DNA of 64,000 nt from assembly GCA_034440635.1 (NCBI GenBank), contig JAOTON010001526.1:3977001-4041000 (forward strand). Direction: 5' to 3'. Made by a program: the position numbers and the translations under genes. Of the stretch, positions 1 to 64,000 are shown in pieces. The stretch's first letter is position 1; each line of letters begins with the position of its first letter. This DNA is from Lepas anatifera (taxonomy: Eukaryota; Arthropoda; Thecostraca; Lepadidae). Below the pieces are notes generated by a model. It was not told where the DNA came from, did not search any database, and was given only the letters and a program-made list of their open reading frames with translations.

Positions 1-818
1 CTGAAGATGACTTGAAGCCGAAAGCTCCGATTATTACTGTATCTATTCTTTCAGTGTGAATTTAGATCTAAAATAAAAATAATAATTTGGCAGATAATGG
101 TCAATTTCAACACCACTAACCTCATAATAGATCTAATGCCTTTCATATTAAAGCTCCACCAACGCTGCTTCGGAATCGTGCGTAGTTCAAGTTTCAGTTC
201 TTGAAGCACATATAGTAACCGTTATCGACAAAAACCATAAGTGATAATTCAAGTATGCATGCAACCTGTGGATGACACCTCCTAAATATAAGTGGCCTTG
301 GGCCGCGTTAGACCTTGGGCCGCGTTAGGGAGTAGTGGAGTATGTCATAGCGAAAAGAATCGGAGCCAATCCAATTCATATCTGAAGTTTAGTCCACGGA
401 TCGAGAAGCCGTGATTATTATCATTAATCAAACTATAATCTATACCCAAAACATAGGACGAAATCGATAAGAAGGGAAATCTAAATTATTATCCAGACAA
501 AACCCAAAACATTCCGTCAATCCAATCCAATCCAATCCAATCTATCATCGGATTGTATTGGGTCAGAATCCATTCACACGCCCAATCCAGGACACTCTCT
601 TGGGTAAAGAATGGAAAAATGCTGCACTTTATCGGCTCGGCAAAGACAATCACCCTGCACCAAGCAAACTGAATGGCACACATCTTGCACAGATCGCTGA
701 CGATCTCTGAACCATCTAATTCCACGCGAGGGAGCAGGGGTGGCATGTTTTACTACTGCTCCCAAATTAGTCGCAGTATTATACACCCATCAGCAGCAGG
801 AAGCCGAAGTCTGCCTAC
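1..818 (-). other. Intron after flippase exon 12 (partial)
   Basis: I found no further flippase exon here. The stretch holds a doubled 16-bp GC-rich word at about 295-327 and a short CCAAT pentamer run at 519-541. Confidence 0.5.
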
Positions 819-1042
819 CTGCTGCATGCTTCCACCAGGGCTTTTTCGTCAGGACTGCTGGCTTGGTATTCAGGCAGCTCATGGGCGCCGCATTCACCCA
901 GAGCGGAGTTTCCAGCGGTACCATCGGGACCTCGAGAGGAGCAGCTTCCCTCGCGTGACGGTGGTTCCGGGCTCTTCGGCTCGGACAGTTGCACCGTATG
1001 GCACAGTGCTAGCGCCGTGAGAAACCCGTCCAACTCAGCTTG
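819..1042 (-). CDS. ATP11-like: Flippase exon 12: start of nucleotide-binding domain
   Basis: A 224-nt exon; acceptor GGTCGTCAG, donor AGCAG|GTAGGC, leaving after two bases of a codon. It encodes [16 protein letters not shown], a Ser/Pro/Gly-rich variable loop, then [24 protein letters not shown] and SSPDExALVE are standard P4 N-domain motifs. The following exon (RLGF-type sequence) is not in the remaining 818 bases. Confidence 0.92.
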
Positions 1043-4000
1043 CTGACGACCAAACATAAGCGCATTAGGTTCGCCTTAGCAGCTAATAAGTCTGCTCGCG
1101 TGCAAGCAAAACGACGAAAAGCAGTAGAGAGAGCAATTCGATCATCTAACAAGACCCGAATACAGCAATGTACAATAACAGGCAGAAGCGGCACATATAA
1201 GAAACAGCGTGTTTCAAACAGAGTCTCTTTCGCCACAGACAGCGAAGACCCTGTCACTTACTACAATCTTACACGCCTTGCTGTGTGACATTCATATTTT
1301 CCGATAGCACCCTCTAAGCCTCTCGACTGAGCAGATGAGCTCGGTGCGCGGCTCCAATGCCTGACCTGCATCTCGTCCGAGATGGGTTCAGCTTCAGCAG
1401 CAGCAGCACGCGTCTGGTGCGGACTGCGGCTGGGACAGTGCGGCTCCAGCTTCCCCTCCGACTCCTTGTAGGCCCTTCCAGCCACGGAACAGTGCTGGAA
1501 CTGCATCTCGTTCTCTGTCAGGGTGCCCGTCTTGTCCGAGAACAGGTATTCTACCTGGAAACGAGACGGAGATGATTATGAAATGATTCGAATGTGTTTA
1601 TGTTGCCCACTTTCACTAACCTCTCTCTGAACACCATATCTGACAACCATCGGGGACTTTCCCTTCTAATTCTGTTGATCAGGATTTAACGCCCATGGCA
1701 GGAATCCTGAGAAGATTCAACTAATAAGTGTATCCCTTTCCAGCACAGGTGGTTGCACTCTCGCTCTTCAGTCCGCACGAGTAAAACCTCAGGTCTCCCT
1801 GTCATTCTTACACCCAGTCCAGCAAACAACAAGGGCCAGTTTCAATAACGACAACATTTGTGATTCAGATACAATTATTTGTGGTTTGGTTATAAGTCCC
1901 TAAGAATGCTCAAGAAAGCTCTACGTTTTGTTACCAAATTATTCTAAACTCACAGGTAACTCTGTGTAATCACCAATGTTGTCGTTCGCGAAACGGTAGC
2001 AGCTTAGGGCCTAAACTGCTACCGAAGTGCTACAGTATGGAACTGTGACGTAGCCTTGGAGATCCAGCCATTCGCCTCCTTTGGTTGACCTTTCCCATGC
2101 ATTAGTTGGCGGGACCTTCGCCGCTCACTTACTTCGCCAAGCATACCTCTTGACGTCTGGCTATGTCAGTGACCTGTGACACAAGCCAAGAGGAAGAATC
2201 GAGCCAAACGACAATGACATAACAAAGGGAAAGCTCACCTGGCCCAGTTCCTCGTTCAGGTCGGAGGTGTTGGCCTTCAGTCTTGTGCCGTCGTACATCA
2301 ACTCGTCGTCCCACTCTAGAAACCGTGTGCCCCAGAACTTGACCACCTCTGAAATGACGGGGAAAGGTTCGGAAAGAGAGCTTCTAATTCACCGCTTTGA
2401 GATATGCATGTACATGTGAGAATCTCTCTGGCTGCGTATATCGTTCACTTTCAAATAGACGTCCACGCAAATTGTTCATCCCCACCGTAAGCAAGGTTTT
2501 GCTCCATGTATGTAGATATGGTCAAATGCTTTGTCAACATGAACCTTACGCCTAGCAATTAATGTAACATGTCATCTTGGGCTGAGCAGTGAATATTCGG
2601 TGACCATAAGCTTAAGTCGTTAAACTGTTTTATCGTCTGTATGTGCCGTTCGCAGACATCCACGTTGTTTAAGCCACATGAAGCTTTTACAAACTGGCAA
2701 AGTTGAGGCTTCGCCTTCCTTATTTGAGCTAGTCAATCACATGATTTTTACAATAATTTCAGGGGAAACGTTTGCAAACAGATATCAATTTACAATCCAA
2801 AGCAATAGGTGCTAAAAATAAAGACTTAATCAGTACAAACGTCATGAGAGATTATGCCAAAAATGGGCATTTGACATGATACCTGTCGGATGAATAATCA
2901 GAAGAATAAATTAACGATAAAAATGTGCGGAGGGGATTTGGCTATGTACGCCTTTACTACTTACAAACGTTTCACGTGACTTTGAGTCATCTGCAGTGCT
3001 GCCTTTTATATCTCACCGATTGTGACGTATAGGGAAATCGGGATGACGTAGTTGAAGAGGATGAGAAACGACAGAATGGTGTTGACCGTCTGAAAGCTGT
3101 CGTCATCGGTGTCCAAGTACCAGTGGTATTCTGAAACGAAACACTGATATTGAAACAACCGATAGTCATACGATAACATTTTATTCATTTCCAGTAGTAC
3201 CCACCAGGGTTGGAGAAGCAGGAAAGTGATGCGGAGTCGATAGAGGGGCATGATTTTACGGGAGTGGAAACAAAAGCAGAAACGGTTGGATATTTACGCT
3301 TCAACGCCATTCGGGAAGAGAATGTTTAGGCAGCCGACCATCGAAATAGGCGCAAGTCTTCCAGGAATTATATTTTGGAGGGAACTGCTGAGGGAATGGA
3401 TGTTTTTCCAATTATCTGCAATCGGTTTGTTACTGTAAGCCCTTCAATGCGAAAAAATATAGTGGCTCTTTTGTATATTGACAAGTCCCGTGGAATTCCA
3501 TCTGAGATGGCTCCGATATAAGTATTTAATTCAGTGCTCCAAGACAGAAGAGCACATTCTACAATATTCTCAGAGATACCATCAATAAAAATCCGTCGAT
3601 GCCTATCGTTTCAAGCGTTAACTTACAACTGTTTGGAAAAGATAAGCACTTGATGACAGTAAGTCATAATTTAGATGCAGGTTAAGGTAGATTTAGCGTG
3701 ACTGTAGCAATAAGGGGCCTGTGCTGTCAAGGTTACCAATTATAACGGCTAGATTAACCTATGACAGTGCATGTTGGGAATACGGCACCTTTGTGGGATT
3801 CAAATTGGGACATCAGTAAGGTAGAGCATACTGGGAAACTCTGGTTTCATGTTCCAATTACCCCACCATTCAACGTCTGCGGAAAAAAGCACCGCAGACC
3901 TCCATCACAAACGACTTTTAACTGGCAACACCGACCCCGGTGGCACACTTTGGCAGATGCCACGTTAGTATATTTTTATTTGTATGTTAATCAAATACGG

Positions 4001-7000
4001 AGCAGCAATATGTATATTCACACGAGATGACATTCCGATTTCATGAAGATAACTTTGAAAGACATCGTCTTCCACACGGACGAAAACACTACAGTCTCCG
4101 GCGGAAAAGCCTCGTGTATCTTATCGGAACCGAGTCAATAAGAAAGCCACTTCTCATTTGATTCGATCATCAACGGATCCATGCTGAAGGCTCGGTAGAG
4201 AAGGCGGAGGAGACTAAAGATGTAAAAATTAATCACTTTATTCCTTTTTGGTTGTTTGTTTGTCTATTTGGTCCTTTACTTGCTTGAGTCATATTTCTAT
4301 TGACTACACTCCGAGCAGTATGGCCTGTCTGTAACCCCCCAAATTTCGTACCTGAAAATGCTTGCAACATAGGCGTCTGCAATCAATCTGTTGCAATGGA
4401 GGTACCGAGAAGAGATAGCGCGGCAGATAAACCGCACAGCGGGTGCCCAAAACCAGCATCTGAGTGCACAATGCAGAGATAACCTCTCGATAAATCTGGG
4501 AAATTGCGTGGTTGGTAATTCTACGAGAGTTTGAGGAGGTTCCCAGAATATCACTAGTCATGTCCGTAGAGACGAGTCAACAGTTTGTCCTTTTGCAGAA
4601 GAAAAGGTGCACGATAAGAACAAAATTCGACATCAACGTCCCTAAGGAGACGATACAAAACATGCTATCCAGCAATATGCACTAGTGCAGTGTCGGATCT
4701 AGGAATTCATTTGGGGAGGGGGGTAGGGGGCTCGAGCCTCGCCCACCCGTATCTCGGGCAGCCCATCGCCTACGTATTAACTACAGGGGCTCAGACATTT
4801 CGGAGGGGGCTTGAACCCCCTCACACCCCCTGGATCCGCCACTGCCCAAGTGGAAAATCCAAGGAAGGCAGTTTTACTCAACGGTCCAGCCCGTGCATTA
4901 TACCGGGAACGCAGCGGACTGTGACAGGAATGTGTCTGTTGGTGTTACTTTGTCCGTGGGAAGGTGAAGTCAGTGGGACGTAATCCACCCCCGCCTGAAC
5001 GAACCATTCACGCACGGCTAACTCGGAATCTGAACACGCCGCCGTAAAACACCGTGCTGCCGCGCGGTCAGAACGGGCTGCTGAGTGTTGACAACCAGGC
5101 GGCGATGAAACGCCGACGATTTTCTATTCTGTAATCGAGAGAAATCGGGTGGATGGCATGAGAGAGATACCACACCGACCACAAGAATTAGAAATAGAGC
5201 TCCTAAGAAAGCCATCTCACCGTACAAAAGCGGCCACGCTGTTATAAGCTGGAGCACCTTGGTATTTATATTTAATTTGACAATCCCCGATCTCGGTAGG
5301 TAATGAGAGATTTCTGGAGACAAAAGTTCGTATCATCATCACCAATTTCAAGGCTGTCCGGTGACATCACCAACGTTAATGCTGTAGGACGTCATCATCA
5401 CCAATTTCAACGCTGTATGGTGCATCATCACCAGTGTTGAGACCACGAGCGTTGAGATCACCACGCACACTGGAGGGGCCTCGGAGGCCCCTAACTATTT
5501 TTCTAGGATGGCTGGAGAACCGTTCGTAGGCGAAACACGATACCCGGCCACATTTGAGAGAATTTAACTGCTACAAGCCTATGGAACCTTCTTTGACCTC
5601 TTGTGCACCTCAATATTGACCTGACCCAAAAACTAATTCGTATAATTAATATCTATCTTATTAAGAGCTTTCAAACGCTGCCGGTCATTTTGCTTAAGGT
5701 TTTTCAGGGAATGAAATATAGAGGGAGGGGCGAAATACGCCCCCCCTAGCGGGGCGTGTCATGCCAGGGACTCCAGTGGGGCGCGAGTTAAGGCTGTACG
5801 GCGTCATAAACATCAATGCTAGGTCCTTAGGGCGTCATCATCACCAATGGTAAGATTTTAAGGTGTCGTCATCACCAACGCTAAGGCTGTAAGGCGCCAG
5901 CATCGCAAATGCTAAAACCAAGGCCCTTAACGTATAAAAAAACTGTAGGGTAGGCTAAAACTGTAGAGTGTCATCATCACCAATGCTGAGGCTGTAGGGC
6001 GCATCGAGGGCTGAGGCCATTTTACGGAGTCAGGAGTCCGCTTAAAAAAACAGCTTCATTTATGGTTAAATTCGTTATTATATAAAGGATTATTAATTAA
6101 GGCATTGATGCATAAAGCATTATTCCAATGATGTATTACACTTTCAGGCTGAAAGGCAAGTAAGCTATCGCTCAATACTGGAGTCCCGCACCCACTGCTT
6201 CGAGGGAAACTGTCTCTACATCGCAATCAAAAGAATATACACATTATAGGTATGCAGCTTTTCTGGGAAATGAGAAGCATGTGTGTGAAATGGCTGAAAC
6301 TTGTATAGAATTATTTTGATATCTCGGATTTTTGTATTTCAACTCCTCTGAAATGCCAGGTGTTTGATACCAGTACCTGAGTGGAATTTCTCACTCTTCA
6401 CTCAGCCACAGCAGCGCATATCAAACGTACCCTTATTTAATCACTGCAATTCTTCTCTCAAACATACTTTAAGCAGAGCCTCGACGATTCCCCTCATTAT
6501 CCATACAAAGCATTTCTCAGGACAGTAAGTTGAAAACACAATTTCACTTTTTTTTTTTGATACCAAATATTATTTTCCTGTTTTCTTTCGTCCTTTATCA
6601 TACGCAGGGGCGTAGCCAAGGGGGGGGCGGCAGGGACAGCCCCCCTGAGGGCCCGAAAGGCCCCCTGAGGACACGGGCCGCGCGAAGCGCGCCTCGCCCG
6701 CACTATGCTCTGTGGCCAAATTTGAAATTTCATACCTGACAGGCCCCCTCTTAAACCCTCTACAGCACTCTACTCTATAACAAGCAGGGCCCTTTTTACC
6801 CATCAGGGTCCTTTTGGCGCTGTTGTAGGGGCCCCTTTCGGGGCGCCGCCCCTCCCTGAGCGGAACTCCTGGCTACGCCCCTGACCATACCTTATCTTCT
6901 GTAAGCCAAAGCATCAGACACTGGCAGCGGAACTGGGGGGGGGGGGGGCACCGGGGCACGGCACGGTCCCCTTACATCATAAATTTTAACATTAACCCTA

Positions 7001-10000
7001 TGGCATTGACTGGAAAGAAATGGATTGAATAGCCCCTGGTGCCCCCCTTAAATTCGGAAGTTCCGTCGTCACTGGCATCAGATATCAGAGATTGGTCTTA
7101 CCCGGCACTGCGCTGTAAGTGTCCCTCACAGTGCTGTTGTCCGGCCCGGTGGGGTTGTAGATGGCCGACAGCATGGTAGCTATCGCCACTTCCACTACCA
7201 GGAGAAGCAGGAAGAAGAACAGGTACTTGTTCATAGAGCTGCGGTAAGACAGAGGTAACACGCGTTACTTTATGCAAAGCAAGGACAGGGATAACACTTG
7301 AATACTGGCCTGCCTGTCTTGTTTTTTCGCAGAAAGTGGCTAAACCATGGACGAGTACGGTACATACGATATGTATAAACTGTGGGTGGGAAGAAGACAG
7401 AAATCTAACTAACACATGGAAAGAATGTAGCATGAAACCGGTGATACACCAGCGCTGACATAAAAATATGTATATTATTAATCCATGTTGTGTCCATCAT
7501 AAAACATTTCATTCCTTAGTGTAACATTAGTGTGATAGTCGCGTGTGACCCTTAGTGTGATAGCCGCGTGAAATCCTCATCTATCTTGTGACAATTAAGA
7601 TGTTGCTTGTAAATTGTCATGGCTAATGATTCTAAGACCTTTAAAATTCCTTCAGGTTGGCTTCACCTTGGACCACGCGACCAAAGCTGTCAGACGAAAC
7701 CGTGTGCCGGTAACTTTTGCCCTTCTGTTCACTATTTTAGCTGTAAGTTGTAGTGAGGAAGGGCCTAACATGCACGCGGTTCGGCCTGGTAGCGTTGGAC
7801 GAAGGTAAAAGTTTGGCCCTCGATGGGTTCAAACCTGACGCTTTTTGCAAAAGGTCCTATCTTCGTATAGGAACTTCGGCGCCAAACTTTTAGCTAACCG
7901 TGTAACTCGCTGAGATAATATCTTCCAGCCAAGTAAAACTATGCATGTAAGTACGACTTTAGGCGCGTGCGATACAAGTGTTGAACGCAAGCAATTGTTA
8001 CAGTCCTCAGTCAGACAAAGACATATGCGCCGGTCACTTTTAGCGTTCAAAGACTGAGAATGAATTGACTGCAATAACCTAAATATTCAACACATTACCT
8101 TTAACAAAATACGACAACAGCCAGGTAGTGTGTTCTCACCTTTCCACTGAAGAGAACTTGTTGGCGGTGATTTTTAGATTGCGGGCCAGTTTTGTGTCCT
8201 TTCCGGTGTAAATGGCGCATCCTGAGCAAAAGTAAGAAGAGAGCACAAGTTTCAGATTAGCTGGACAGAAATCAACGGAAAGCGTACATGAAAGACTTGA
8301 TGGAAAAAGCACCGATTTGAAACGGACGGGTACTTGACCATCGTGAGTAAATCGCATAATTTGCACTAACTTTCAAGTACATTTTGCAAGCAAAACCTTC
8401 GCACGTACAAATATGCATTCTAACTGATGCAAGGTCGATATAAGTACGTTAATTAGCAAGTGAAATCCGGCGTTCAATATTCGTTTTTCATAGTCTTACA
8501 CAAGTCAAGGATTAGAATCCCACATTAAATATGCAGGATTGTTGTATTTGTAACATTGCAATATTTCCCCTGTTCACTGGCGGCCGCAGAGAGGGACCAA
8601 GAAGCCATGGCCCCCAAAATGGCGAGATGTTGGCCGTTTTTCTTTAAAAAAACACTATGTTTTTAGGTGTTCTCCCGAGTTGCCCTCCCCCACCCAAATA
8701 GAGCTCTTGCGTCAGTCCCTATCCAAGTTCACTACCTACTTTTATGAAACTCTGTGATTTAATCTAGCTTCAAGAATTCGCACGATACAAAACCTGTTGA
8801 ACGAGTCCGTCAATGCGACCAACAGCGCTAGCGACGAATGCCTTTGTGTTTCTCTGCTTTTAAATCAAAATTACGAAAAAAATCTGATAAACCTTTAAGC
8901 AATTAAGAGAAGCCTCGTCTCTGCTTCTTTGGGCGTGCCTACCATAGGCGGTGTGGGTGTTCTTCAGTCGTGAGCCGCGCAGCAGCACCTGTTCTGGACC
9001 CAGGGGTATTCGCTCCCGCAGACCACCACCCTCTGGCTGGAAGCTCATGGCGCCCACGAACTTGTACAGGTCCGGGTGAGGGTTCTCACAGTCGATCTCG
9101 GCCCGAATGGTGTCCAGTTCGGACGGTGTGCGCAGTTTTCGCGTCTGAGCGGGAGACGTCTTGGTCTGCGGAGTAGGGTGGTAGCAGTGATGACATCATG
9201 TTGCATAGGGTATTTAGCTGTTGTGCCAGCTCAGGCATGTTTGGTACTCACAGTATCTTGCTTCATTCTCATTGGTGTGTACATTTCTATCACCACAGGA
9301 AGTGAAATTAGCGAGATGCTTGCATGGATATCTTGTAAAGATCTTTTTTCCTTTAGGACTGCGACTGGGAAGAATATCATATCACACCTTACATTCTGCA
9401 TATCCTTTTCGATAAATAGATTTCAAGTGACATATAGGAAGTAAAAATTCACGAAACGCGGGAAATCGCACACTGCTCGTGACATGAATTGCGGGAAACT
9501 GGGCATGGCCGTTGGCACACAGTTGTACCGACAGAGACCAGGTTGGCGACGGGTGCGATACCTTGAGGTTGGTCTCTCCGTCCAGGTTGGCTGTCTGGAT
9601 GTAACACTCGCCGTGGGGGTCCGACGAGCTCAGAAGTACCAGGTCACACGGCAGCTCCTCATTATCCGACACACACACGATGTCCCCCACGGAGATGTTC
9701 TTCGTCTTCACCTCCTGTGTTCAGAGAGTGGACGCTTACACCTTTGAGCAGGCTTCATCTACAGGGAATCTGGCGCCTTTATGTGATTTGAACTGATATA
9801 TTAGCGTTGTAGAGTATACCGTCATACCCCTTGTTTCATATTTCATTTGTCTCCGAGCTTACGGGGAAACATGCCAAACTAGCGTAGACACTCGCGAAGA
9901 AAGAAACTCGTTCTAAGTGTACTGTTCTTTTTTACTGCATCCCGAAGCTTACTGAACCCCCCCCCCCCCCGCCGCTCTTACACATCTACCGATGTGGAAG

Positions 10001-13000
10001 TGACCGAGGGGTGAGGAGACTAGCAGGGCCATCATTCAGCTCTGGATATGCTTATTTCTAGCAAAACGACGAGCTTTTGTGACAAATAAGGTACGGAACC
10101 ACAGGCCTTCTTAAGCCGTAAAGTGCTGGTGAAATGCATATTTGTCACAATGATTTTCAATATTATCCGTGAAGAACCATAAGCTCATTGGCTTACAGCA
10201 GTCGTGTCGTTCGATCTTCTTGACTATGAACGTGCGTTGCTCACCATCAATACCCCGTATCTGACGACCCGGGCCGGCTTATTGTTGACCTCGTCGTCCA
10301 TCTTGTGCCGCAGCCAATCTTCGTAGCCCTGCTTAAGCATGGTGACGGCGACTACGAAGGAGAGCGGTAGTGCTGACGTCACCGGACTGACCGGACTGTC
10401 AATCAGCAACTGCCGCGCATGCGCAGAATTAGCCACCCTGACTTTGCTGGCCGATGGTACTTATTTGGACCAGAAACGTTTAGGATTGTGTATGCTAAGG
10501 GATAAAACAGACTATGAAGGCCAAATAAGCAGATTTTCCGTTAAGGCAAATATAATTCGGAACAAAGCACAGAGATATTTTATCTTGTAGGCATCAGTTT
10601 CTTTGCACAATCATAATAAGACTCAATTGCATTCATCAAGCAACACTTTTCAAAACTGAGGTTCGATGCGCTTTGCACAAAATTTACACCTCATTGCTGC
10701 ACATTTTAAGAAAAAAACGTATCGTTCCGACAATAGGAAAATCTAACTTTGAATACTTTTCGTTGAACTTCATCTGAATGCCCAAGGAAAACAACAAACT
10801 TATGTAACAGGAAATATAGACTTAAATCAAAATTATAAGACATGTAGCATACTACCACCCTCGTTGAATGCATGCCATGCAGTGCATGAAGACATGCTGC
10901 GTGCATATTTTTATAAAGGTTTTATAAGACAGGACAATCAAAAAAGCATATGTATCTCGGACCATGCACATTAAAGCGGAAGCGACTCACTTAAAAGCGA
11001 ACAGTTTGAAATACACGTGCAAACTTGGCAAATTCTACAGTGCGATTGATGGGACGGTATAAATACCTAGAATAGCGTAAAAGCTTGCCTTTTTCAGTAA
11101 CAATTAAGGACGTTTATTTAATTTGACGATATTTTGAAACATGTACTGAAAACTTGTAAGCAATGGAAGATCGATAGCTTGAGCAAGGTCTCATTAAGTT
11201 CGAAGAGCGTAGGCTCTAAGGAAAAAAAGGTATCTATGCATAAAACTAGAACATAACATATAGCAGGCATATAACATAGGCACATAAAAACAAAAACGAA
11301 TGCAATGAGGAAGTATTGTCGCTGTCTTGGTGAAAATTATGGAAATGATTAATGGGCTTAACCTAATATTGAATACCCCAACTGGTTTCAAAGGCGTCAC
11401 ATCATTTATCAAGCCGAATTGAAATTAAGGTAACTCTATCGACAACGAAGGCAAGATGCAATTGGAGCCTCAATCCTCACCTCTAATCCTGACATCCTCC
11501 CAGTGTTTCAAATTAGTCGTGGGATGGACTGTATTTTGTTCCACTGGAGCGACAAGTTCAGTTCTTTCATACATTTTCATGGCTTATGAACTCAAATAAA
11601 TAAGAAGAGCAATGTCACAGCCCAAAATTGATGGTTTTGATTTCAACTCTAGAAATTTTTCGCATATACTGAAAACAACGACTATAGATTCTCCCTGGTG
11701 GTAGTTCTTTAAGGCAGACAGGTTTGATTTCGGTGCCAAAAATTCATTGCATCCTAATTAAACACGCCCTATCTGAATTTATGTTAAGAAATTAAGTTCA
11801 TTGCATTTCCGTATGATTGTTATTTTGTTATCAAAAGTAACTGCAAATGCAAGAATGACACTTTAAAATAGCTTTCAGGCACTCCAGAGAAAAGTTAGGG
11901 ATGCTGCGGCGTCCCATTTGCACTTATACCTACTAATATTCATTTCTACCGCACCGTTAACATAACATGGCATGAGAGAAGGGCACAATTAAATTTAAAT
12001 TTGCCCTCCACTGGGTGCAATAGCCCTCACACTTTGGTAAACATGCCCTTGGCATAGTTTCTCTTAACTCAAACTACAGGTGATGTTCAGATCCGAAATC
12101 ATTTCTAAACAACAAAAGTGGTCAAAGTATGCAGTTTTATCAGCAACAATGCCATCCAATTGGATAAATTCGCCCAGCAAGTGTTTTTCCCTAATCCTAC
12201 TTACAACGGGCTCCCGGCTACCCGTATTTTCAACAGGAGGGGCAGATTCTGCCCCCCTCTAAGATCTCGAAATCTACCGCGACGATTTTCAAAATTCAAA
12301 CAGCCATCGATTCCTCTAGCGCTTAACTCTATTTTGATAAAAAGAGAAAAATTTCAAAATTTTGCCACTTGAGAGTAGAGTGGTTCAAAATATACACAAT
12401 TTCTGCCTGTTTTAGATTATCCGTATCTCTTGTCTTTTAGGCTTGATTTTCACAAAACTAGTATGGATTGACAGGAATTTGTTTAGAAATGGTCATATCT
12501 TTCATTTGAGCAAAATTCAAAATTCTAGGGCGAATCTAGGGCCAGAAATTTTGGAGGAATTATATGAATTTTTCAGGGCTTTTTGCAGAAATGCACACGC
12601 CAGGTACATTGTGATATATCTGATGTCAAGCAAACTGCTCAAATGCCAAAAATATATCAGAGGCAGATTCAGGGAGGAAAAATAGTGGGGTAAGACACAA
12701 ATTACCCCGCCTTTCAGGTACGGCTGCTTTTCAAATTACCCCGCCTTCATCCACCCCTGCCCGACCCGGGCAACACTCCTGGATCCGCCTATGGATGAAT
12801 TGTGTCCATTTTGAGTTAAAACTAAATGCATATATACGATGATTTGCTCCATTAAATGCTGACACAGCACTAAAATACACTTTAAAGTTAGTGAACACCC
12901 TAATTACGGTACCTGAGCACACCCATGATATCATATCATATAATACACGGATGGGATCAATACATCCTTATTTTTACCCCTCCCGTCCATTCTGTAGGCA

Positions 13001-16000
13001 GTTTATTCACTTTCGAAGAGTTCGAATGGATAACATTGTAAACCCCCGCCCCTTTTTGAGCTCCTAGAACCGCCTATGGCCGAAAATAGATCAACATACA
13101 CATCAAATGTCATCCCATTTGGGTGGTGTTAGAACTAAATGCATTTTTGGTGTTAGAACTAAATGCATAGTTACAATGCTTTGTCCCATTCAATGCACAC
13201 ACAACACTAAAATGAACTTGAGTGCGTGTGAACCCCCCCCAATTACGGTACCTGAGCACGCCTATGGCTTCCTATCATCATATAATACACATATGGGATC
13301 AATGCATGGCTATGTTTACCCTTCCCGCACATTCTGTACGCAATATATTTACTTTGGAAGAGTTCGGATGGATAGCATTGTAATCCCCCCATTCTGAGAT
13401 CCTGGAACCCCTATAGCCGAAATTATATCAAAATACACATCAACTGCCATCCTAAATATCAGTAATAGCATTCAAACATTGCAACTGCCGTCAATTCGTA
13501 ACAGACAGATTTATTGTACGACAAACGCAACGCAGGCATAAATGCTCGGCTTCTGGATAAAACCCCCAAATTAGCGAGCCATAGCTCCACCTCTGGCACA
13601 TATGTATATATTTTCAATTTTTCCGAGAACACGCGTTATTTAGTTTTAGGAAAAAGCACAAAATGTCAAGAGCATATATCAAACCGTTTCGGAGATACTA
13701 TGGAAAAATCTGAGGGGTGGGCAGAATCTGACCCCTGTTGGAAATAGGGCTAAAGGGGGAAGGGCAAACCTAACCCTACCGCTACAGCCACTGCTGCTTT
13801 CGAATGAAGAGCGTCCATATTTCTCTACTCATCTTCTTATCGTAGGAGCATGTTCCCGCAAAAGTATAGTATTATGCATTTAAAGATAGGCAAAATATAC
13901 ATTTTAGTTAATATACGAAAACTTCCCGGATAATTTCAACAATACATTCTTACATTGACTCCATTTCCCGCTATCTAGCTTTCAAATGAACACTTTGTTC
14001 GTCAAGTAACAGCAAGCAGCTGAGCACGCCCCTAACTTGGAGATGGCTTGCGTTGGGCTCTTTCTTCTTCCGCAGCGCTAAACCACGTGGCCTTCGCACG
14101 TAGCGTTTCAAAACACGAAGGCCGGCTCACCATCTTGCAGCTAGCAAAGCATCTTGAAAAAGGTGCGCTGCCGCATCCGTGGAGGCACGGCTCGTGGCTA
14201 GTGCTGCGGTTTACTGCAGACCAGCTGCCTGACTGGCCGTTTTTATGGAGCCCGTACAGCCACGTGCTTGGTGTACCTTTCTACCCTGGCTGGCACAAAT
14301 ACTCTGGTCTCAGCAGTGCTCAGTGCTGCCTACCCGCTAACCTTGGCGTGAGTGGGGAGATTCGGACCGGGCCTACCACGCACGAGGCATATGTGCACTG
14401 CACTCTACCTGTTCCAAGGCGCTGTGCAAAGCCTGTATTTGAACTGTTGCTGCAAATATGTTGCATAGTAGAAATTATTTGTTTATTTGTTTTGATAAAA
14501 ACAAATGACGAAACATGTTACGGTCACGAGATATATATCATACAAGTGTTTTGGAGATATTGTGCATCTTTAACCATCACGCTCTTCATGGGTGACTAGA
14601 CTAATTAATGCCCCGATTAACTGTGCATATTTTAGAGTACCAGGCCAAAAACAAGGTTGAAAACATAAAAGCAGGGGCTTAATTTCAACTCCAACGGCCT
14701 TGTGCACAGGTTGAACCGATCGCAGACAAATGCCATGTGCTAATCTCTAACGCCAGCGATTGCGCCCAGCCAGGTCGTGACGGCCTGACGCGGTCGATCG
14801 TTCACAACACCCGTGGGATTTAACCATTTTCACAGGGATCAAGAGGTGGCGTAAGTCCCAATACAACCCGTGGCTGTGTCAACTAAAGTTTGAGGTTGGA
14901 AATCATCCTAAGGCATGGCCTGAAGAGCAAACGGTCAAGGTTTGATCACTTACAATTAGCTAAAAAATTGAGGAAATGCATACAAAATTGAATATAGGTA
15001 AAATACAGATCGCATCTTGGAAATGAATATGAACATTTTACTTTTCACATACTGATTCAATCACTGCTATCACTGCTCCCGAAGCAGTAGGTGTCGTGCG
15101 TTACGTTTCGGCGAATTGTGGACTTCAACTGCCTAAATTTTCGGCAGCAAGGTAAATCATTCACCTTCGTTGCATGTATCACACACTTAAACGCCGCTGT
15201 ATCTATATTCATAAGCACCATCCTTTATGTTTCCTGATGCAATTGTCGCTGGTATGAATGCATTACGTGCAAGATATCCAAATGAACCCCACTGGCAATG
15301 GCGGATACGAGGGGGTTAGGGACTCAATCCCCCCGACATATCAGAGCGCCTAGTAAATACATGGCCGGATACTGATTCAAAGCTGTGGCCGAGGAGCCTC
15401 GAGCCCCTTAAACCCCCCCCCCAATGAAGTTATGAGTCCGCCACTGCCCGCTGGCGTACTGGCGTGAACTGACCAGAAGATACGGGTACTTTGGACCCGC
15501 TTACCGATGGCAATTCTCATTTCGACCAATTTGTGTGGCTGCTTGAAAACGTCTCCTGGGGACAGTCCACAATGTCTTGCTGGTGATTTCCAAATAAACT
15601 GGATATTTAGGCAGATTTATACACTCAATATCATCCTCCAGAAAGTGATAAGTAGATGTTTGAACCAGCTCATTAGCACAGTGTATAATGAAATATTCGG
15701 GCGTGTATCACATCTGTATTGATAACCCCACCCTGCATTGGCGGATCTAGGAAACTTTTGAAGGGGCCAAACCAACGTTGGGGGAGGGGGGGTTAAATTG
15801 ACAAACAATCGAAAAAAACATGGAAGTTTTTTAAGAAAAACGTCTAGAATTTGGTCTTTTGGGGGTCAAAAGATACTATGTGAGGCTTTGGAAGGGGCCA
15901 CGGCCCTGTTGGCTCCCCGTCCCCCGGATCCACCAGTGCCACCCTGTGAATTAATTGGCTTGGATTAGCGGGCGAAGCTCCAAATCGGCTCGGGCTGGTT

Positions 16001-16928
16001 ATGAACTTTCTGCGCCGTGGTGTACCCTACTTGGTATATTTCATCTAGCATTTGTGAGGAGGAGAATGGTGCAGGCAACGCCAGCACTCTCTCCCAAGCA
16101 GTTCTCTCGGGAGAACAATGCACAGTTTCAATCTTCTTGCGAAAAGCTATAGACGTTACGCTAGATGGATGGTAATGTACGCCAGAGTGAGAACACAGCC
16201 CTGATGCAGGCCGGTCAATGCGGCCGCGGCCGCTGTTGCCGACATTTAAAGTGGCCAAGAGGTGATGCTAAACACTGCCCTCGTGCTGAAATGTCCATGC
16301 TAAAATTGCATTCAGTGCTATCTGAAAAGTTTGTGCAACATGCAATAAGTCTTCACACGTTTGACATATACAACATATAGATCATCATTTAACAAGTGTT
16401 TATAAACAATATAGGGATCAGGTGCCAGGAGCCATGTTTGTTTGCTAGCTCTTATGTCTTTTTAGCAGAGTCTTATCAAAGCGACGCCGGCTAGTATTAA
16501 CAATAACGTCCATATTTGTAGGCGAATACCTGAAGAAGGGCGATGCACAGGAAATAGAAATTGGCGAGCCGACGGAACTGCTCGAAAAGGTTCTTCGGCA
16601 GGAACGTCAACAGAGAATACTGGAAAACATCGAAACACACAAACGTGTCAGAGTCGGGCATTCGCAACTAGTTTACGATGGCTGACATAAAATACACCTC
16701 ACCAATCACGCTAAATACCATGAGCGAAGATCCGGGACGTTTGATGTTGCAAATCCTTGCACCTGGCTTAAAGACTGCTGTACCTATAAGCGTGCTAATA
16801 TAAAATCAAGTGGATGATGTTGCACACCACGGAAACCTGATCCAGGACACCCTTGTTTTATTAGTTTTTTTCTTGTCTCTGTGTTTTAGTTCCCATCCCC
16901 CTCTCTCCCCCTCTCTCTCTTCTTTTTT

Positions 16929-16972
<44 letters not shown>

Positions 16973-19900
16973 GTTTCTCTCTCGCTTCCACTTTTCCTGT
17001 CGTTCTAGACCACGTACATACATACATATTTATCGTTACATAATTTTAGCATGAAGAACGATCCAATCTTTCCAGCTTGATATTCTAAGCTACCTATCAT
17101 CGTCCAGTCAGTAATTTCCATCGTTTATCATTAAACGAGGCATCATTGCAAGAATTCCATAAAATCAAAGACAGTCAAATACTGTTAGGTTTGATATAAC
17201 TAGAAATCGTGATGAGTTTGAAATTATGGTACCAATCTTTAATGCTATTACTTACTATTACTTACTATAAAAAAACAAAATTTATGCTAGGTATATCAAG
17301 TTTTACCAGCACAAAGTAGGAAGAATGGATAGTAACCATAGATGATGGCCTAAAGTGACCTCAGTTGACTGAACGATGGCTCACCACTGCTCTAGGTGCC
17401 TCAGGGGCCTCAGGAATTGACTTCACGAGCCTAGCCAAACCTTAGTAACAGTCTGGCGCAAGCTATTGAGGCAGTTCGCCCAAAACTAATTCGGGAACAT
17501 TTGTGTGAGTTCGTGTTGATAAGCGTAAACGGACAGAAGTCGTAAATCAAGTGTCGAAACTTTGCGTCCCCCTCCTTTCGACACCCATAACCCTGGCGCA
17601 GTCAAGCGTCACGTTTTCCTCTATTTTTCCTCAAATGTCCTATTTTTCCCGATGCCACCTAGCCCATGCCCTCCCCAATCGACCTCGTCTGGGTTCGCAA
17701 AAGCTTAGGATTTCCCTGTCGTGACTTCCTTACCACGAAACATTGTTTACCAGTGAAAAGGGTACTTCAAAACGCTCTGAAACATATGGTATCGTTGAAG
17801 TTACTCATTTTTTCCGGCCGAAGTTCGAAGGAAAGCAAGAAAAACCTATGACTGTCATCATGCATTATCTTTTGTAATCTGTATTCACTGAACTAGTTTT
17901 TCGAGTCTCTGTTGGAAACAAACCGCAATAAATTAACAAAATGTCACCGAAAAAAACTAGATGTTCTATGCGCATATCTGTCCAATCTCGCTTAGGTATT
18001 GCTCCTGGACGACTGAAACCGGTCACATATCCCGGCAAAAACTAGTCCTATGGCGTATATTTAACTTCTAGAGCTCTCTGAAAGCGAGTGAAGGTAACCT
18101 CTGCGTTTTTATGTGCCTATTATTCACGGTCATTAAACACATACGTGCTGTTTGTTACATTGATGTTCTGCCTCGCTTAGAGCCCTCAGGAATATTTAGC
18201 CCGATAATCATTGTTTGTTCTTTTAGTTCTGTAATCGACCATTTTGAACCAGGTCCAACTTGTGGAGGGGAGGGCTACTCACTGCTCAGGGTTTTCCGAG
18301 TTGGACAAAAAACAGTGACGCATAGAACGCCACTATACTTGGCTTAGCTTATCCTTAATAAGTTTTGCAAACAAAACAAATCATATCTATGCCATTTCAG
18401 GTCATAGCACAAGGACAGGTCAAGTGACCCCGCTTCAAAAATGTTCACCTTGACAGTTGTGAGCTTATATTTAATGTATTGACCTGATATGGATATCAAA
18501 TAATAGGGCTACTGAGAACTTTAAATCATGGTACCATGATTTTTTTCGTACGAATGACCTGGGCTCAGGTAAGGGCACAAGCTTCTGCATCAGAAATAAA
18601 TGACACCAATGTAAAAAAAGATTTATTTCAGTAGGCAAGACTCACATTAGCATAACATTTTACACATAGTGGTATCTCAGACAGGGGGGGTGGATTTATC
18701 TGTCTTTAGGGCTGCCCAGGTCTTATTGTTGTTCATTTTCAGGCGTGTAAAGTGTGTGAGGGCTAAAACAAACATAATATCATGTTTCATCCCTTTATTT
18801 GGTGCTGATACTGCTTCAAATTCGGGCACGTGTACCCCCAATGATTTTGGGAAACCCACGTCGCTGATCGCAGACCAATTCCAGGTATCTAGTTATAATT
18901 TTTGACCTGGGGTATTCAGGGACAAACCGGTCAAAAATGATGCAATTTGCCACCACCATGTCTAAAAAATATGAAGCTTTGTCTTCATTTTTATTTTGGG
19001 TCCTGAACATAGCTTTGAGAATATTTTCACCCTTCAACCAAAGGTGACCGAGTTAAAGCCCGATGCATTTTTTAGGAGGCCACGATGTAGACACATTTAT
19101 TTCTTCTTATCTCAAAGACACATGACCCCATCATTAAATTTTACACACCATTGAACTCTTCATAAATGAAAGACTTTTCAAAAAACAATGTTATTATTTT
19201 ATATTTTGACGTTTTAATGATGCGATTTTTTGTTTAATGACTTACCATGACCTTAAGGTAGTTCAAAATCACTTTTAAGACACTTCCAAGGTTTTGCTTC
19301 ACATTTTGTGTTTCAGTAAAAAAATAATAATAAAAATGCGTTCTGGCTGAAATTCCGAAATTGACCCCAAAAATATACGTATGTAGCCTATGGGATATGA
19401 ATTCATATATATTCACTGTCTGTAGGAAAAGCTGGGCGAGAAAAAGAAAAAGGGTAAAAATATTAAATAGTGTCATTTAGTTTGAAGTAACTTTAAGTGA
19501 TGGGATTCCATTAACCCGCGCCCCGCCGGGGGTCCGGCGCCACCTTCGCCCCACCGGGGGGCCATCGATGGCCCCCTCTAACTCCGAAAATATGGGCGTT
19601 AGCGCAAATCTGCAAAGTGCAATAAAAAGCTCGCGTAAATTCAGTAAGAAATTACTTTACATGCTTTAGTGCTCAGGTCAATGGTTTGACCTCCAGAGGT
19701 CAAATTAGGTCAAGATCGGCTATTTTCACTCAAATATGGAATGATTAAGCAAACTGGTCATAACTCTTATGTCATTAGAGCTATTGAGGCCTGGCAAAGT
19801 TCATTTGATAGGAAATTGCCAGTACTTTTTCCGCTATGTGGAACGTAAAGACCTCCCGTCAGTGGTTTGACCTCCAGAGGTCACCTCGTGACCTAATATG

Positions 19901-21335
19901 ACCTGAGGTCACGAAAGGTCAAAAAGTGACATTGCCGAATATCAAATAAAAGCCAGTGACAAAACAAACACGATGGTGTTTGTTTCACCGCTCTAGCTTA
20001 ATTAGGTCAAAAGTTATTGTCAAAATACTGTTTTTGACCTCTGGTGACCTTGGATGACCTTGGAAAAGTCAAAGGGTAAATATGACCCCTGGGATCCGTG
20101 AAAGGGTGTCCAAAAACGCTGTTCTGAGCAGTCTGAGTATTTGCAATCATTTTTGTGGCTTTTATATCATGAAACAGGTTTTCCCCATGCTTTTCCAATG
20201 GGAGAGGTCGCCTCGTGACCTGACCTCAGGGCACGAAATCGAAAAATCCCGGATATACACCTTGTAGACCCTAGAGGGGTCATGAAGTGTAGGAAGTTTC
20301 AAATTGATCGACTTCGAAATGTAGAAGAGCTCTTACAGAGCTCTTACAGAGCTCTTACAGAGCTCTAAAGTTGAAGTGAGGTGACCTTGGTTGACCTCGT
20401 CTGGTGACCTGACCTTGGGTGACCCGGGGTAAAAAATTTCAGGGATGATGGGAAAATTATGCAGTGAAAGGTAGAGCCCTCAACCGCGGTGCTGCGCCTC
20501 GTCGTTTTTCTGCTATCCCGGAAAAACCTTAGGGGCCATCGATGGCCCCGGTGGGGCGAGGGTTAAACATCATATCTTGGAATAGCGACTCATTAACAGT
20601 CAATAACAGCGATGAAGAAGTGTTTCTATAAATTCATCGCTTGTTTCATGGACGATGGTGAAATATAAACCTATAAGAAATGGTTCAGTAGGGTTTCAGA
20701 TTTTGGCCGATAACTTCGAAGGGAAGTAACAAAAGCCTTCATTTTGACATCGTTTGTCTAATCTTATCCTTTCAAGCCAACTGATACGCAATGAAAATGA
20801 ATGACTCTCCGCTCGGTAAAACGTTGGTGTCGGAGCGCTTTCGGTTTTTCTGGAAACCCTCGACGGTGAAAATCTTAAAAATTGGCGAAGAGGGGATGAC
20901 ATTTCACTTTTCAATTTTTAAAGTAAAAAATCTCGCGGTTTTCAAACAACGCGTACAAATGGTTATGAAGCGACTTGGGATGACCTTGGATCCGATCATT
21001 TTACTAAAAGTGGCCTTCGTATGCCTAATTCTATTTTTCACGATGAGAGGATTCTATTGATGCCCAAAAGTAAGCTCTAGTTCAGCCCAATCTCAGAAGC
21101 TAGAGTTAACAATTTGTCACTTACATATCACCAGCTGACACTTATTAACTAGTTGAGGCAAACAGTGACAAATATACTTTCGTAAAAATCGCTCACAGGC
21201 TATCCAACATCATGGATTCCAGGATCAAAAGAGCTTTTGGAAAACCCCACGCCCAGCCGAAGGTGGTTCGGAGACTCACTGGAGACGTGGTAAATTTACA
21301 TCCTAATATACATATGTTTATATATATATATTTTT

Positions 21336-21386
<51 letters not shown>

Positions 21387-24300
21387 ATTGCAAAGATCCT
21401 AGGCTTCAACCGTCTTCACTAGATTCAAAGGCTTTAACGATTTAGCCCGTCGAATACCAGTCTACTATTATGATTTGAAATGACAGTGAACGGCCAAGTT
21501 TGCTATTTAAATGTTGTTTAATAGACCAACCCTTCATATCCAGTAGATAAGTTAGTAACAACCGCATTGCTCGTGCGTCGGAACAATTACGAGGAGTCCT
21601 TGAACGACTATAACTCCAGAATTGTTCAGTGTTTTCGGGGGTTACAGCGGCTTAGTAAGCAAGCATGCAACTGTCCTGACGTCCAAAGTAACTAGAAAAC
21701 AGCGACAAAAAAACTCAGAAACGTAGCTCCAATATGGATAATATTTTGTATGCTTAAGTTTTGTGCGAAACCTAGTCTCGTAGCACCATCATTATAATAT
21801 GTTATTGTGGCGTTGAGGACTTTTGCAGCCGCACACTAATTACGGCCTTTCTTATTGGCCCAAGTTAACTTACATTGAAGTATAAATCGGCTCGTTCTTT
21901 CTGTCTTATATGAGAACAGACTGCCAAGACGGATAACTTTAGTAAGTCTAAACTGAAATCCAGAAGCGTTACCAATGGCACAAAAGAAAAGGGCCAGTTA
22001 ATCTTCAACCTTCTGCTGACAAGAAACCCTACCCTCAGCAACCAAAGACTCATCGGATTTGGATTCGCTGTTGCCTTTCGTACCAGCCAGTCACAAAATT
22101 TCCCGATTTCTTTCCAATTATTGCTGAAATCGGGACATATTTGGATGGAAAGTGGTGGGTGAAGTGGGCAGGCTTCCTGCTACCCCAATTCCCCTCCCTG
22201 TTTTTAAGTGTAGGTAAGAATATATCAAGCCTTAACGGGTATTCTGTTAAACAGACCATCAGCTCAATAAATCACCGGTCCACAGCCGCGAGAGTTCCAG
22301 CAGAAACACACAGGTTCGCAAAATGTTACGCAATGCAGCTGAATCGACCTGAAACGCAGCGGGACAGTAACATTGGACGAAAGCACGGTCTGGTAGCTGA
22401 ACCAAAGCGCGAAGCCAGAAACTGAGCCGGAGAAAGGAGGTCGACCATCATTTTTTTTAAAGCTTTTTACGAGAGAAAATATGAACAAGTGTTTCAGGGA
22501 AACAGTTCGCCCTAACATGTGCTCTGCATGCCGGCAGTAAGGCAATAATCAGAAAATATATCTCAGCATGTTCCATGTCTATCTGATTTCTTTCAATCAC
22601 AAGCTTATCTTATTTTTTTACCGAATGAAAAGAAGCAAAATTTCCGTTGTAAATAAGGTAAGAATACGATATAAACGCAGCAACGCTGCTATTTCGCCGC
22701 AATATACACATTAGAGTGACAAGAACGGCACTTTGTAAGTATGTATGTGCTCGATTTGAGGTCAGCCTGGTTTGATGTTTGAGGTTAATATTCACTTTTG
22801 GTGCTAACAAGTAACATTAACAGCGAGAACCAGCAAGACAGAGCCGTACTTTGCATGACGGACAAGACGATAGTGTGGTGGCATGAAATGGCTTAAACTG
22901 AAAACATCATATTACGTAGATTTGGAACGATTCTATGATAGTCAGCACAGCAAAGAAAAGTGCACTGCAGGTTGAAATTAAAGTTGGTTGGAATACACAT
23001 GGCACAAGGGTATTTTACTTATTTTTGCAACGTAAGCTTGCTTTCAAAAGAAGCATTGATTAGAATTAAGTGACGCCAAGAAAAGACAATTTTCTAGCTT
23101 TATCATATCTCCATTCCCTTTAAACCGGAAGTACATCATAAATACTATATATATGATGACAAAGAAATATGGAAAGCCGTTACATTAAACCAAGTTTAGA
23201 AGGATATAGTCACATGTCACAGCGTACGCATGCACATAAATTGCATACTAAACAATGTGTTTGTCTCCCTTCTCAAATTTCGTTCCTCCTGGACTAGCCC
23301 GGATTAGGACTGACGTTAGCTTAGCTTGTTAGACCAGTCACCAGAGATCGAAAAATATGCCAACTCGCCAACAATGTTGGTGACAAAAATAGACAAGACG
23401 GTGACAAAATAGGCAAAATTGGGCTCAGCAGCGTGATGAGTAGAAACTCAGTCTGTCAATATGCTCTTAAAAATATAAAAGCATTGTGATGATCTGACAA
23501 ATAATCCCCTTTTGGGTGCTAAACATCAACATTTTTGGCCACGCATGTTTGTATTCAAATCCGTTGGTGACACTTGGCACTTCTTTTGACCTCTCTGGGA
23601 CCAAAGCAAGCTTGCAGGCAGTACTGCCAGAAAGGAGGCATAGCAGACAAGAGTCCGAGGGGGGATGCCTACCCTGCTCTTACCGTCAGGATCGAGTTGA
23701 GGAGGTAATAGAAGTTGACCAGACGCCGGAATTGTTCAAACAGATTTACAGGGAAAAAGCTCCAGGCCGAGTACTGTAAACAGTTCCAGAAAAAGACCAT
23801 TTACACTACACTTATAGAATACTAGAAGCCAGGATGTTTCCTATAAACCAAAATGTACAAAGAGGCGTCTAAAATTCACAATTTAAAGTGGCAAAAAATA
23901 CACAGCCAGCTCAGACCACGTACACATGAAAACATAAAAAACTCACTTTCGACATATTTACAAACCAAGAGTGCTCAAGCACTCTCGATAAAGCTAAGAA
24001 AAATATTGTTAGGATTTTTGGCTACATTTTATGATGACAATGAGGAGTTCCAATGCATTATGCTTTGTGGAGGCCATTACGGCCTTCCGTCTCACACCAG
24101 CTATACATAATTCACAAGCACAGGGTCCCTCAACATCGGCGTGTGGATCAATTGTTTGCAGGCTACAACAGGTGAGTACTGCTGCCCTCCAGGCAAGGGA
24201 AGCATGCCAAACAGCAGCACTGCTGAGGGCAAGTTAGAGGAAAGTACGAAGTTACGTGGATATTATAATTATTATCGCAAAAAGTAGGTGTGCATTGATG

Positions 24301-27300
24301 GGATAAGAGAGGACATTTTTATCGTAAACACACATTTAGCTTTTCACAGGATCAAATGTTTATTCCACCATTATAGTATTTATCGCTGTTCTTCAGTACA
24401 AATCAATGATTCGCTTGGCGTGTAATAGACTATGTCGGTGACAAAGCCCCACTAACGCCGCCGCACATATTGTTTAACGCACCAGATATCTGATATTTTG
24501 AGCACCGCTCTTTACGGGAGTGATAAAGCATTGCAGAACCACACGCAAATGGAAGGAATAATAATCCACAAACAATATGAGACTGATACTAAAGGAAACA
24601 TTTTTTTCTATTTGGAACTATTTCACAGGCTGTACGCCATTAAAAACATTCGCCACCAGCTTTTGTCGGGTCAAAATATAGCGTTTTCACTGTGGGCAGC
24701 CTTGGTCACGTGTTCGGTCCGCGTTGCCATCTGTTAGGGTTCGGAGCCTCCTGCAAAGAGTGGATATCAGCCGCGGCGGGTTTGATTTTGATAGCCGCGC
24801 GCCGCGAGCACACAAGGCACGCTGATAACGCGGCTCCACCGTCATGGGCGGATCCAAGGGGAGACTCTTCCCCCCCCGATCGACCCTCGCCGTCCCCTGA
24901 ATGAGTCAAGGCACCCACCCCCTCTCCAGGGGATGCAAATATCGGCGCTCCCGCGATAGCATTTGGCGTCCGAGGTGGCGCCCCCTGGTCTGGATGGTAC
25001 CCCCTCGCCCGACCATGTGCCCCTCCCGATTGGAAATCCTGGATCCGCCTATAACCATCGTGCTCCCTTGCAGCTGAACAGCGCAACTACACAATCGCTC
25101 CTTAAAGGGAATGTGGCACCTTGGTCGAATCCTGGAATTTAGTGTAATTAGACGTACTTTTAGTCAAAAATAATGAAACCACTCATGATTTCTCTGAAAT
25201 GTACAATAAGCTCAATATTTGGTTTTTAAAAATACTCCTCTAAAAAAGAAATAAATATCAGCCTGTGGATGATGTCACGATCTGGTAACCACTACCGTAC
25301 TTGAAACGCTTCAAGGGCTTCGATTGGCTGATGCTCATCGTGACGTCAGCATATGTCGTCACACCAGTAGCTCACAACAATGGCCGCCGGCGACGGGGCT
25401 GAGGGGGCTGGTGTCAGGTGGTTTTAGCTTTTTCTACGGAAATATCGAATTCCAAGACAAATGAAATATGGAGTACCGGGTTTTCCGACTTGCTTTAAAA
25501 CTTGGCTATCTCAGGCTAACTTGGCTAATCACGTTGTGAAGGTGCCACATTCCCTTTAAGCCTTGAAAACGCACCAGAAGACATGCGAAAGTCAATACGG
25601 TCGCGTTGACGGGGAAGCTGAGTCAGCTGTATCGGCTTCAGACATCGAAACATTTCTCCTGCCCGGTTTTTATCAGAAGTACGGAGTGACAATTCTACGA
25701 TAAATCGGTATGTTCAGTGATGAGAACTACACCCTAACACCCCATGTTTTGATGATCCCGGGGAGGTTAGAGGGTCAGAACTCCTGGATTTTTGGTCTTC
25801 CATAGGCTATAGGGGCTACTGCCGTGCCAGCGTTAACCCACCCAGGACCCCCGCCCCCTCCACCCTGGATCAAGAGAGATATTCAGCCCTGTTTGTTTGA
25901 TATGGTGATGTCACTATCTTCGATCACCACTCTGCACTTTCAGCGGTTCAAAGCGCAACTGTTGTCTTTTCCTGGTCAGCACTGTGATTTCCATGCATCT
26001 ATTTACTCTTAATACTAAGATTACTAAGATTCTGTGACATAAATACTATCACACAGCCGTATTTTACGGTGACCTCTGATTTCGCTGCGGACGCTCTGGC
26101 AGCCCCACCAAAGGAAGATAAATGAATAACCCTAATTGGGGCTATGCAATGCAAACAAGCTCATTTCTGACATCATATTACCAGAGTGGTTTGAACTGAA
26201 AAAGAGTAGCATTATCTCCCGATTGTGCTGCAGTTTGTTCTTACTTAGAACTTTTCAATATCAACTATCCTCAATTCAGAAATAAGGGACATTCAGAGGT
26301 AAAAGTTCCTATAAATTCGCCTACCAAATCGTTTCACTTTAGTACACGTTTTGAACCTGCAAGACCAAACAAAATCTACCAGATTTTCCTGTGGCTTGCC
26401 CCTCATGAAAACTTGAATAAAACTGCATGGTAGTTACCAGGGTTATCCTTAACACCCGCACTGGGGGGTCTGGCACTCGCGCACTGGAGGGGGCCTGGTG
26501 CCCCTTTCGGAACTGAGAGTTGAAAACGCCTTGTGGTGGGTGGGGGCTTGGTGTCTACATGATGATATTTTTTGCCTAGTATATTTAGGTAACGAGGTCG
26601 TAGGTATATTGGCCATGCTGGGGATCGATTGGTAATGCTGTGATTATGCAGGAAATGGCGGGAATAGCTAAGGCAGACAGGTTCTGGAGAGGTCTAAGAG
26701 GCTCCCCAAACTTTTGGGTAGGTCATTAGGTTTGACCTTAGGTACCATATGGTATACTACTTATTATTTAATTTGACTAACACTGTAGCCACTGTTTGGC
26801 GGGAAATGAGGATTGACCTTTCCCATTTCTTCCTTTTCCCGCGTTGTTTTGTCCGGATTGGCGCTGGTGTCTGTGTTGCCTTCCTTGCCTGTTGCTTTGT
26901 GGTTTGATATTGTTTTGACGTTGCGCGGTGTCTGGCCGCGCGTTTGATCTATGGGTCTGCTTGGCTGTTTGCCTTTGTTTCGTTTTTTGTTAATGTGCCT
27001 TTTCTTTTGTGTCCCAGGGGTGTTAAGCTACTCTTTTTGGACCCGATTATATATTCGGTATCCGGGATTGAAATAAACCGGAGTTAAATCTAATCACTAC
27101 CACACCATTCGAACCTCATTTTTGTGGAAAATAGGCCATCTGAAAATCGGGGCAGATTGTTATTTCCGTAAATATGCATTCTTACATACCAATAAAACTT
27201 TTATAGCCTACTGGGTGGACGATGTATCGAGGTGATGCATATATTCAGGTACTTCACCCGTTTGGAATTCAGGCTCGGACGCGAGTTGAATATTAAAAAT

Positions 27301-30300
27301 TATCTGGATTTAAATTCCGATGCAGCACAATCCAGATAAAGGAGGGCACCGGCTGCTGGATGTACCTCATAACCCGTCACGTGCTTCTTACACAACAACA
27401 TCAGGGATTGTGCTCTTTTCTATACTAGACTTATTGATAAGGAGCTTTTTCTCCATTCCATATAATTTGAATCCCTGAGAAAAAAAGGTTTTTGTATATC
27501 AGTCAAATTAGGGCACTATACAACAGATGATGATAAAGTTAAGTGACGGTGGTTCTTTAAGTGTGAGATACTTTATCTGTTTCTATTACATTACCGCGAC
27601 ACCGAAAACGTGTGTTTTCTTTCTAGTCCAAATTCACCGCAGACATTCGTTACTTCCAGCATGAATGGATCCAAGGGCGTAAGGGGGGCACTTGTCTCTC
27701 CCGATCGAACCTCGGCGCCCCTGAAATGGTCACGGCACCCCCTGAAAGGTCTCTGGTGCCCACCGGAAATGCCGCTTCTTACACTCCCCTCGCCTAGGAT
27801 CCAAGTTTTGGGGCGCTCCTGCGATAGAATTTGGCGCCCACCTGATAGGTTTTGATGATCCCCTCGTTTCGGATGGTGCCCCCCTAAGAGCCATGTGCCC
27901 CCATCGGAAATTTGGGATCCGCTTACGACTTATATCCGTGTTCGCTTGGTTGTTTCAGCAATTCAATAATAAATAGTTAATAAAGGCATCAAGAGAAAAT
28001 CCATCCAGAAAGCTATAGACAATAACTAAACATGAGATCCAATCTCACGCCCCCTTCCATGTTACAAGTCTTAGAGCCCACCCACGCTTGGCAGAGTCTG
28101 CCCACAGAGTCTGCAAATATATTTTTAGCGTCAGTCTTTGCAGGTGCTTTTGTAAATTCGGTCGACAAAAATATGCACAGATTCTACCGGGTGTGAATGA
28201 ACTTTAACAGGCCATTGTAGCCAGCAAGTCCCTGCTCGGTACGGATGCCAACAATCAGAGAGGTGCCAAGATATTAGTTGCGAATCAACATTTAATCATC
28301 ATATATTAAATGATTGTCTCCAAACGTACCGAATCTCCACTCATGGCCAGGAGGACCAGCAGCTAACCATATCAACAAGAGCGTCCTCGTCATGCATTAT
28401 TCAACAGTCCCACATACAACGCTTAGATTAACAATCACGCATTGACGCCGACAGCTAGACTGGCATTAAGCCCATTCAATTAATGATGAAATGGAATATT
28501 TTCATCATCTTCCCCCAATTTTCTGTCCTTTATTCACACAACTTGAAAACTAAATATATAGCACTCATGAGGCAAATGTCCCGCCATCCTCTAAACGTAG
28601 GCATGGTTTGTGATATGACAAAATAATTTGATTGAAGTAACCAGACTCAAACGCAACCAAAAGAGAATAAATATGAATCTCTAAATGATACATCAGACTT
28701 GGCACTAGCTTCTCTTACTGGAGCTCCGTTTTACGGACGGAGCGTGGACCAGAGATAAAACCCTGTTTCAGAGAATATGCTGAGCAAATTTACAAAGTTC
28801 CCCAAAGCAGGCAAAGCCGGACAGGTTGTACAGGTATCATTGATAATTACTGGCTCTTCTTGTTTATAAGAGGGGGACCATCTGCCTTCAAAATACATAA
28901 AAATAATTCTACCCAACGGTTCTAAGCTACCAGAACTCGTGAAAGACGCAGGCCCCAAAAAACACAATAGATTTAGGACCGAATCTTAGTCAAGTTCGAT
29001 TTGGAAATTAAGACTTTAAAGGTAGCGGCAAATGCTCAAAACAGTAGCTCAGAGAGCATAGTAAGAAAACAATAAAATACACAGTCTTTTCTCCTTTTTC
29101 ATAATTGTCAAACAAAATGCAAACCCGTTAAATTGTGACTAATACAGTAGCCTAAGAATAGTCTTAAACAATTAATTCAGCCTGAATGCATGTGCATTAC
29201 GAAACACCAACATCAGAGAGGTAAGCTATGTAGGTGATTTCCTCGTCTGAGCAGGACCGGTGTTTCGGCTTGTGAACCCCAGCCTGACCTTAGACGTGCT
29301 GATGGTGTTGTCAGGAAAGACTGGCTCGGTGGCAGCGCCGCCGGCAGCTGCTCCGTGAAGGCCGTGACCTCCGACCTTCACACGCCGTGACCCGTTCACC
29401 ACGGGGTGTCGAAAATACTGCAAACCACGTGACATTGTCAGACGGCAAATGGTGGGGTGCAAGGAGCAACGATGTTAGCAGTTTTGTAGTGTCACAGTCA
29501 GGTGGCAGTGGTGGATTTAGCCGTCAAGTTTGAGGGGCAAGCCAAAGTCGACCAGCAAAAAAATTCATGTGGTGAGAGTATACCACAATTTCATTTGGCA
29601 GTAGGCTTTGGAGATAAGCTCAGGAAACGATAAGGAAAATACGTCGCAAGGTGAAACATGTGGCCACAAGATGCTTGTTTTTGCTATCCAAGTCCGAATG
29701 TTTACACTGAAGTTGATTGGTTCTGTTTGAAGCTGAGAGCTGAAGCACCAAAAACTTTGTTTATAAACTAAAAAAGAGTCTGGGCAAGAAGGAGGTCGAC
29801 AGCTTTGGAGAAAAGAGCAAAACATAGTTTTGCTCCGAGCTTTCCGTTGGGGGGGGACAAATGCCTTTTTGCCCCTCCCCTCCCCCCACTTTGGATCCGC
29901 ACTGTCAGATGGAATGTGTTAGTTTTCTTAACAGATTTTCATGCCTCAGCCTCCTGATCTGGTATATTTTGTGCCCGCTCAGCTGTAAACACTTATTTTG
30001 GCAGCGGGGTATGGCTGGAATCAGGAGGTAGGGGACAGAAGCCCACTCTGCTGGAACATTGGCGCCCCATGATGCATCGCGGTACCCCAGTACGATCCTT
30101 CTGACACTGCCCTGAGGCACCCCTGAAATATTGTCTCCCAGGACGTGAGTTAAAAAAAGCAGACATCTAAAACAACGCCCACAGTGCATCTACAAACATT
30201 CTAGCATATTGCATATACACTCATCAAACTGATTGCGCTCCCTAACACCAGAAAACGGTATGAGATTTATTTTGTGTACTATAATCTAGCTCTCATCTCC

Positions 30301-33300
30301 ATACTAAGCCTTCTCCCAGCGTTCCAAAATATTTGGTGAGAATAAATGCATTTTAGTCAGCTGGAGAAGCCAACTCAACAAATGCTTTTCAGTAGGTTAA
30401 TGAACTCAGCAAGATGCCGATATCGAGATCAAGAACGGAGTTGTAATATTAATGCTACATATAGCTGGCATCTTCTGGGAATAACAGCTATATATTCTGT
30501 CTTCTGGTGAATTTCTAAAGCATTCACTTTTTAGTTTAGTACCACAAGCGATTGCTCCCTGGTTAAGTGCGCGCATCACATGTATTTGAAAAGAAAATCA
30601 GATCACATTCATTTCCATATGGGTGTGATTCTCTTATTACAAGCCACCATAGATACACTGATATCACCTTAAAGGTGCGTTTCCCTCGAAACGTGCACCG
30701 CGTGACATGATGCATTAGACTCAATAATCCGTTTCTCCAATAATAGATGGCACGTCGTTCGTTCGTTCACCTGTATTATACACACCACCCATGTGACGCG
30801 TTGGTAGAAAATGCTAGTACGATGCGCTTTCCAAGCACTAAAATCCTTTATATGACCAACAGGAGCTGCGGGCAGTGGCGGATCCAGGGGGGCAAAAAAG
30901 GCAATTGCCCCCCCAAACGGAAAAGCTCGGGGCAAAATTATATTTTTGCCCCCCCCAAGCGATCGACCTCCTTTTTCCCCGACTCCTTTTTAGCTTGTAA
31001 GCAAGATTTTGGTGCTTCAACTCTCAACTTCAAACAGAATTATTGAAGTTCAGTGTAAATATTGGGGCTTGGATAGGAAAAAGAATCTTGAGTCCATATT
31101 TTTCACCCCGTGTCGTTTTTTTTTTTTGCTTTTTTACTTTGTTTTGCCCCTCCCAAACCACCCAGCTAGATCCGCCACTGGCTGCGGGCAAATGCCAAAC
31201 TAAGACGATATCGCATTCACATTCACATTCGAGGGGTAGTAATGGCTCAATTCAGCAGTGCGACTCTCGACAGGATTGATACAGTATTTTCCGACGGCTA
31301 TCATTGGATAACGGTGGTGATTTATCTAAATAAGAAAGCCGTTGCAGCTCATACAACTATCCACCAGGAAGTTTTCCCCGCTATCGCGACAGTTGGCAGC
31401 CTGCCAGCCGTAAGGTCCGTGCCATGGCACTGGAGGTCAGTATGGGACAACATTTTAACGTCGATCTCAGTTGATCTCACTTCAGCAAGTCCAGTCCCCT
31501 TTTTGTTCTTCAAATATAACCCATAAGCACTCCCTTCACGTCCCTTTTATTTTTATCCGTAGAATTCTCTCGGAAAAATGTATTGCTTTATTTCATTCCA
31601 AATACATCCGTCAAAAGTGTGCCATTTCTTCACATTCCTTCGACTTGCATTATTTCTGCCCCTGCCCCATCCCATTCAGACCCTACTGGTCACCTCAGTT
31701 CAAGATAAACCAGAGTCTGTGCACCACATGTGACGCAGTTGCTTAGCTCAAAAGCTCTGACCTAGGACAGCATGGACCAAATCTGGAAATCCCTTCTCCA
31801 CCAGGAGGGGTGGGGGAGGTCCTGGATGGGTTTACGCTGGCACTGTAATACAAGCCCTATACAAAGTCTATTAGAGACCCAAAATCCAGGGGTCCTGACC
31901 CTTCCAACCTGCCCCCCATCGCATCTCCTCCCATGACATGGACAGATGGTCTCTAAAGATATCGGCTCTGACTCATATCTACCATTTTGTAGCTCAATAG
32001 GGCCACAGATGATCATTAACGCCCCCCATGTCGATCATTATTAAGAAATGTTGGAATTGCTAATCTGACCTTATGACGATCAGGCATACCTTATATTGAT
32101 ACTTCCTCGTTTTCTTTCATCGAAATTCTACTTTTGTTTCCATTGTCTTCCGAACAAATCTAGAGCTGCAAATTCATCCCTTTACTTTATAACTTAATAA
32201 ATTCTCGTTCTTTATCTTTACCTTGACTTAGCCTTTTTGGGCTTTATAGGGTTTAGACGTCTTAGTTTTCTGGACTTTGGCTTTTTAGGCTGCAATTCTT
32301 TTAGCACTTTTACTGTCATCTGTTTTATCATCTTTTTAGGGTCCTAGGTCATTCTCACAACACTCTTTATACCTTTATAGATTCAATTTTTAGCCACTGT
32401 AGACTAATGTTTCACCGGTGCCTGTATATTTTCAACTGTACTTGGTTTTGGTTAAAAATACATTCATCAGAGACTCTAAGTACCAAGTAGAAATGGTGTA
32501 CGTCACGGTTATATAATAACTGTTGGGGTTTAACGACGCACCAACTGCCAGGGTTATACGGCGTCGCCAACTCTCACCCTGTTGGAAGGGATTTTGGGGA
32601 TCAGATCGACTTATTCAGAGGCTCCGCCGGGACTGAGCCGGGACCGGTGGCTTAGAAGACAAGGGTGCTATCCACTAAGCCCCTCATCCCCGTGTACGTC
32701 ACGGACAGATGGCATGAGAAGGTAAGCATTGTAAAGGTGTGACAAATATTTTTCTGGCTTTTCTCTCCAGAATTCATCATGTTCGCTATCAACATAGCGC
32801 GGTTTGTGTTTCTGGGCCCTCACAATGAAATGTGAAATGTGGTCACAAATAGGTAATTTAATTGAGAGCCCACAGCAATCGTAATTCAAAACCTCAACTA
32901 GAATTTGCAAAACTACGTTCATTTTTTAACAAATGAGACTCTGTTAAATACGATTCAGTGACAACTTCGCAGTGCTGCCCCATTTCTTTTTTCTGAGATA
33001 ACATCAGGGTTGTACTCGCTTTGATACTTTACTTGTCTCATTTTGTTTTTACATCACAAAAACTATAACCATACTTTGGATTTGAAAGGCCAGCTTTCAT
33101 TCCATATGAAGTTATATATTTCATGATACCTTTCGGCTTCTTTCGATGTAGAAAATTTCCCTGAGTGAGGCTCTCCTGGAGAGATAATTGCTCCGCTTGG
33201 TCCTGTAGCTTCTCTCTATGGGTTCATTCTAAAACGCCCCCATAATATTTTCCTTAGACATTCCGTTGATTCAGTCACCCAAACCATAAGACTCGATTTC

Positions 33301-36300
33301 ATCTGGCATTTAATTACTTTGGCTGTAATTAAACATGAACCGCGATTCAGAACCTAAGCTACAAACTATGCATTAAAAATGCCTAGATACTATTTTAGAT
33401 TAACAATTGCTTCTAATCTAGATTACTATTGCTGATTGTCTCATTCCAGTGACTCAAATTTTGAGGACCATCAAGCTAATATACGCGAGAGTTAAGCTGC
33501 AAAAACACCATCAATTCGATCTCCTGCGCTGTCGTATGGAGTACTTGACAGTTCGAAGAGGCTTTAAGCATTACGACCGTAGTGGCTGCATAGTCACGCA
33601 GGTTATTTAGACATTCAAATCATAGCTCTTAAGTCTTGAAGCGCCAGTGGGGGAGAGATGACAGGTCGGCATTGCCGTATAGGTGCAGAGGAATGATAGG
33701 TAAAAACTATCAGGATTACCTCGCACGCGCAAAAGAATGCAGAGCCCTTGAGAAACCATATGCCCAATTGGAAAGTTACATTTTTTCGGCTAGTGCTTTT
33801 TTGGCCATCGCGGAAGCAGGGTCATTGTTGTTCTTATGATTTAACCCCACGCCAGAGGTAGCTGGTGATGATAAAAGGCCTCCTCAGTTTCAGATCGGTG
33901 GTATTTCCTACCAGCTGTGGGTATATATATATTGTTGATATGCTCTTGACATGATATATGATATATATATATATATAAAATGGAAGAGACTTGAGACTTA
34001 TTTTTATTAACTTTGGGTTCATAAACCCGTGCAGATTTAAGGAAGTACTGAATTTATTTCGCTAGCGGATTAAAATACATTCTTATGTACGAATTCATTG
34101 AAATGTTGGGAAAATGTATGGATTGCAGGTGAGAACTGGATTAAGCTGCCCAAAACAAACTGCCACTAGAACCTTTCTCTGTTATAAGGGGGTTGCAATT
34201 AGTAAGGGGGTGCAATACACACACTTTCCCCCACACTGTCCGCAACAAGTGGTCGAATTGGAAAAATGCATTGTCAGAAATGATCTTCAACAGTAAAACT
34301 ATGTTCGTGTTAGCCGGGTTTCGAAGTTTCCTGAGCATATTGGCGTAATATGAACTTCGAATTATGAGAAAATCCTGGGATAGCGTCAGGGGCAGACCCA
34401 GCCGGTAGGTTTGGGGGAGAAAACTATAGTCGAGAAACAATAGATAAAAATTGGCAAGCGGTGACAGCCTTTGGCCACAACTTAACTGGCCTGGGGACGG
34501 AGCAAACCCAAGTCGAAAATAAAAAAACGTCACATGGTGAAAGATGTGGCCATAAGGAGCTTGTTTTCGCTATCAAATGATATTTCACTTAAAGTATTTT
34601 CAAATATCAAGAGGACCAAGGTCCAATATTTACACTGAACTTGACTCGTTCTGTTTGAAGTTGGCTGGTTCAGTTGAAACAACTAAACCTTGCTTATGAA
34701 CTAAAGAGGAGCCGAGGCAAAAGGTCAACAGCTTTGGGGAGGCACGGTTTTGCCCCGAGTTTTTTCGTTTGGGGGAGGAAAATGCCTTTCCTCTCCCCCT
34801 GGAGCAGCCACTGAATAGTGTTCTCTCATAGAGTCAGTGTTATGATGAATCTCAGGACAGCTATTCCTATAAAACTCCTGAGTAAAAAAATATGCGGTGG
34901 GAATACCACTTTACACACAGAAACATTTAATGCCAGGGGCTATAGTTGTACCTCACTCATATGAACCCACTCACGAGGATAACTTTATCCAAGCCGGTTT
35001 GACTCAGAAACCCTGGTATTAATTTGAGAAAAGGGAGTGGCTACGGCCTTTGCTGCTCTCAGCCCTTGAACCGCTTCCGAGGTGTGAGAAGTAAAATGGA
35101 TTACCAGTCTGAGTAGCTGTATAATGTATAACTGCACACCAAGATGACTTGCCGTCGCCTATCAATTCCGCCATTATTCAATCGAGCTGAGATGCGAGCT
35201 GCAATGTGAGCCAATCCGATACGATTGCAGCCAAGGTAGTAACCACTTCAGGGATCGCGAATAAGTTCCAGCTCTGATTTGCATTGGTAAAAAGAGCGAG
35301 AAGCTGCGAGGCCCCGCCCTGTTGAAATGGTCACGTGACCGTATGAGAGTGTTGCCCAACAAACGGTTTTCAGGTATGGTTCATTTCCTTGGGTTTAGTT
35401 TGTTTTTGCTATCACTCCCGTTTAATCGTTATGTTTTACAAGGTGCCGCTTCTTGTTTTACACTAAGTTTTAGCTTAAGCTTTTTTCATTCACATTTGTG
35501 CATAGCATGCTGCTTGCAAGTTTGAGAGATTGAACTCACGTCCTGAATTTCAACTTCCTGCTTTGTTTTAAGATATTTATTTCGATTTCATATATGAAGA
35601 GACCGGGACTGGCCGGATCAGTTTTTACATGTATTGCCTACGGTCGCCAATCTGTTATATATATAGAACACTTGAATTTGAAAGAACAGTCTTTTAAGCC
35701 TATTTTGCTTTACTTTGTAGTCATAGCGGATGGTGATGACAAAACTTACTATATTTTTATTGTTTTCTTGTTCACTCAGAAATCTTTACCATAGCATGAT
35801 TATAATCATATGATAATTGTCATTCTACATCGCACAAGCATGACACATTTAAGATCGTCTTTTCTAATATTCTCCATTACTAATCCATATCCAAAACTTT
35901 TAATTACAAATCGATGTTGCAACCTGTCCCAAGAAGAACAGTGATTCATTTAGCCTCGGATGACTGAAGTATCATGAAAGAAGCAAAAATTTATCAATTC
36001 TACGATAGGAGCTATGCCCTGCATACAATAGAAAGGTACTAAAAGCGCTCCATCATGACCTAATCATGTGGCCCAATCATGTTAAGAATAACTGGTTACA
36101 CTGCCTGTGTGAACGTTTCTGGGTGTGCAAATTAAGTTTTACTTTCAGGTTATGAAATATTTAAGATAATTCCTGCGCCGGACGAAAATTTCAATATCGG
36201 ATGATAACTTCTTCAGACAAGTTTTACACAGTGACGCTTCTTCTAAGCATGTTAGCAAGGTTTGTTTGATGTGTGGTTTTGAATTCAACCCGTGATGCAG

Positions 36301-39300
36301 CCACGAGTTGAATTCAGCCACCAGATCAGTCTGTTGCTTATGTCTCCATTACCCATTGCTTATGTCTCCACTACCAATTTGTTTTAGAAGTGGGGAACTG
36401 GCGTCAAAACAGACGATGAGTATCCAACCTGTGAACTGGAGATGTTTCTGTCAGTCTTTGAGACAGCAGTGATGTGTTTGATCTTCCAACTAAACGGACA
36501 GCTTCAGGCATCTGTCTACGATTGTGTAGAGGCCGCACGGTTTCCAATTAGGAAAACCATGAGAAATAACATGGACTGCATTCAAGGCAACACTATGAAA
36601 TAAGAAATGTAAATACATTTATTGAGATTGACACGTGGAACCAATGCTGAGAGTTCCTTTACTGCCTCTTTGGCGAAAATGTTTTTGTATGAGATAGATA
36701 GTGAACACCTTGCACCAAGGCAACTGTCAGCAAGTGTCAGCTACATCGAGCTGCTGTGCGGATGCGTATTTCAGGAAGTACGGAAGCCAGTGGCTTATGA
36801 CGCAAACAGATAATGACCGTTACCCTCGGCTACCGTCTGTAGAATGTCCACGCTGCAGTTAGGGTTCTACCGAGGAAATCGGCGATTGTGCCGTGCGAAT
36901 CACATTCTTAGCTGACGCCACAAGTGTCTTGAGCATCGATGCCAGGATCCGTGTTTCCCCCGTCGACTTAAGTACATAGGCGGTGGGACTAGGGGTCGTC
37001 GGGGCACCGTGCACCCCCCCCTTCAAATGAAGAATTTTGAAACTAACGCTTTGGCGTTGACTGGGAAAAAGTGTGTTGAAAAGTCCATGGTGCCCCTGCC
37101 CCTAAATGCGGACCCTCCGCCGCTGTTGCTTATGTGACTTTTGCAGTCACTCCAGCAATGACGTATGTAGTGGTATATTGTCTAAACTCGGTAATTAGGC
37201 GCATATACTTTGGCTCAAGTTGCCACTACGCTTGGATTTTCTGGCGAAGGTTCCCGGCGTGGGCATCATATAGGTTTGGTCATGTTGGTGGCCTGCATAA
37301 TGGAAGTAGAATCTGGAGGGTGTCACAGTAAATTGTAAACTTGCCCTGAGAGCGGAATGTTGGCCCTTGGGTTTTTCCGACACGGCGTCAAAAAACGAAG
37401 CAGCTGAGCACCGCAATACCCAGCACACCCTATCCTTGGTCAGTTGCTCAACTTGCTAGATACTAGATGCTAGTTGATGCTAGATGTTATAGATGCTAGT
37501 TGTAAGATGCTAGAGCCCAAAAACTTTGCTGAAAATGTCAACTTCTTTTACCTGTCATGACCTCAATATTGACCTGAGCCAAAAAATTAATAGTATAGTT
37601 TCGTCATGAATTTGTATAAGCTATCCACCAGCGTTCGCGTTTTTCGCTATCCCGCCTAGGGGCCGAGTTCGAGAGGGGGTGTTCAAACACCTCCCACCAG
37701 GGCGAAGGTGGCTCGGAGGCCCACCGGGGCGCGGGTTAATATCTTCTCAGGAAAAGGTGATTCAGCTTTTGTTTGCTACCACTACGTTTGTATTTTCATT
37801 GCAAGTTGATTGATGCGCATATTTACAATTTTAGATTGGATAGTGACCTTGACCTGACTTTGGGTCAGTTCATTGTCATATACTGACCTGATATGGTCCT
37901 TTTATACATCCTTCGATTTGTTGTAACGGGAAAAATATAATTGTGCCTAAACATTGGTCCTAAAACAGCCCAATCAGATCATAGAGCAAACACTTTATCT
38001 CGCCTTTCATATTCTTTGGCCTGCATGACCTCGAGATTGACCTGAGCCAAAAGTTGACTGTTTGTTTGTTTTTTTTTACTCTTGTTTGTTGTTTTACTGT
38101 TTGTTTGTTGAAGTTTGTTTTGTAATATTTTTCAATGGGCTTTTTACCACCGTTCCCGTTTTTTTCGCTTTCCCGCAAAGGAGCCGAAGTTTAGAGAGAC
38201 GGTGTTGCAAACTTCCCGCTAAGTCGAAGGTGGATTGGTGGAGGCCCATTGACACAGTGGTTAAGTGACCTATAGAGATAGCAAAATAAGAAGGACATAA
38301 TTATGTATCTAGAATGTCTACCAGGCATAAGGATCAGCTATAGTTTGATTTAGCTTCTATCAGTGATTATCAGGTAAATTTTGGGTGGCACGTGATCCGC
38401 AACCTTTTTTCTCTTGAGCCCAGAGCAGAAAATAATACCAAATGATGTGATTAAGATAAAGAAAATAAGATTGTCCTAACAACATGTTGTTAGAAGATGC
38501 ATCAAAAGTTAATTATAAGAAGGTACAGTTCGGCCTCCCACAACTTTTGTCACTTTCTACCACTTCTTGCCGAAAATTTATACCGGTTAACACCTGCTGG
38601 AGGTAGAAACCTTCTTTTGTGACTGAAAGTCCAACACTGGGAGAGGAGGAGATATGGGTGACTAACCAGCTGGGTAATGCTGTCCCTGGCTATTCCGGAA
38701 AAGTGGCACATGGCTCTTTACCTGATTTCTCTCGCCGACGGTGACACTGCCTTTGATGCATGTGAGTGGGGATAGTTATGTTGCCGATGTATCTGGCCAG
38801 GCTGAGATGCTGCAAATAAATGAAACATGTGTGATTTTTAACAAACCTTTGGCTACATAATCAGCCTGCAAGCGTTCTGTCGCGTTTGAATGTCATACCG
38901 CTGTGAGTGGTTATATTAGACCCGTAGGATGTTACTACCCCCCTACAACAGGATGTGTGTGGGTTAAGTGTACGCTTTGCTTTGCTGAAGATTTCAAGCA
39001 CACCCCAGCTAAACAGATAGATAGGTACTCCAGAATTCTGTATATGCAAATATCGACGGCGATTACGCATTTGTGAAAAGATCGATATACACAGCAATGG
39101 ATAGAGCTCTCTATCTCCTAAACGTCCGACATATGTGGTTTTATGTGCATTTTTCTTGCTTAGATGAGACTGAGACGAACCACAGTTTGATGCATTTTCT
39201 CTCCAAGCTATCTGGGCTCTCTAGTATAGCAAAAAGTAAACCCAGAAGCGTCATTAACCCGTGTCCCACCAGGGTCCGGCACCACCTTTGTCCCACCAGG

Positions 39301-42300
39301 GGCATCGATGGCCCCATCTAACTCCGAAAATATGTGGATTAGCACAAATCTACAAAGGACATTGGAAAGCTCATGTGACTTCAAAATAATTTTACTTCAC
39401 ATGCTTAAGCACTCAGGTCAATGGTTCGACCTCCAGAGGTCAAATTGGGTCACGATAGGCTATTTCCACTAAAATATGCAATATTTAAGAAACCCGGGCA
39501 TAGCTCTCATGTCATTAAAGCTATTGAGATCTGGTAAATAAATTTGATAGAAAAATGGCAGGGCTTTTTCCGCTAAGTGAACCATAATGTCCTCCCACCA
39601 GTGATTTGACCTCCAGAAGGCACTTCGTGACCTAAAATGACCTGCGGTCACGAAAGGTCAGAAAGTCCTTGCCGTATATCAAATTAAATCTGGTGACAAT
39701 ACATACGCGATGACGTTTAATTCAGCGCTCTAGCTTGATTAGGTCAAAAGTTATCGTCAAAATACTGCTTTTGAACCCTGGTGACCTGTGAAGACCTCAG
39801 ATAGATCAAGGGAAAATATCGCCCCTGGAATCTGTCAAAGAGCTGCCAATAATGATTTTCTAAGCAATCCTTTTGCAATCATTTTTGTGATTTTAATATA
39901 ATAAGACAGCTTTTCCTCATACTTTTCCAATCGGAGAGGTCACCTCGTGACCTGACCTCAAGTCAAGAAATATAAAAATCCTGGACATACATTCTGTAGG
40001 CCCTGGAGGGGTCATCAAGTGTAGAAAGTTGCAAATTGATGGGCTAAGAAATGTATCAATAGCAGAGCTCAAAAGTTGAAGGGAGGTGACCTTGGTTGAC
40101 CTCACCTGGCGACCTGACCTAGCGTAACCCGAGGTAAAAAATTTCAGAGATGGTGGGAAAATGATGATGGAGTGAGATGTAGAGCCCTCTAAATCTCACC
40201 TTATTCTAAAAAAACCTTAAGGGGCCATCGATGGCCCTGGCCCCCGATGGAGCGAGGTTTAAATGACCGTTTTATTTCGGCATCATTACCTTTACATAAC
40301 AAAATTACGTCACGGCTATTTTGTTTTTTTCTAGCATGTAATTACGTTTAACAAAGCCGGAAGAAAACTTGAAGATACAAATAATTTTGTGATGAGGGAG
40401 TTTGCTAGTTTACCTACATGATGTGGATCCTGCGAATGAACAAATCATGAGCAAATGCATTTTCCTTATTTCAAAAATAGATATTTTCACATTCTCGACG
40501 TTAAAATGCTATCCGCTTCGATGAAACGCTCAGGGGAGCGTCTTTCGCAACTCTACCAAATACCAGGTAGCATATAGCAACTGGTTAGGGATATGCAATT
40601 CGGACAAGAGGGACACTAGTTTTGGACGGCGCAACCTATCGATGAGGAGGGGGGGCAGATATTATCGCCGGGGCGCTAATGCTCGCATTTTAGGGAGGCG
40701 CGATCAGACGTTTCAGGGAATGGAGCAGGGTCGTTTCAGGGGGCGCCGGGACCGTTTCAGGGGACACTAAGGCTTGCTCGAAGGAGGGGTGAGCACGTGA
40801 CTCCCTAGCCCCCTGGACTGGTCTGTGTTTGGTAGACACGGCTTTACGTCACGTGCACTCAGCTTTTCCCTATGTTGATTACAAATCTAGAAATCAGTTC
40901 CTATATAACGACACGCCGGGGCAAAAATACAAAATTTTTAAGTATTGTTTCAGCTCAGTACGTTTTTCGTGAATTAGCACATGCTAAATCCGAAAATCTA
41001 CTTTTGGTCACACAATTTGGCTAAATTCGTCGGTTGTTTATATTGCCATCACTTTAGTGTTGTCGAGTGCCTATATCAGCTTCTAAAAGTCTCTCTATAT
41101 CAGCTTCTAAAAGTCTCTCTATATCAGTTTCTAAAAGTCTCTCTATATCAGTTTCTAAAAGTCTCTCTATATCAGTTTCTAAAAGTCTCTCTATATCAGT
41201 TTCTAAAAGTCTCTCTATATCAGTTTCTAAAAGTCTCTCTATATCAGCTTCTAAAATTCTCTCTATATCAGCTTCTAAAAGTCTCTCTATATCAGTTTCT
41301 AAAAGTCTCTCTATATCAGTTTCTAAAAGTCTCTCTATATCAGTTTCTAAAAGTCTCTCTATATCAGTTTCTAAAAGTCTCTCTATATCAGTTTCTAAAA
41401 GTCTCTCTATATCAGTTTCTAAAAGTCTCTCTATATCAGTTTCTAAAAGCCTCTCTATATCAGTTTCTAAAAGTCTCTCTATATCAGCTTCTAAAAGTTT
41501 CTCTATATCAGTTTCTAAAGAATAGGCAAGAGCCGTCCATAAACTGCCTAACGCAAATTTTTGTGATTTTTGCCGGGTGTCCTGCGCACAGGTGAATCCA
41601 GGAGACAAGGTAGGCACTTGCTCCCTTCCCCGGTCGACCCTCAGCGCACCCTGAAATGCTCACGGCGCCCCTGAAAGGTTGTTGTCGCCTCTTGAACCGT
41701 CGTTTCCCATTTCGTCCCTTCCCGTTTTCCCCAAGATGCAAGTATCAGCACCTCCGTGATAAGGTTTGGCGCCCATCGGATACATTTTACCGTCAAAAAG
41801 TGGCGTCCCGCCTGACAATGTGCTATCCCATCGGAAATCCTGGATCCGCCTATGGTCTTGTAGCGGAAATCACTTTTTGGCACGTTATATTGTATTCTGC
41901 GAGAGACTCGGAAACAACAAGACAGCAAGAACTTAAACTTCCTATAACTCATTTGATATACATTTTGTTGAATTAAATCTATTTATATCGTCCGGACTAT
42001 TCAAAGAGGTAGCTACTATTTTACCTGTTTTTTTTGCTTTTAAATACGACACACCATCTTTTTATCTAACACCAGAGCTATATAAAATCGAAAGCCGCCA
42101 AATATAGTCAAATTCAGTGGGAGTTCTAAGCACACTTTTCGGTTTCAGCATGCCCTAATGCACCAAAAAGATGCTGAGTTGTGACCATCCCCGAAAATGT
42201 ATTTTACATCTACCTTCGACTCACTAGACTATCTTCAAGCATTTAATAGTTCCTATCAGTACGGGATAAAGTATCTTTCATTAGGTTTTTCATTGTGTGA

Positions 42301-43342
42301 TGCTGTGACTTGGGGATGATCCAGCTTTGGAAGCCAGGAATGTATCATGTTTTTCGTTCAGAGAATCTGGTGATTGTCAAGACTGCCAAGGGACAGAAAT
42401 ATCTCACAAAACCTTCCGACATAGACATCCCACAAAATATTGTCTTCGACCAAACAATGTATACGGAACAGCCTGACAGTTTTTCCTTTAGTAATCCGGT
42501 CACAAGAAATACGAATCAAGAGCTAACGGATTTCTTTTGGTGTGCGCCTCGTTCAAGGTTTTCACCCTCTGGCCTGTGGCGCGGGTTGCCTTGCCACGAT
42601 CCTGCGTTTTTTGGTTAGCCACGCTGGCGGGCGCGGCGCCCTCCGCGCCGCCGCTTGGCCTTGGCTGGTGGGTACAGTGCGGCGAGTGTGGGAGTCGGGG
42701 GGAGGGGCGGCACCGCAGATAGATCGGCGAGAGCTGTAGTTAGCGCGCCCTGAGATCTCAGCTTGCAGAGCTGCGCAGGAGCTGCCGGCGCGGTGCGGAT
42801 ATTTCCTGTAGTTTAGTGCAGTTACAGCGTACCGATCTCAAGCGGGTGTATGTTGGGACTCGAGTTGATCGATCGGTTTTGGTACGCCGTTAAGCCCCAA
42901 GTAACAACATTGTACAATTTTATTAGATTTAATGAAAAAATATACGCTTACATAATGAAGTAAGCCATACTCGAAACATTAGGAGGTTATCTACCCTGAT
43001 AACGGACGGCGGAATGACACTGACCTTGCTGGAGCCTTGACGCACGAAGCCCATGGCCCTGTCCTTTACACGGCTGAGAGTGACGTCGGGCAGCGTCCAT
43101 GACGGCTTCGGCTTGGCCTCCGAGGTCCCGTTCACAGCTCCGAACGGTGTCTCCTGCTGGGGGCTGATACCCTCGGCTTCAGCCTCGCAGGCCGGCGCCG
43201 CGAAGCTCTCCAGCGGCGCTCCCTGCGGCTCCGGCGCCACCGCGTTCGACTTGAGCCGTCGCAGACGACGCAGAACGATGCCGGCATCGTTAGTCAACGC
43301 CGGGTTGTCGTGGCCCTGCAGTGGCACAGCCTGCCGCACCAT
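819..43342 (-). CDS. ATP11-like: P4-ATPase phospholipid flippase, ATP11 class (partial, 5' part of gene)
   Basis: P4-ATPases move aminophospholipids from the outer to the cytosolic leaflet of plasma or endosomal membranes, normally with a CDC50/TMEM30 partner. The spliced exons give about 644 residues: N-terminal extension (1-106), TM1 in the alternative exon (about 150-179), TM2 in [19 protein letters not shown], actuator-domain DGETN (about 279), TM3, TM4 with PISL (about 463), DKTGT with the phosphorylated Asp (about 514), and the start of the nucleotide-binding domain ([11 protein letters not shown]). ATP11 rather than ATP8, ATP9 or ATP10 is favoured by [30 protein letters not shown] and ALCHTVQ. 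ATP11A, B and C cannot be told apart. Family members run to about 1,100-1,200 residues, so roughly 40-45% lies beyond the left edge. All exon joins keep phase. Exon 1 is the least certain. Confidence 0.9.
1366..1554 (-). CDS. ATP11-like: Flippase exon 11: phosphorylation motif DKTGT
   Basis: A 189-nt, 63-codon exon, phase 0 at both ends; acceptor TTTCCAG, donor CAG|GTCAGG. It begins [19 protein letters not shown], so the aspartate that forms the phospho-enzyme is present and intact. The second half is a variable, Ala/Pro/Ser-rich N-domain insert. The donor is the best in-frame GT, but the open frame reads on for another 34 codons, so the 3' boundary is slightly uncertain. Confidence 0.93.
2239..2348 (-). 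CDS. ATP11-like: Flippase exon 10: TM4 exit to P domain
   Basis: A 110-nt exon; acceptor ATTTCAG, donor CAG|GTGAGC. It encodes [20 protein letters not shown] and [11 protein letters not shown]. The latter is the invariant P4 stretch leading to the phosphorylation loop and carries the ATP11-type NTSDL. Confidence 0.94.
3017..3130 (-). CDS. ATP11-like: Flippase exon 9: TM4 with PISL motif
   Basis: A 114-nt exon; acceptor GTTTCAG, donor ATCG|GTGAGA. It encodes YHWYLD, an acidic stretch, then [21 protein letters not shown] is the P4 version of the P-type PEGL motif that unwinds TM4 at the ion or lipid site. A 4-kb intron with several mobile elements separates it from exon 8. Confidence 0.93.
4688..4844. 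mobile_element. hAT-like MITE, 157 bp
   Basis: Terminal inverted repeats CAGTGTCGGATCTAGG and CCTGGATCCGCCACTG. The flanking 8-mers CACTAGTG and CCCAAGTG match at 6 of 8, as expected for an old hAT-type target duplication. No coding capacity. Confidence 0.75.
5335..6010. repeat. Degraded minisatellite of about 35-40 bp, interrupted
   Basis: The phrase GTCATCATCACCAATGCTAA with GGCTGTAGGGC recurs with divergence at 5335-5450 and 5800-6005. The array is split by a GC-rich element at about 5450-5793. Confidence 0.6.
5450..5793. mobile_element. TTAA-family element inside the minisatellite
   Basis: The right end reads CTCCAGTGGGGCGCGAGTTAA and the left end contains CACTGGAGGGGCCTCGGAGG, so the CACTGGAG word is inverted between the ends. 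The interior shares CAATATTGACCTGA with copies at 37.6 and 38.0 kb. The left TTAA has decayed. Confidence 0.55.
6605..6883. mobile_element. hAT-like MITE, 279 bp
   Basis: Ends are CAGGGGCGTAGCCAAGG and CCTGGCTACGCCCCTG. Flanks ATCATACG and ACCATACC match at 6 of 8. The interior is GC-rich and non-coding. Confidence 0.75.
6919..7074. mobile_element. hAT-like MITE, 156 bp, perfect target duplication
   Basis: Flanked by perfect 8-bp duplications GCATCAGA (6911-6918 and 7075-7082). Ends CACTGGCAGCGGAACT and AGTTCCGTCGTCACTG are imperfect inverted repeats. A related copy lies at about 36975-37125. Confidence 0.8.
7102..7238 (-). CDS. ATP11-like: Flippase exon 8: TM3
   Basis: A 137-nt exon; acceptor TACCGCAG, donor CCGG|GTAAGA. 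It starts [20 protein letters not shown], a clear transmembrane helix where TM3 (SMNxFLI) is expected. It continues into an extracytoplasmic loop ([10 protein letters not shown], with a possible N-glycosylation site NST). The loop is shorter than in mammalian ATP11. Confidence 0.9.
7239..8139 (-). other. Flippase intron between exons 7 and 8
   Basis: A 0.9-kb intron with no repeat or gene recognised. Confidence 0.5.
8140..8221 (-). CDS. ATP11-like: Flippase exon 7: link from actuator domain to TM3
   Basis: An 82-nt exon; acceptor TTGCTCAG, donor AAAG|GTGAGA. It encodes [14 protein letters not shown] then SSVE, matching VAIYTGMETKMALN and SAVEKSMN of relatives. Codon phases fit both neighbours. 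Confidence 0.92.
8222..8942 (-). other. Flippase intron between exons 6 and 7
   Basis: A 0.7-kb intron with nothing recognised. Confidence 0.5.
8943..9165 (-). CDS. ATP11-like: Flippase exon 6: rest of actuator domain
   Basis: A 223-nt exon entering in phase 0 and leaving after one base of a codon; acceptor TCCGCAG, donor TATG|GTAGGC. It contains [19 protein letters not shown] and [16 protein letters not shown], matching the ECQQPEADLYRFMG and LLLRGARLKNT blocks of ATP11. The split Gly codon completes correctly with exon 7. Confidence 0.93.
9166..10244 (-). other. Flippase introns on either side of exon 5
   Basis: Introns of 396 and 530 bp. The second has a C homopolymer at about 9957-9970. 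Nothing else was recognised. Confidence 0.5.
9562..9714 (-). CDS. ATP11-like: Flippase exon 5: actuator domain with DGETN
   Basis: A 153-nt, 51-codon exon, phase 0 at both ends, acceptor AACACAG and donor AAG|GTATCG. It reads [20 protein letters not shown], then [25 protein letters not shown] in successive segments. DGET is the P4 counterpart of the P-type TGES loop that drives dephosphorylation, and its key Glu is present. This segment alone identifies the gene as a P4-ATPase. Confidence 0.95.
10245..10409 (-). CDS. ATP11-like: Flippase exon 4: TM1-TM2 loop and TM2
   Basis: A 165-nt, 55-codon exon, phase 0 at both ends, acceptor GCGGCAG and donor ATG|GTGAGC. It starts [12 protein letters not shown], carries TM2 ([12 protein letters not shown]) and then [11 protein letters not shown], the ATP11-type TM2 exit. 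It ends in the linker to the actuator domain. The choice of acceptor is supported by continuous alignment with relatives. Confidence 0.92.
12811..13455. repeat. Two diverged tandem copies of a unit of about 310 bp
   Basis: Copy A (12811-13117) and copy B (13148-13455) share, in order, ACTAAATGCATA, AATTACGGTACCTGAGCAC, ATCATATAATACAC, ATGGGATCAAT, GAAGAGTTCG and ATCAACATACACATCAA-like words. Both are diverged and non-coding. Confidence 0.65.
15296..15446. mobile_element. hAT-like MITE, 151 bp
   Basis: Ends CAATGGCGGATACGAGG and GAGTCCGCCACTG. Flanks CCCACTGG and CCCGCTGG match at 7 of 8. Confidence 0.8.
15736..15938. mobile_element. hAT-like MITE, 203 bp, perfect target duplication
   Basis: Ends CATTGGCGGATCTAGG and CCGGATCCACCAGTG. 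Flanked on both sides by CCACCCTG, a perfect 8-bp duplication. Confidence 0.88.
16530..16619 (-). CDS. ATP11-like: Flippase alternative exon 3, version A (TM1)
   Basis: A 90-nt, 30-codon block, phase 0 at both ends, with acceptor TTTTCCAG and donor CAG|GTATTC. It contains [20 protein letters not shown] and ends CIALLQ, the canonical P4-ATPase sequence with the conserved Lys and the terminal Gln of TM1. It joins [12 protein letters not shown] of exon 4, matching the LVQLIIDTPTSPVTS arrangement of ATP11 proteins. It lies 7.1 kb downstream, in transcription order, of version B. Skipping or including either copy keeps frame, but including both would duplicate TM1. Confidence 0.9.
16933..16968. 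repeat. (CT)n microsatellite
   Basis: Uninterrupted CT dinucleotides within a pyrimidine-rich tract. Confidence 0.95.
18905..19420. mobile_element. Diverged single arm of the 57-63 kb palindromic element
   Basis: Shares ordered words with 57955-58400: ACCACCATGTCTA-like, GGTGACCGAGTTA, AGCCCGA, GGAGGCCACGATGTAGAC-like and GCGTTCT. Only one arm is visible here. Its borders are approximate. Confidence 0.6.
19511..20566. mobile_element. TTAA-bounded AGGTCA-rich element, 1,056 bp
   Basis: Starts TTAACCCGCGCCCCGCCGGG and ends CCCCGGTGGGGCGAGGGTTA. Both ends carry the palindrome GGGGCCATCGATGGCCCC. The interior has many TGACCT/AGGTCA words and four tandem AGAGCTCTTAC repeats (about 20325-20365). 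No ORF of note. TTAA ends suggest a piggyBac-type mechanism, which is an inference. Close relatives lie at 39254 and 63473. Confidence 0.8.
21318..21383. repeat. (TA)n microsatellite with a T run
   Basis: TA dinucleotides interrupted by ten T residues. Confidence 0.95.
23684..23773 (-). CDS. ATP11-like: Flippase alternative exon 3, version B (TM1)
   Basis: A 90-nt, 30-codon open block, phase 0 at both ends, with acceptor TTTACAG and donor ACG|GTAAGA. It contains [20 protein letters not shown] and ends LNSILT. The FEQFRR core and TM1 start are unmistakable P4-ATPase. It is the same length and phase as the copy at 16530-16619 and 18 of 30 residues are identical. It differs at the Lys of LPKNL (Val here) and at the final Gln (Thr here). 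Frame and splice sites are intact, so it does not look like a decayed duplicate. It is most likely a mutually exclusive exon. Confidence 0.85.
24843..25053. mobile_element. hAT-like MITE of the GGCGCC-rich subfamily
   Basis: Ends CATGGGCGGATCCAAGG and CCTGGATCCGCCTATA. Flanks TCCACCGT and ACCATCGT match at 6 of 8. The interior resembles 27657-27925, 41589-41854 and the fragment at 50160-50270. Confidence 0.7.
25102..25559. mobile_element. TTAA MITE, 458 bp, copy 1
   Basis: Inverted ends TTAAAGGGAATGTGGCACC. Copy 2 at 50555-51012 has the same length in opposite orientation. The interior is GC-richer in the middle and encodes no complete protein. Confidence 0.88.
25740..25880 (+). repeat. Interspersed repeat, copy also at 31786-31920 inverted
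   Basis: Shares CTGGATTTTGGTCT-like, GTGCCAGCGT and CCACCCAGGACC-like words with the reverse strand of 31786-31920. Boundaries are not defined. Confidence 0.55.
26784..27104 (+). mobile_element. Possible solo LTR
   Basis: About 320 bp starting TGTAGCCACTG and ending TCACTACCACA, an imperfect inverted pair beginning TG and ending CA. A TATA-like word and a late AATAAA (in GAAATAAACCGGAG) resemble an LTR's promoter and poly(A) parts. No convincing flanking duplication or internal domain was found. Confidence 0.35.
27657..27925. mobile_element. Diverged hAT-like MITE of the GGCGCC-rich subfamily
   Basis: Contains ATGGATCCAAGGG at the left and TTGGGATCCGCTTA at the right, with interior words (CACGGCACCCCCTGAAA, GATAGAATTTGGCGCC) shared with 24843-25053 and 41589-41854. 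Confidence 0.6.
29289..29417 (-). CDS. ATP11-like: Flippase exon 2: segment before TM1
   Basis: This 129-nt, 43-codon exon is phase 0 at both ends, with acceptor TTTGCAG and donor AAG|GTCAGG. It ends in [11 protein letters not shown], the conserved P4-ATPase segment just before TM1 (compare DNRIVSSK in mammalian ATP11). The first half, [17 protein letters not shown], stands where the RTIYVG block sits in relatives. The Ala/Gly-rich middle is unconserved. It can join either alternative exon 3, both of which start with Tyr-Ser, reproducing the family's SK-Y junction. Confidence 0.85.
29506..29904. mobile_element. hAT-like MITE, 399 bp
   Basis: Ends CAGTGGTGGATTTAG and TTGGATCCGCACTG. Flanks TCAGGTGG and TCAGATGG match at 7 of 8. 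The interior is shared, inverted, with 30873-31180 and also resembles 34387-34813. Confidence 0.82.
30873..31180. mobile_element. hAT-like MITE, 308 bp, perfect target duplication
   Basis: Ends CAGTGGCGGATCCAGG and CTAGATCCGCCACTG. Flanked by perfect 8-bp GCTGCGGG on both sides. Same family as 29506-29904. Confidence 0.9.
32509..32691 (-). mobile_element. tRNA-derived SINE, copy 1
   Basis: About 183 bp between perfect 13-bp duplications GTGTACGTCACGG (32496-32508 and 32692-32704). On the minus strand the head has an A-box-like TAGTGGATAG and a diverged B-box-like GGCTCAGTCCC. The tail ends in GCGTCGTTAAACCCCAA followed by AT-rich sequence. Confidence 0.88.
34387..34813. mobile_element. hAT-like MITE, 427 bp
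   Basis: Ends CAGGGGCAGACCCAGC and GGAGCAGCCACTG. Flanks GATAGCGT and AATAGTGT match at 6 of 8. The interior is related to 29506-29904. Confidence 0.7.
36975..37125. mobile_element. MITE related to the 6919-7074 element
   Basis: Ends CATAGGCGGTGGGACTAG and CGGACCCTCCGCCGCTG. The interior shares GGCACCGTGCACCCCCC-like words and GCGTTGACTGGGAAA-like words with 6919-7074. No clear 8-bp duplication. Confidence 0.55.
37560..37738. mobile_element. Right end of a TTAA-family element
   Basis: Ends CCCACCGGGGCGCGGGTTAA, preceded by the palindrome GTGTTCAAACAC and a second CCACCAGGG. A left end was not found. Confidence 0.6.
38030..38265. mobile_element. Degraded right end of a TTAA-family element
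   Basis: Shares GACCTGAGCCAAAA and the GTCGAAGGTGG-like subterminal word with 37560-37738 and ends CACAGTGGTTAA. Diverged. Confidence 0.5.
39254..40262. mobile_element. TTAA-bounded AGGTCA-rich element, 1,009 bp
   Basis: Starts TTAACCCGTGTCCCACCAGG. Both ends hold a GGCCATCGATGGCC-like palindrome, diverged at the left. The interior is co-linear with 19511-20566 but more diverged. The right terminus has decayed to GAGGTTTAAA. Confidence 0.75.
41071..41518. repeat. 24-bp minisatellite, about 18-19 copies
   Basis: The unit TCTCTCTATATCAG plus TTTCTAAAAG repeats nearly perfectly. Because 24 is a multiple of three and the unit lacks stops in several frames, long ORFs appear on both strands (for example LLETDIER repeats on the minus strand). 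Nothing indicates that these are translated. Confidence 0.93.
41589..41854. mobile_element. hAT-like MITE of the GGCGCC-rich subfamily
   Basis: Left end CAGGTGAATCCAGG, right end CCTGGATCCGCCTATG, with an interior like 24843-25053. No target duplication seen. It starts 70 bp after the 24-bp minisatellite. Confidence 0.6.
42540..42905 (+). other. GC-rich block ending in a SINE-like tail
   Basis: The block ends GGTACGCCGTTAAGCCCCAA, nearly the same as the 3' tail of the three tRNA-derived SINEs, here on the plus strand. The upstream 300 bp is GC-rich and unlike those SINEs. It could be a different SINE or a LINE 3' end sharing the tail, or part of the flippase CpG island. Confidence 0.4.
43025..43342 (-). 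CDS. ATP11-like: Flippase exon 1: N-terminal cytoplasmic extension (tentative)
   Basis: Open for 106 codons from an ATG at 43342 (G at -3 and +4) to a donor, AAG|GTCAGT, in phase 0. This matches the phase-0 acceptor of the next recognised exon. The sequence is rich in Ala, Pro, Arg and Glu, contains [10 protein letters not shown] and [17 protein letters not shown], and has no domain I recognise. Mammalian ATP11 proteins have only about 20-30 residues before the equivalent of exon 2, so this would be a long extension. It lies in a GC-rich block typical of a 5' exon. A 13.6-kb intron would separate it from exon 2. It might instead belong to another transcript. Confidence 0.5.
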
Positions 43343-43870
43343 CACTGCGCGCGAGAACCACTCGCCCTGACTCGGCGGGAACCAGTTGTCCGCGACCCCG
43401 GGTCACGGTAATGTCGAGCGCCTCTCGCGGTGAAACCGGATCACTGCGTGCCACTGGAACTGGCCACAAATACACCTCAGACCCACTAATCACTGAACAC
43501 TCGCGTAACAAGCCGTCACAGACAGTGCTTTCACATAATGGCATATGTTTGCTTCAGCCCGCTCCTCGCCTGTTTTTTCACTGGCACCCGTTGGTGTACT
43601 AAGACAACCAGTTTCTATTAATCCAGCCGGTAGAGTATTCCAGTCGCAGAGAGGCAAGGCACGCCCGGTTCCAGAGCTGCGGTGTCCGCGCGGCACCCCT
43701 GTCGGCTCGCCGCTCCACGGCGCCGATCGTGAGACTGAGACTGGCGGCCCGGCGGCGCTGCCGGCGCGCCTCTGAACGGCGGCACACTCAAAGCCGACCG
43801 GCCCCGGGCTGTGACGTCACCAGTCGGAACTGCTGACTGTGCACCGCCGGGGATCCCCTGCATCCGCCAG
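43343..43870 (-). promoter_or_regulatory. GC-rich candidate promoter or 5' region of the flippase
   Basis: Dense in CpG and directly upstream of the putative first coding exon. A perfect CRE, TGACGTCA, lies at 43812-43819. No TATA box was seen. CpG-island promoters fit a broadly expressed flippase, but the start site is not visible. Confidence 0.4.
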
Positions 43871-45137
43871 AGGTCAAACAGCGGTCAGTCCATGCTAATT
43901 TGACCAACAGTTTAAATGTTCTCGAGTTGAAGAAAATTTAACGTCATATTACAGCAGATGTGAGAAATATCTTAACGTGCATTTTACTTTTTTAGCTGCA
44001 CAAGGGGATTGCTTGGCCAGACTGCAGAGAAGATTGCATTTGCGTTTTCTAGTGGTTAGGGTTAGCTGTGATGTTTTCGATGTGTTTCGGAAATAGCGCT
44101 GTACCTTTCCACCAGTTTTCACAAATATTTGCTTGACCAGTATTATATAAAACTGGATGGTGGATGAGGAGATGTTTACAGTAGGGTAGGTGGGGTAAGA
44201 CGCATACGTTGAGAGAATTCGTTGTACCCATCCTGTCAGGACGGATTGCTTTATTTTTTTTCGCTAGTTCTTCCATCTTTTTTACACCGATAGAATTGGT
44301 GATTCTGACACGATGCAAAGTATGGAAATTTATTTTTTGAGACCATAAAGGCGTTTTACCCCGATAGCGGGGTAAACGCCCGGGATTAAAGGCGTCCTAA
44401 ACTCCCGCGTATATTGTAATTTTGTTTCGTGAACAAATAGTAATATATTATACTTACGTTGTAAGAATTTGTGACAAAGTTGGTGGGGTGAGCACTTTAC
44501 ATCGCATGGTACAATCGCACTTTAAGATGGCTTTTTTTATGTCCGAGAGGCAAAACAACAAATGTTTGCTGAAAATACCGTTACTGGGGCGTTAATCTGC
44601 CCAGGACGGGATCAAGGCCGCTACCGAAAAAATATTCTGGGGCTACGTTCTTACATCGCCTGACATGAAGTGGCGTCTTACAGGTGGGCGCCCTCTCCCT
44701 AATAATATAATAGTTTGAGTTTTATCCTGCAGTGGTACCTAACTTAAAGAGTAACTATTCTTTAAAAAAAAGTTCAAACATTGAAGCGGTAAGAAATTAA
44801 ATAAAGACATGTATTTATTCCGGAATTTTCTCTTGCAATCGCATCTATTCCAAGTTTCATTTCAAAGAGGTTAAAACGAAATCATAAGTTACCAGAGGCT
44901 GGAATTCTAACAATATGTAACCATTTATTTTGCTAGAATTCAGTAGAATGTGTTGCAGTTAATCTAAAGAAGTCTACCTACTTTCGCTGTCGTCAAAGCC
45001 TCAGGGAAAAAACCTTACTCTTCTCCGAACGGGAAAACTTTTACCGAGTGAAATCTACCTTGTTAATTCACCGAAACGTGATGTTAGTAAAATGCAATGA
45101 CTAACCCATCAAAGCCTGAGACATTTCCGACGCCGTG

Positions 45138-45189
<52 letters not shown>

Positions 45190-47340
45190 TTACCGGACGC
45201 CATCTCGATATTCGTTTTGCTTAGGGGGGCTGACGCTGCTTCTCATCTCTGGTTATTTTACAATTGTAACACTTTTAAGCACTTTACACTTTTTAAGCTC
45301 CTAAATCTCTGCTCTCTTGGAACAGCATTGCCGCCTGACTTTTACCGTATAAATTCGTATTAGGCTAAGGGGTAGATCCAGCTGGACCTGGGGGATTCCG
45401 CGACAGACAGGTGTTTCTAATATAAATACCTCACGCCACCAAATTCGACATACGTTTTCACGTGGGGTTGTCTGGGACTCCGGATTCAGCTCTTAAGTTT
45501 TCCGCTCAACCCGACCAACCTTTTCTGAGCAACGGTAGACCAAATATCTCGGGTATTCTGGCCAGGTCACCACACAGAGCTGTCGGAGACCTGCAATGCC
45601 ATTTCAAATTCATCAAAACATGTAAAATTAAGTATTCTTCAAATCAAAAGGGATTGGAAATTATGACCTGTTTCGACCTGTTTATCAGGCTTGTTCTCTA
45701 TTTCGATTTTTGGTCACGTAAATTGAAGGTTGTGAAAAATTTCTAATTACTAGGATAGACAGCCTCATATTTTCCCGGTAAGAAAGGTTCAAAACATTGT
45801 TTACGTTTCAAGCTCCCATTGTAAGCACACATTGACCCAGCATCACTCCAATTCGTCTCGCACAGAGGTTTCCGACGGCGTTGCTAATTTGAAACATACA
45901 GGGTACCATACAGATGTCAGCCTCGGTTCCCAATCCGCCGGTCGGTGCATAACAGCAACTCGACATGTTGATGGCATCTCTCCCATCTGGTTTCCATCGC
46001 GCTCTGGACTTCCCCGGCAATTTGACTTGCTGCCTGCCCAATGGAAACTCTCGCTGTGGCCCGATGACTCAGTGCGGGTGACCTCTCCCGCGCGGAGGCG
46101 TCACATATACTATGAACTGGCTAAACATATTTTAGAAACCAGACACATCATAAATGGGGTGAAGTTCAAATTCTCGCGTATAAAAGTCATTGCAGTAAAA
46201 CAAAAATTAAAGACGGCATATCTATCACAAAAACGCAAGACCTTCTTTTCAATACAAACTCGGGCATTCCAATGCCAGAAGTTTATCAGGTTCTGTCACC
46301 GTCATAAAAAGTATGCCAAGGTTACAACTTTGTCAAGTGGGCCTGATATTAAAGCAATTTAATTACACGCCATGACGTATCATTGATGTATTATGCATTT
46401 GGATATGCTATTCATCCACATGTCGTTTTCGGCGGCACCTTACTTGGCTGTACTTAGCACTGGTGTATGGTGATGTATATTGTATACATATGACCTTGTC
46501 GCGTGTGTGCTTCGTTCACATGTTTATTCCTCTGTGACTCTAAATTCACTTATATTAATTCAATTGCTGAGCTTGTTGTTCTCATCTACGGCATCCGTTA
46601 TCTTAGATTGCTAAAAGAACGAGGATGATTCAAATTTTAGCGCGAGCGTGGACATTTTCAAACCAGTTTTAGTTTACACACTAGTCAGCCACATAATAAC
46701 TGACGAAGAAAGCTGAATTACATTTAAAAGCTTCGAAAAAACGAAATCCGACTGGTGTCCTAAAACAAAAATTACCAACGAACTCGATATGTCCCACTCA
46801 AATACGATCAACCGCAACACATCTAAGATAAAGCGTGTATCTTATAGAGCAAAACCGGAAGTTTATGCCCTTGTGTGACAACATGTATGGAGAGGCTGCG
46901 TCATTGTCGCATTCTCCCACATATGTTATCGACCAGTACCTGAAGATTTGGGGCGATTGACCGGGTAAATCAATGCAGATAAATCGGCCAAAAATCCACG
47001 TTCATCTTTATCAAATAAAAAGCCTCATGAATAGAGATGCGACATGCCAGCAGATCGCAAACGTGTAGGTCATAATATGAGAGCAATACCAGAAATTGGG
47101 AAATAGTTTTCCGTGAGGTTTTCAGTTTTCCTGTCTGGTTATCAGATAATTCCGTCATGCATTACTATATCCTGCATCAACTTCAAGGCACGCTATGCGT
47201 GCACTGCAACAGAACACGAAGTGCACCATAAGAACTCACAATTAAACTGATCATCTCTAGACATAGGAAGTGACTGCGATATTTTCACTCGACAGGTTAA
47301 ACGTCACGGTTTCCTCGGGCGACAGGCGGCGGCGGCGGCT
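43871..47340. other. AT-rich stretch without recognised gene
   Basis: Contains a CT microsatellite (45141-45186). A 176-codon ORF at 45832-46362 on the plus strand has no recognisable domain. Nothing else was found. Confidence 0.5.
45141..45186. repeat. (CT)n microsatellite
   Basis: About 23 uninterrupted CT dinucleotides. Confidence 0.95.
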
Positions 47341-48165
47341 GCACCACGATCTGACCTGAGCCGGTGGAGTCGGGCGTGGGTGCGGGCGGCTGCACCAGGA
47401 TCTGACCTGAGCCGGTGGATTCGGGCGTGGGTGCGGGCGGCTGCACCAGGATCTGACCTGAGCCGGTGGAGTCGGGCAGCTGCACCAGGATCTGACCTGA
47501 GCCGGTGGAGTCGGGCGTGGGTGTCGCGCAGCTGCACCAGGATCTGACCTGAGCCGGTGGAGACGGGCGTGGGTGCGGGCGGCTGCACCAGGATCTGACC
47601 TGAGCCGGTGGAGACGGGCGTGAGTGTCAGCGTAGCTGAACCACGATCTGACCTAAGCCGGTGGAGACGGGCGTGGGTGCGTGCAGCTGCACCAGGATCT
47701 GACCTGAGCCGGTGGAGACGGGCGGCTGCACCAGGATCTGACCTGAGCCGGTGGAGTCGGGCGTGGGTGCGGGCGGCTGCACCAGGATCTGACCTGAGCC
47801 GGTGGAGACGGGCGTGGGTGCGGGCGGCTGCACCAGGATCTGACCTGAGCCGGTGGAGACGGGCGTGGGTGCGGGCAGCTGCACCAGGATCTGACCTGAG
47901 CCGGTGGAGACGGGCGGCTGCACCAGGATCTGACCTGAAGCGGTGGAGTCGGGCGTGGGTGCGGGCGGCTGCACCAGGATCTGACCTGAGCCGGTGGAGT
48001 CGGGCAGCTGCACCAGGATCTGACCTGAGCCGGTGGAGTCGGGCGTGGGCGCAGGCGGCTGCACCAGGATCTGACCTGAGCCGGTGGAGACGGGCGGCTG
48101 CACCAGGATCTGACCTGAGCCGGTGGAGTCGGGCGTGGGCGCAGGCGGCTGCAGAGCGGCGAGGT
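47330..48165 (-). repeat. GC-rich 51/39-bp minisatellite, 17 units
   Basis: Units share ATCTGACCTGAGCCGGTGGA and come as 51-bp (9) or 39-bp (5) versions, plus one of 52 and one of 53 bp. Read on the minus strand, units encode STGSGQILVQPPAPTPD or a 13-residue short form. That frame meets a stop near 47643 and resumes in the same phase left of the 52-bp unit, ending PPPPPVARGNRDV. Another minus frame is open for 306 codons. It could be a proline-rich repeat exon or simply non-coding. The flank at 48166-48385 continues the minus-strand frame without a known domain. Confidence 0.9.
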
Positions 48166-49484
48166 GACAAGTATGGGCGGCAGTGCAAACTGTCGACTCC
48201 GGCCACGCGGCCCCGCGCCAGCACGGTATCAGTGCACAGCGGCGCCCATCAGTGGCATTGCCAAGCGGGTTGCCAAAGCAAACCCAACAGTGATGACTTT
48301 GTGCTTCATCTTCGGCAGCGCTGCCAATGTTCTCCGAGTTTTCTAACAGAAAATTTGTGCCCATTTCTTTCAGTATGAACCGCAAAAATGTTGTGTTTGA
48401 ATTTGTGGGAATTCCGATGCAGTGTTCAGTCTTTAGCCCTCATATATTGCGGACCAGAAATAACGATTCGCAGATCGAAATCGAGGAAGATCCCTGCTGG
48501 AATAGTTGGGGCGTTTCCTGTACGCGCCCCTGTTCACTCTATCACAGCCACATTGTGTGACGCCGCTTATCGTTTTGACAACAGCCGGCGGCGACCCGTC
48601 GCTGCGGTGCCATGCAATGGTTGTGCCCGATAATGTTTCAGCTATATGGTGCGTCACTAAACTACACCGTTTGAAAGCCCTCTCGCAGTGGCCCGGGGCA
48701 GCTGTCGGTCACCCGCCACTCCACTTCTCCGAGTTATTCGACTTTTGAACGATAACGCACGAATATTTCAGGAAGATGAAAGCAGTGAAAGATAAGACCG
48801 GGTTGATAAACTTGTAGTCACCATTTGTCTGTCTGTCCTGGGGTAATGCCATATTAGAGAGAAAGCAGACTTCCTTTAATCTTTACATTTCAGATATTGG
48901 GTAATTCAGTCTGTTAATCTCGCATTCAGCGTCACATTTTAGATGTTTGATATTATCACATTATCAGGCCGTTTTATAATCTGCTTGATGAAATTGAAAC
49001 ATTTCTAGACAATAACCGCCAACTCTGTCCGCACCTAAGAATGGAAATTCAAATGTACGGTCCTGAACGCTTATTTCCATCATTTTTTTCCATTTCCTCC
49101 GCTACGCTGCAAGCTGGGGTCACACTCAATTCCAGATAAATAAAAGCATACACACTTCCGACGACTCACAGATGCTCCTCCGAAATAGCTTCTCAGTGTC
49201 TGTGTTGCACCAACTAAATGAGAGTGAGAATGCACATTAAGTCGGAGTTCTACTAAAAGTATTATCCGTTTTAAATCTGCAAGGTCAAATGACCATAATG
49301 TTTCCACGTGAACCACTTGATAATTATCTCAAGCTACGTTTGTCCATTAGATCTGATGATCTACTCGATTTCCTGGAGCTTTTTTGAAAAAACCGTGTTT
49401 AATCATTAACGTGTCTGTGCACATATATTTAGCTGTTTGCTTACGTCCTAGCAGTAAACGCCAGCAACTACGACAGAGATTGAG

Positions 49485-49700
49485 CCAGCGCATGCGCCTG
49501 TCTTGGTTCCCAACGAACCGCATCAAAGCGGACGAGCGGTGTCAGAGTTCAGCTGTGGAGGTCAAAGGTGACGCAAGCACGACCGCCCGGAGCCGTCGCC
49601 TCGGGCAAGAGACGCTGTCGGCCGGCCGGCCGCAGGGGCGCCTTCTGATTGGTCGACATCTGATGCGCAGGTGTCCGTGCATTCCTGCGCGTTTTACCCA
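49485..49700 (-). promoter_or_regulatory. Candidate CpG-rich promoter
   Basis: A GC-rich island of about 220 bp in AT-rich surroundings. It holds the perfect palindrome GCGCATGCGC (49488-49497), an NRF-1-type site, and ATTGG (49648-49652), a CCAAT box on the minus strand. It could drive a minus-strand transcript through the minisatellite or a 5' non-coding flippase exon. No transcript evidence is available. Confidence 0.35.
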
Positions 49701-50159
49701 GATTTCTGTTGGTACCTCCCTGCTCGCGTGCGGATGTAGTTGACAATGTTGACTCCTGAATCGAGTATGTTGTCAATGTCAACATTTCAGATTGGTCATT
49801 TATTGGTTAAGAATTGTGTGATTTCTGAAATTATTAACGCAGTGAGCATGGGGCAATGGCTGAGTGTGTTTGCATCCACGGCTAAAAACAGGTTTCCGAT
49901 ACAAGCTCTTGTCATGCTACATCTAGTGATCTCAGAGTGGATTCTTTTTCAATTTGCTTTGTTCCTAAACTATGAAATGAGGTTGGCTTATTGTGTTCTA
50001 ACGCTTCAGCAAAAAAGTATATGAAAGAAAATGAAGAAACATTGAGCGAAGACGGCTCCGAAAAAGTGACCAAACAACTCTGCATTCGGACGAACGCGTT
50101 GGTTCGAATACAGAGCTGTTGGTGGAGTCGTGTGTGTATACCCGCTCGTTTCTATCATA

Positions 50160-50270
50160 GCTGGATCCAAGGAAGCAAGGGAGCATGTGCTCCTCAGTCC
50201 AATGAACCGTTCCCGCGCCCCTTGGACAAGATCCGGCGCCCCTTGGAATGACCCCGACGCCCCTTAGGAC
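50160..50270. mobile_element. Fragment of the GGCGCC-rich hAT-like MITE
   Basis: Starts GCTGGATCCAAGGAAGC and carries GGCGCCCCTTGGAATGAC-like words. The right end is missing. Confidence 0.5.
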
Positions 50271-50554
50271 GTCGCTTCTCCCGATGCAGCGGTCGTTCAG
50301 TTTAACGAAAGATAAGAGATAGTTTGCCTTTTTCCTTGTTAATTCCGCTTTCTCGGGCAAAAACACTCGGTATGCCCTTTTTTACCTTATCTCTATCCAA
50401 TTGAGCGGGGAGAGGGGGCATGAAAGCAGTCCATGCTTTGACCTTGTGTTTTTTTGGGAGTGACCTGGTTCTTCACAGCCAAGAAAACCCGTCATCCTTA
50501 CCCCCACTAAATTTAGTGAAGAGCGCTGGAACAACCCTATTGTCAACATCTCAA

Positions 50555-51012
50555 TTAAAGGGAATGTGGCACCTTCACAACGTGATTTTAACTGAGATAG
50601 CCAAGTTGTAAAGCTGGTCGAAAAACCCAGTACTCCATATTTCATTTGTCTTGAAACTCGATATTTCCGTAGAAAAAAGCTAAAACCTACCTGAAACCAG
50701 CCCCCCTCAGCCCCCCGTCGCTGGCGGCCATTGTTGTGAGCTACTGGTGTGACGACATATGCTGACGTCACGATGAGCATCAGCCAATCGAAGCCCTTGA
50801 AGCGTTTCAAGTATGGTAGTGGTTGCCAGATCGTGTCATCATCCACAGTCTGATATTTATTTCTTTTTCTAGAGGAGCATTTTTAAAAACCAAATATTGA
50901 GCTTATTGTACATTTTTCACAGAAATCATGAGTGGTTTCATTATTTTTGACTAAAAGTACGCCTATTTAAACTAAATTCCAGGATTCGACCAAGGTGCCA
51001 CATTCCCTTTAA
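50555..51012. mobile_element. TTAA MITE, 458 bp, copy 2
   Basis: Ends TTAAAGGGAATGTGGCACC, inverted. Co-linear with the reverse complement of 25102-25559 and exactly the same length. Confidence 0.88.
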
Positions 51013-51335
51013 AACTGCGGGCTTGGAAATCCCAGCTAAAACCCACGGAGATACATTTTGATTTAAAAGGCGTTTGAAATTATTTTTCAAGACTTTGAGA
51101 CGCTCAGAAACGAAACTACGTGTCTGTGGCACTTTATCGTGTAAGAATTTTCGAAACCTCGCGGAAGCCGCAGTCTTGGCGATTGGTACCTGCAATCGAT
51201 AAGTACCGGGGTTCAATACATACAAGATTTATTAAAGATGCAGCTATCTAAGCTTGCAAAAACATTTTTCGGTGAACTGTAGTTTAGTGCGCCGAGCAAG
51301 GCCAGTGTAGTTCCTTGTGTTGTTTTTATTTTGAT

Positions 51336-51815
51336 CAGGGCGGATCCAAGGGGATGAAGGGGTGGTAGATCCCTCTTTAGGTTCATGGAGCCTCTCCCTG
51401 TATACGCTGGGCGCCATTGTCGGGCGCCAAAGGTGCCCTGGCAAAGCAAAGTGAGCAGTACCATCATCTTGAGACTGACGTGAAAGGTTGACCCTAGCAA
51501 AGGCGCCCTTTTTCTGGCCTCTGGCATTGTTTTCTGCCATACTCTGCTGGACACAGACTTCGGTTGGACTATTTGGCCATCCTTCTCCAGACAGTGGCTT
51601 ACCTTTTTGTCGATTTTTTGCCCGCATTTATTCTGCAATTCCTCGGTGAGACTTGAAAGACACCCACCCAAAAAAAACGTCAAGAATTGCGTCGGGAGAG
51701 CGTCCCTTGGAATGCACAAGAACCAACCCTCCCCGAGGTGTTATAGGCCGCACCTCCTCAGACTTACACCCGCCCCCCTTCTCCCGCCTGTACCGACATC
51801 CTAAATCCGCCACTG
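51336..51815. mobile_element. hAT-like MITE, 480 bp
   Basis: Ends CAGGGCGGATCCAAGG and CCTAAATCCGCCACTG. Flanks ATTTTGAT and ATGGTGAT match at 6 of 8. ORFs inside have no transposase features. Confidence 0.72.
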
Positions 51816-52622
51816 ATGGTGATGGGCGGGGAACGTTCGGAGAACATTCTCCGACCCCTGCTTATGAACAATGTCGCCATCAGGTGGGAAATAATGCCAC
51901 GTTCTGGCTATCACTGATAAGTCTGACAGTTCTCCTCTCCTGCCCCCTTTTTTACGTGGAAGTTGGAATCTGACTACAATGCGCCGGTGAAATGGAAGGT
52001 TGAACTTTTGAACTAGAGATCATTCTTAAACTGAACTAGATCTGATCTAAAGGAGGTCACGGCGAGTGGGTTTGTACCCTCCATCGTCAGTAGACGAATG
52101 ACCAATTTCCGATTTTTTGCGATGTTTAGCATTCGGGATGTTATTTGCATTTTTCTATCTGAGAACTTCAACAGGGTGGTGGGGAAACAGCTTGGCATAC
52201 CAGTTGACTTGCACACTTTACAAGCAACTGCTTCACTTTTGGCCTACCAGATGGCTGATATAGTCCGATAAAATTCGCGAAGAGGAATAATTCTGATAAG
52301 GAAACTCCGGATTTCGCTGGGAGTGCGCAATGGCGTTCAGCGAGAAAACAAGACGACAAGCAGCCACAGTACCTCAGATTATAAGTGTAATAGAACGGTC
52401 CGATGGTCATTGTTACTCACAGGCTGTTGCATCAGCTCCCAGTTCCTGCTCTCGGCTTCGACAGCAACGTTTCCACGACACTTTCGGAGCCGCACTGCGC
52501 TTATTTTAGTGGACTGCTGCTCTTTACCCTTTTCCGCCTTCTCGGTATATTCGTTAAGAGTTTTCATCCTCCGTTACCATATTGTGCCACCATCTTCTGT
52601 TGTTGTATCTGTTGTATCTGTA

Positions 52623-53463
52623 TTAACACGCGCATTGACGGGGGTCTGAGCCACCTTCGCATTGACGGGGGCGGGTACCCGCCCCTAAGATCTCGAGAAC
52701 CACGGTAGGTAGCGAAAAACGGTAACCGGCGTTGGGCTGCCCATCCACTTCTCCATCGAAAACATTTGAACCATTTTTTGTCAGGTCACATTTAAGGTCA
52801 CGAGAGGTCAAAACATGCCCGTCATAGGGATAACATGTAAATTCAGTTTTTCGGCCATTTCATCTGAACAAGTAAAGATAGAGCAAAACGACTTAAACTG
52901 TATGAATCCTCTTAGCAAGCCGAATCGAATGATATATAATTTGACCTTGCTAGGTCAAATCAAGGATTTGACCTGACCTGAGGTCAGGTCAGGTCAAATT
53001 ATATAAAATGCATATCATCAGAACCGCAGGGCCCAGGCGAGTCTAATGCAGCTAAAATAAATGCTCTATCACCATCCGTTACTGAGTTATTCCGTAAAAA
53101 GCATTTTCCTATGTATTTCCAATGGAGAGGTCATGCCTCGTACCTGACCTTAGGTCATCGATATGAAAAATACCGGAACATATTTTAGAGAACTCGGTGG
53201 GGTCATTATGTGATATGAGGTTCAATCGGATAAGTTCACCCTGCTCCGACTTATGCTATCTTAAACTTTTTTGAGGTCGGGTCACTTGACCTGTACTGGT
53301 GACCTGACCTGAGATGACCTAACCTTAAAATTTTCACAGAAGTTGTAAAATGATGAGGGAAAAGGTATACCAGTACGGCGGCGCTACGCGCCGCCGTTTT
53401 TCTACTATCTCCGAAAAACCCGAGGGGGGCGGGTACCCGCCCCTCCGTCAATGCGCGTGTTAA
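52623..53463. mobile_element. TTAA-bounded AGGTCA-rich element, 841 bp
   Basis: Starts TTAACACGCGCATTGACGGG and ends CCGTCAATGCGCGTGTTAA. The CATTGACGG motif occurs twice at the left and once, inverted, at the right. The palindrome GCGGGTACCCGC lies inside each end. A near-perfect palindrome of TGACCT/AGGTCA words sits at 52968-52999. Confidence 0.85.
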
Positions 53464-53936
53464 ATCACCAACAGGTCTTAAAAACCCGATTACAGGCGAA
53501 TTCAGTAGAATTAAAAACACATGGAGGCCTAAATCTTATACCTCTTCAAATTAAAAAGAATCATTCACCATAAAGTTGACCGTACCTATGCTCGGTATAA
53601 TATAATAGTTCGTTCCGAATCTAAAACGTGCCAAGGATACCAATTAACCCTTGGTGCAAACATTTGAATTTCATGTGAACAGACTATCACTTCTCGGTTG
53701 ATTTGTGCAAACAGTTTACAAAATTGTAACCCTCTGAAATGTCCCTCATCGGTTTTGTTTTGCTCCGGCCGTCATGAAGGTGTCGAAGTCTTCTCATCTG
53801 CCAGCTGTTCAGCCAGCTAACGACCCAATGGTTCAGAAAAAGATTTTGACATGCTTACGCTGCTTACAACAAAATACACTGCCGACCTGAGCTTGCGTGT
53901 TTGTCCTGAGTAAGAATAAGAGAGTAAGCATTTCAA

Positions 53937-55604
53937 CGTTGGTAAGTTGTGAAGTGCTGCGGCGAGGAGCATGATGATTAGTTGATAAGATGTTCACTGG
54001 CCTGTCCCCTCGAATCTGGAAATGTAAAAAACACTGCAGACTACATATTCGGGCACAGCCCTTCATCAGAATCATGTAGTAAATATAAATAATTCTCAGT
54101 AGTAGTGTAGCCAGACCTCGAATTGAGCTTCACACAAATGCCTTTTAGAATGAATCGTTAAAAAAATTGGATGTCGTGACAACAACGATCTTGGTATCTC
54201 TAACCTAAGAGTAATGCCAACAATACAACAAAACTAGACCAGTATTTGTGTGACAAACTTTTCTATTATTTCAGCAAAACACTATCTTTTCATTAATAAT
54301 GAAAAACTCCCTGAAGTATCTTAATCGGTTATTTGTATATTTCTGTTCTTATTATTTATTTTATGTACTTTTATTTATTTTTTAGTTGACCGCAGCTAAA
54401 ATGCTAGCAATAACTACCTATTTAGCACTAGTACAGGTGATACTAGATCGGTGTGAAGACTGCAAGCTTTCCCCTTTAATTCAGCATGATGCTATATTTT
54501 GCTCTAAAAGCCTGCCTCGAATTATTTAGTTAAGATTGTACTTAGTGGTCAGGGTCAAAACTCAATCCATCGCATAATATTAGTAATATGGTTTGTAATT
54601 GATAAACTCTTTTTTACAGCCTGTACCTCTGGCCCAACGTCAAGCGTCGAATGAGTATACGTCTGGCTGCAAAAAGCATTATCAATTTTAATATTATACT
54701 TATTCAACAACCCTTCCTCATAGTATGTAGGTACCCCTTAAACAAATACCATCTCTCATAGCTAGTTAAGGTGATCGTAGGCCTACAGACTAAGGAAAAG
54801 TATTTACCAATGATTGATCACATTAACTAGCTATGAGAGATGTATTTGCTTAAGGGGTACACACTGTGGGGAAGGGTTGTTGAATAAGTATAATATAAAA
54901 TTGATAATGCTTTTTTCAGCCAGACGTATACTCATTCGACGCTTCACGTTGGGCCAGAGGTACAGGCTATGAAAAAGGGTTTATCAATTACAAACCATAT
55001 TAACTAATATTATGCAATGAATTGGGTTTTGACCCTGACCACTAAGCACAATCTTAACTAAGTAATTCGAGGGAGGCTTTCATAGTAAAATATAGCATCG
55101 TGCTGAATTAAAGGGGAAAGCTTACAGTCTTCTCAACGATCTAGTATCACGTGTACTAGTGCTAAATAGGTAGTTATTGCTAGCATTTAAGCTGCGGTCA
55201 ACTAAAAAATAAATAGAAGCACATAAAATAAATAATAAGAACATAAATATACAAATGACCGATTAAGATACTTCAGCGAGTTTTTCATTGTTAATGAAAA
55301 GATAATGTTTGGCTGAAATAATAGAAAAGTCTGTCACACAAATACTGGTCTAGTTTTGTTGTATTGTCGGCATTACTCTTAGGTTAGAGGTACCAAGATC
55401 GTTGTTGCCACGACATCCAATTTTTTTAACGATTCATTCTAAAAGGCATTTGTGTGGAGCTCAATTCCAGGTCTGGCTACATTATGACTGGTAATTATTG
55501 ATATTTACTACATGATTCTGATGAAGGGCTGTGCCCGAATATATAATCTTCAGTGTTTCTTACATTTCCGGATTCGAGGGGACATGCCAGTGAACATCTT
55601 ATCA
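53937..55604. mobile_element. Fold-back element copy 1 (long palindrome)
   Basis: Arms at about 53983-54775 and 54820-55604 are inverted copies with a loop near 54780-54815. GTAAGCATTTCAA at the left and GTAAGCATTTGAA at the right flank it. The left end has about 46 bp not matched at the right (GAAGTGCTGCGGCGAGGAGC). No ORF. Confidence 0.85.
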
Positions 55605-55911
55605 AGTAAGCATTTGAATTAAACAGTTTAGCGGAACTAAGATACCCAGCAAATTTTAGTGGAACTTTCATGTGTCATCCGCTATCGTATGAAATGTCCC
55701 CAAATGTCCGTTTCTTCCCCACAACGCATGTAAAGTAAATACCCCTAAACACAAAGGCACAATGAAATCCAAAACTATGGCACAATGGTTTATTCAATAA
55801 ACAATAGACGAAACGACCAAGAACTATACCTATCGGAATACATGAATTAAATGTCTTATTATAAAGATAGCTTGCTGCACTTTCTTGCCGAGGTGTTAAA
55901 CACACGAGCAT

Positions 55912-56128
55912 TTACAGTCGGCGATGAATCGAGCCATTCGAAGAGAGGTAACCGCCAATAAAGAAGTGAATTTGGAATTATGTAAGCTTAAGAATACGTC
56001 TCGCACAGACTGACGCTCGGGGTCTGCCGGGACTCAGAGCTCGAGGAGCCGCGGATCACTGTTGCCTGTCTTCAGCGAATAAGACTCTGCCGCTGCCGCG
56101 ACAGAAGAGGAGTAGCGGTCGGTATCTC
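55912..56128 (-). other. Putative 3' UTR of the unidentified minus-strand gene
   Basis: GC-richer sequence directly after the stop at 56129-56131. The nearest minus-strand AATAAA lies further on, near 55790, so the true end is not clear. Confidence 0.4.
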
Positions 56129-56206
56129 TCAGTTAATGCCAGTGAGCATTTTGCGGAGCTCTTCGATGGGCTTCAGCAGCATGATGGCCTTGTTGTCATC
56201 CTTGAC
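56129..56206 (-). CDS. Last coding exon of an unidentified gene
   Basis: Behind a good acceptor (CATCTTTTTCAG), 25 codons run to a TGA: VKDDNKAIMLLKPI then EELRKMLTGIN. The charged, helical C-terminus, balanced codons and GC-richer flank look like real coding sequence. I do not recognise the protein. Its upstream exons should lie at higher coordinates on the minus strand, but the rest of the window is filled by mobile elements and none was seen. Confidence 0.55.
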   Translation of the reverse strand, partial: VKDDNKAIMLLKPIEELRKMLTGIN

Positions 56207-56257
56207 CTGAAAAAGATGTGCTGGGTCAGCGCATTTTTCTTCACTTTTACTTGGGAC

Positions 56258-56443
56258 AATAATTATTGTTGGGGCTTATCGCCGCACCAACTGCCGTAAT
56301 CATATCGCACCGTCAACTCTTTCCCTGTTGGAAGGGTTTCTCGGGAGTCAGCTCGCTCCTTATTCAGTGTAGCCGCCGGGTCTTGAACCCGGGGTCGGCT
56401 GCGTGGAAGCAGCTGCGCTGCCCACTCCACTACCACGTCCCCT
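56258..56443 (-). mobile_element. tRNA-derived SINE, copy 2
   Basis: Co-linear with 62617-62805. The minus-strand head carries TAGTGGAGTGG (A box) and GGGTTCAAGACCC (B box). The tail reads TGCGGCGATAAGCCCCAA. Flanks CTTGGGAC and CGTGGGAC suggest a short decayed target duplication. Confidence 0.85.
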
Positions 56444-56649
56444 GCGTGGGACGGACCAAGAAAGGAAAATGACACCTTTGGACCCAAGTGGGCGCGTCTC
56501 AAGCATCGCAGGGTGCTATTATTAATAGTGCTTTTTTGTTTCCTGTTTCTTGTAATCGACCTAGTTTGTGGACAATGGTAGTCTTCAGTAAAGACTACGA
56601 TACATATATCCGAACGAAAAATAGACATATAGTTCTCTCGGACTGGTAG

Positions 56650-56720
56650 TTGACAGGGACGGATCCACGGGGGCTAATCCGACCATGCCCCCTCCCCCAA
56701 GCAAACAGGGGATCCTTTTT
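56650..56720. mobile_element. Fragment of a hAT-like MITE end
   Basis: Contains CAGGGACGGATCCACGGGGG. No matching opposite end was found. Confidence 0.4.
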
Positions 56721-58571
56721 CGGAACCCCAAAGCAGACTAGTGTTTCATAATTGATCGTTAGTAAAAACGTTTCCAAGCGATTTTGTCCGTTCGAAGGCT
56801 ACCTCTTTGAATGTGAAAGAAAAGCCCCCTGGAGAGGAACAAAAACTGAAGATCTTTTCTACGTTTCGGACGCGATTGGTTTCAAAGAAATCTGGTATAA
56901 AAATGTTTTATGATGGCGCGCTTAGGATAGTTGAGGGGCGCTCTTGTTTGAAGAGATTGTTCAGGCGAAGGTAGTTGATGTAAAAAATGTTGATATTGTG
57001 TCCCAGTCTACATTTGTTTTGGATTGGAAAAGACACTTAAAAATACCAATTTTGCACTACTTTGAGAAGCATGTATGTTGTCTTACCAAACTCCTCGGAA
57101 GCACAGAAAATGAGTAACGGACAGCAACATGGACTTTGCACTATCCAGCATAGTTGTTGACTTGAAGGATTTCGGTCACCATGTAGAAGTCCCCAGACCA
57201 CGGCCGAGTTTTGTTCATTTTTGCAAAGTATGAAACTTTGACAGAAAAATGGCATACATATACTTAACCCGGCACCGACTGGGCTCTTCTTCGTACCTGA
57301 GGGGTCCGATCGGACTCACCCCTCCCCTTACAATCTAGGGAACCATAAGTGATACGGAAAAAATTAAAGGGCGCCGAAAGCGCCTTGCCGTTTTCTACTC
57401 TGGAGCCGAGCTTTAACTATATCCGTTGACCCGTGACGTCACAGTGGGCAAAATGGGTCACATTTTGACCCATTTAGAAAACCGCTTATAATGCGGGAAC
57501 CATTAAAACTAGAACAGAACAAAAGACACCAATGTATTCGACTTGAGCCAAGGATTCAAATGGTATGCGGCATGACCTTGTAAGGTCACATTACAAATTT
57601 GGCTAGTTCAAAGTTAAATAGTGACCTTCCAAGGTCATGTTGCATATCATTTGCATTCTTGGATCATGCTCATTACTACGATAACAAATTTAAGACTGTA
57701 TCTTTTTTCGTTCAAACTACATAGACAATAACAACTCCGAAAACCGTGGCTTTGATGGCCTCTGGTGACCTTGGTATTGGTATTTTGGGTTTCATGAGCT
57801 TTCGAACAATATTGGGAAACTTCTAGCCCTTCTAGAATCCGAGTTACACCCTAGTTTTGTTAGCCTCATTTTAGAAGAACGGAATTTCTTTGCCTGGTTT
57901 TAGAAATAGCATCATAACTTGTTGACCTGACCTGACCTGATGTCAATTTTTGGTCATAGCTGGGGCATTCCAGGACAGATCGACCAAGGCTTGACAACAC
58001 CATATCTAGAAAAATCTGTAACTTTGTCTCCGGGGTAGTTTTGGGCCAGAAACACGCTGTGAGAATCTTAGCCCCTCCGACCAACGGTGACCGAGTTATA
58101 GCCCGAGACATTTTCGGGAGGTCACCTTGTAGACTCATCTTTGATGCTTCATAACTAAAAACGCATAGCCTGATTAACAAGTTTTGTATATCATTGAACT
58201 CGTCTTGAACTATACCTTATTTTGAAAAAAGAAAATTTCAAAATTGGAAGTTTTTTACTTTTAATTTGTTTGACCTTTTCTTTATTGACCTAGCTTGACC
58301 TTTTCGGAGTTGAAATTGCCCTTTTAGACACCTCAAAAATTTTTCTTCATTAAACATCTCTCAAAAGAAAAAATAAAAAATGCGTTCTTTCTATAAGTTC
58401 CAAATTTTTAGCACCTAAGATAGGTATGCGGACGGTTTTTGACCACTGCGGTAGTACAGCCTTATGTTTAACGCCGCAAACAAAGCGATTGCTTTTGTAA
58501 TCGGTTGCTTGCAATCATACAGTATTGTCTTTACGAAATTTTCATCGTTGAAGTGTCAAAATATATCAGAA

Positions 58572-61500
58572 TTAACACGCGCCCACACAATTGGGTGGGC
58601 AACCGGCCTCTTCAGGTTTCCACAAGTAGTAAAAAAACACCTTCGCGCAGCGCCACCGTACTTCATGTACATACATCCGGTTCCATACTGATTGGTTGGT
58701 ATTAGGCCGCGGTCGTTTTTGCGAAATATCTCTCAAGCGATGTTTCCTGCCGACATCGTTGTTGCCTCACATGCTGCGTCTTATCTGGATGCATGAATTG
58801 ACGTGCAGAAATAATTCATCGGGTCCAAAATTCGGAAGTAATTGAGAAAAGACACTGAAAACCATCGGGACCGGTGAAAACAGTGTTTTCTCCATAATTT
58901 TCAACATTTACGTCTAATACAGTTCCCAGCGGCCCACATTTAAAGAGTTCGTCAAAATACATTACCAGGAGGCAACCTTTTGTGAGAAGTGTAATCGCTT
59001 CTAAGATATTTCTTAAAACAAATGACACTAATACCTACCAATCAGTGTGGAACCGGCTGTACCTCAAACTCGAAATTTTTGCAGCTTCTGGCAAATTTTA
59101 GGTCTGGGTCATACCAGGTCAGACCGCCAACCCAGGTCAAGAGACCTAACCTCGAAAAAACTTTGGGAAGTGCATCAATAATATCAAATTTAGCCTATCG
59201 TGGTTTGATTCACATTACATAGTAAGATCGCCCAGCAAGATAATTTTTCGTAGCAGGATTTCCATGTCGATAACCGGGAGCAGGGTCAAGGTCATGGTCT
59301 TTCCATTAGAAATGCATGGGGCAATTGGTAAATTTGATAACTTGAGAGAATTGAGAATTCAAACGTTGATAAGTTTTGAAGTGCTGCGGCGAGGAGCATG
59401 ATGATGAGTTGCTAAGATGTTCCCTGGGTTCTCCCTCGAATCCGGAAAAAAACACTGAAGATTTATATTCGGGCACAGCCTTCATCAGAATCGTGGAGTA
59501 AATATCAATAATTCTCAGTCCAAGTATAGCACTCGAATTGAGCTTCACAAAAAATGCCTTTTAGAATGAATCGTTAAAAATAAGATTGGATGTCGTGACA
59601 ACTACGATATTGGTACCTCTAACCTAAGCAATGCCGACAATACGACAACCTAGACCAGTATTTGTGACAGACTTTTCTGTTATTTCAGCTCAAACACTAG
59701 CTTTTAATTAACAATGAAAAACTCGCTGAAGTATTATCGGTTATTTGAATATTTCTGTTCTTCTTATTTGCTTTTTCGTCGACTGCAGCTAAAATGCTAA
59801 CCAAAAACTTACCTATTTAGCACTAGTAGACGTGATACTAGATCGGTGTAAAGACTGCATACTTTCCCCTTTAACATGATGCTATATTTTTACAATAAAG
59901 CCTCCCTCGAATTATTTAGTTAAGATTGTACCTAGTGGTCAAGGTCAACTTTTGGAATTGATAAAACCATTTTTCACAGCCTGCTCCTCTGGCCCAACGT
60001 TAAGCGTCGAAAGAGTATACGTGTGGCTGCAAAAAACATAAGTATTATCAATAATTAGTTGCATATTTCAAAAACCCCAACCACAGTACGTACCCCTAAA
60101 TCAAACCATCTCTTTGAGCTAGTTAATCTGATCAATCATTAATAAAAAGCGTTCAACGCTTAACGTTGCGCCAGAGGTACAGGCTGGGAAAAAGGGTTTA
60201 TTAATGATTGATCAGATTAACTAGCTCAAAGAGATGGTTTGATTTTAGGGGTACGTACTGGGGTTGGGGTTTTGAAATATGCAACTAATTATTGATAATA
60301 CTTATGTTTTTTGCAGCCACACGTATACTCTTTCGACGTTTAACGTTGGGCCAGAGGAGCAGGCTGTGAAAAATGGGTTTATCAATTCCAAAAGTTGACC
60401 TTGACCACTAGGTACAATCTTAACTAAATAATTCGAGGGAGGCTTTTATTGTAAAAAATATAGCATCATGTTAAAGAGGAAAGTATGCAGTCTTTACACC
60501 GATCTAGTATCACGTTTACTAGTGCTAAATAGGTAGTTTTTGGTTAGCATTTTAGCTGCAGTCGACGGAAAAAAGTAAATAAGAAGAACAGAAATATTCA
60601 AATAACCGATTAAGGTACTTCAGCGAGTTTTTCATTGTTAATCAAAAGCTAGTGTTTGGCTGAAATAATAGAAAAGTCTGTCATAAATACTGGTCTAGGT
60701 TTGTCGTATTGTCGGCATTGCTTTTAGGTTAGAGGTACCAATATCGTTGTTGTCACGACATCCAATCTTATTTTTAACGATTCATTCTAAAAGCCATTTT
60801 TGTGTGAAGCTCAATTCGAGGTCTGGCTATACTTGGACTGAGAATTATTGATATTTACTCCACGATTCTGATGAAGGGCTGTGCCCGAATATATAATCTT
60901 CAGTGTTTTTTACATTTCCGGATTCGAGGGAATTGAGAATTATCAAGAATTGCGATGGAGGTTTTATTTTTACATTGTCGGGTCTGACTTGCCACTGCAG
61001 TTTGATTAATATTTTTTTACCATACAGACCTAAGCCTGGCTCCTAGGTCAAAGCAGGTTAATTTTGACATTTGACTAGGCAATATTATAAGATACATAAT
61101 CCGTTTGGGCTCAACAAGAGTGTGTCCATGGTGCTGAACATTTCTTTCTACGGCTCTCCTCTGTCACCTATTATGCCACAAAACTTAGGTTTCCACTTAG
61201 TTCCTGTAAGAAATACTGTGACCTCGAGCAAACTCAAAGGTGACACGACCAAACGATTGTATGTAACATATTCGGTAGTGATTTTAACTGGCTGTTTAGC
61301 GGCATCACTCCCAGTGCACTGTGTCATTATTCATCTGGGATTCTGGGATCCGTGTCAGCTATGAAATAATCACCTTGTAAAAATATCATGAGGCAACATG
61401 TTCAAGTGACCAAGTCGAGTGCGTTACAATTTCAAGGCATTTTTTCTCATATATAAGCAGATTCAAATTACTTTTTGGGAATGAACGCCTTTCAGACACG

Positions 61501-62173
61501 TTTGTTTACATTGCATTAATCCTCTCAAACGTATGCTGTGCTGCACTGGGTCACCTTGTATCGATATTATTTTTCCATCTCCAGGAACGATGTAATTGTG
61601 TGAGTTAGTGGTGCCCATAGGATAAGTTATACTTGTTTCAATTATGGATAAAGCCGCGACATCTTTGTAAATTTTCGTTTAAGGCTGAAAGGTCCATTAT
61701 TGATAAGTTCATTTGCCCTCGTCTCCCTCGAAACAATGGATCCCTTTCTATCACTTTTAATGACTGCAATTTTTATTTTTATAAATATTGTTCAAGTGGT
61801 TGCCAGTTCAGTTTTAGGAGTAGGTGTCACACTAGAGTCATCAAGGGACTTTTTACGGAGACCCCGACCCCACCGATCAAACGAGCAACTCCCACGATGA
61901 AGTGTTAATCAAGGAACCAAAGTTGAAAGTCCCACAAGGCATAACGACGACCGTCTACCTCAGGTCACCCCCTCACCAGTCAGTTGCCAGCTGGCCTTCA
62001 GTATTTACGGTACCTACCACCTCCCAGTTGACCTAAATTATTTTTTTCATGAGTTGCAAAATGTTGTGTTAGAGGTACATGGAGTACGGTGGCGCTGCAC
62101 GAAGGTGTTTTTTTTACTACCTGTAGAGACCTGAGGAGGCCGGTTGCCCACCCCCTCAGGTGGGGCGCGTTAA
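58572..62173. mobile_element. Inner TTAA element, 3.6 kb, at the palindrome centre
   Basis: Left end TTAACACGCGCCCACACAAT then GGGTGGGCAACCGGCCTC; right end GAGGCCGGTTGCCCACC through GGGGCGCGTTAA. It contains fold-back copy 2. The remainder has no ORF I recognise. Confidence 0.78.
59360..60929. mobile_element. Fold-back element copy 2
   Basis: Flanked by perfect 12-bp GAATTGAGAATT (59348-59359 and 60930-60941). Arms are inverted copies, and most of the element matches fold-back copy 1 at 53937-55604. About 70 bp at the left end has no partner at the right. The loop near 60145-60200 contains an extra piece of arm sequence. Confidence 0.87.
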
Positions 62174-62616
62174 TTTTCATAAATTCTGACACTTGAACGA
62201 TGAAAATTTCGTAAAGACAAAGCAATATGATTGCCAGCAACCGATTACAAAAGCAATCACTATGTTTGCGGCGTTAAACATAAGGCTGTACTGCCGCAGT
62301 GGTCAAAAATGGTCTACATACCTACTTTCGGTGCTAAATATTTGGAACTTATAGAAAGAACGCATTTTTTCTATCGAAAGATATTTGATGAATAAAATTT
62401 TTTGAGGTGTCTAAAAGGGCAATTTCAACTGCGAAAAGGTCAAGCTAGGTCAAAAAAGAAAAGGTGAAACAAATTAAAAGTAAAATGTTTTCCAATTTTG
62501 AAATTTTCTTTTTTCAAAATAAAGTATAGTTCAAGACGAGTTCAATGATATACAAAACTTGTTAATCAGGATATGCGTTTTTGAGTTATGGAGCATCAAA
62601 GATGAGTCTACAAGGT

Positions 62617-62805
62617 TATAATAATAATTTTTGGGGCTTATCGACGCACCAACTGCCAGGGTCATATGGCGTCGCCAACTCTTTCCCTGTTGGAAGGGTT
62701 TCTCGGGAGCCAGATTGCTCCTTGTTCAGGGAAGCCGCCGGGCCTTGAACCCGGGTCGGCTGCGTGGCAGACAGCTACGCTGACCACTCCACTACCGCGC
62801 CACAT
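62617..62805 (-). mobile_element. tRNA-derived SINE, copy 3, inside a palindrome arm
   Basis: About 189 bp between perfect 12-bp duplications AGTCTACAAGGT (62605-62616 and 62806-62817). On the minus strand it has A box TAGTGGAGTGG, B box GGGTTCAAGGCCC and tail GCGTCGATAAGCCCCAA with an AT-rich end. Absent from the left arm, so it inserted after the palindrome formed. Confidence 0.92.
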
Positions 62806-63117
62806 AGTCTACAAGGTGACCTCCCGAAAATGTCTCGGGCTATAACTCGGTCACCGTTGGTCGGAGGGGGCTAAGATTCTCACAGGCGTGTTTCTGGCCC
62901 AAAACTACCCCGGAGGCAAAGTTTCAGATTTTTTCTAGACATGGTGGTGTCAAATTGAAATATTTTTGGTCGTTTTGTCCTGGAATGCCCCAGCTATCGA
63001 AATGATCACCCTATAGACCTGCACAGCAATGCGTGTCTCATTTGCAAATGCTGCTCGGAATCATTTGCAAAACGACCAAGGGGGTTTCGATCGGACCCCC
63101 AGGCCGTGAAGGGTTAA

Positions 63118-63472
63118 CATATCAGTTGCTGATAGGCTACTCGAAATTCCCGACCATTTCCTCAGGATTGTTTGTTTACGAGGCATTATAAAAGCGTCAC
63201 AAAATAATTGTTTCAAATGTGATTTTGGTCGCTCATTCGAGTCCTACAAATTCCTTTCGGACCCCTTGAACGAAATAAAAATTGTTATAACCGCAACACA
63301 GAACCATAACATATATCTATTCATACGAAGGCAAAAAATACAATACACACCACAACACATGGAGAGAGCAGATATGCAGATAGAAGAATCCGTGGAGGCT
63401 GGCGCCGGGGCTCAGGAGCGATGAGTGCGGAGGGGGGAGCTCACAACCCGCCAGAGTCGACTTCATCTCTTT
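63118..63472. other. Short spacer between TTAA elements
   Basis: AT-rich, then GC-richer near 63400. Nothing recognised. Confidence 0.4.
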
Positions 63473-64000
63473 TTAACCCGCGCCCCACCGGGGGTCCGGC
63501 GCCACCTTCGCCCCACCGGGGGCCATCGATGGCCCCCCTCTAACTCCGAAAATATGGGCGTTAGCGCAAATCTGCAAAGTGCAATAGAAAGCTTGCGTGA
63601 ATTCAGTAAGAAATTATTTCGCATGTTTTAGTGCTCAGGTCAATGGTTTGACCTCCAGAGGTCACCTCGTGACCTAATATGACCTGAGGTCACGAAATGT
63701 CACAAAGTGACCTTGCCGTATATCAAATGAAAGCCAGTGATAAGACAAACACGATGGTGTTTGTTTCACCGCTCTAGCTTAATTAGGTCAAAAGTTATTG
63801 TCAAAATACTGTTTTTGACCTCTGGTGACCTTGGATGACCTTGGAAAAGTCAAAGGGTAAATATGACCCCTGGAACCCGTGAAAGGGTGTCCAACAACGC
63901 TGTTCTGAGCAGTCTGAGTATTTGCAATCATTTTTGTGGCTTTTATATCATGAAACATGTTTTCCCCATGCTTTTCCAATGGGAGAGGTCGCCTCGTGAC
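63473..64000. mobile_element. TTAA-bounded AGGTCA-rich element (cut by window edge)
   Basis: Starts TTAACCCGCGCCCCACCGGG with the GGCCATCGATGGCC palindrome. Nearly identical to 19511-20566 but lacks about 181 bp between two copies of TGGTTTGACCTCCAGAGGT. It continues past the right edge. Confidence 0.85.

Follow-up and report, generated by a model that had tools for sequence, protein, structure and literature searches.

A flippase gene of the barnacle Lepas anatifera, identified by its sequence as a P4-ATPase of the ATP11 subfamily, contains two homologous exons, here designated A and B, each of which encodes the first transmembrane segment (TM1). We consider it probable that the duplication of this exon took place in an ancestor shared by the barnacles compared here, that each transcript carries one of the two copies, and that the B copy confers a changed choice of lipid headgroup. 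The presence of two alternative TM1 exons in one flippase gene had been proposed in a first-pass annotation of the window, i.e., the whole 64-kb stretch of DNA analyzed here, and this proposal is supported by predicted proteins of two other barnacle genera, which carry either exon type.

Gene layout and structure of the TM1 exon pair

The first twelve exon positions of the gene are located on the minus strand of the window, from 43342 down to 819 (Table 1), with exon B at the upstream side of exon A and both positioned between E2 and E4. A tblastn search of the 64-kb window with 21 fetched flippase proteins identified 13 gene places, with TM1 being represented twice and the other coding exons once. 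Fifteen further matches, with E values of 0.088 to 0.95, were taken as chance, and across the whole window neither a third TM1 copy nor a second duplicated exon was found with a score better than E 0.088. Each of the 13 donors (11 common exons plus A and B) is GT, and each of the 12 acceptors is AG. Whichever TM1 exon is used, the spliced frame of E1, E2, A or B, and E4 to E12 is open over 637 residues and consistent in phase; the start codon assigned to E1 was placed by alignment only. TM5-TM10 and the C-terminus fall beyond the window; for comparison, the orthologue P0054 from Amphibalanus is 1305 residues in length.

Table 1. Coding exons of the barnacle flippase gene within the window, in the order of transcription
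Exon	Positions	Strand	Description	Basis
E1	43025..43342	(-)	Putative start codon (MVRQAV...GFVRQGSSK); donor CAAG/GTCAGT	tblastn versus Pollicipes P0004 N-terminus, E 4e-24
E2	29289..29417	(-)	Constitutive; upstream partner of A and B; donor at 29289	tblastn, splice frame
B	23684..23773	(-)	Alternative TM1; last residue Thr at ATP11C Gln79 position	Type shared with P0003, P0004; alignment to 6lkn
A	16530..16619	(-)	Alternative TM1; last residue Gln at ATP11C Gln79 position	Type shared with P0054; alignment to 6lkn
E4	10245..10409	(-)	Constitutive, downstream partner; TM2 with Thr90/Ser91 equivalents; acceptor at 10409	
E5	9562..9714	(-)	Actuator domain, DGET motif (DGETN)	
E6	8943..9144	(-)		
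E7	8140..8221	(-)		
E8	7102..7238	(-)	TM3 by position	tblastn, splice frame
E9	3017..3130	(-)	TM4, PISL, Asn352 equivalent	
E10	2239..2348	(-)		
E11	1366..1554	(-)	DKTGT phosphorylation motif	
E12	819..1042	(-)	Gene leaves window at low end after this exon	tblastn, splice frame

The P4-ATPase signature comprises PF16209 in both TM1 exons, DGETN in E5, PISL in E9 and DKTGT in E11; DGET, DKTGT and PISL are family-defining motifs of the P4-ATPases. Among solved structures, ATP11C (ATPase IG; 6lkn) ranks first, with E values of 1e-50 for the protein with A and 1e-47 for that with B. Many names among the 120 listed protein matches carry no subtype, and those that do are all IF, IG, IH, 11A or 11C.

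Several repeats were also observed in and around the gene. The first intron (E1 to E2) harbors a minisatellite at 41071-41519 (24-nt unit, 18.7 copies, 97% matches), and a compound minisatellite array with periods of 39, 51, 90 and 141 nt is located upstream of E1 at 47334-48153; extended open frames run along both strands of the two arrays, which are probably repeats without a coding role. The intron between A and E4 contains a tandem duplication at 12815-13452 (337-nt unit, 1.9 copies, 79% matches).

The structural description of the exon pair given by the first-pass annotation was upheld throughout. Both exons are 90 nt in length and phase 0-0 with AG/GT borders (exon A: acceptor TTTTCCAG, donor CAG/GTATTC; exon B: acceptor GTTTACAG, donor ACG/GTAAGA), and the flanking donor and acceptor are located at 29289 and 10409, respectively. 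A recount confirmed that A and B have 18 of 30 residues in common, with 53 of the 90 bases being identical, that their last residues are Gln and Thr, respectively, and that A carries Lys and B carries Val in the P-K/V-N-L motif. Both exons score above the cut-off of 29 bits for the Pfam PhoLip_ATPase_N domain, at 54.6 bits (A) and 39.7 bits (B), and the mean hydrophobicity of TM1 is a little lower for B (1.55-1.61) than for A (1.89-2.05).

The pattern of their differences suggests that purifying selection acts on both exon copies. The two copies differ at 37 of 90 bases, 21 of these 37 differences being at third codon positions, and the third base differs in 15 of the 18 codons that specify the same residue. 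When neutral copies with 37 changes in 90 bases were simulated under a simple one-lineage model of drift, at least 18 of 30 residues were retained in one of 20000 runs; since 37% of the simulated copies contained no stop codon, an open frame alone would constitute weak evidence. Comparison of 1 kb on each side of A and B returned a match of 44 bases located at the exon (E 0.004), and in these flanks no remnants of a recent duplication were found beyond the exon, where the only matches had E values of 0.54 or worse; the duplication therefore looks old.

Relatives, conservation and age of the exon pair

Using exon B as the query, the best relatives over the TM1 region were found to be P0003 of Amphibalanus amphitrite (83% identity) and P0004 of Pollicipes pollicipes (82%), with 72% identity for the Amphibalanus protein P0054. 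Each of these three predicted proteins contains exactly one TM1 exon, which is of type A in P0054 and of type B in P0003 and P0004, so that outside L. anatifera type A is known from one species (Amphibalanus) and type B from two (Amphibalanus and Pollicipes). In a 14-row tree constructed without the TM1 exon, the gene in the window (whose row is 44% filled) groups with P0054 and P0004 with support of 100/100, this group being among the four starred branches of 11 inner branches; the branching of the window gene before P0054 and P0004 has support of only 83/48.

The two Amphibalanus proteins, P0003 and P0054, match at 1112 of the 1138 residues that align outside the TM1 exon and at 13 of the 30 within it, P0003 being an imperfect protein model that is devoid of the E5 and E11 segments and of a third stretch near the C-terminus. 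As both derive from separate contigs, the differences that remain may stem from alleles or from the assembly.

Between species, A exons share 23 of 30 residues and B exons share 22, 21 and 28 of 30, whereas the six combinations of A versus B share 13 to 18. Where both can be compared, each exon is thus closer to its own type in another species than to its partner in the same gene, which places the duplication before the divergence of these barnacles. The conservation of A (23/30) and B (21-22/30) relative to orthologues is similar to that of neighboring exons, i.e., 45-46 of 55 residues for E4, 37-38 of 51 for E5 and 41-43 of 67 for E6, with a lower value for E8 (18-19 of 45). The notion that one copy is decaying, or is part of a separate gene, is exceedingly improbable, as both copies lie between the same exons, on the same strand, with open frames and splice sites, and it is contradicted by the orthologous barnacle proteins of both types; no observation spoke in its favor.

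The B type was found only in barnacles when the B exon of P0004 was used as a query, a search that relies on shared exact five-residue words and that returned three proteins from four candidates. The third protein, P0123, was rejected as a B type, as it groups with insects and possesses Lys58 and Ser79. The protein set had been clustered at 90% identity, with P0004 representing two members, and for this reason an A-type isoform of Pollicipes, or B-like isoforms of other animals, could be hidden; no A-type Pollicipes protein was seen in this clustered set. The idea that A and B represent ancient exon types of the Bilateria (T-F-L versus W-N-F forms) was dropped, because both forms occur among single sequences of many animals.

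Same-species pairs of ATP11 proteins were also observed in two decapods, namely P0075/P0127 in Procambarus and P0134/P0147 in Homarus. In both pairs, identical runs of at least 20 residues alternate with stretches at 54-59% identity (362/674 and 400/674). The identical runs largely coincide between the two genera, with 184 shared columns as compared to 61 expected; within these columns Procambarus and Homarus are identical at 156 of 184 positions, so that the runs themselves differ between species. TM1 is diverged in these pairs, ending in Gln or His at the lipid-selecting position, while in each species an identical run spans exon 4 from its third residue onwards. These pairs may reflect a single gene with multiple alternative exons, or tandem paralogues subject to tract-wise gene conversion. 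Those borders of the runs that fall inside barnacle exons 4, 6 and 7, with end points in exon 7 that differ between the two species, favor gene conversion unless decapod exon borders differ from those of the barnacle.

The lipid-selecting residue and the proposed isoforms

In both isoforms, an ungapped alignment pairs the last residue of the TM1 exon with residue 79 of human ATP11C (6lkn). The first-pass annotation had pointed to the yeast QQ/GA site at this place: its first position is indeed specified by the last codon of the exon, but the second is outside the exon and corresponds, in an alignment with Drs2, to the first residue (Leu) of the shared exon 4. In chains 9vkg and 9vsl, Glu occupies the position of residue 79.

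The equivalence of ATP11C residue 79 and ATP11A residue 84 is given in PMC12723151, which also reports that Gln79 of ATP11C forms a hydrogen bond with the phosphatidylserine headgroup and binds it together with Thr90, Ser91 and Asn352. According to the same paper, the Q79E (ATP11C) and Q84E (ATP11A) mutations result in a gain of phosphatidylcholine activity, which in ATP11C Q79E involves altered side chains of Ser91 and Asn352, whereas ATP11C Q79A and ATP11A Q84A retain phosphatidylserine activity and acquire no phosphatidylcholine activity; furthermore, a change at Gln84 of ATP11A has been linked with neurological deterioration in people, ascribed to phosphatidylcholine transport (PMC12723151). 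In yeast, as described in PMC12424579, Drs2 Q237G/Q238A and Neo1 Q209G disrupt phosphatidylserine recognition and spare phosphatidylethanolamine transport, while Dnf1 and Dnf2 become phosphatidylserine/phosphatidylcholine flippases when Gln replaces Gly; phosphatidylcholine is gained by ATP11A Q84E but not by the like change Q107E in ATP8A2 (PMC12424579).

The TM1 residues were tallied in 223 segments from 222 of the 223 fetched proteins (P0104, in which the motif was unmatched, was left out). In this sample, which was ranked by similarity and is rich in vertebrates rather than a fair census, position 79 is Gln in 208 segments, Ala in seven, His in four, Ser in two and Thr in two, the two Thr-containing proteins being the barnacle B proteins P0003 and P0004. 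Ala is present in P0008, P0016, P0023, P0044, P0112, P0146 and P0220, six of which are from insects, Ser is present in the locust protein P0219, and three of the four proteins with His are from decapods.

Six residues (ATP11C numbering) are shared by all three B exons and found in neither A exon: Trp53, Val58, Tyr72, Leu74, Asn75 and Thr79. Of these, Trp53 and Leu74 are also frequent in other proteins (190 and 39 of 223 segments, respectively), while each of Val58, Tyr72, Asn75 and Thr79 occurs in just two of the 223 segments, those of P0003 and P0004. At residue 68, the B exons have Val or Ile and the A exons have Ala, Val68 also being present in two moths. Asn75 precedes Thr79 by one helical turn, and both could face the same way. 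The equivalents of Thr90, Ser91 and Asn352 are encoded by E4 and E9, exons common to both isoforms, and stay the same when A and B are exchanged.

In the proposed mechanism, E2 would be joined to either A or B, and either of these to E4, so that the exon choice would replace the TM1 segment at the entry gate and leave the rest of the pump identical. Inclusion of A would place the usual Gln at the gate, and the A isoform is expected to be a usual phosphatidylserine/phosphatidylethanolamine flippase. Inclusion of B would place Thr at the same site, and the B isoform may have an altered headgroup choice, most likely with weaker activity toward phosphatidylserine relative to phosphatidylethanolamine, and possibly with an opening to other lipids.

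Alternative readings and comparison with known systems

The first-pass annotation had regarded mutually exclusive splicing as the natural reading. The predicted proteins agree, in that all three barnacle proteins contain exactly one copy, but no feature of the sequence forces exclusion: as both exons are 90 nt, double inclusion or double skipping would stay in frame, and exclusion by frame, steric hindrance or U12-type incompatibility is inapplicable given exon lengths that are multiples of three, an intervening intron of 7.06 kb and sites that are all GT-AG. These same properties would allow A and B to be ordinary cassette exons, either both included, to give two TM1 segments and a longer N-terminal part, or both skipped. 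We regard such use as improbable, in view of the single copy in each of the predicted proteins and because a second TM1 copy would be expected to disturb the topology of the protein in the membrane. Furthermore, A and B are adjacent homologous exons of the same length and phase with compatible splice sites, in agreement with the length, frame, splice-site and homology criteria for predicting mutually exclusive exons that are named in the title of PMC3228551. Alternative use of A and B is well supported by the predicted proteins; the exclusion may be strict and regulated. The interval from E2 to E4 contains 35 inverted repeats in this one species, and among the 25 longest of these no docking/selector pairing at A or B was found. 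Of the 25, 23 are located within a single simple AT repeat near 21.3 kb; the remaining two, at about 12.2/13.7 kb and 25.1/25.5 kb, are away from both exons. Trans-acting factors, or an RNA structure that is invisible in a single species, remain as options for the means of exclusion.

With regard to a substrate switch, which the first-pass annotation had suggested, the position was correctly identified, and the case is stronger than originally claimed because the last codon of the exon corresponds to ATP11C Gln79 and ATP11A Gln84; on the other hand, the retention of phosphatidylserine activity by the Ala mutants, the behavior of ATP8A2 Q107E and the natural occurrence of Ala or Ser in insects imply that Thr may change little. 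The effect of Thr79 in exon B could therefore be small or could depend on Asn75. It is accordingly conceivable, if rather less likely than a change of headgroup choice, that A and B are alternatively spliced but serve CDC50-subunit pairing, location, acyl-chain preference or turnover rate instead. Such a role would accommodate the observation that 11 of the 12 A/B differences in this gene are located elsewhere in the exon than the Gln79 position, that the B exons keep Val58, Tyr72 and Asn75 no less strictly than Thr79, and that the Q79A protein is functional toward phosphatidylserine (PMC12723151). Against such a role, one of the few B-specific residues that do not vary across three barnacles is at the best-documented lipid-selecting residue of the family, and a changed headgroup choice remains the preferred reading. 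A wider proposal, i.e., that one barnacle gene specifies two flippases of different lipid choice through the exchange of a selector helix, and that decapods may independently have a related solution, is put forward tentatively, with the balance lying somewhat against it.

Among the matches listed in a mostly open-access literature, no alternative TM1 exons of a flippase are described in titles or in the opening parts of abstracts. If true, a conserved exon swap at a lipid-selecting residue would point to an ability of animals to adjust membrane asymmetry at the post-transcriptional level. The A and B isoforms, being identical outside 30 residues, would also constitute a ready-made matched pair of pumps with which lipid selection at the entry gate could be tested. 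The lipid choice of flippases is usually discussed gene by gene, to which the title of a paper on isoforms of ATPase II/ATP8A1 (Ding et al., 2000) is a partial exception: the isoforms reportedly affect ATPase activity and phospholipid specificity. By title, this is the nearest precedent, and the isoforms in question reportedly differ outside TM1.

The mutually exclusive exons of Dscam1, myosin heavy chain, unc-32 and Cav2 are likewise homologous alternative exons within one gene. Human ATP11A Q84E and ATP11C Q79E resemble the barnacle case in that the proteins belong, by sequence, to the same subfamily and are changed at the same residue position; the human change is a rare disease-associated mutation to Glu (PMC12723151), whereas the barnacle change is to Thr, is specified by an alternative exon and is present in three barnacles. 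In yeast, Gln in TM1 marks the phosphatidylserine flippases off from the rest, as exemplified by Drs2 (Gln237/238), Dnf1/Dnf2 (Gly) and Neo1 (Q209), and this difference exists between genes or is introduced by mutation (PMC12424579), whereas in the barnacle it is found within one gene, where it would be selected by splicing.
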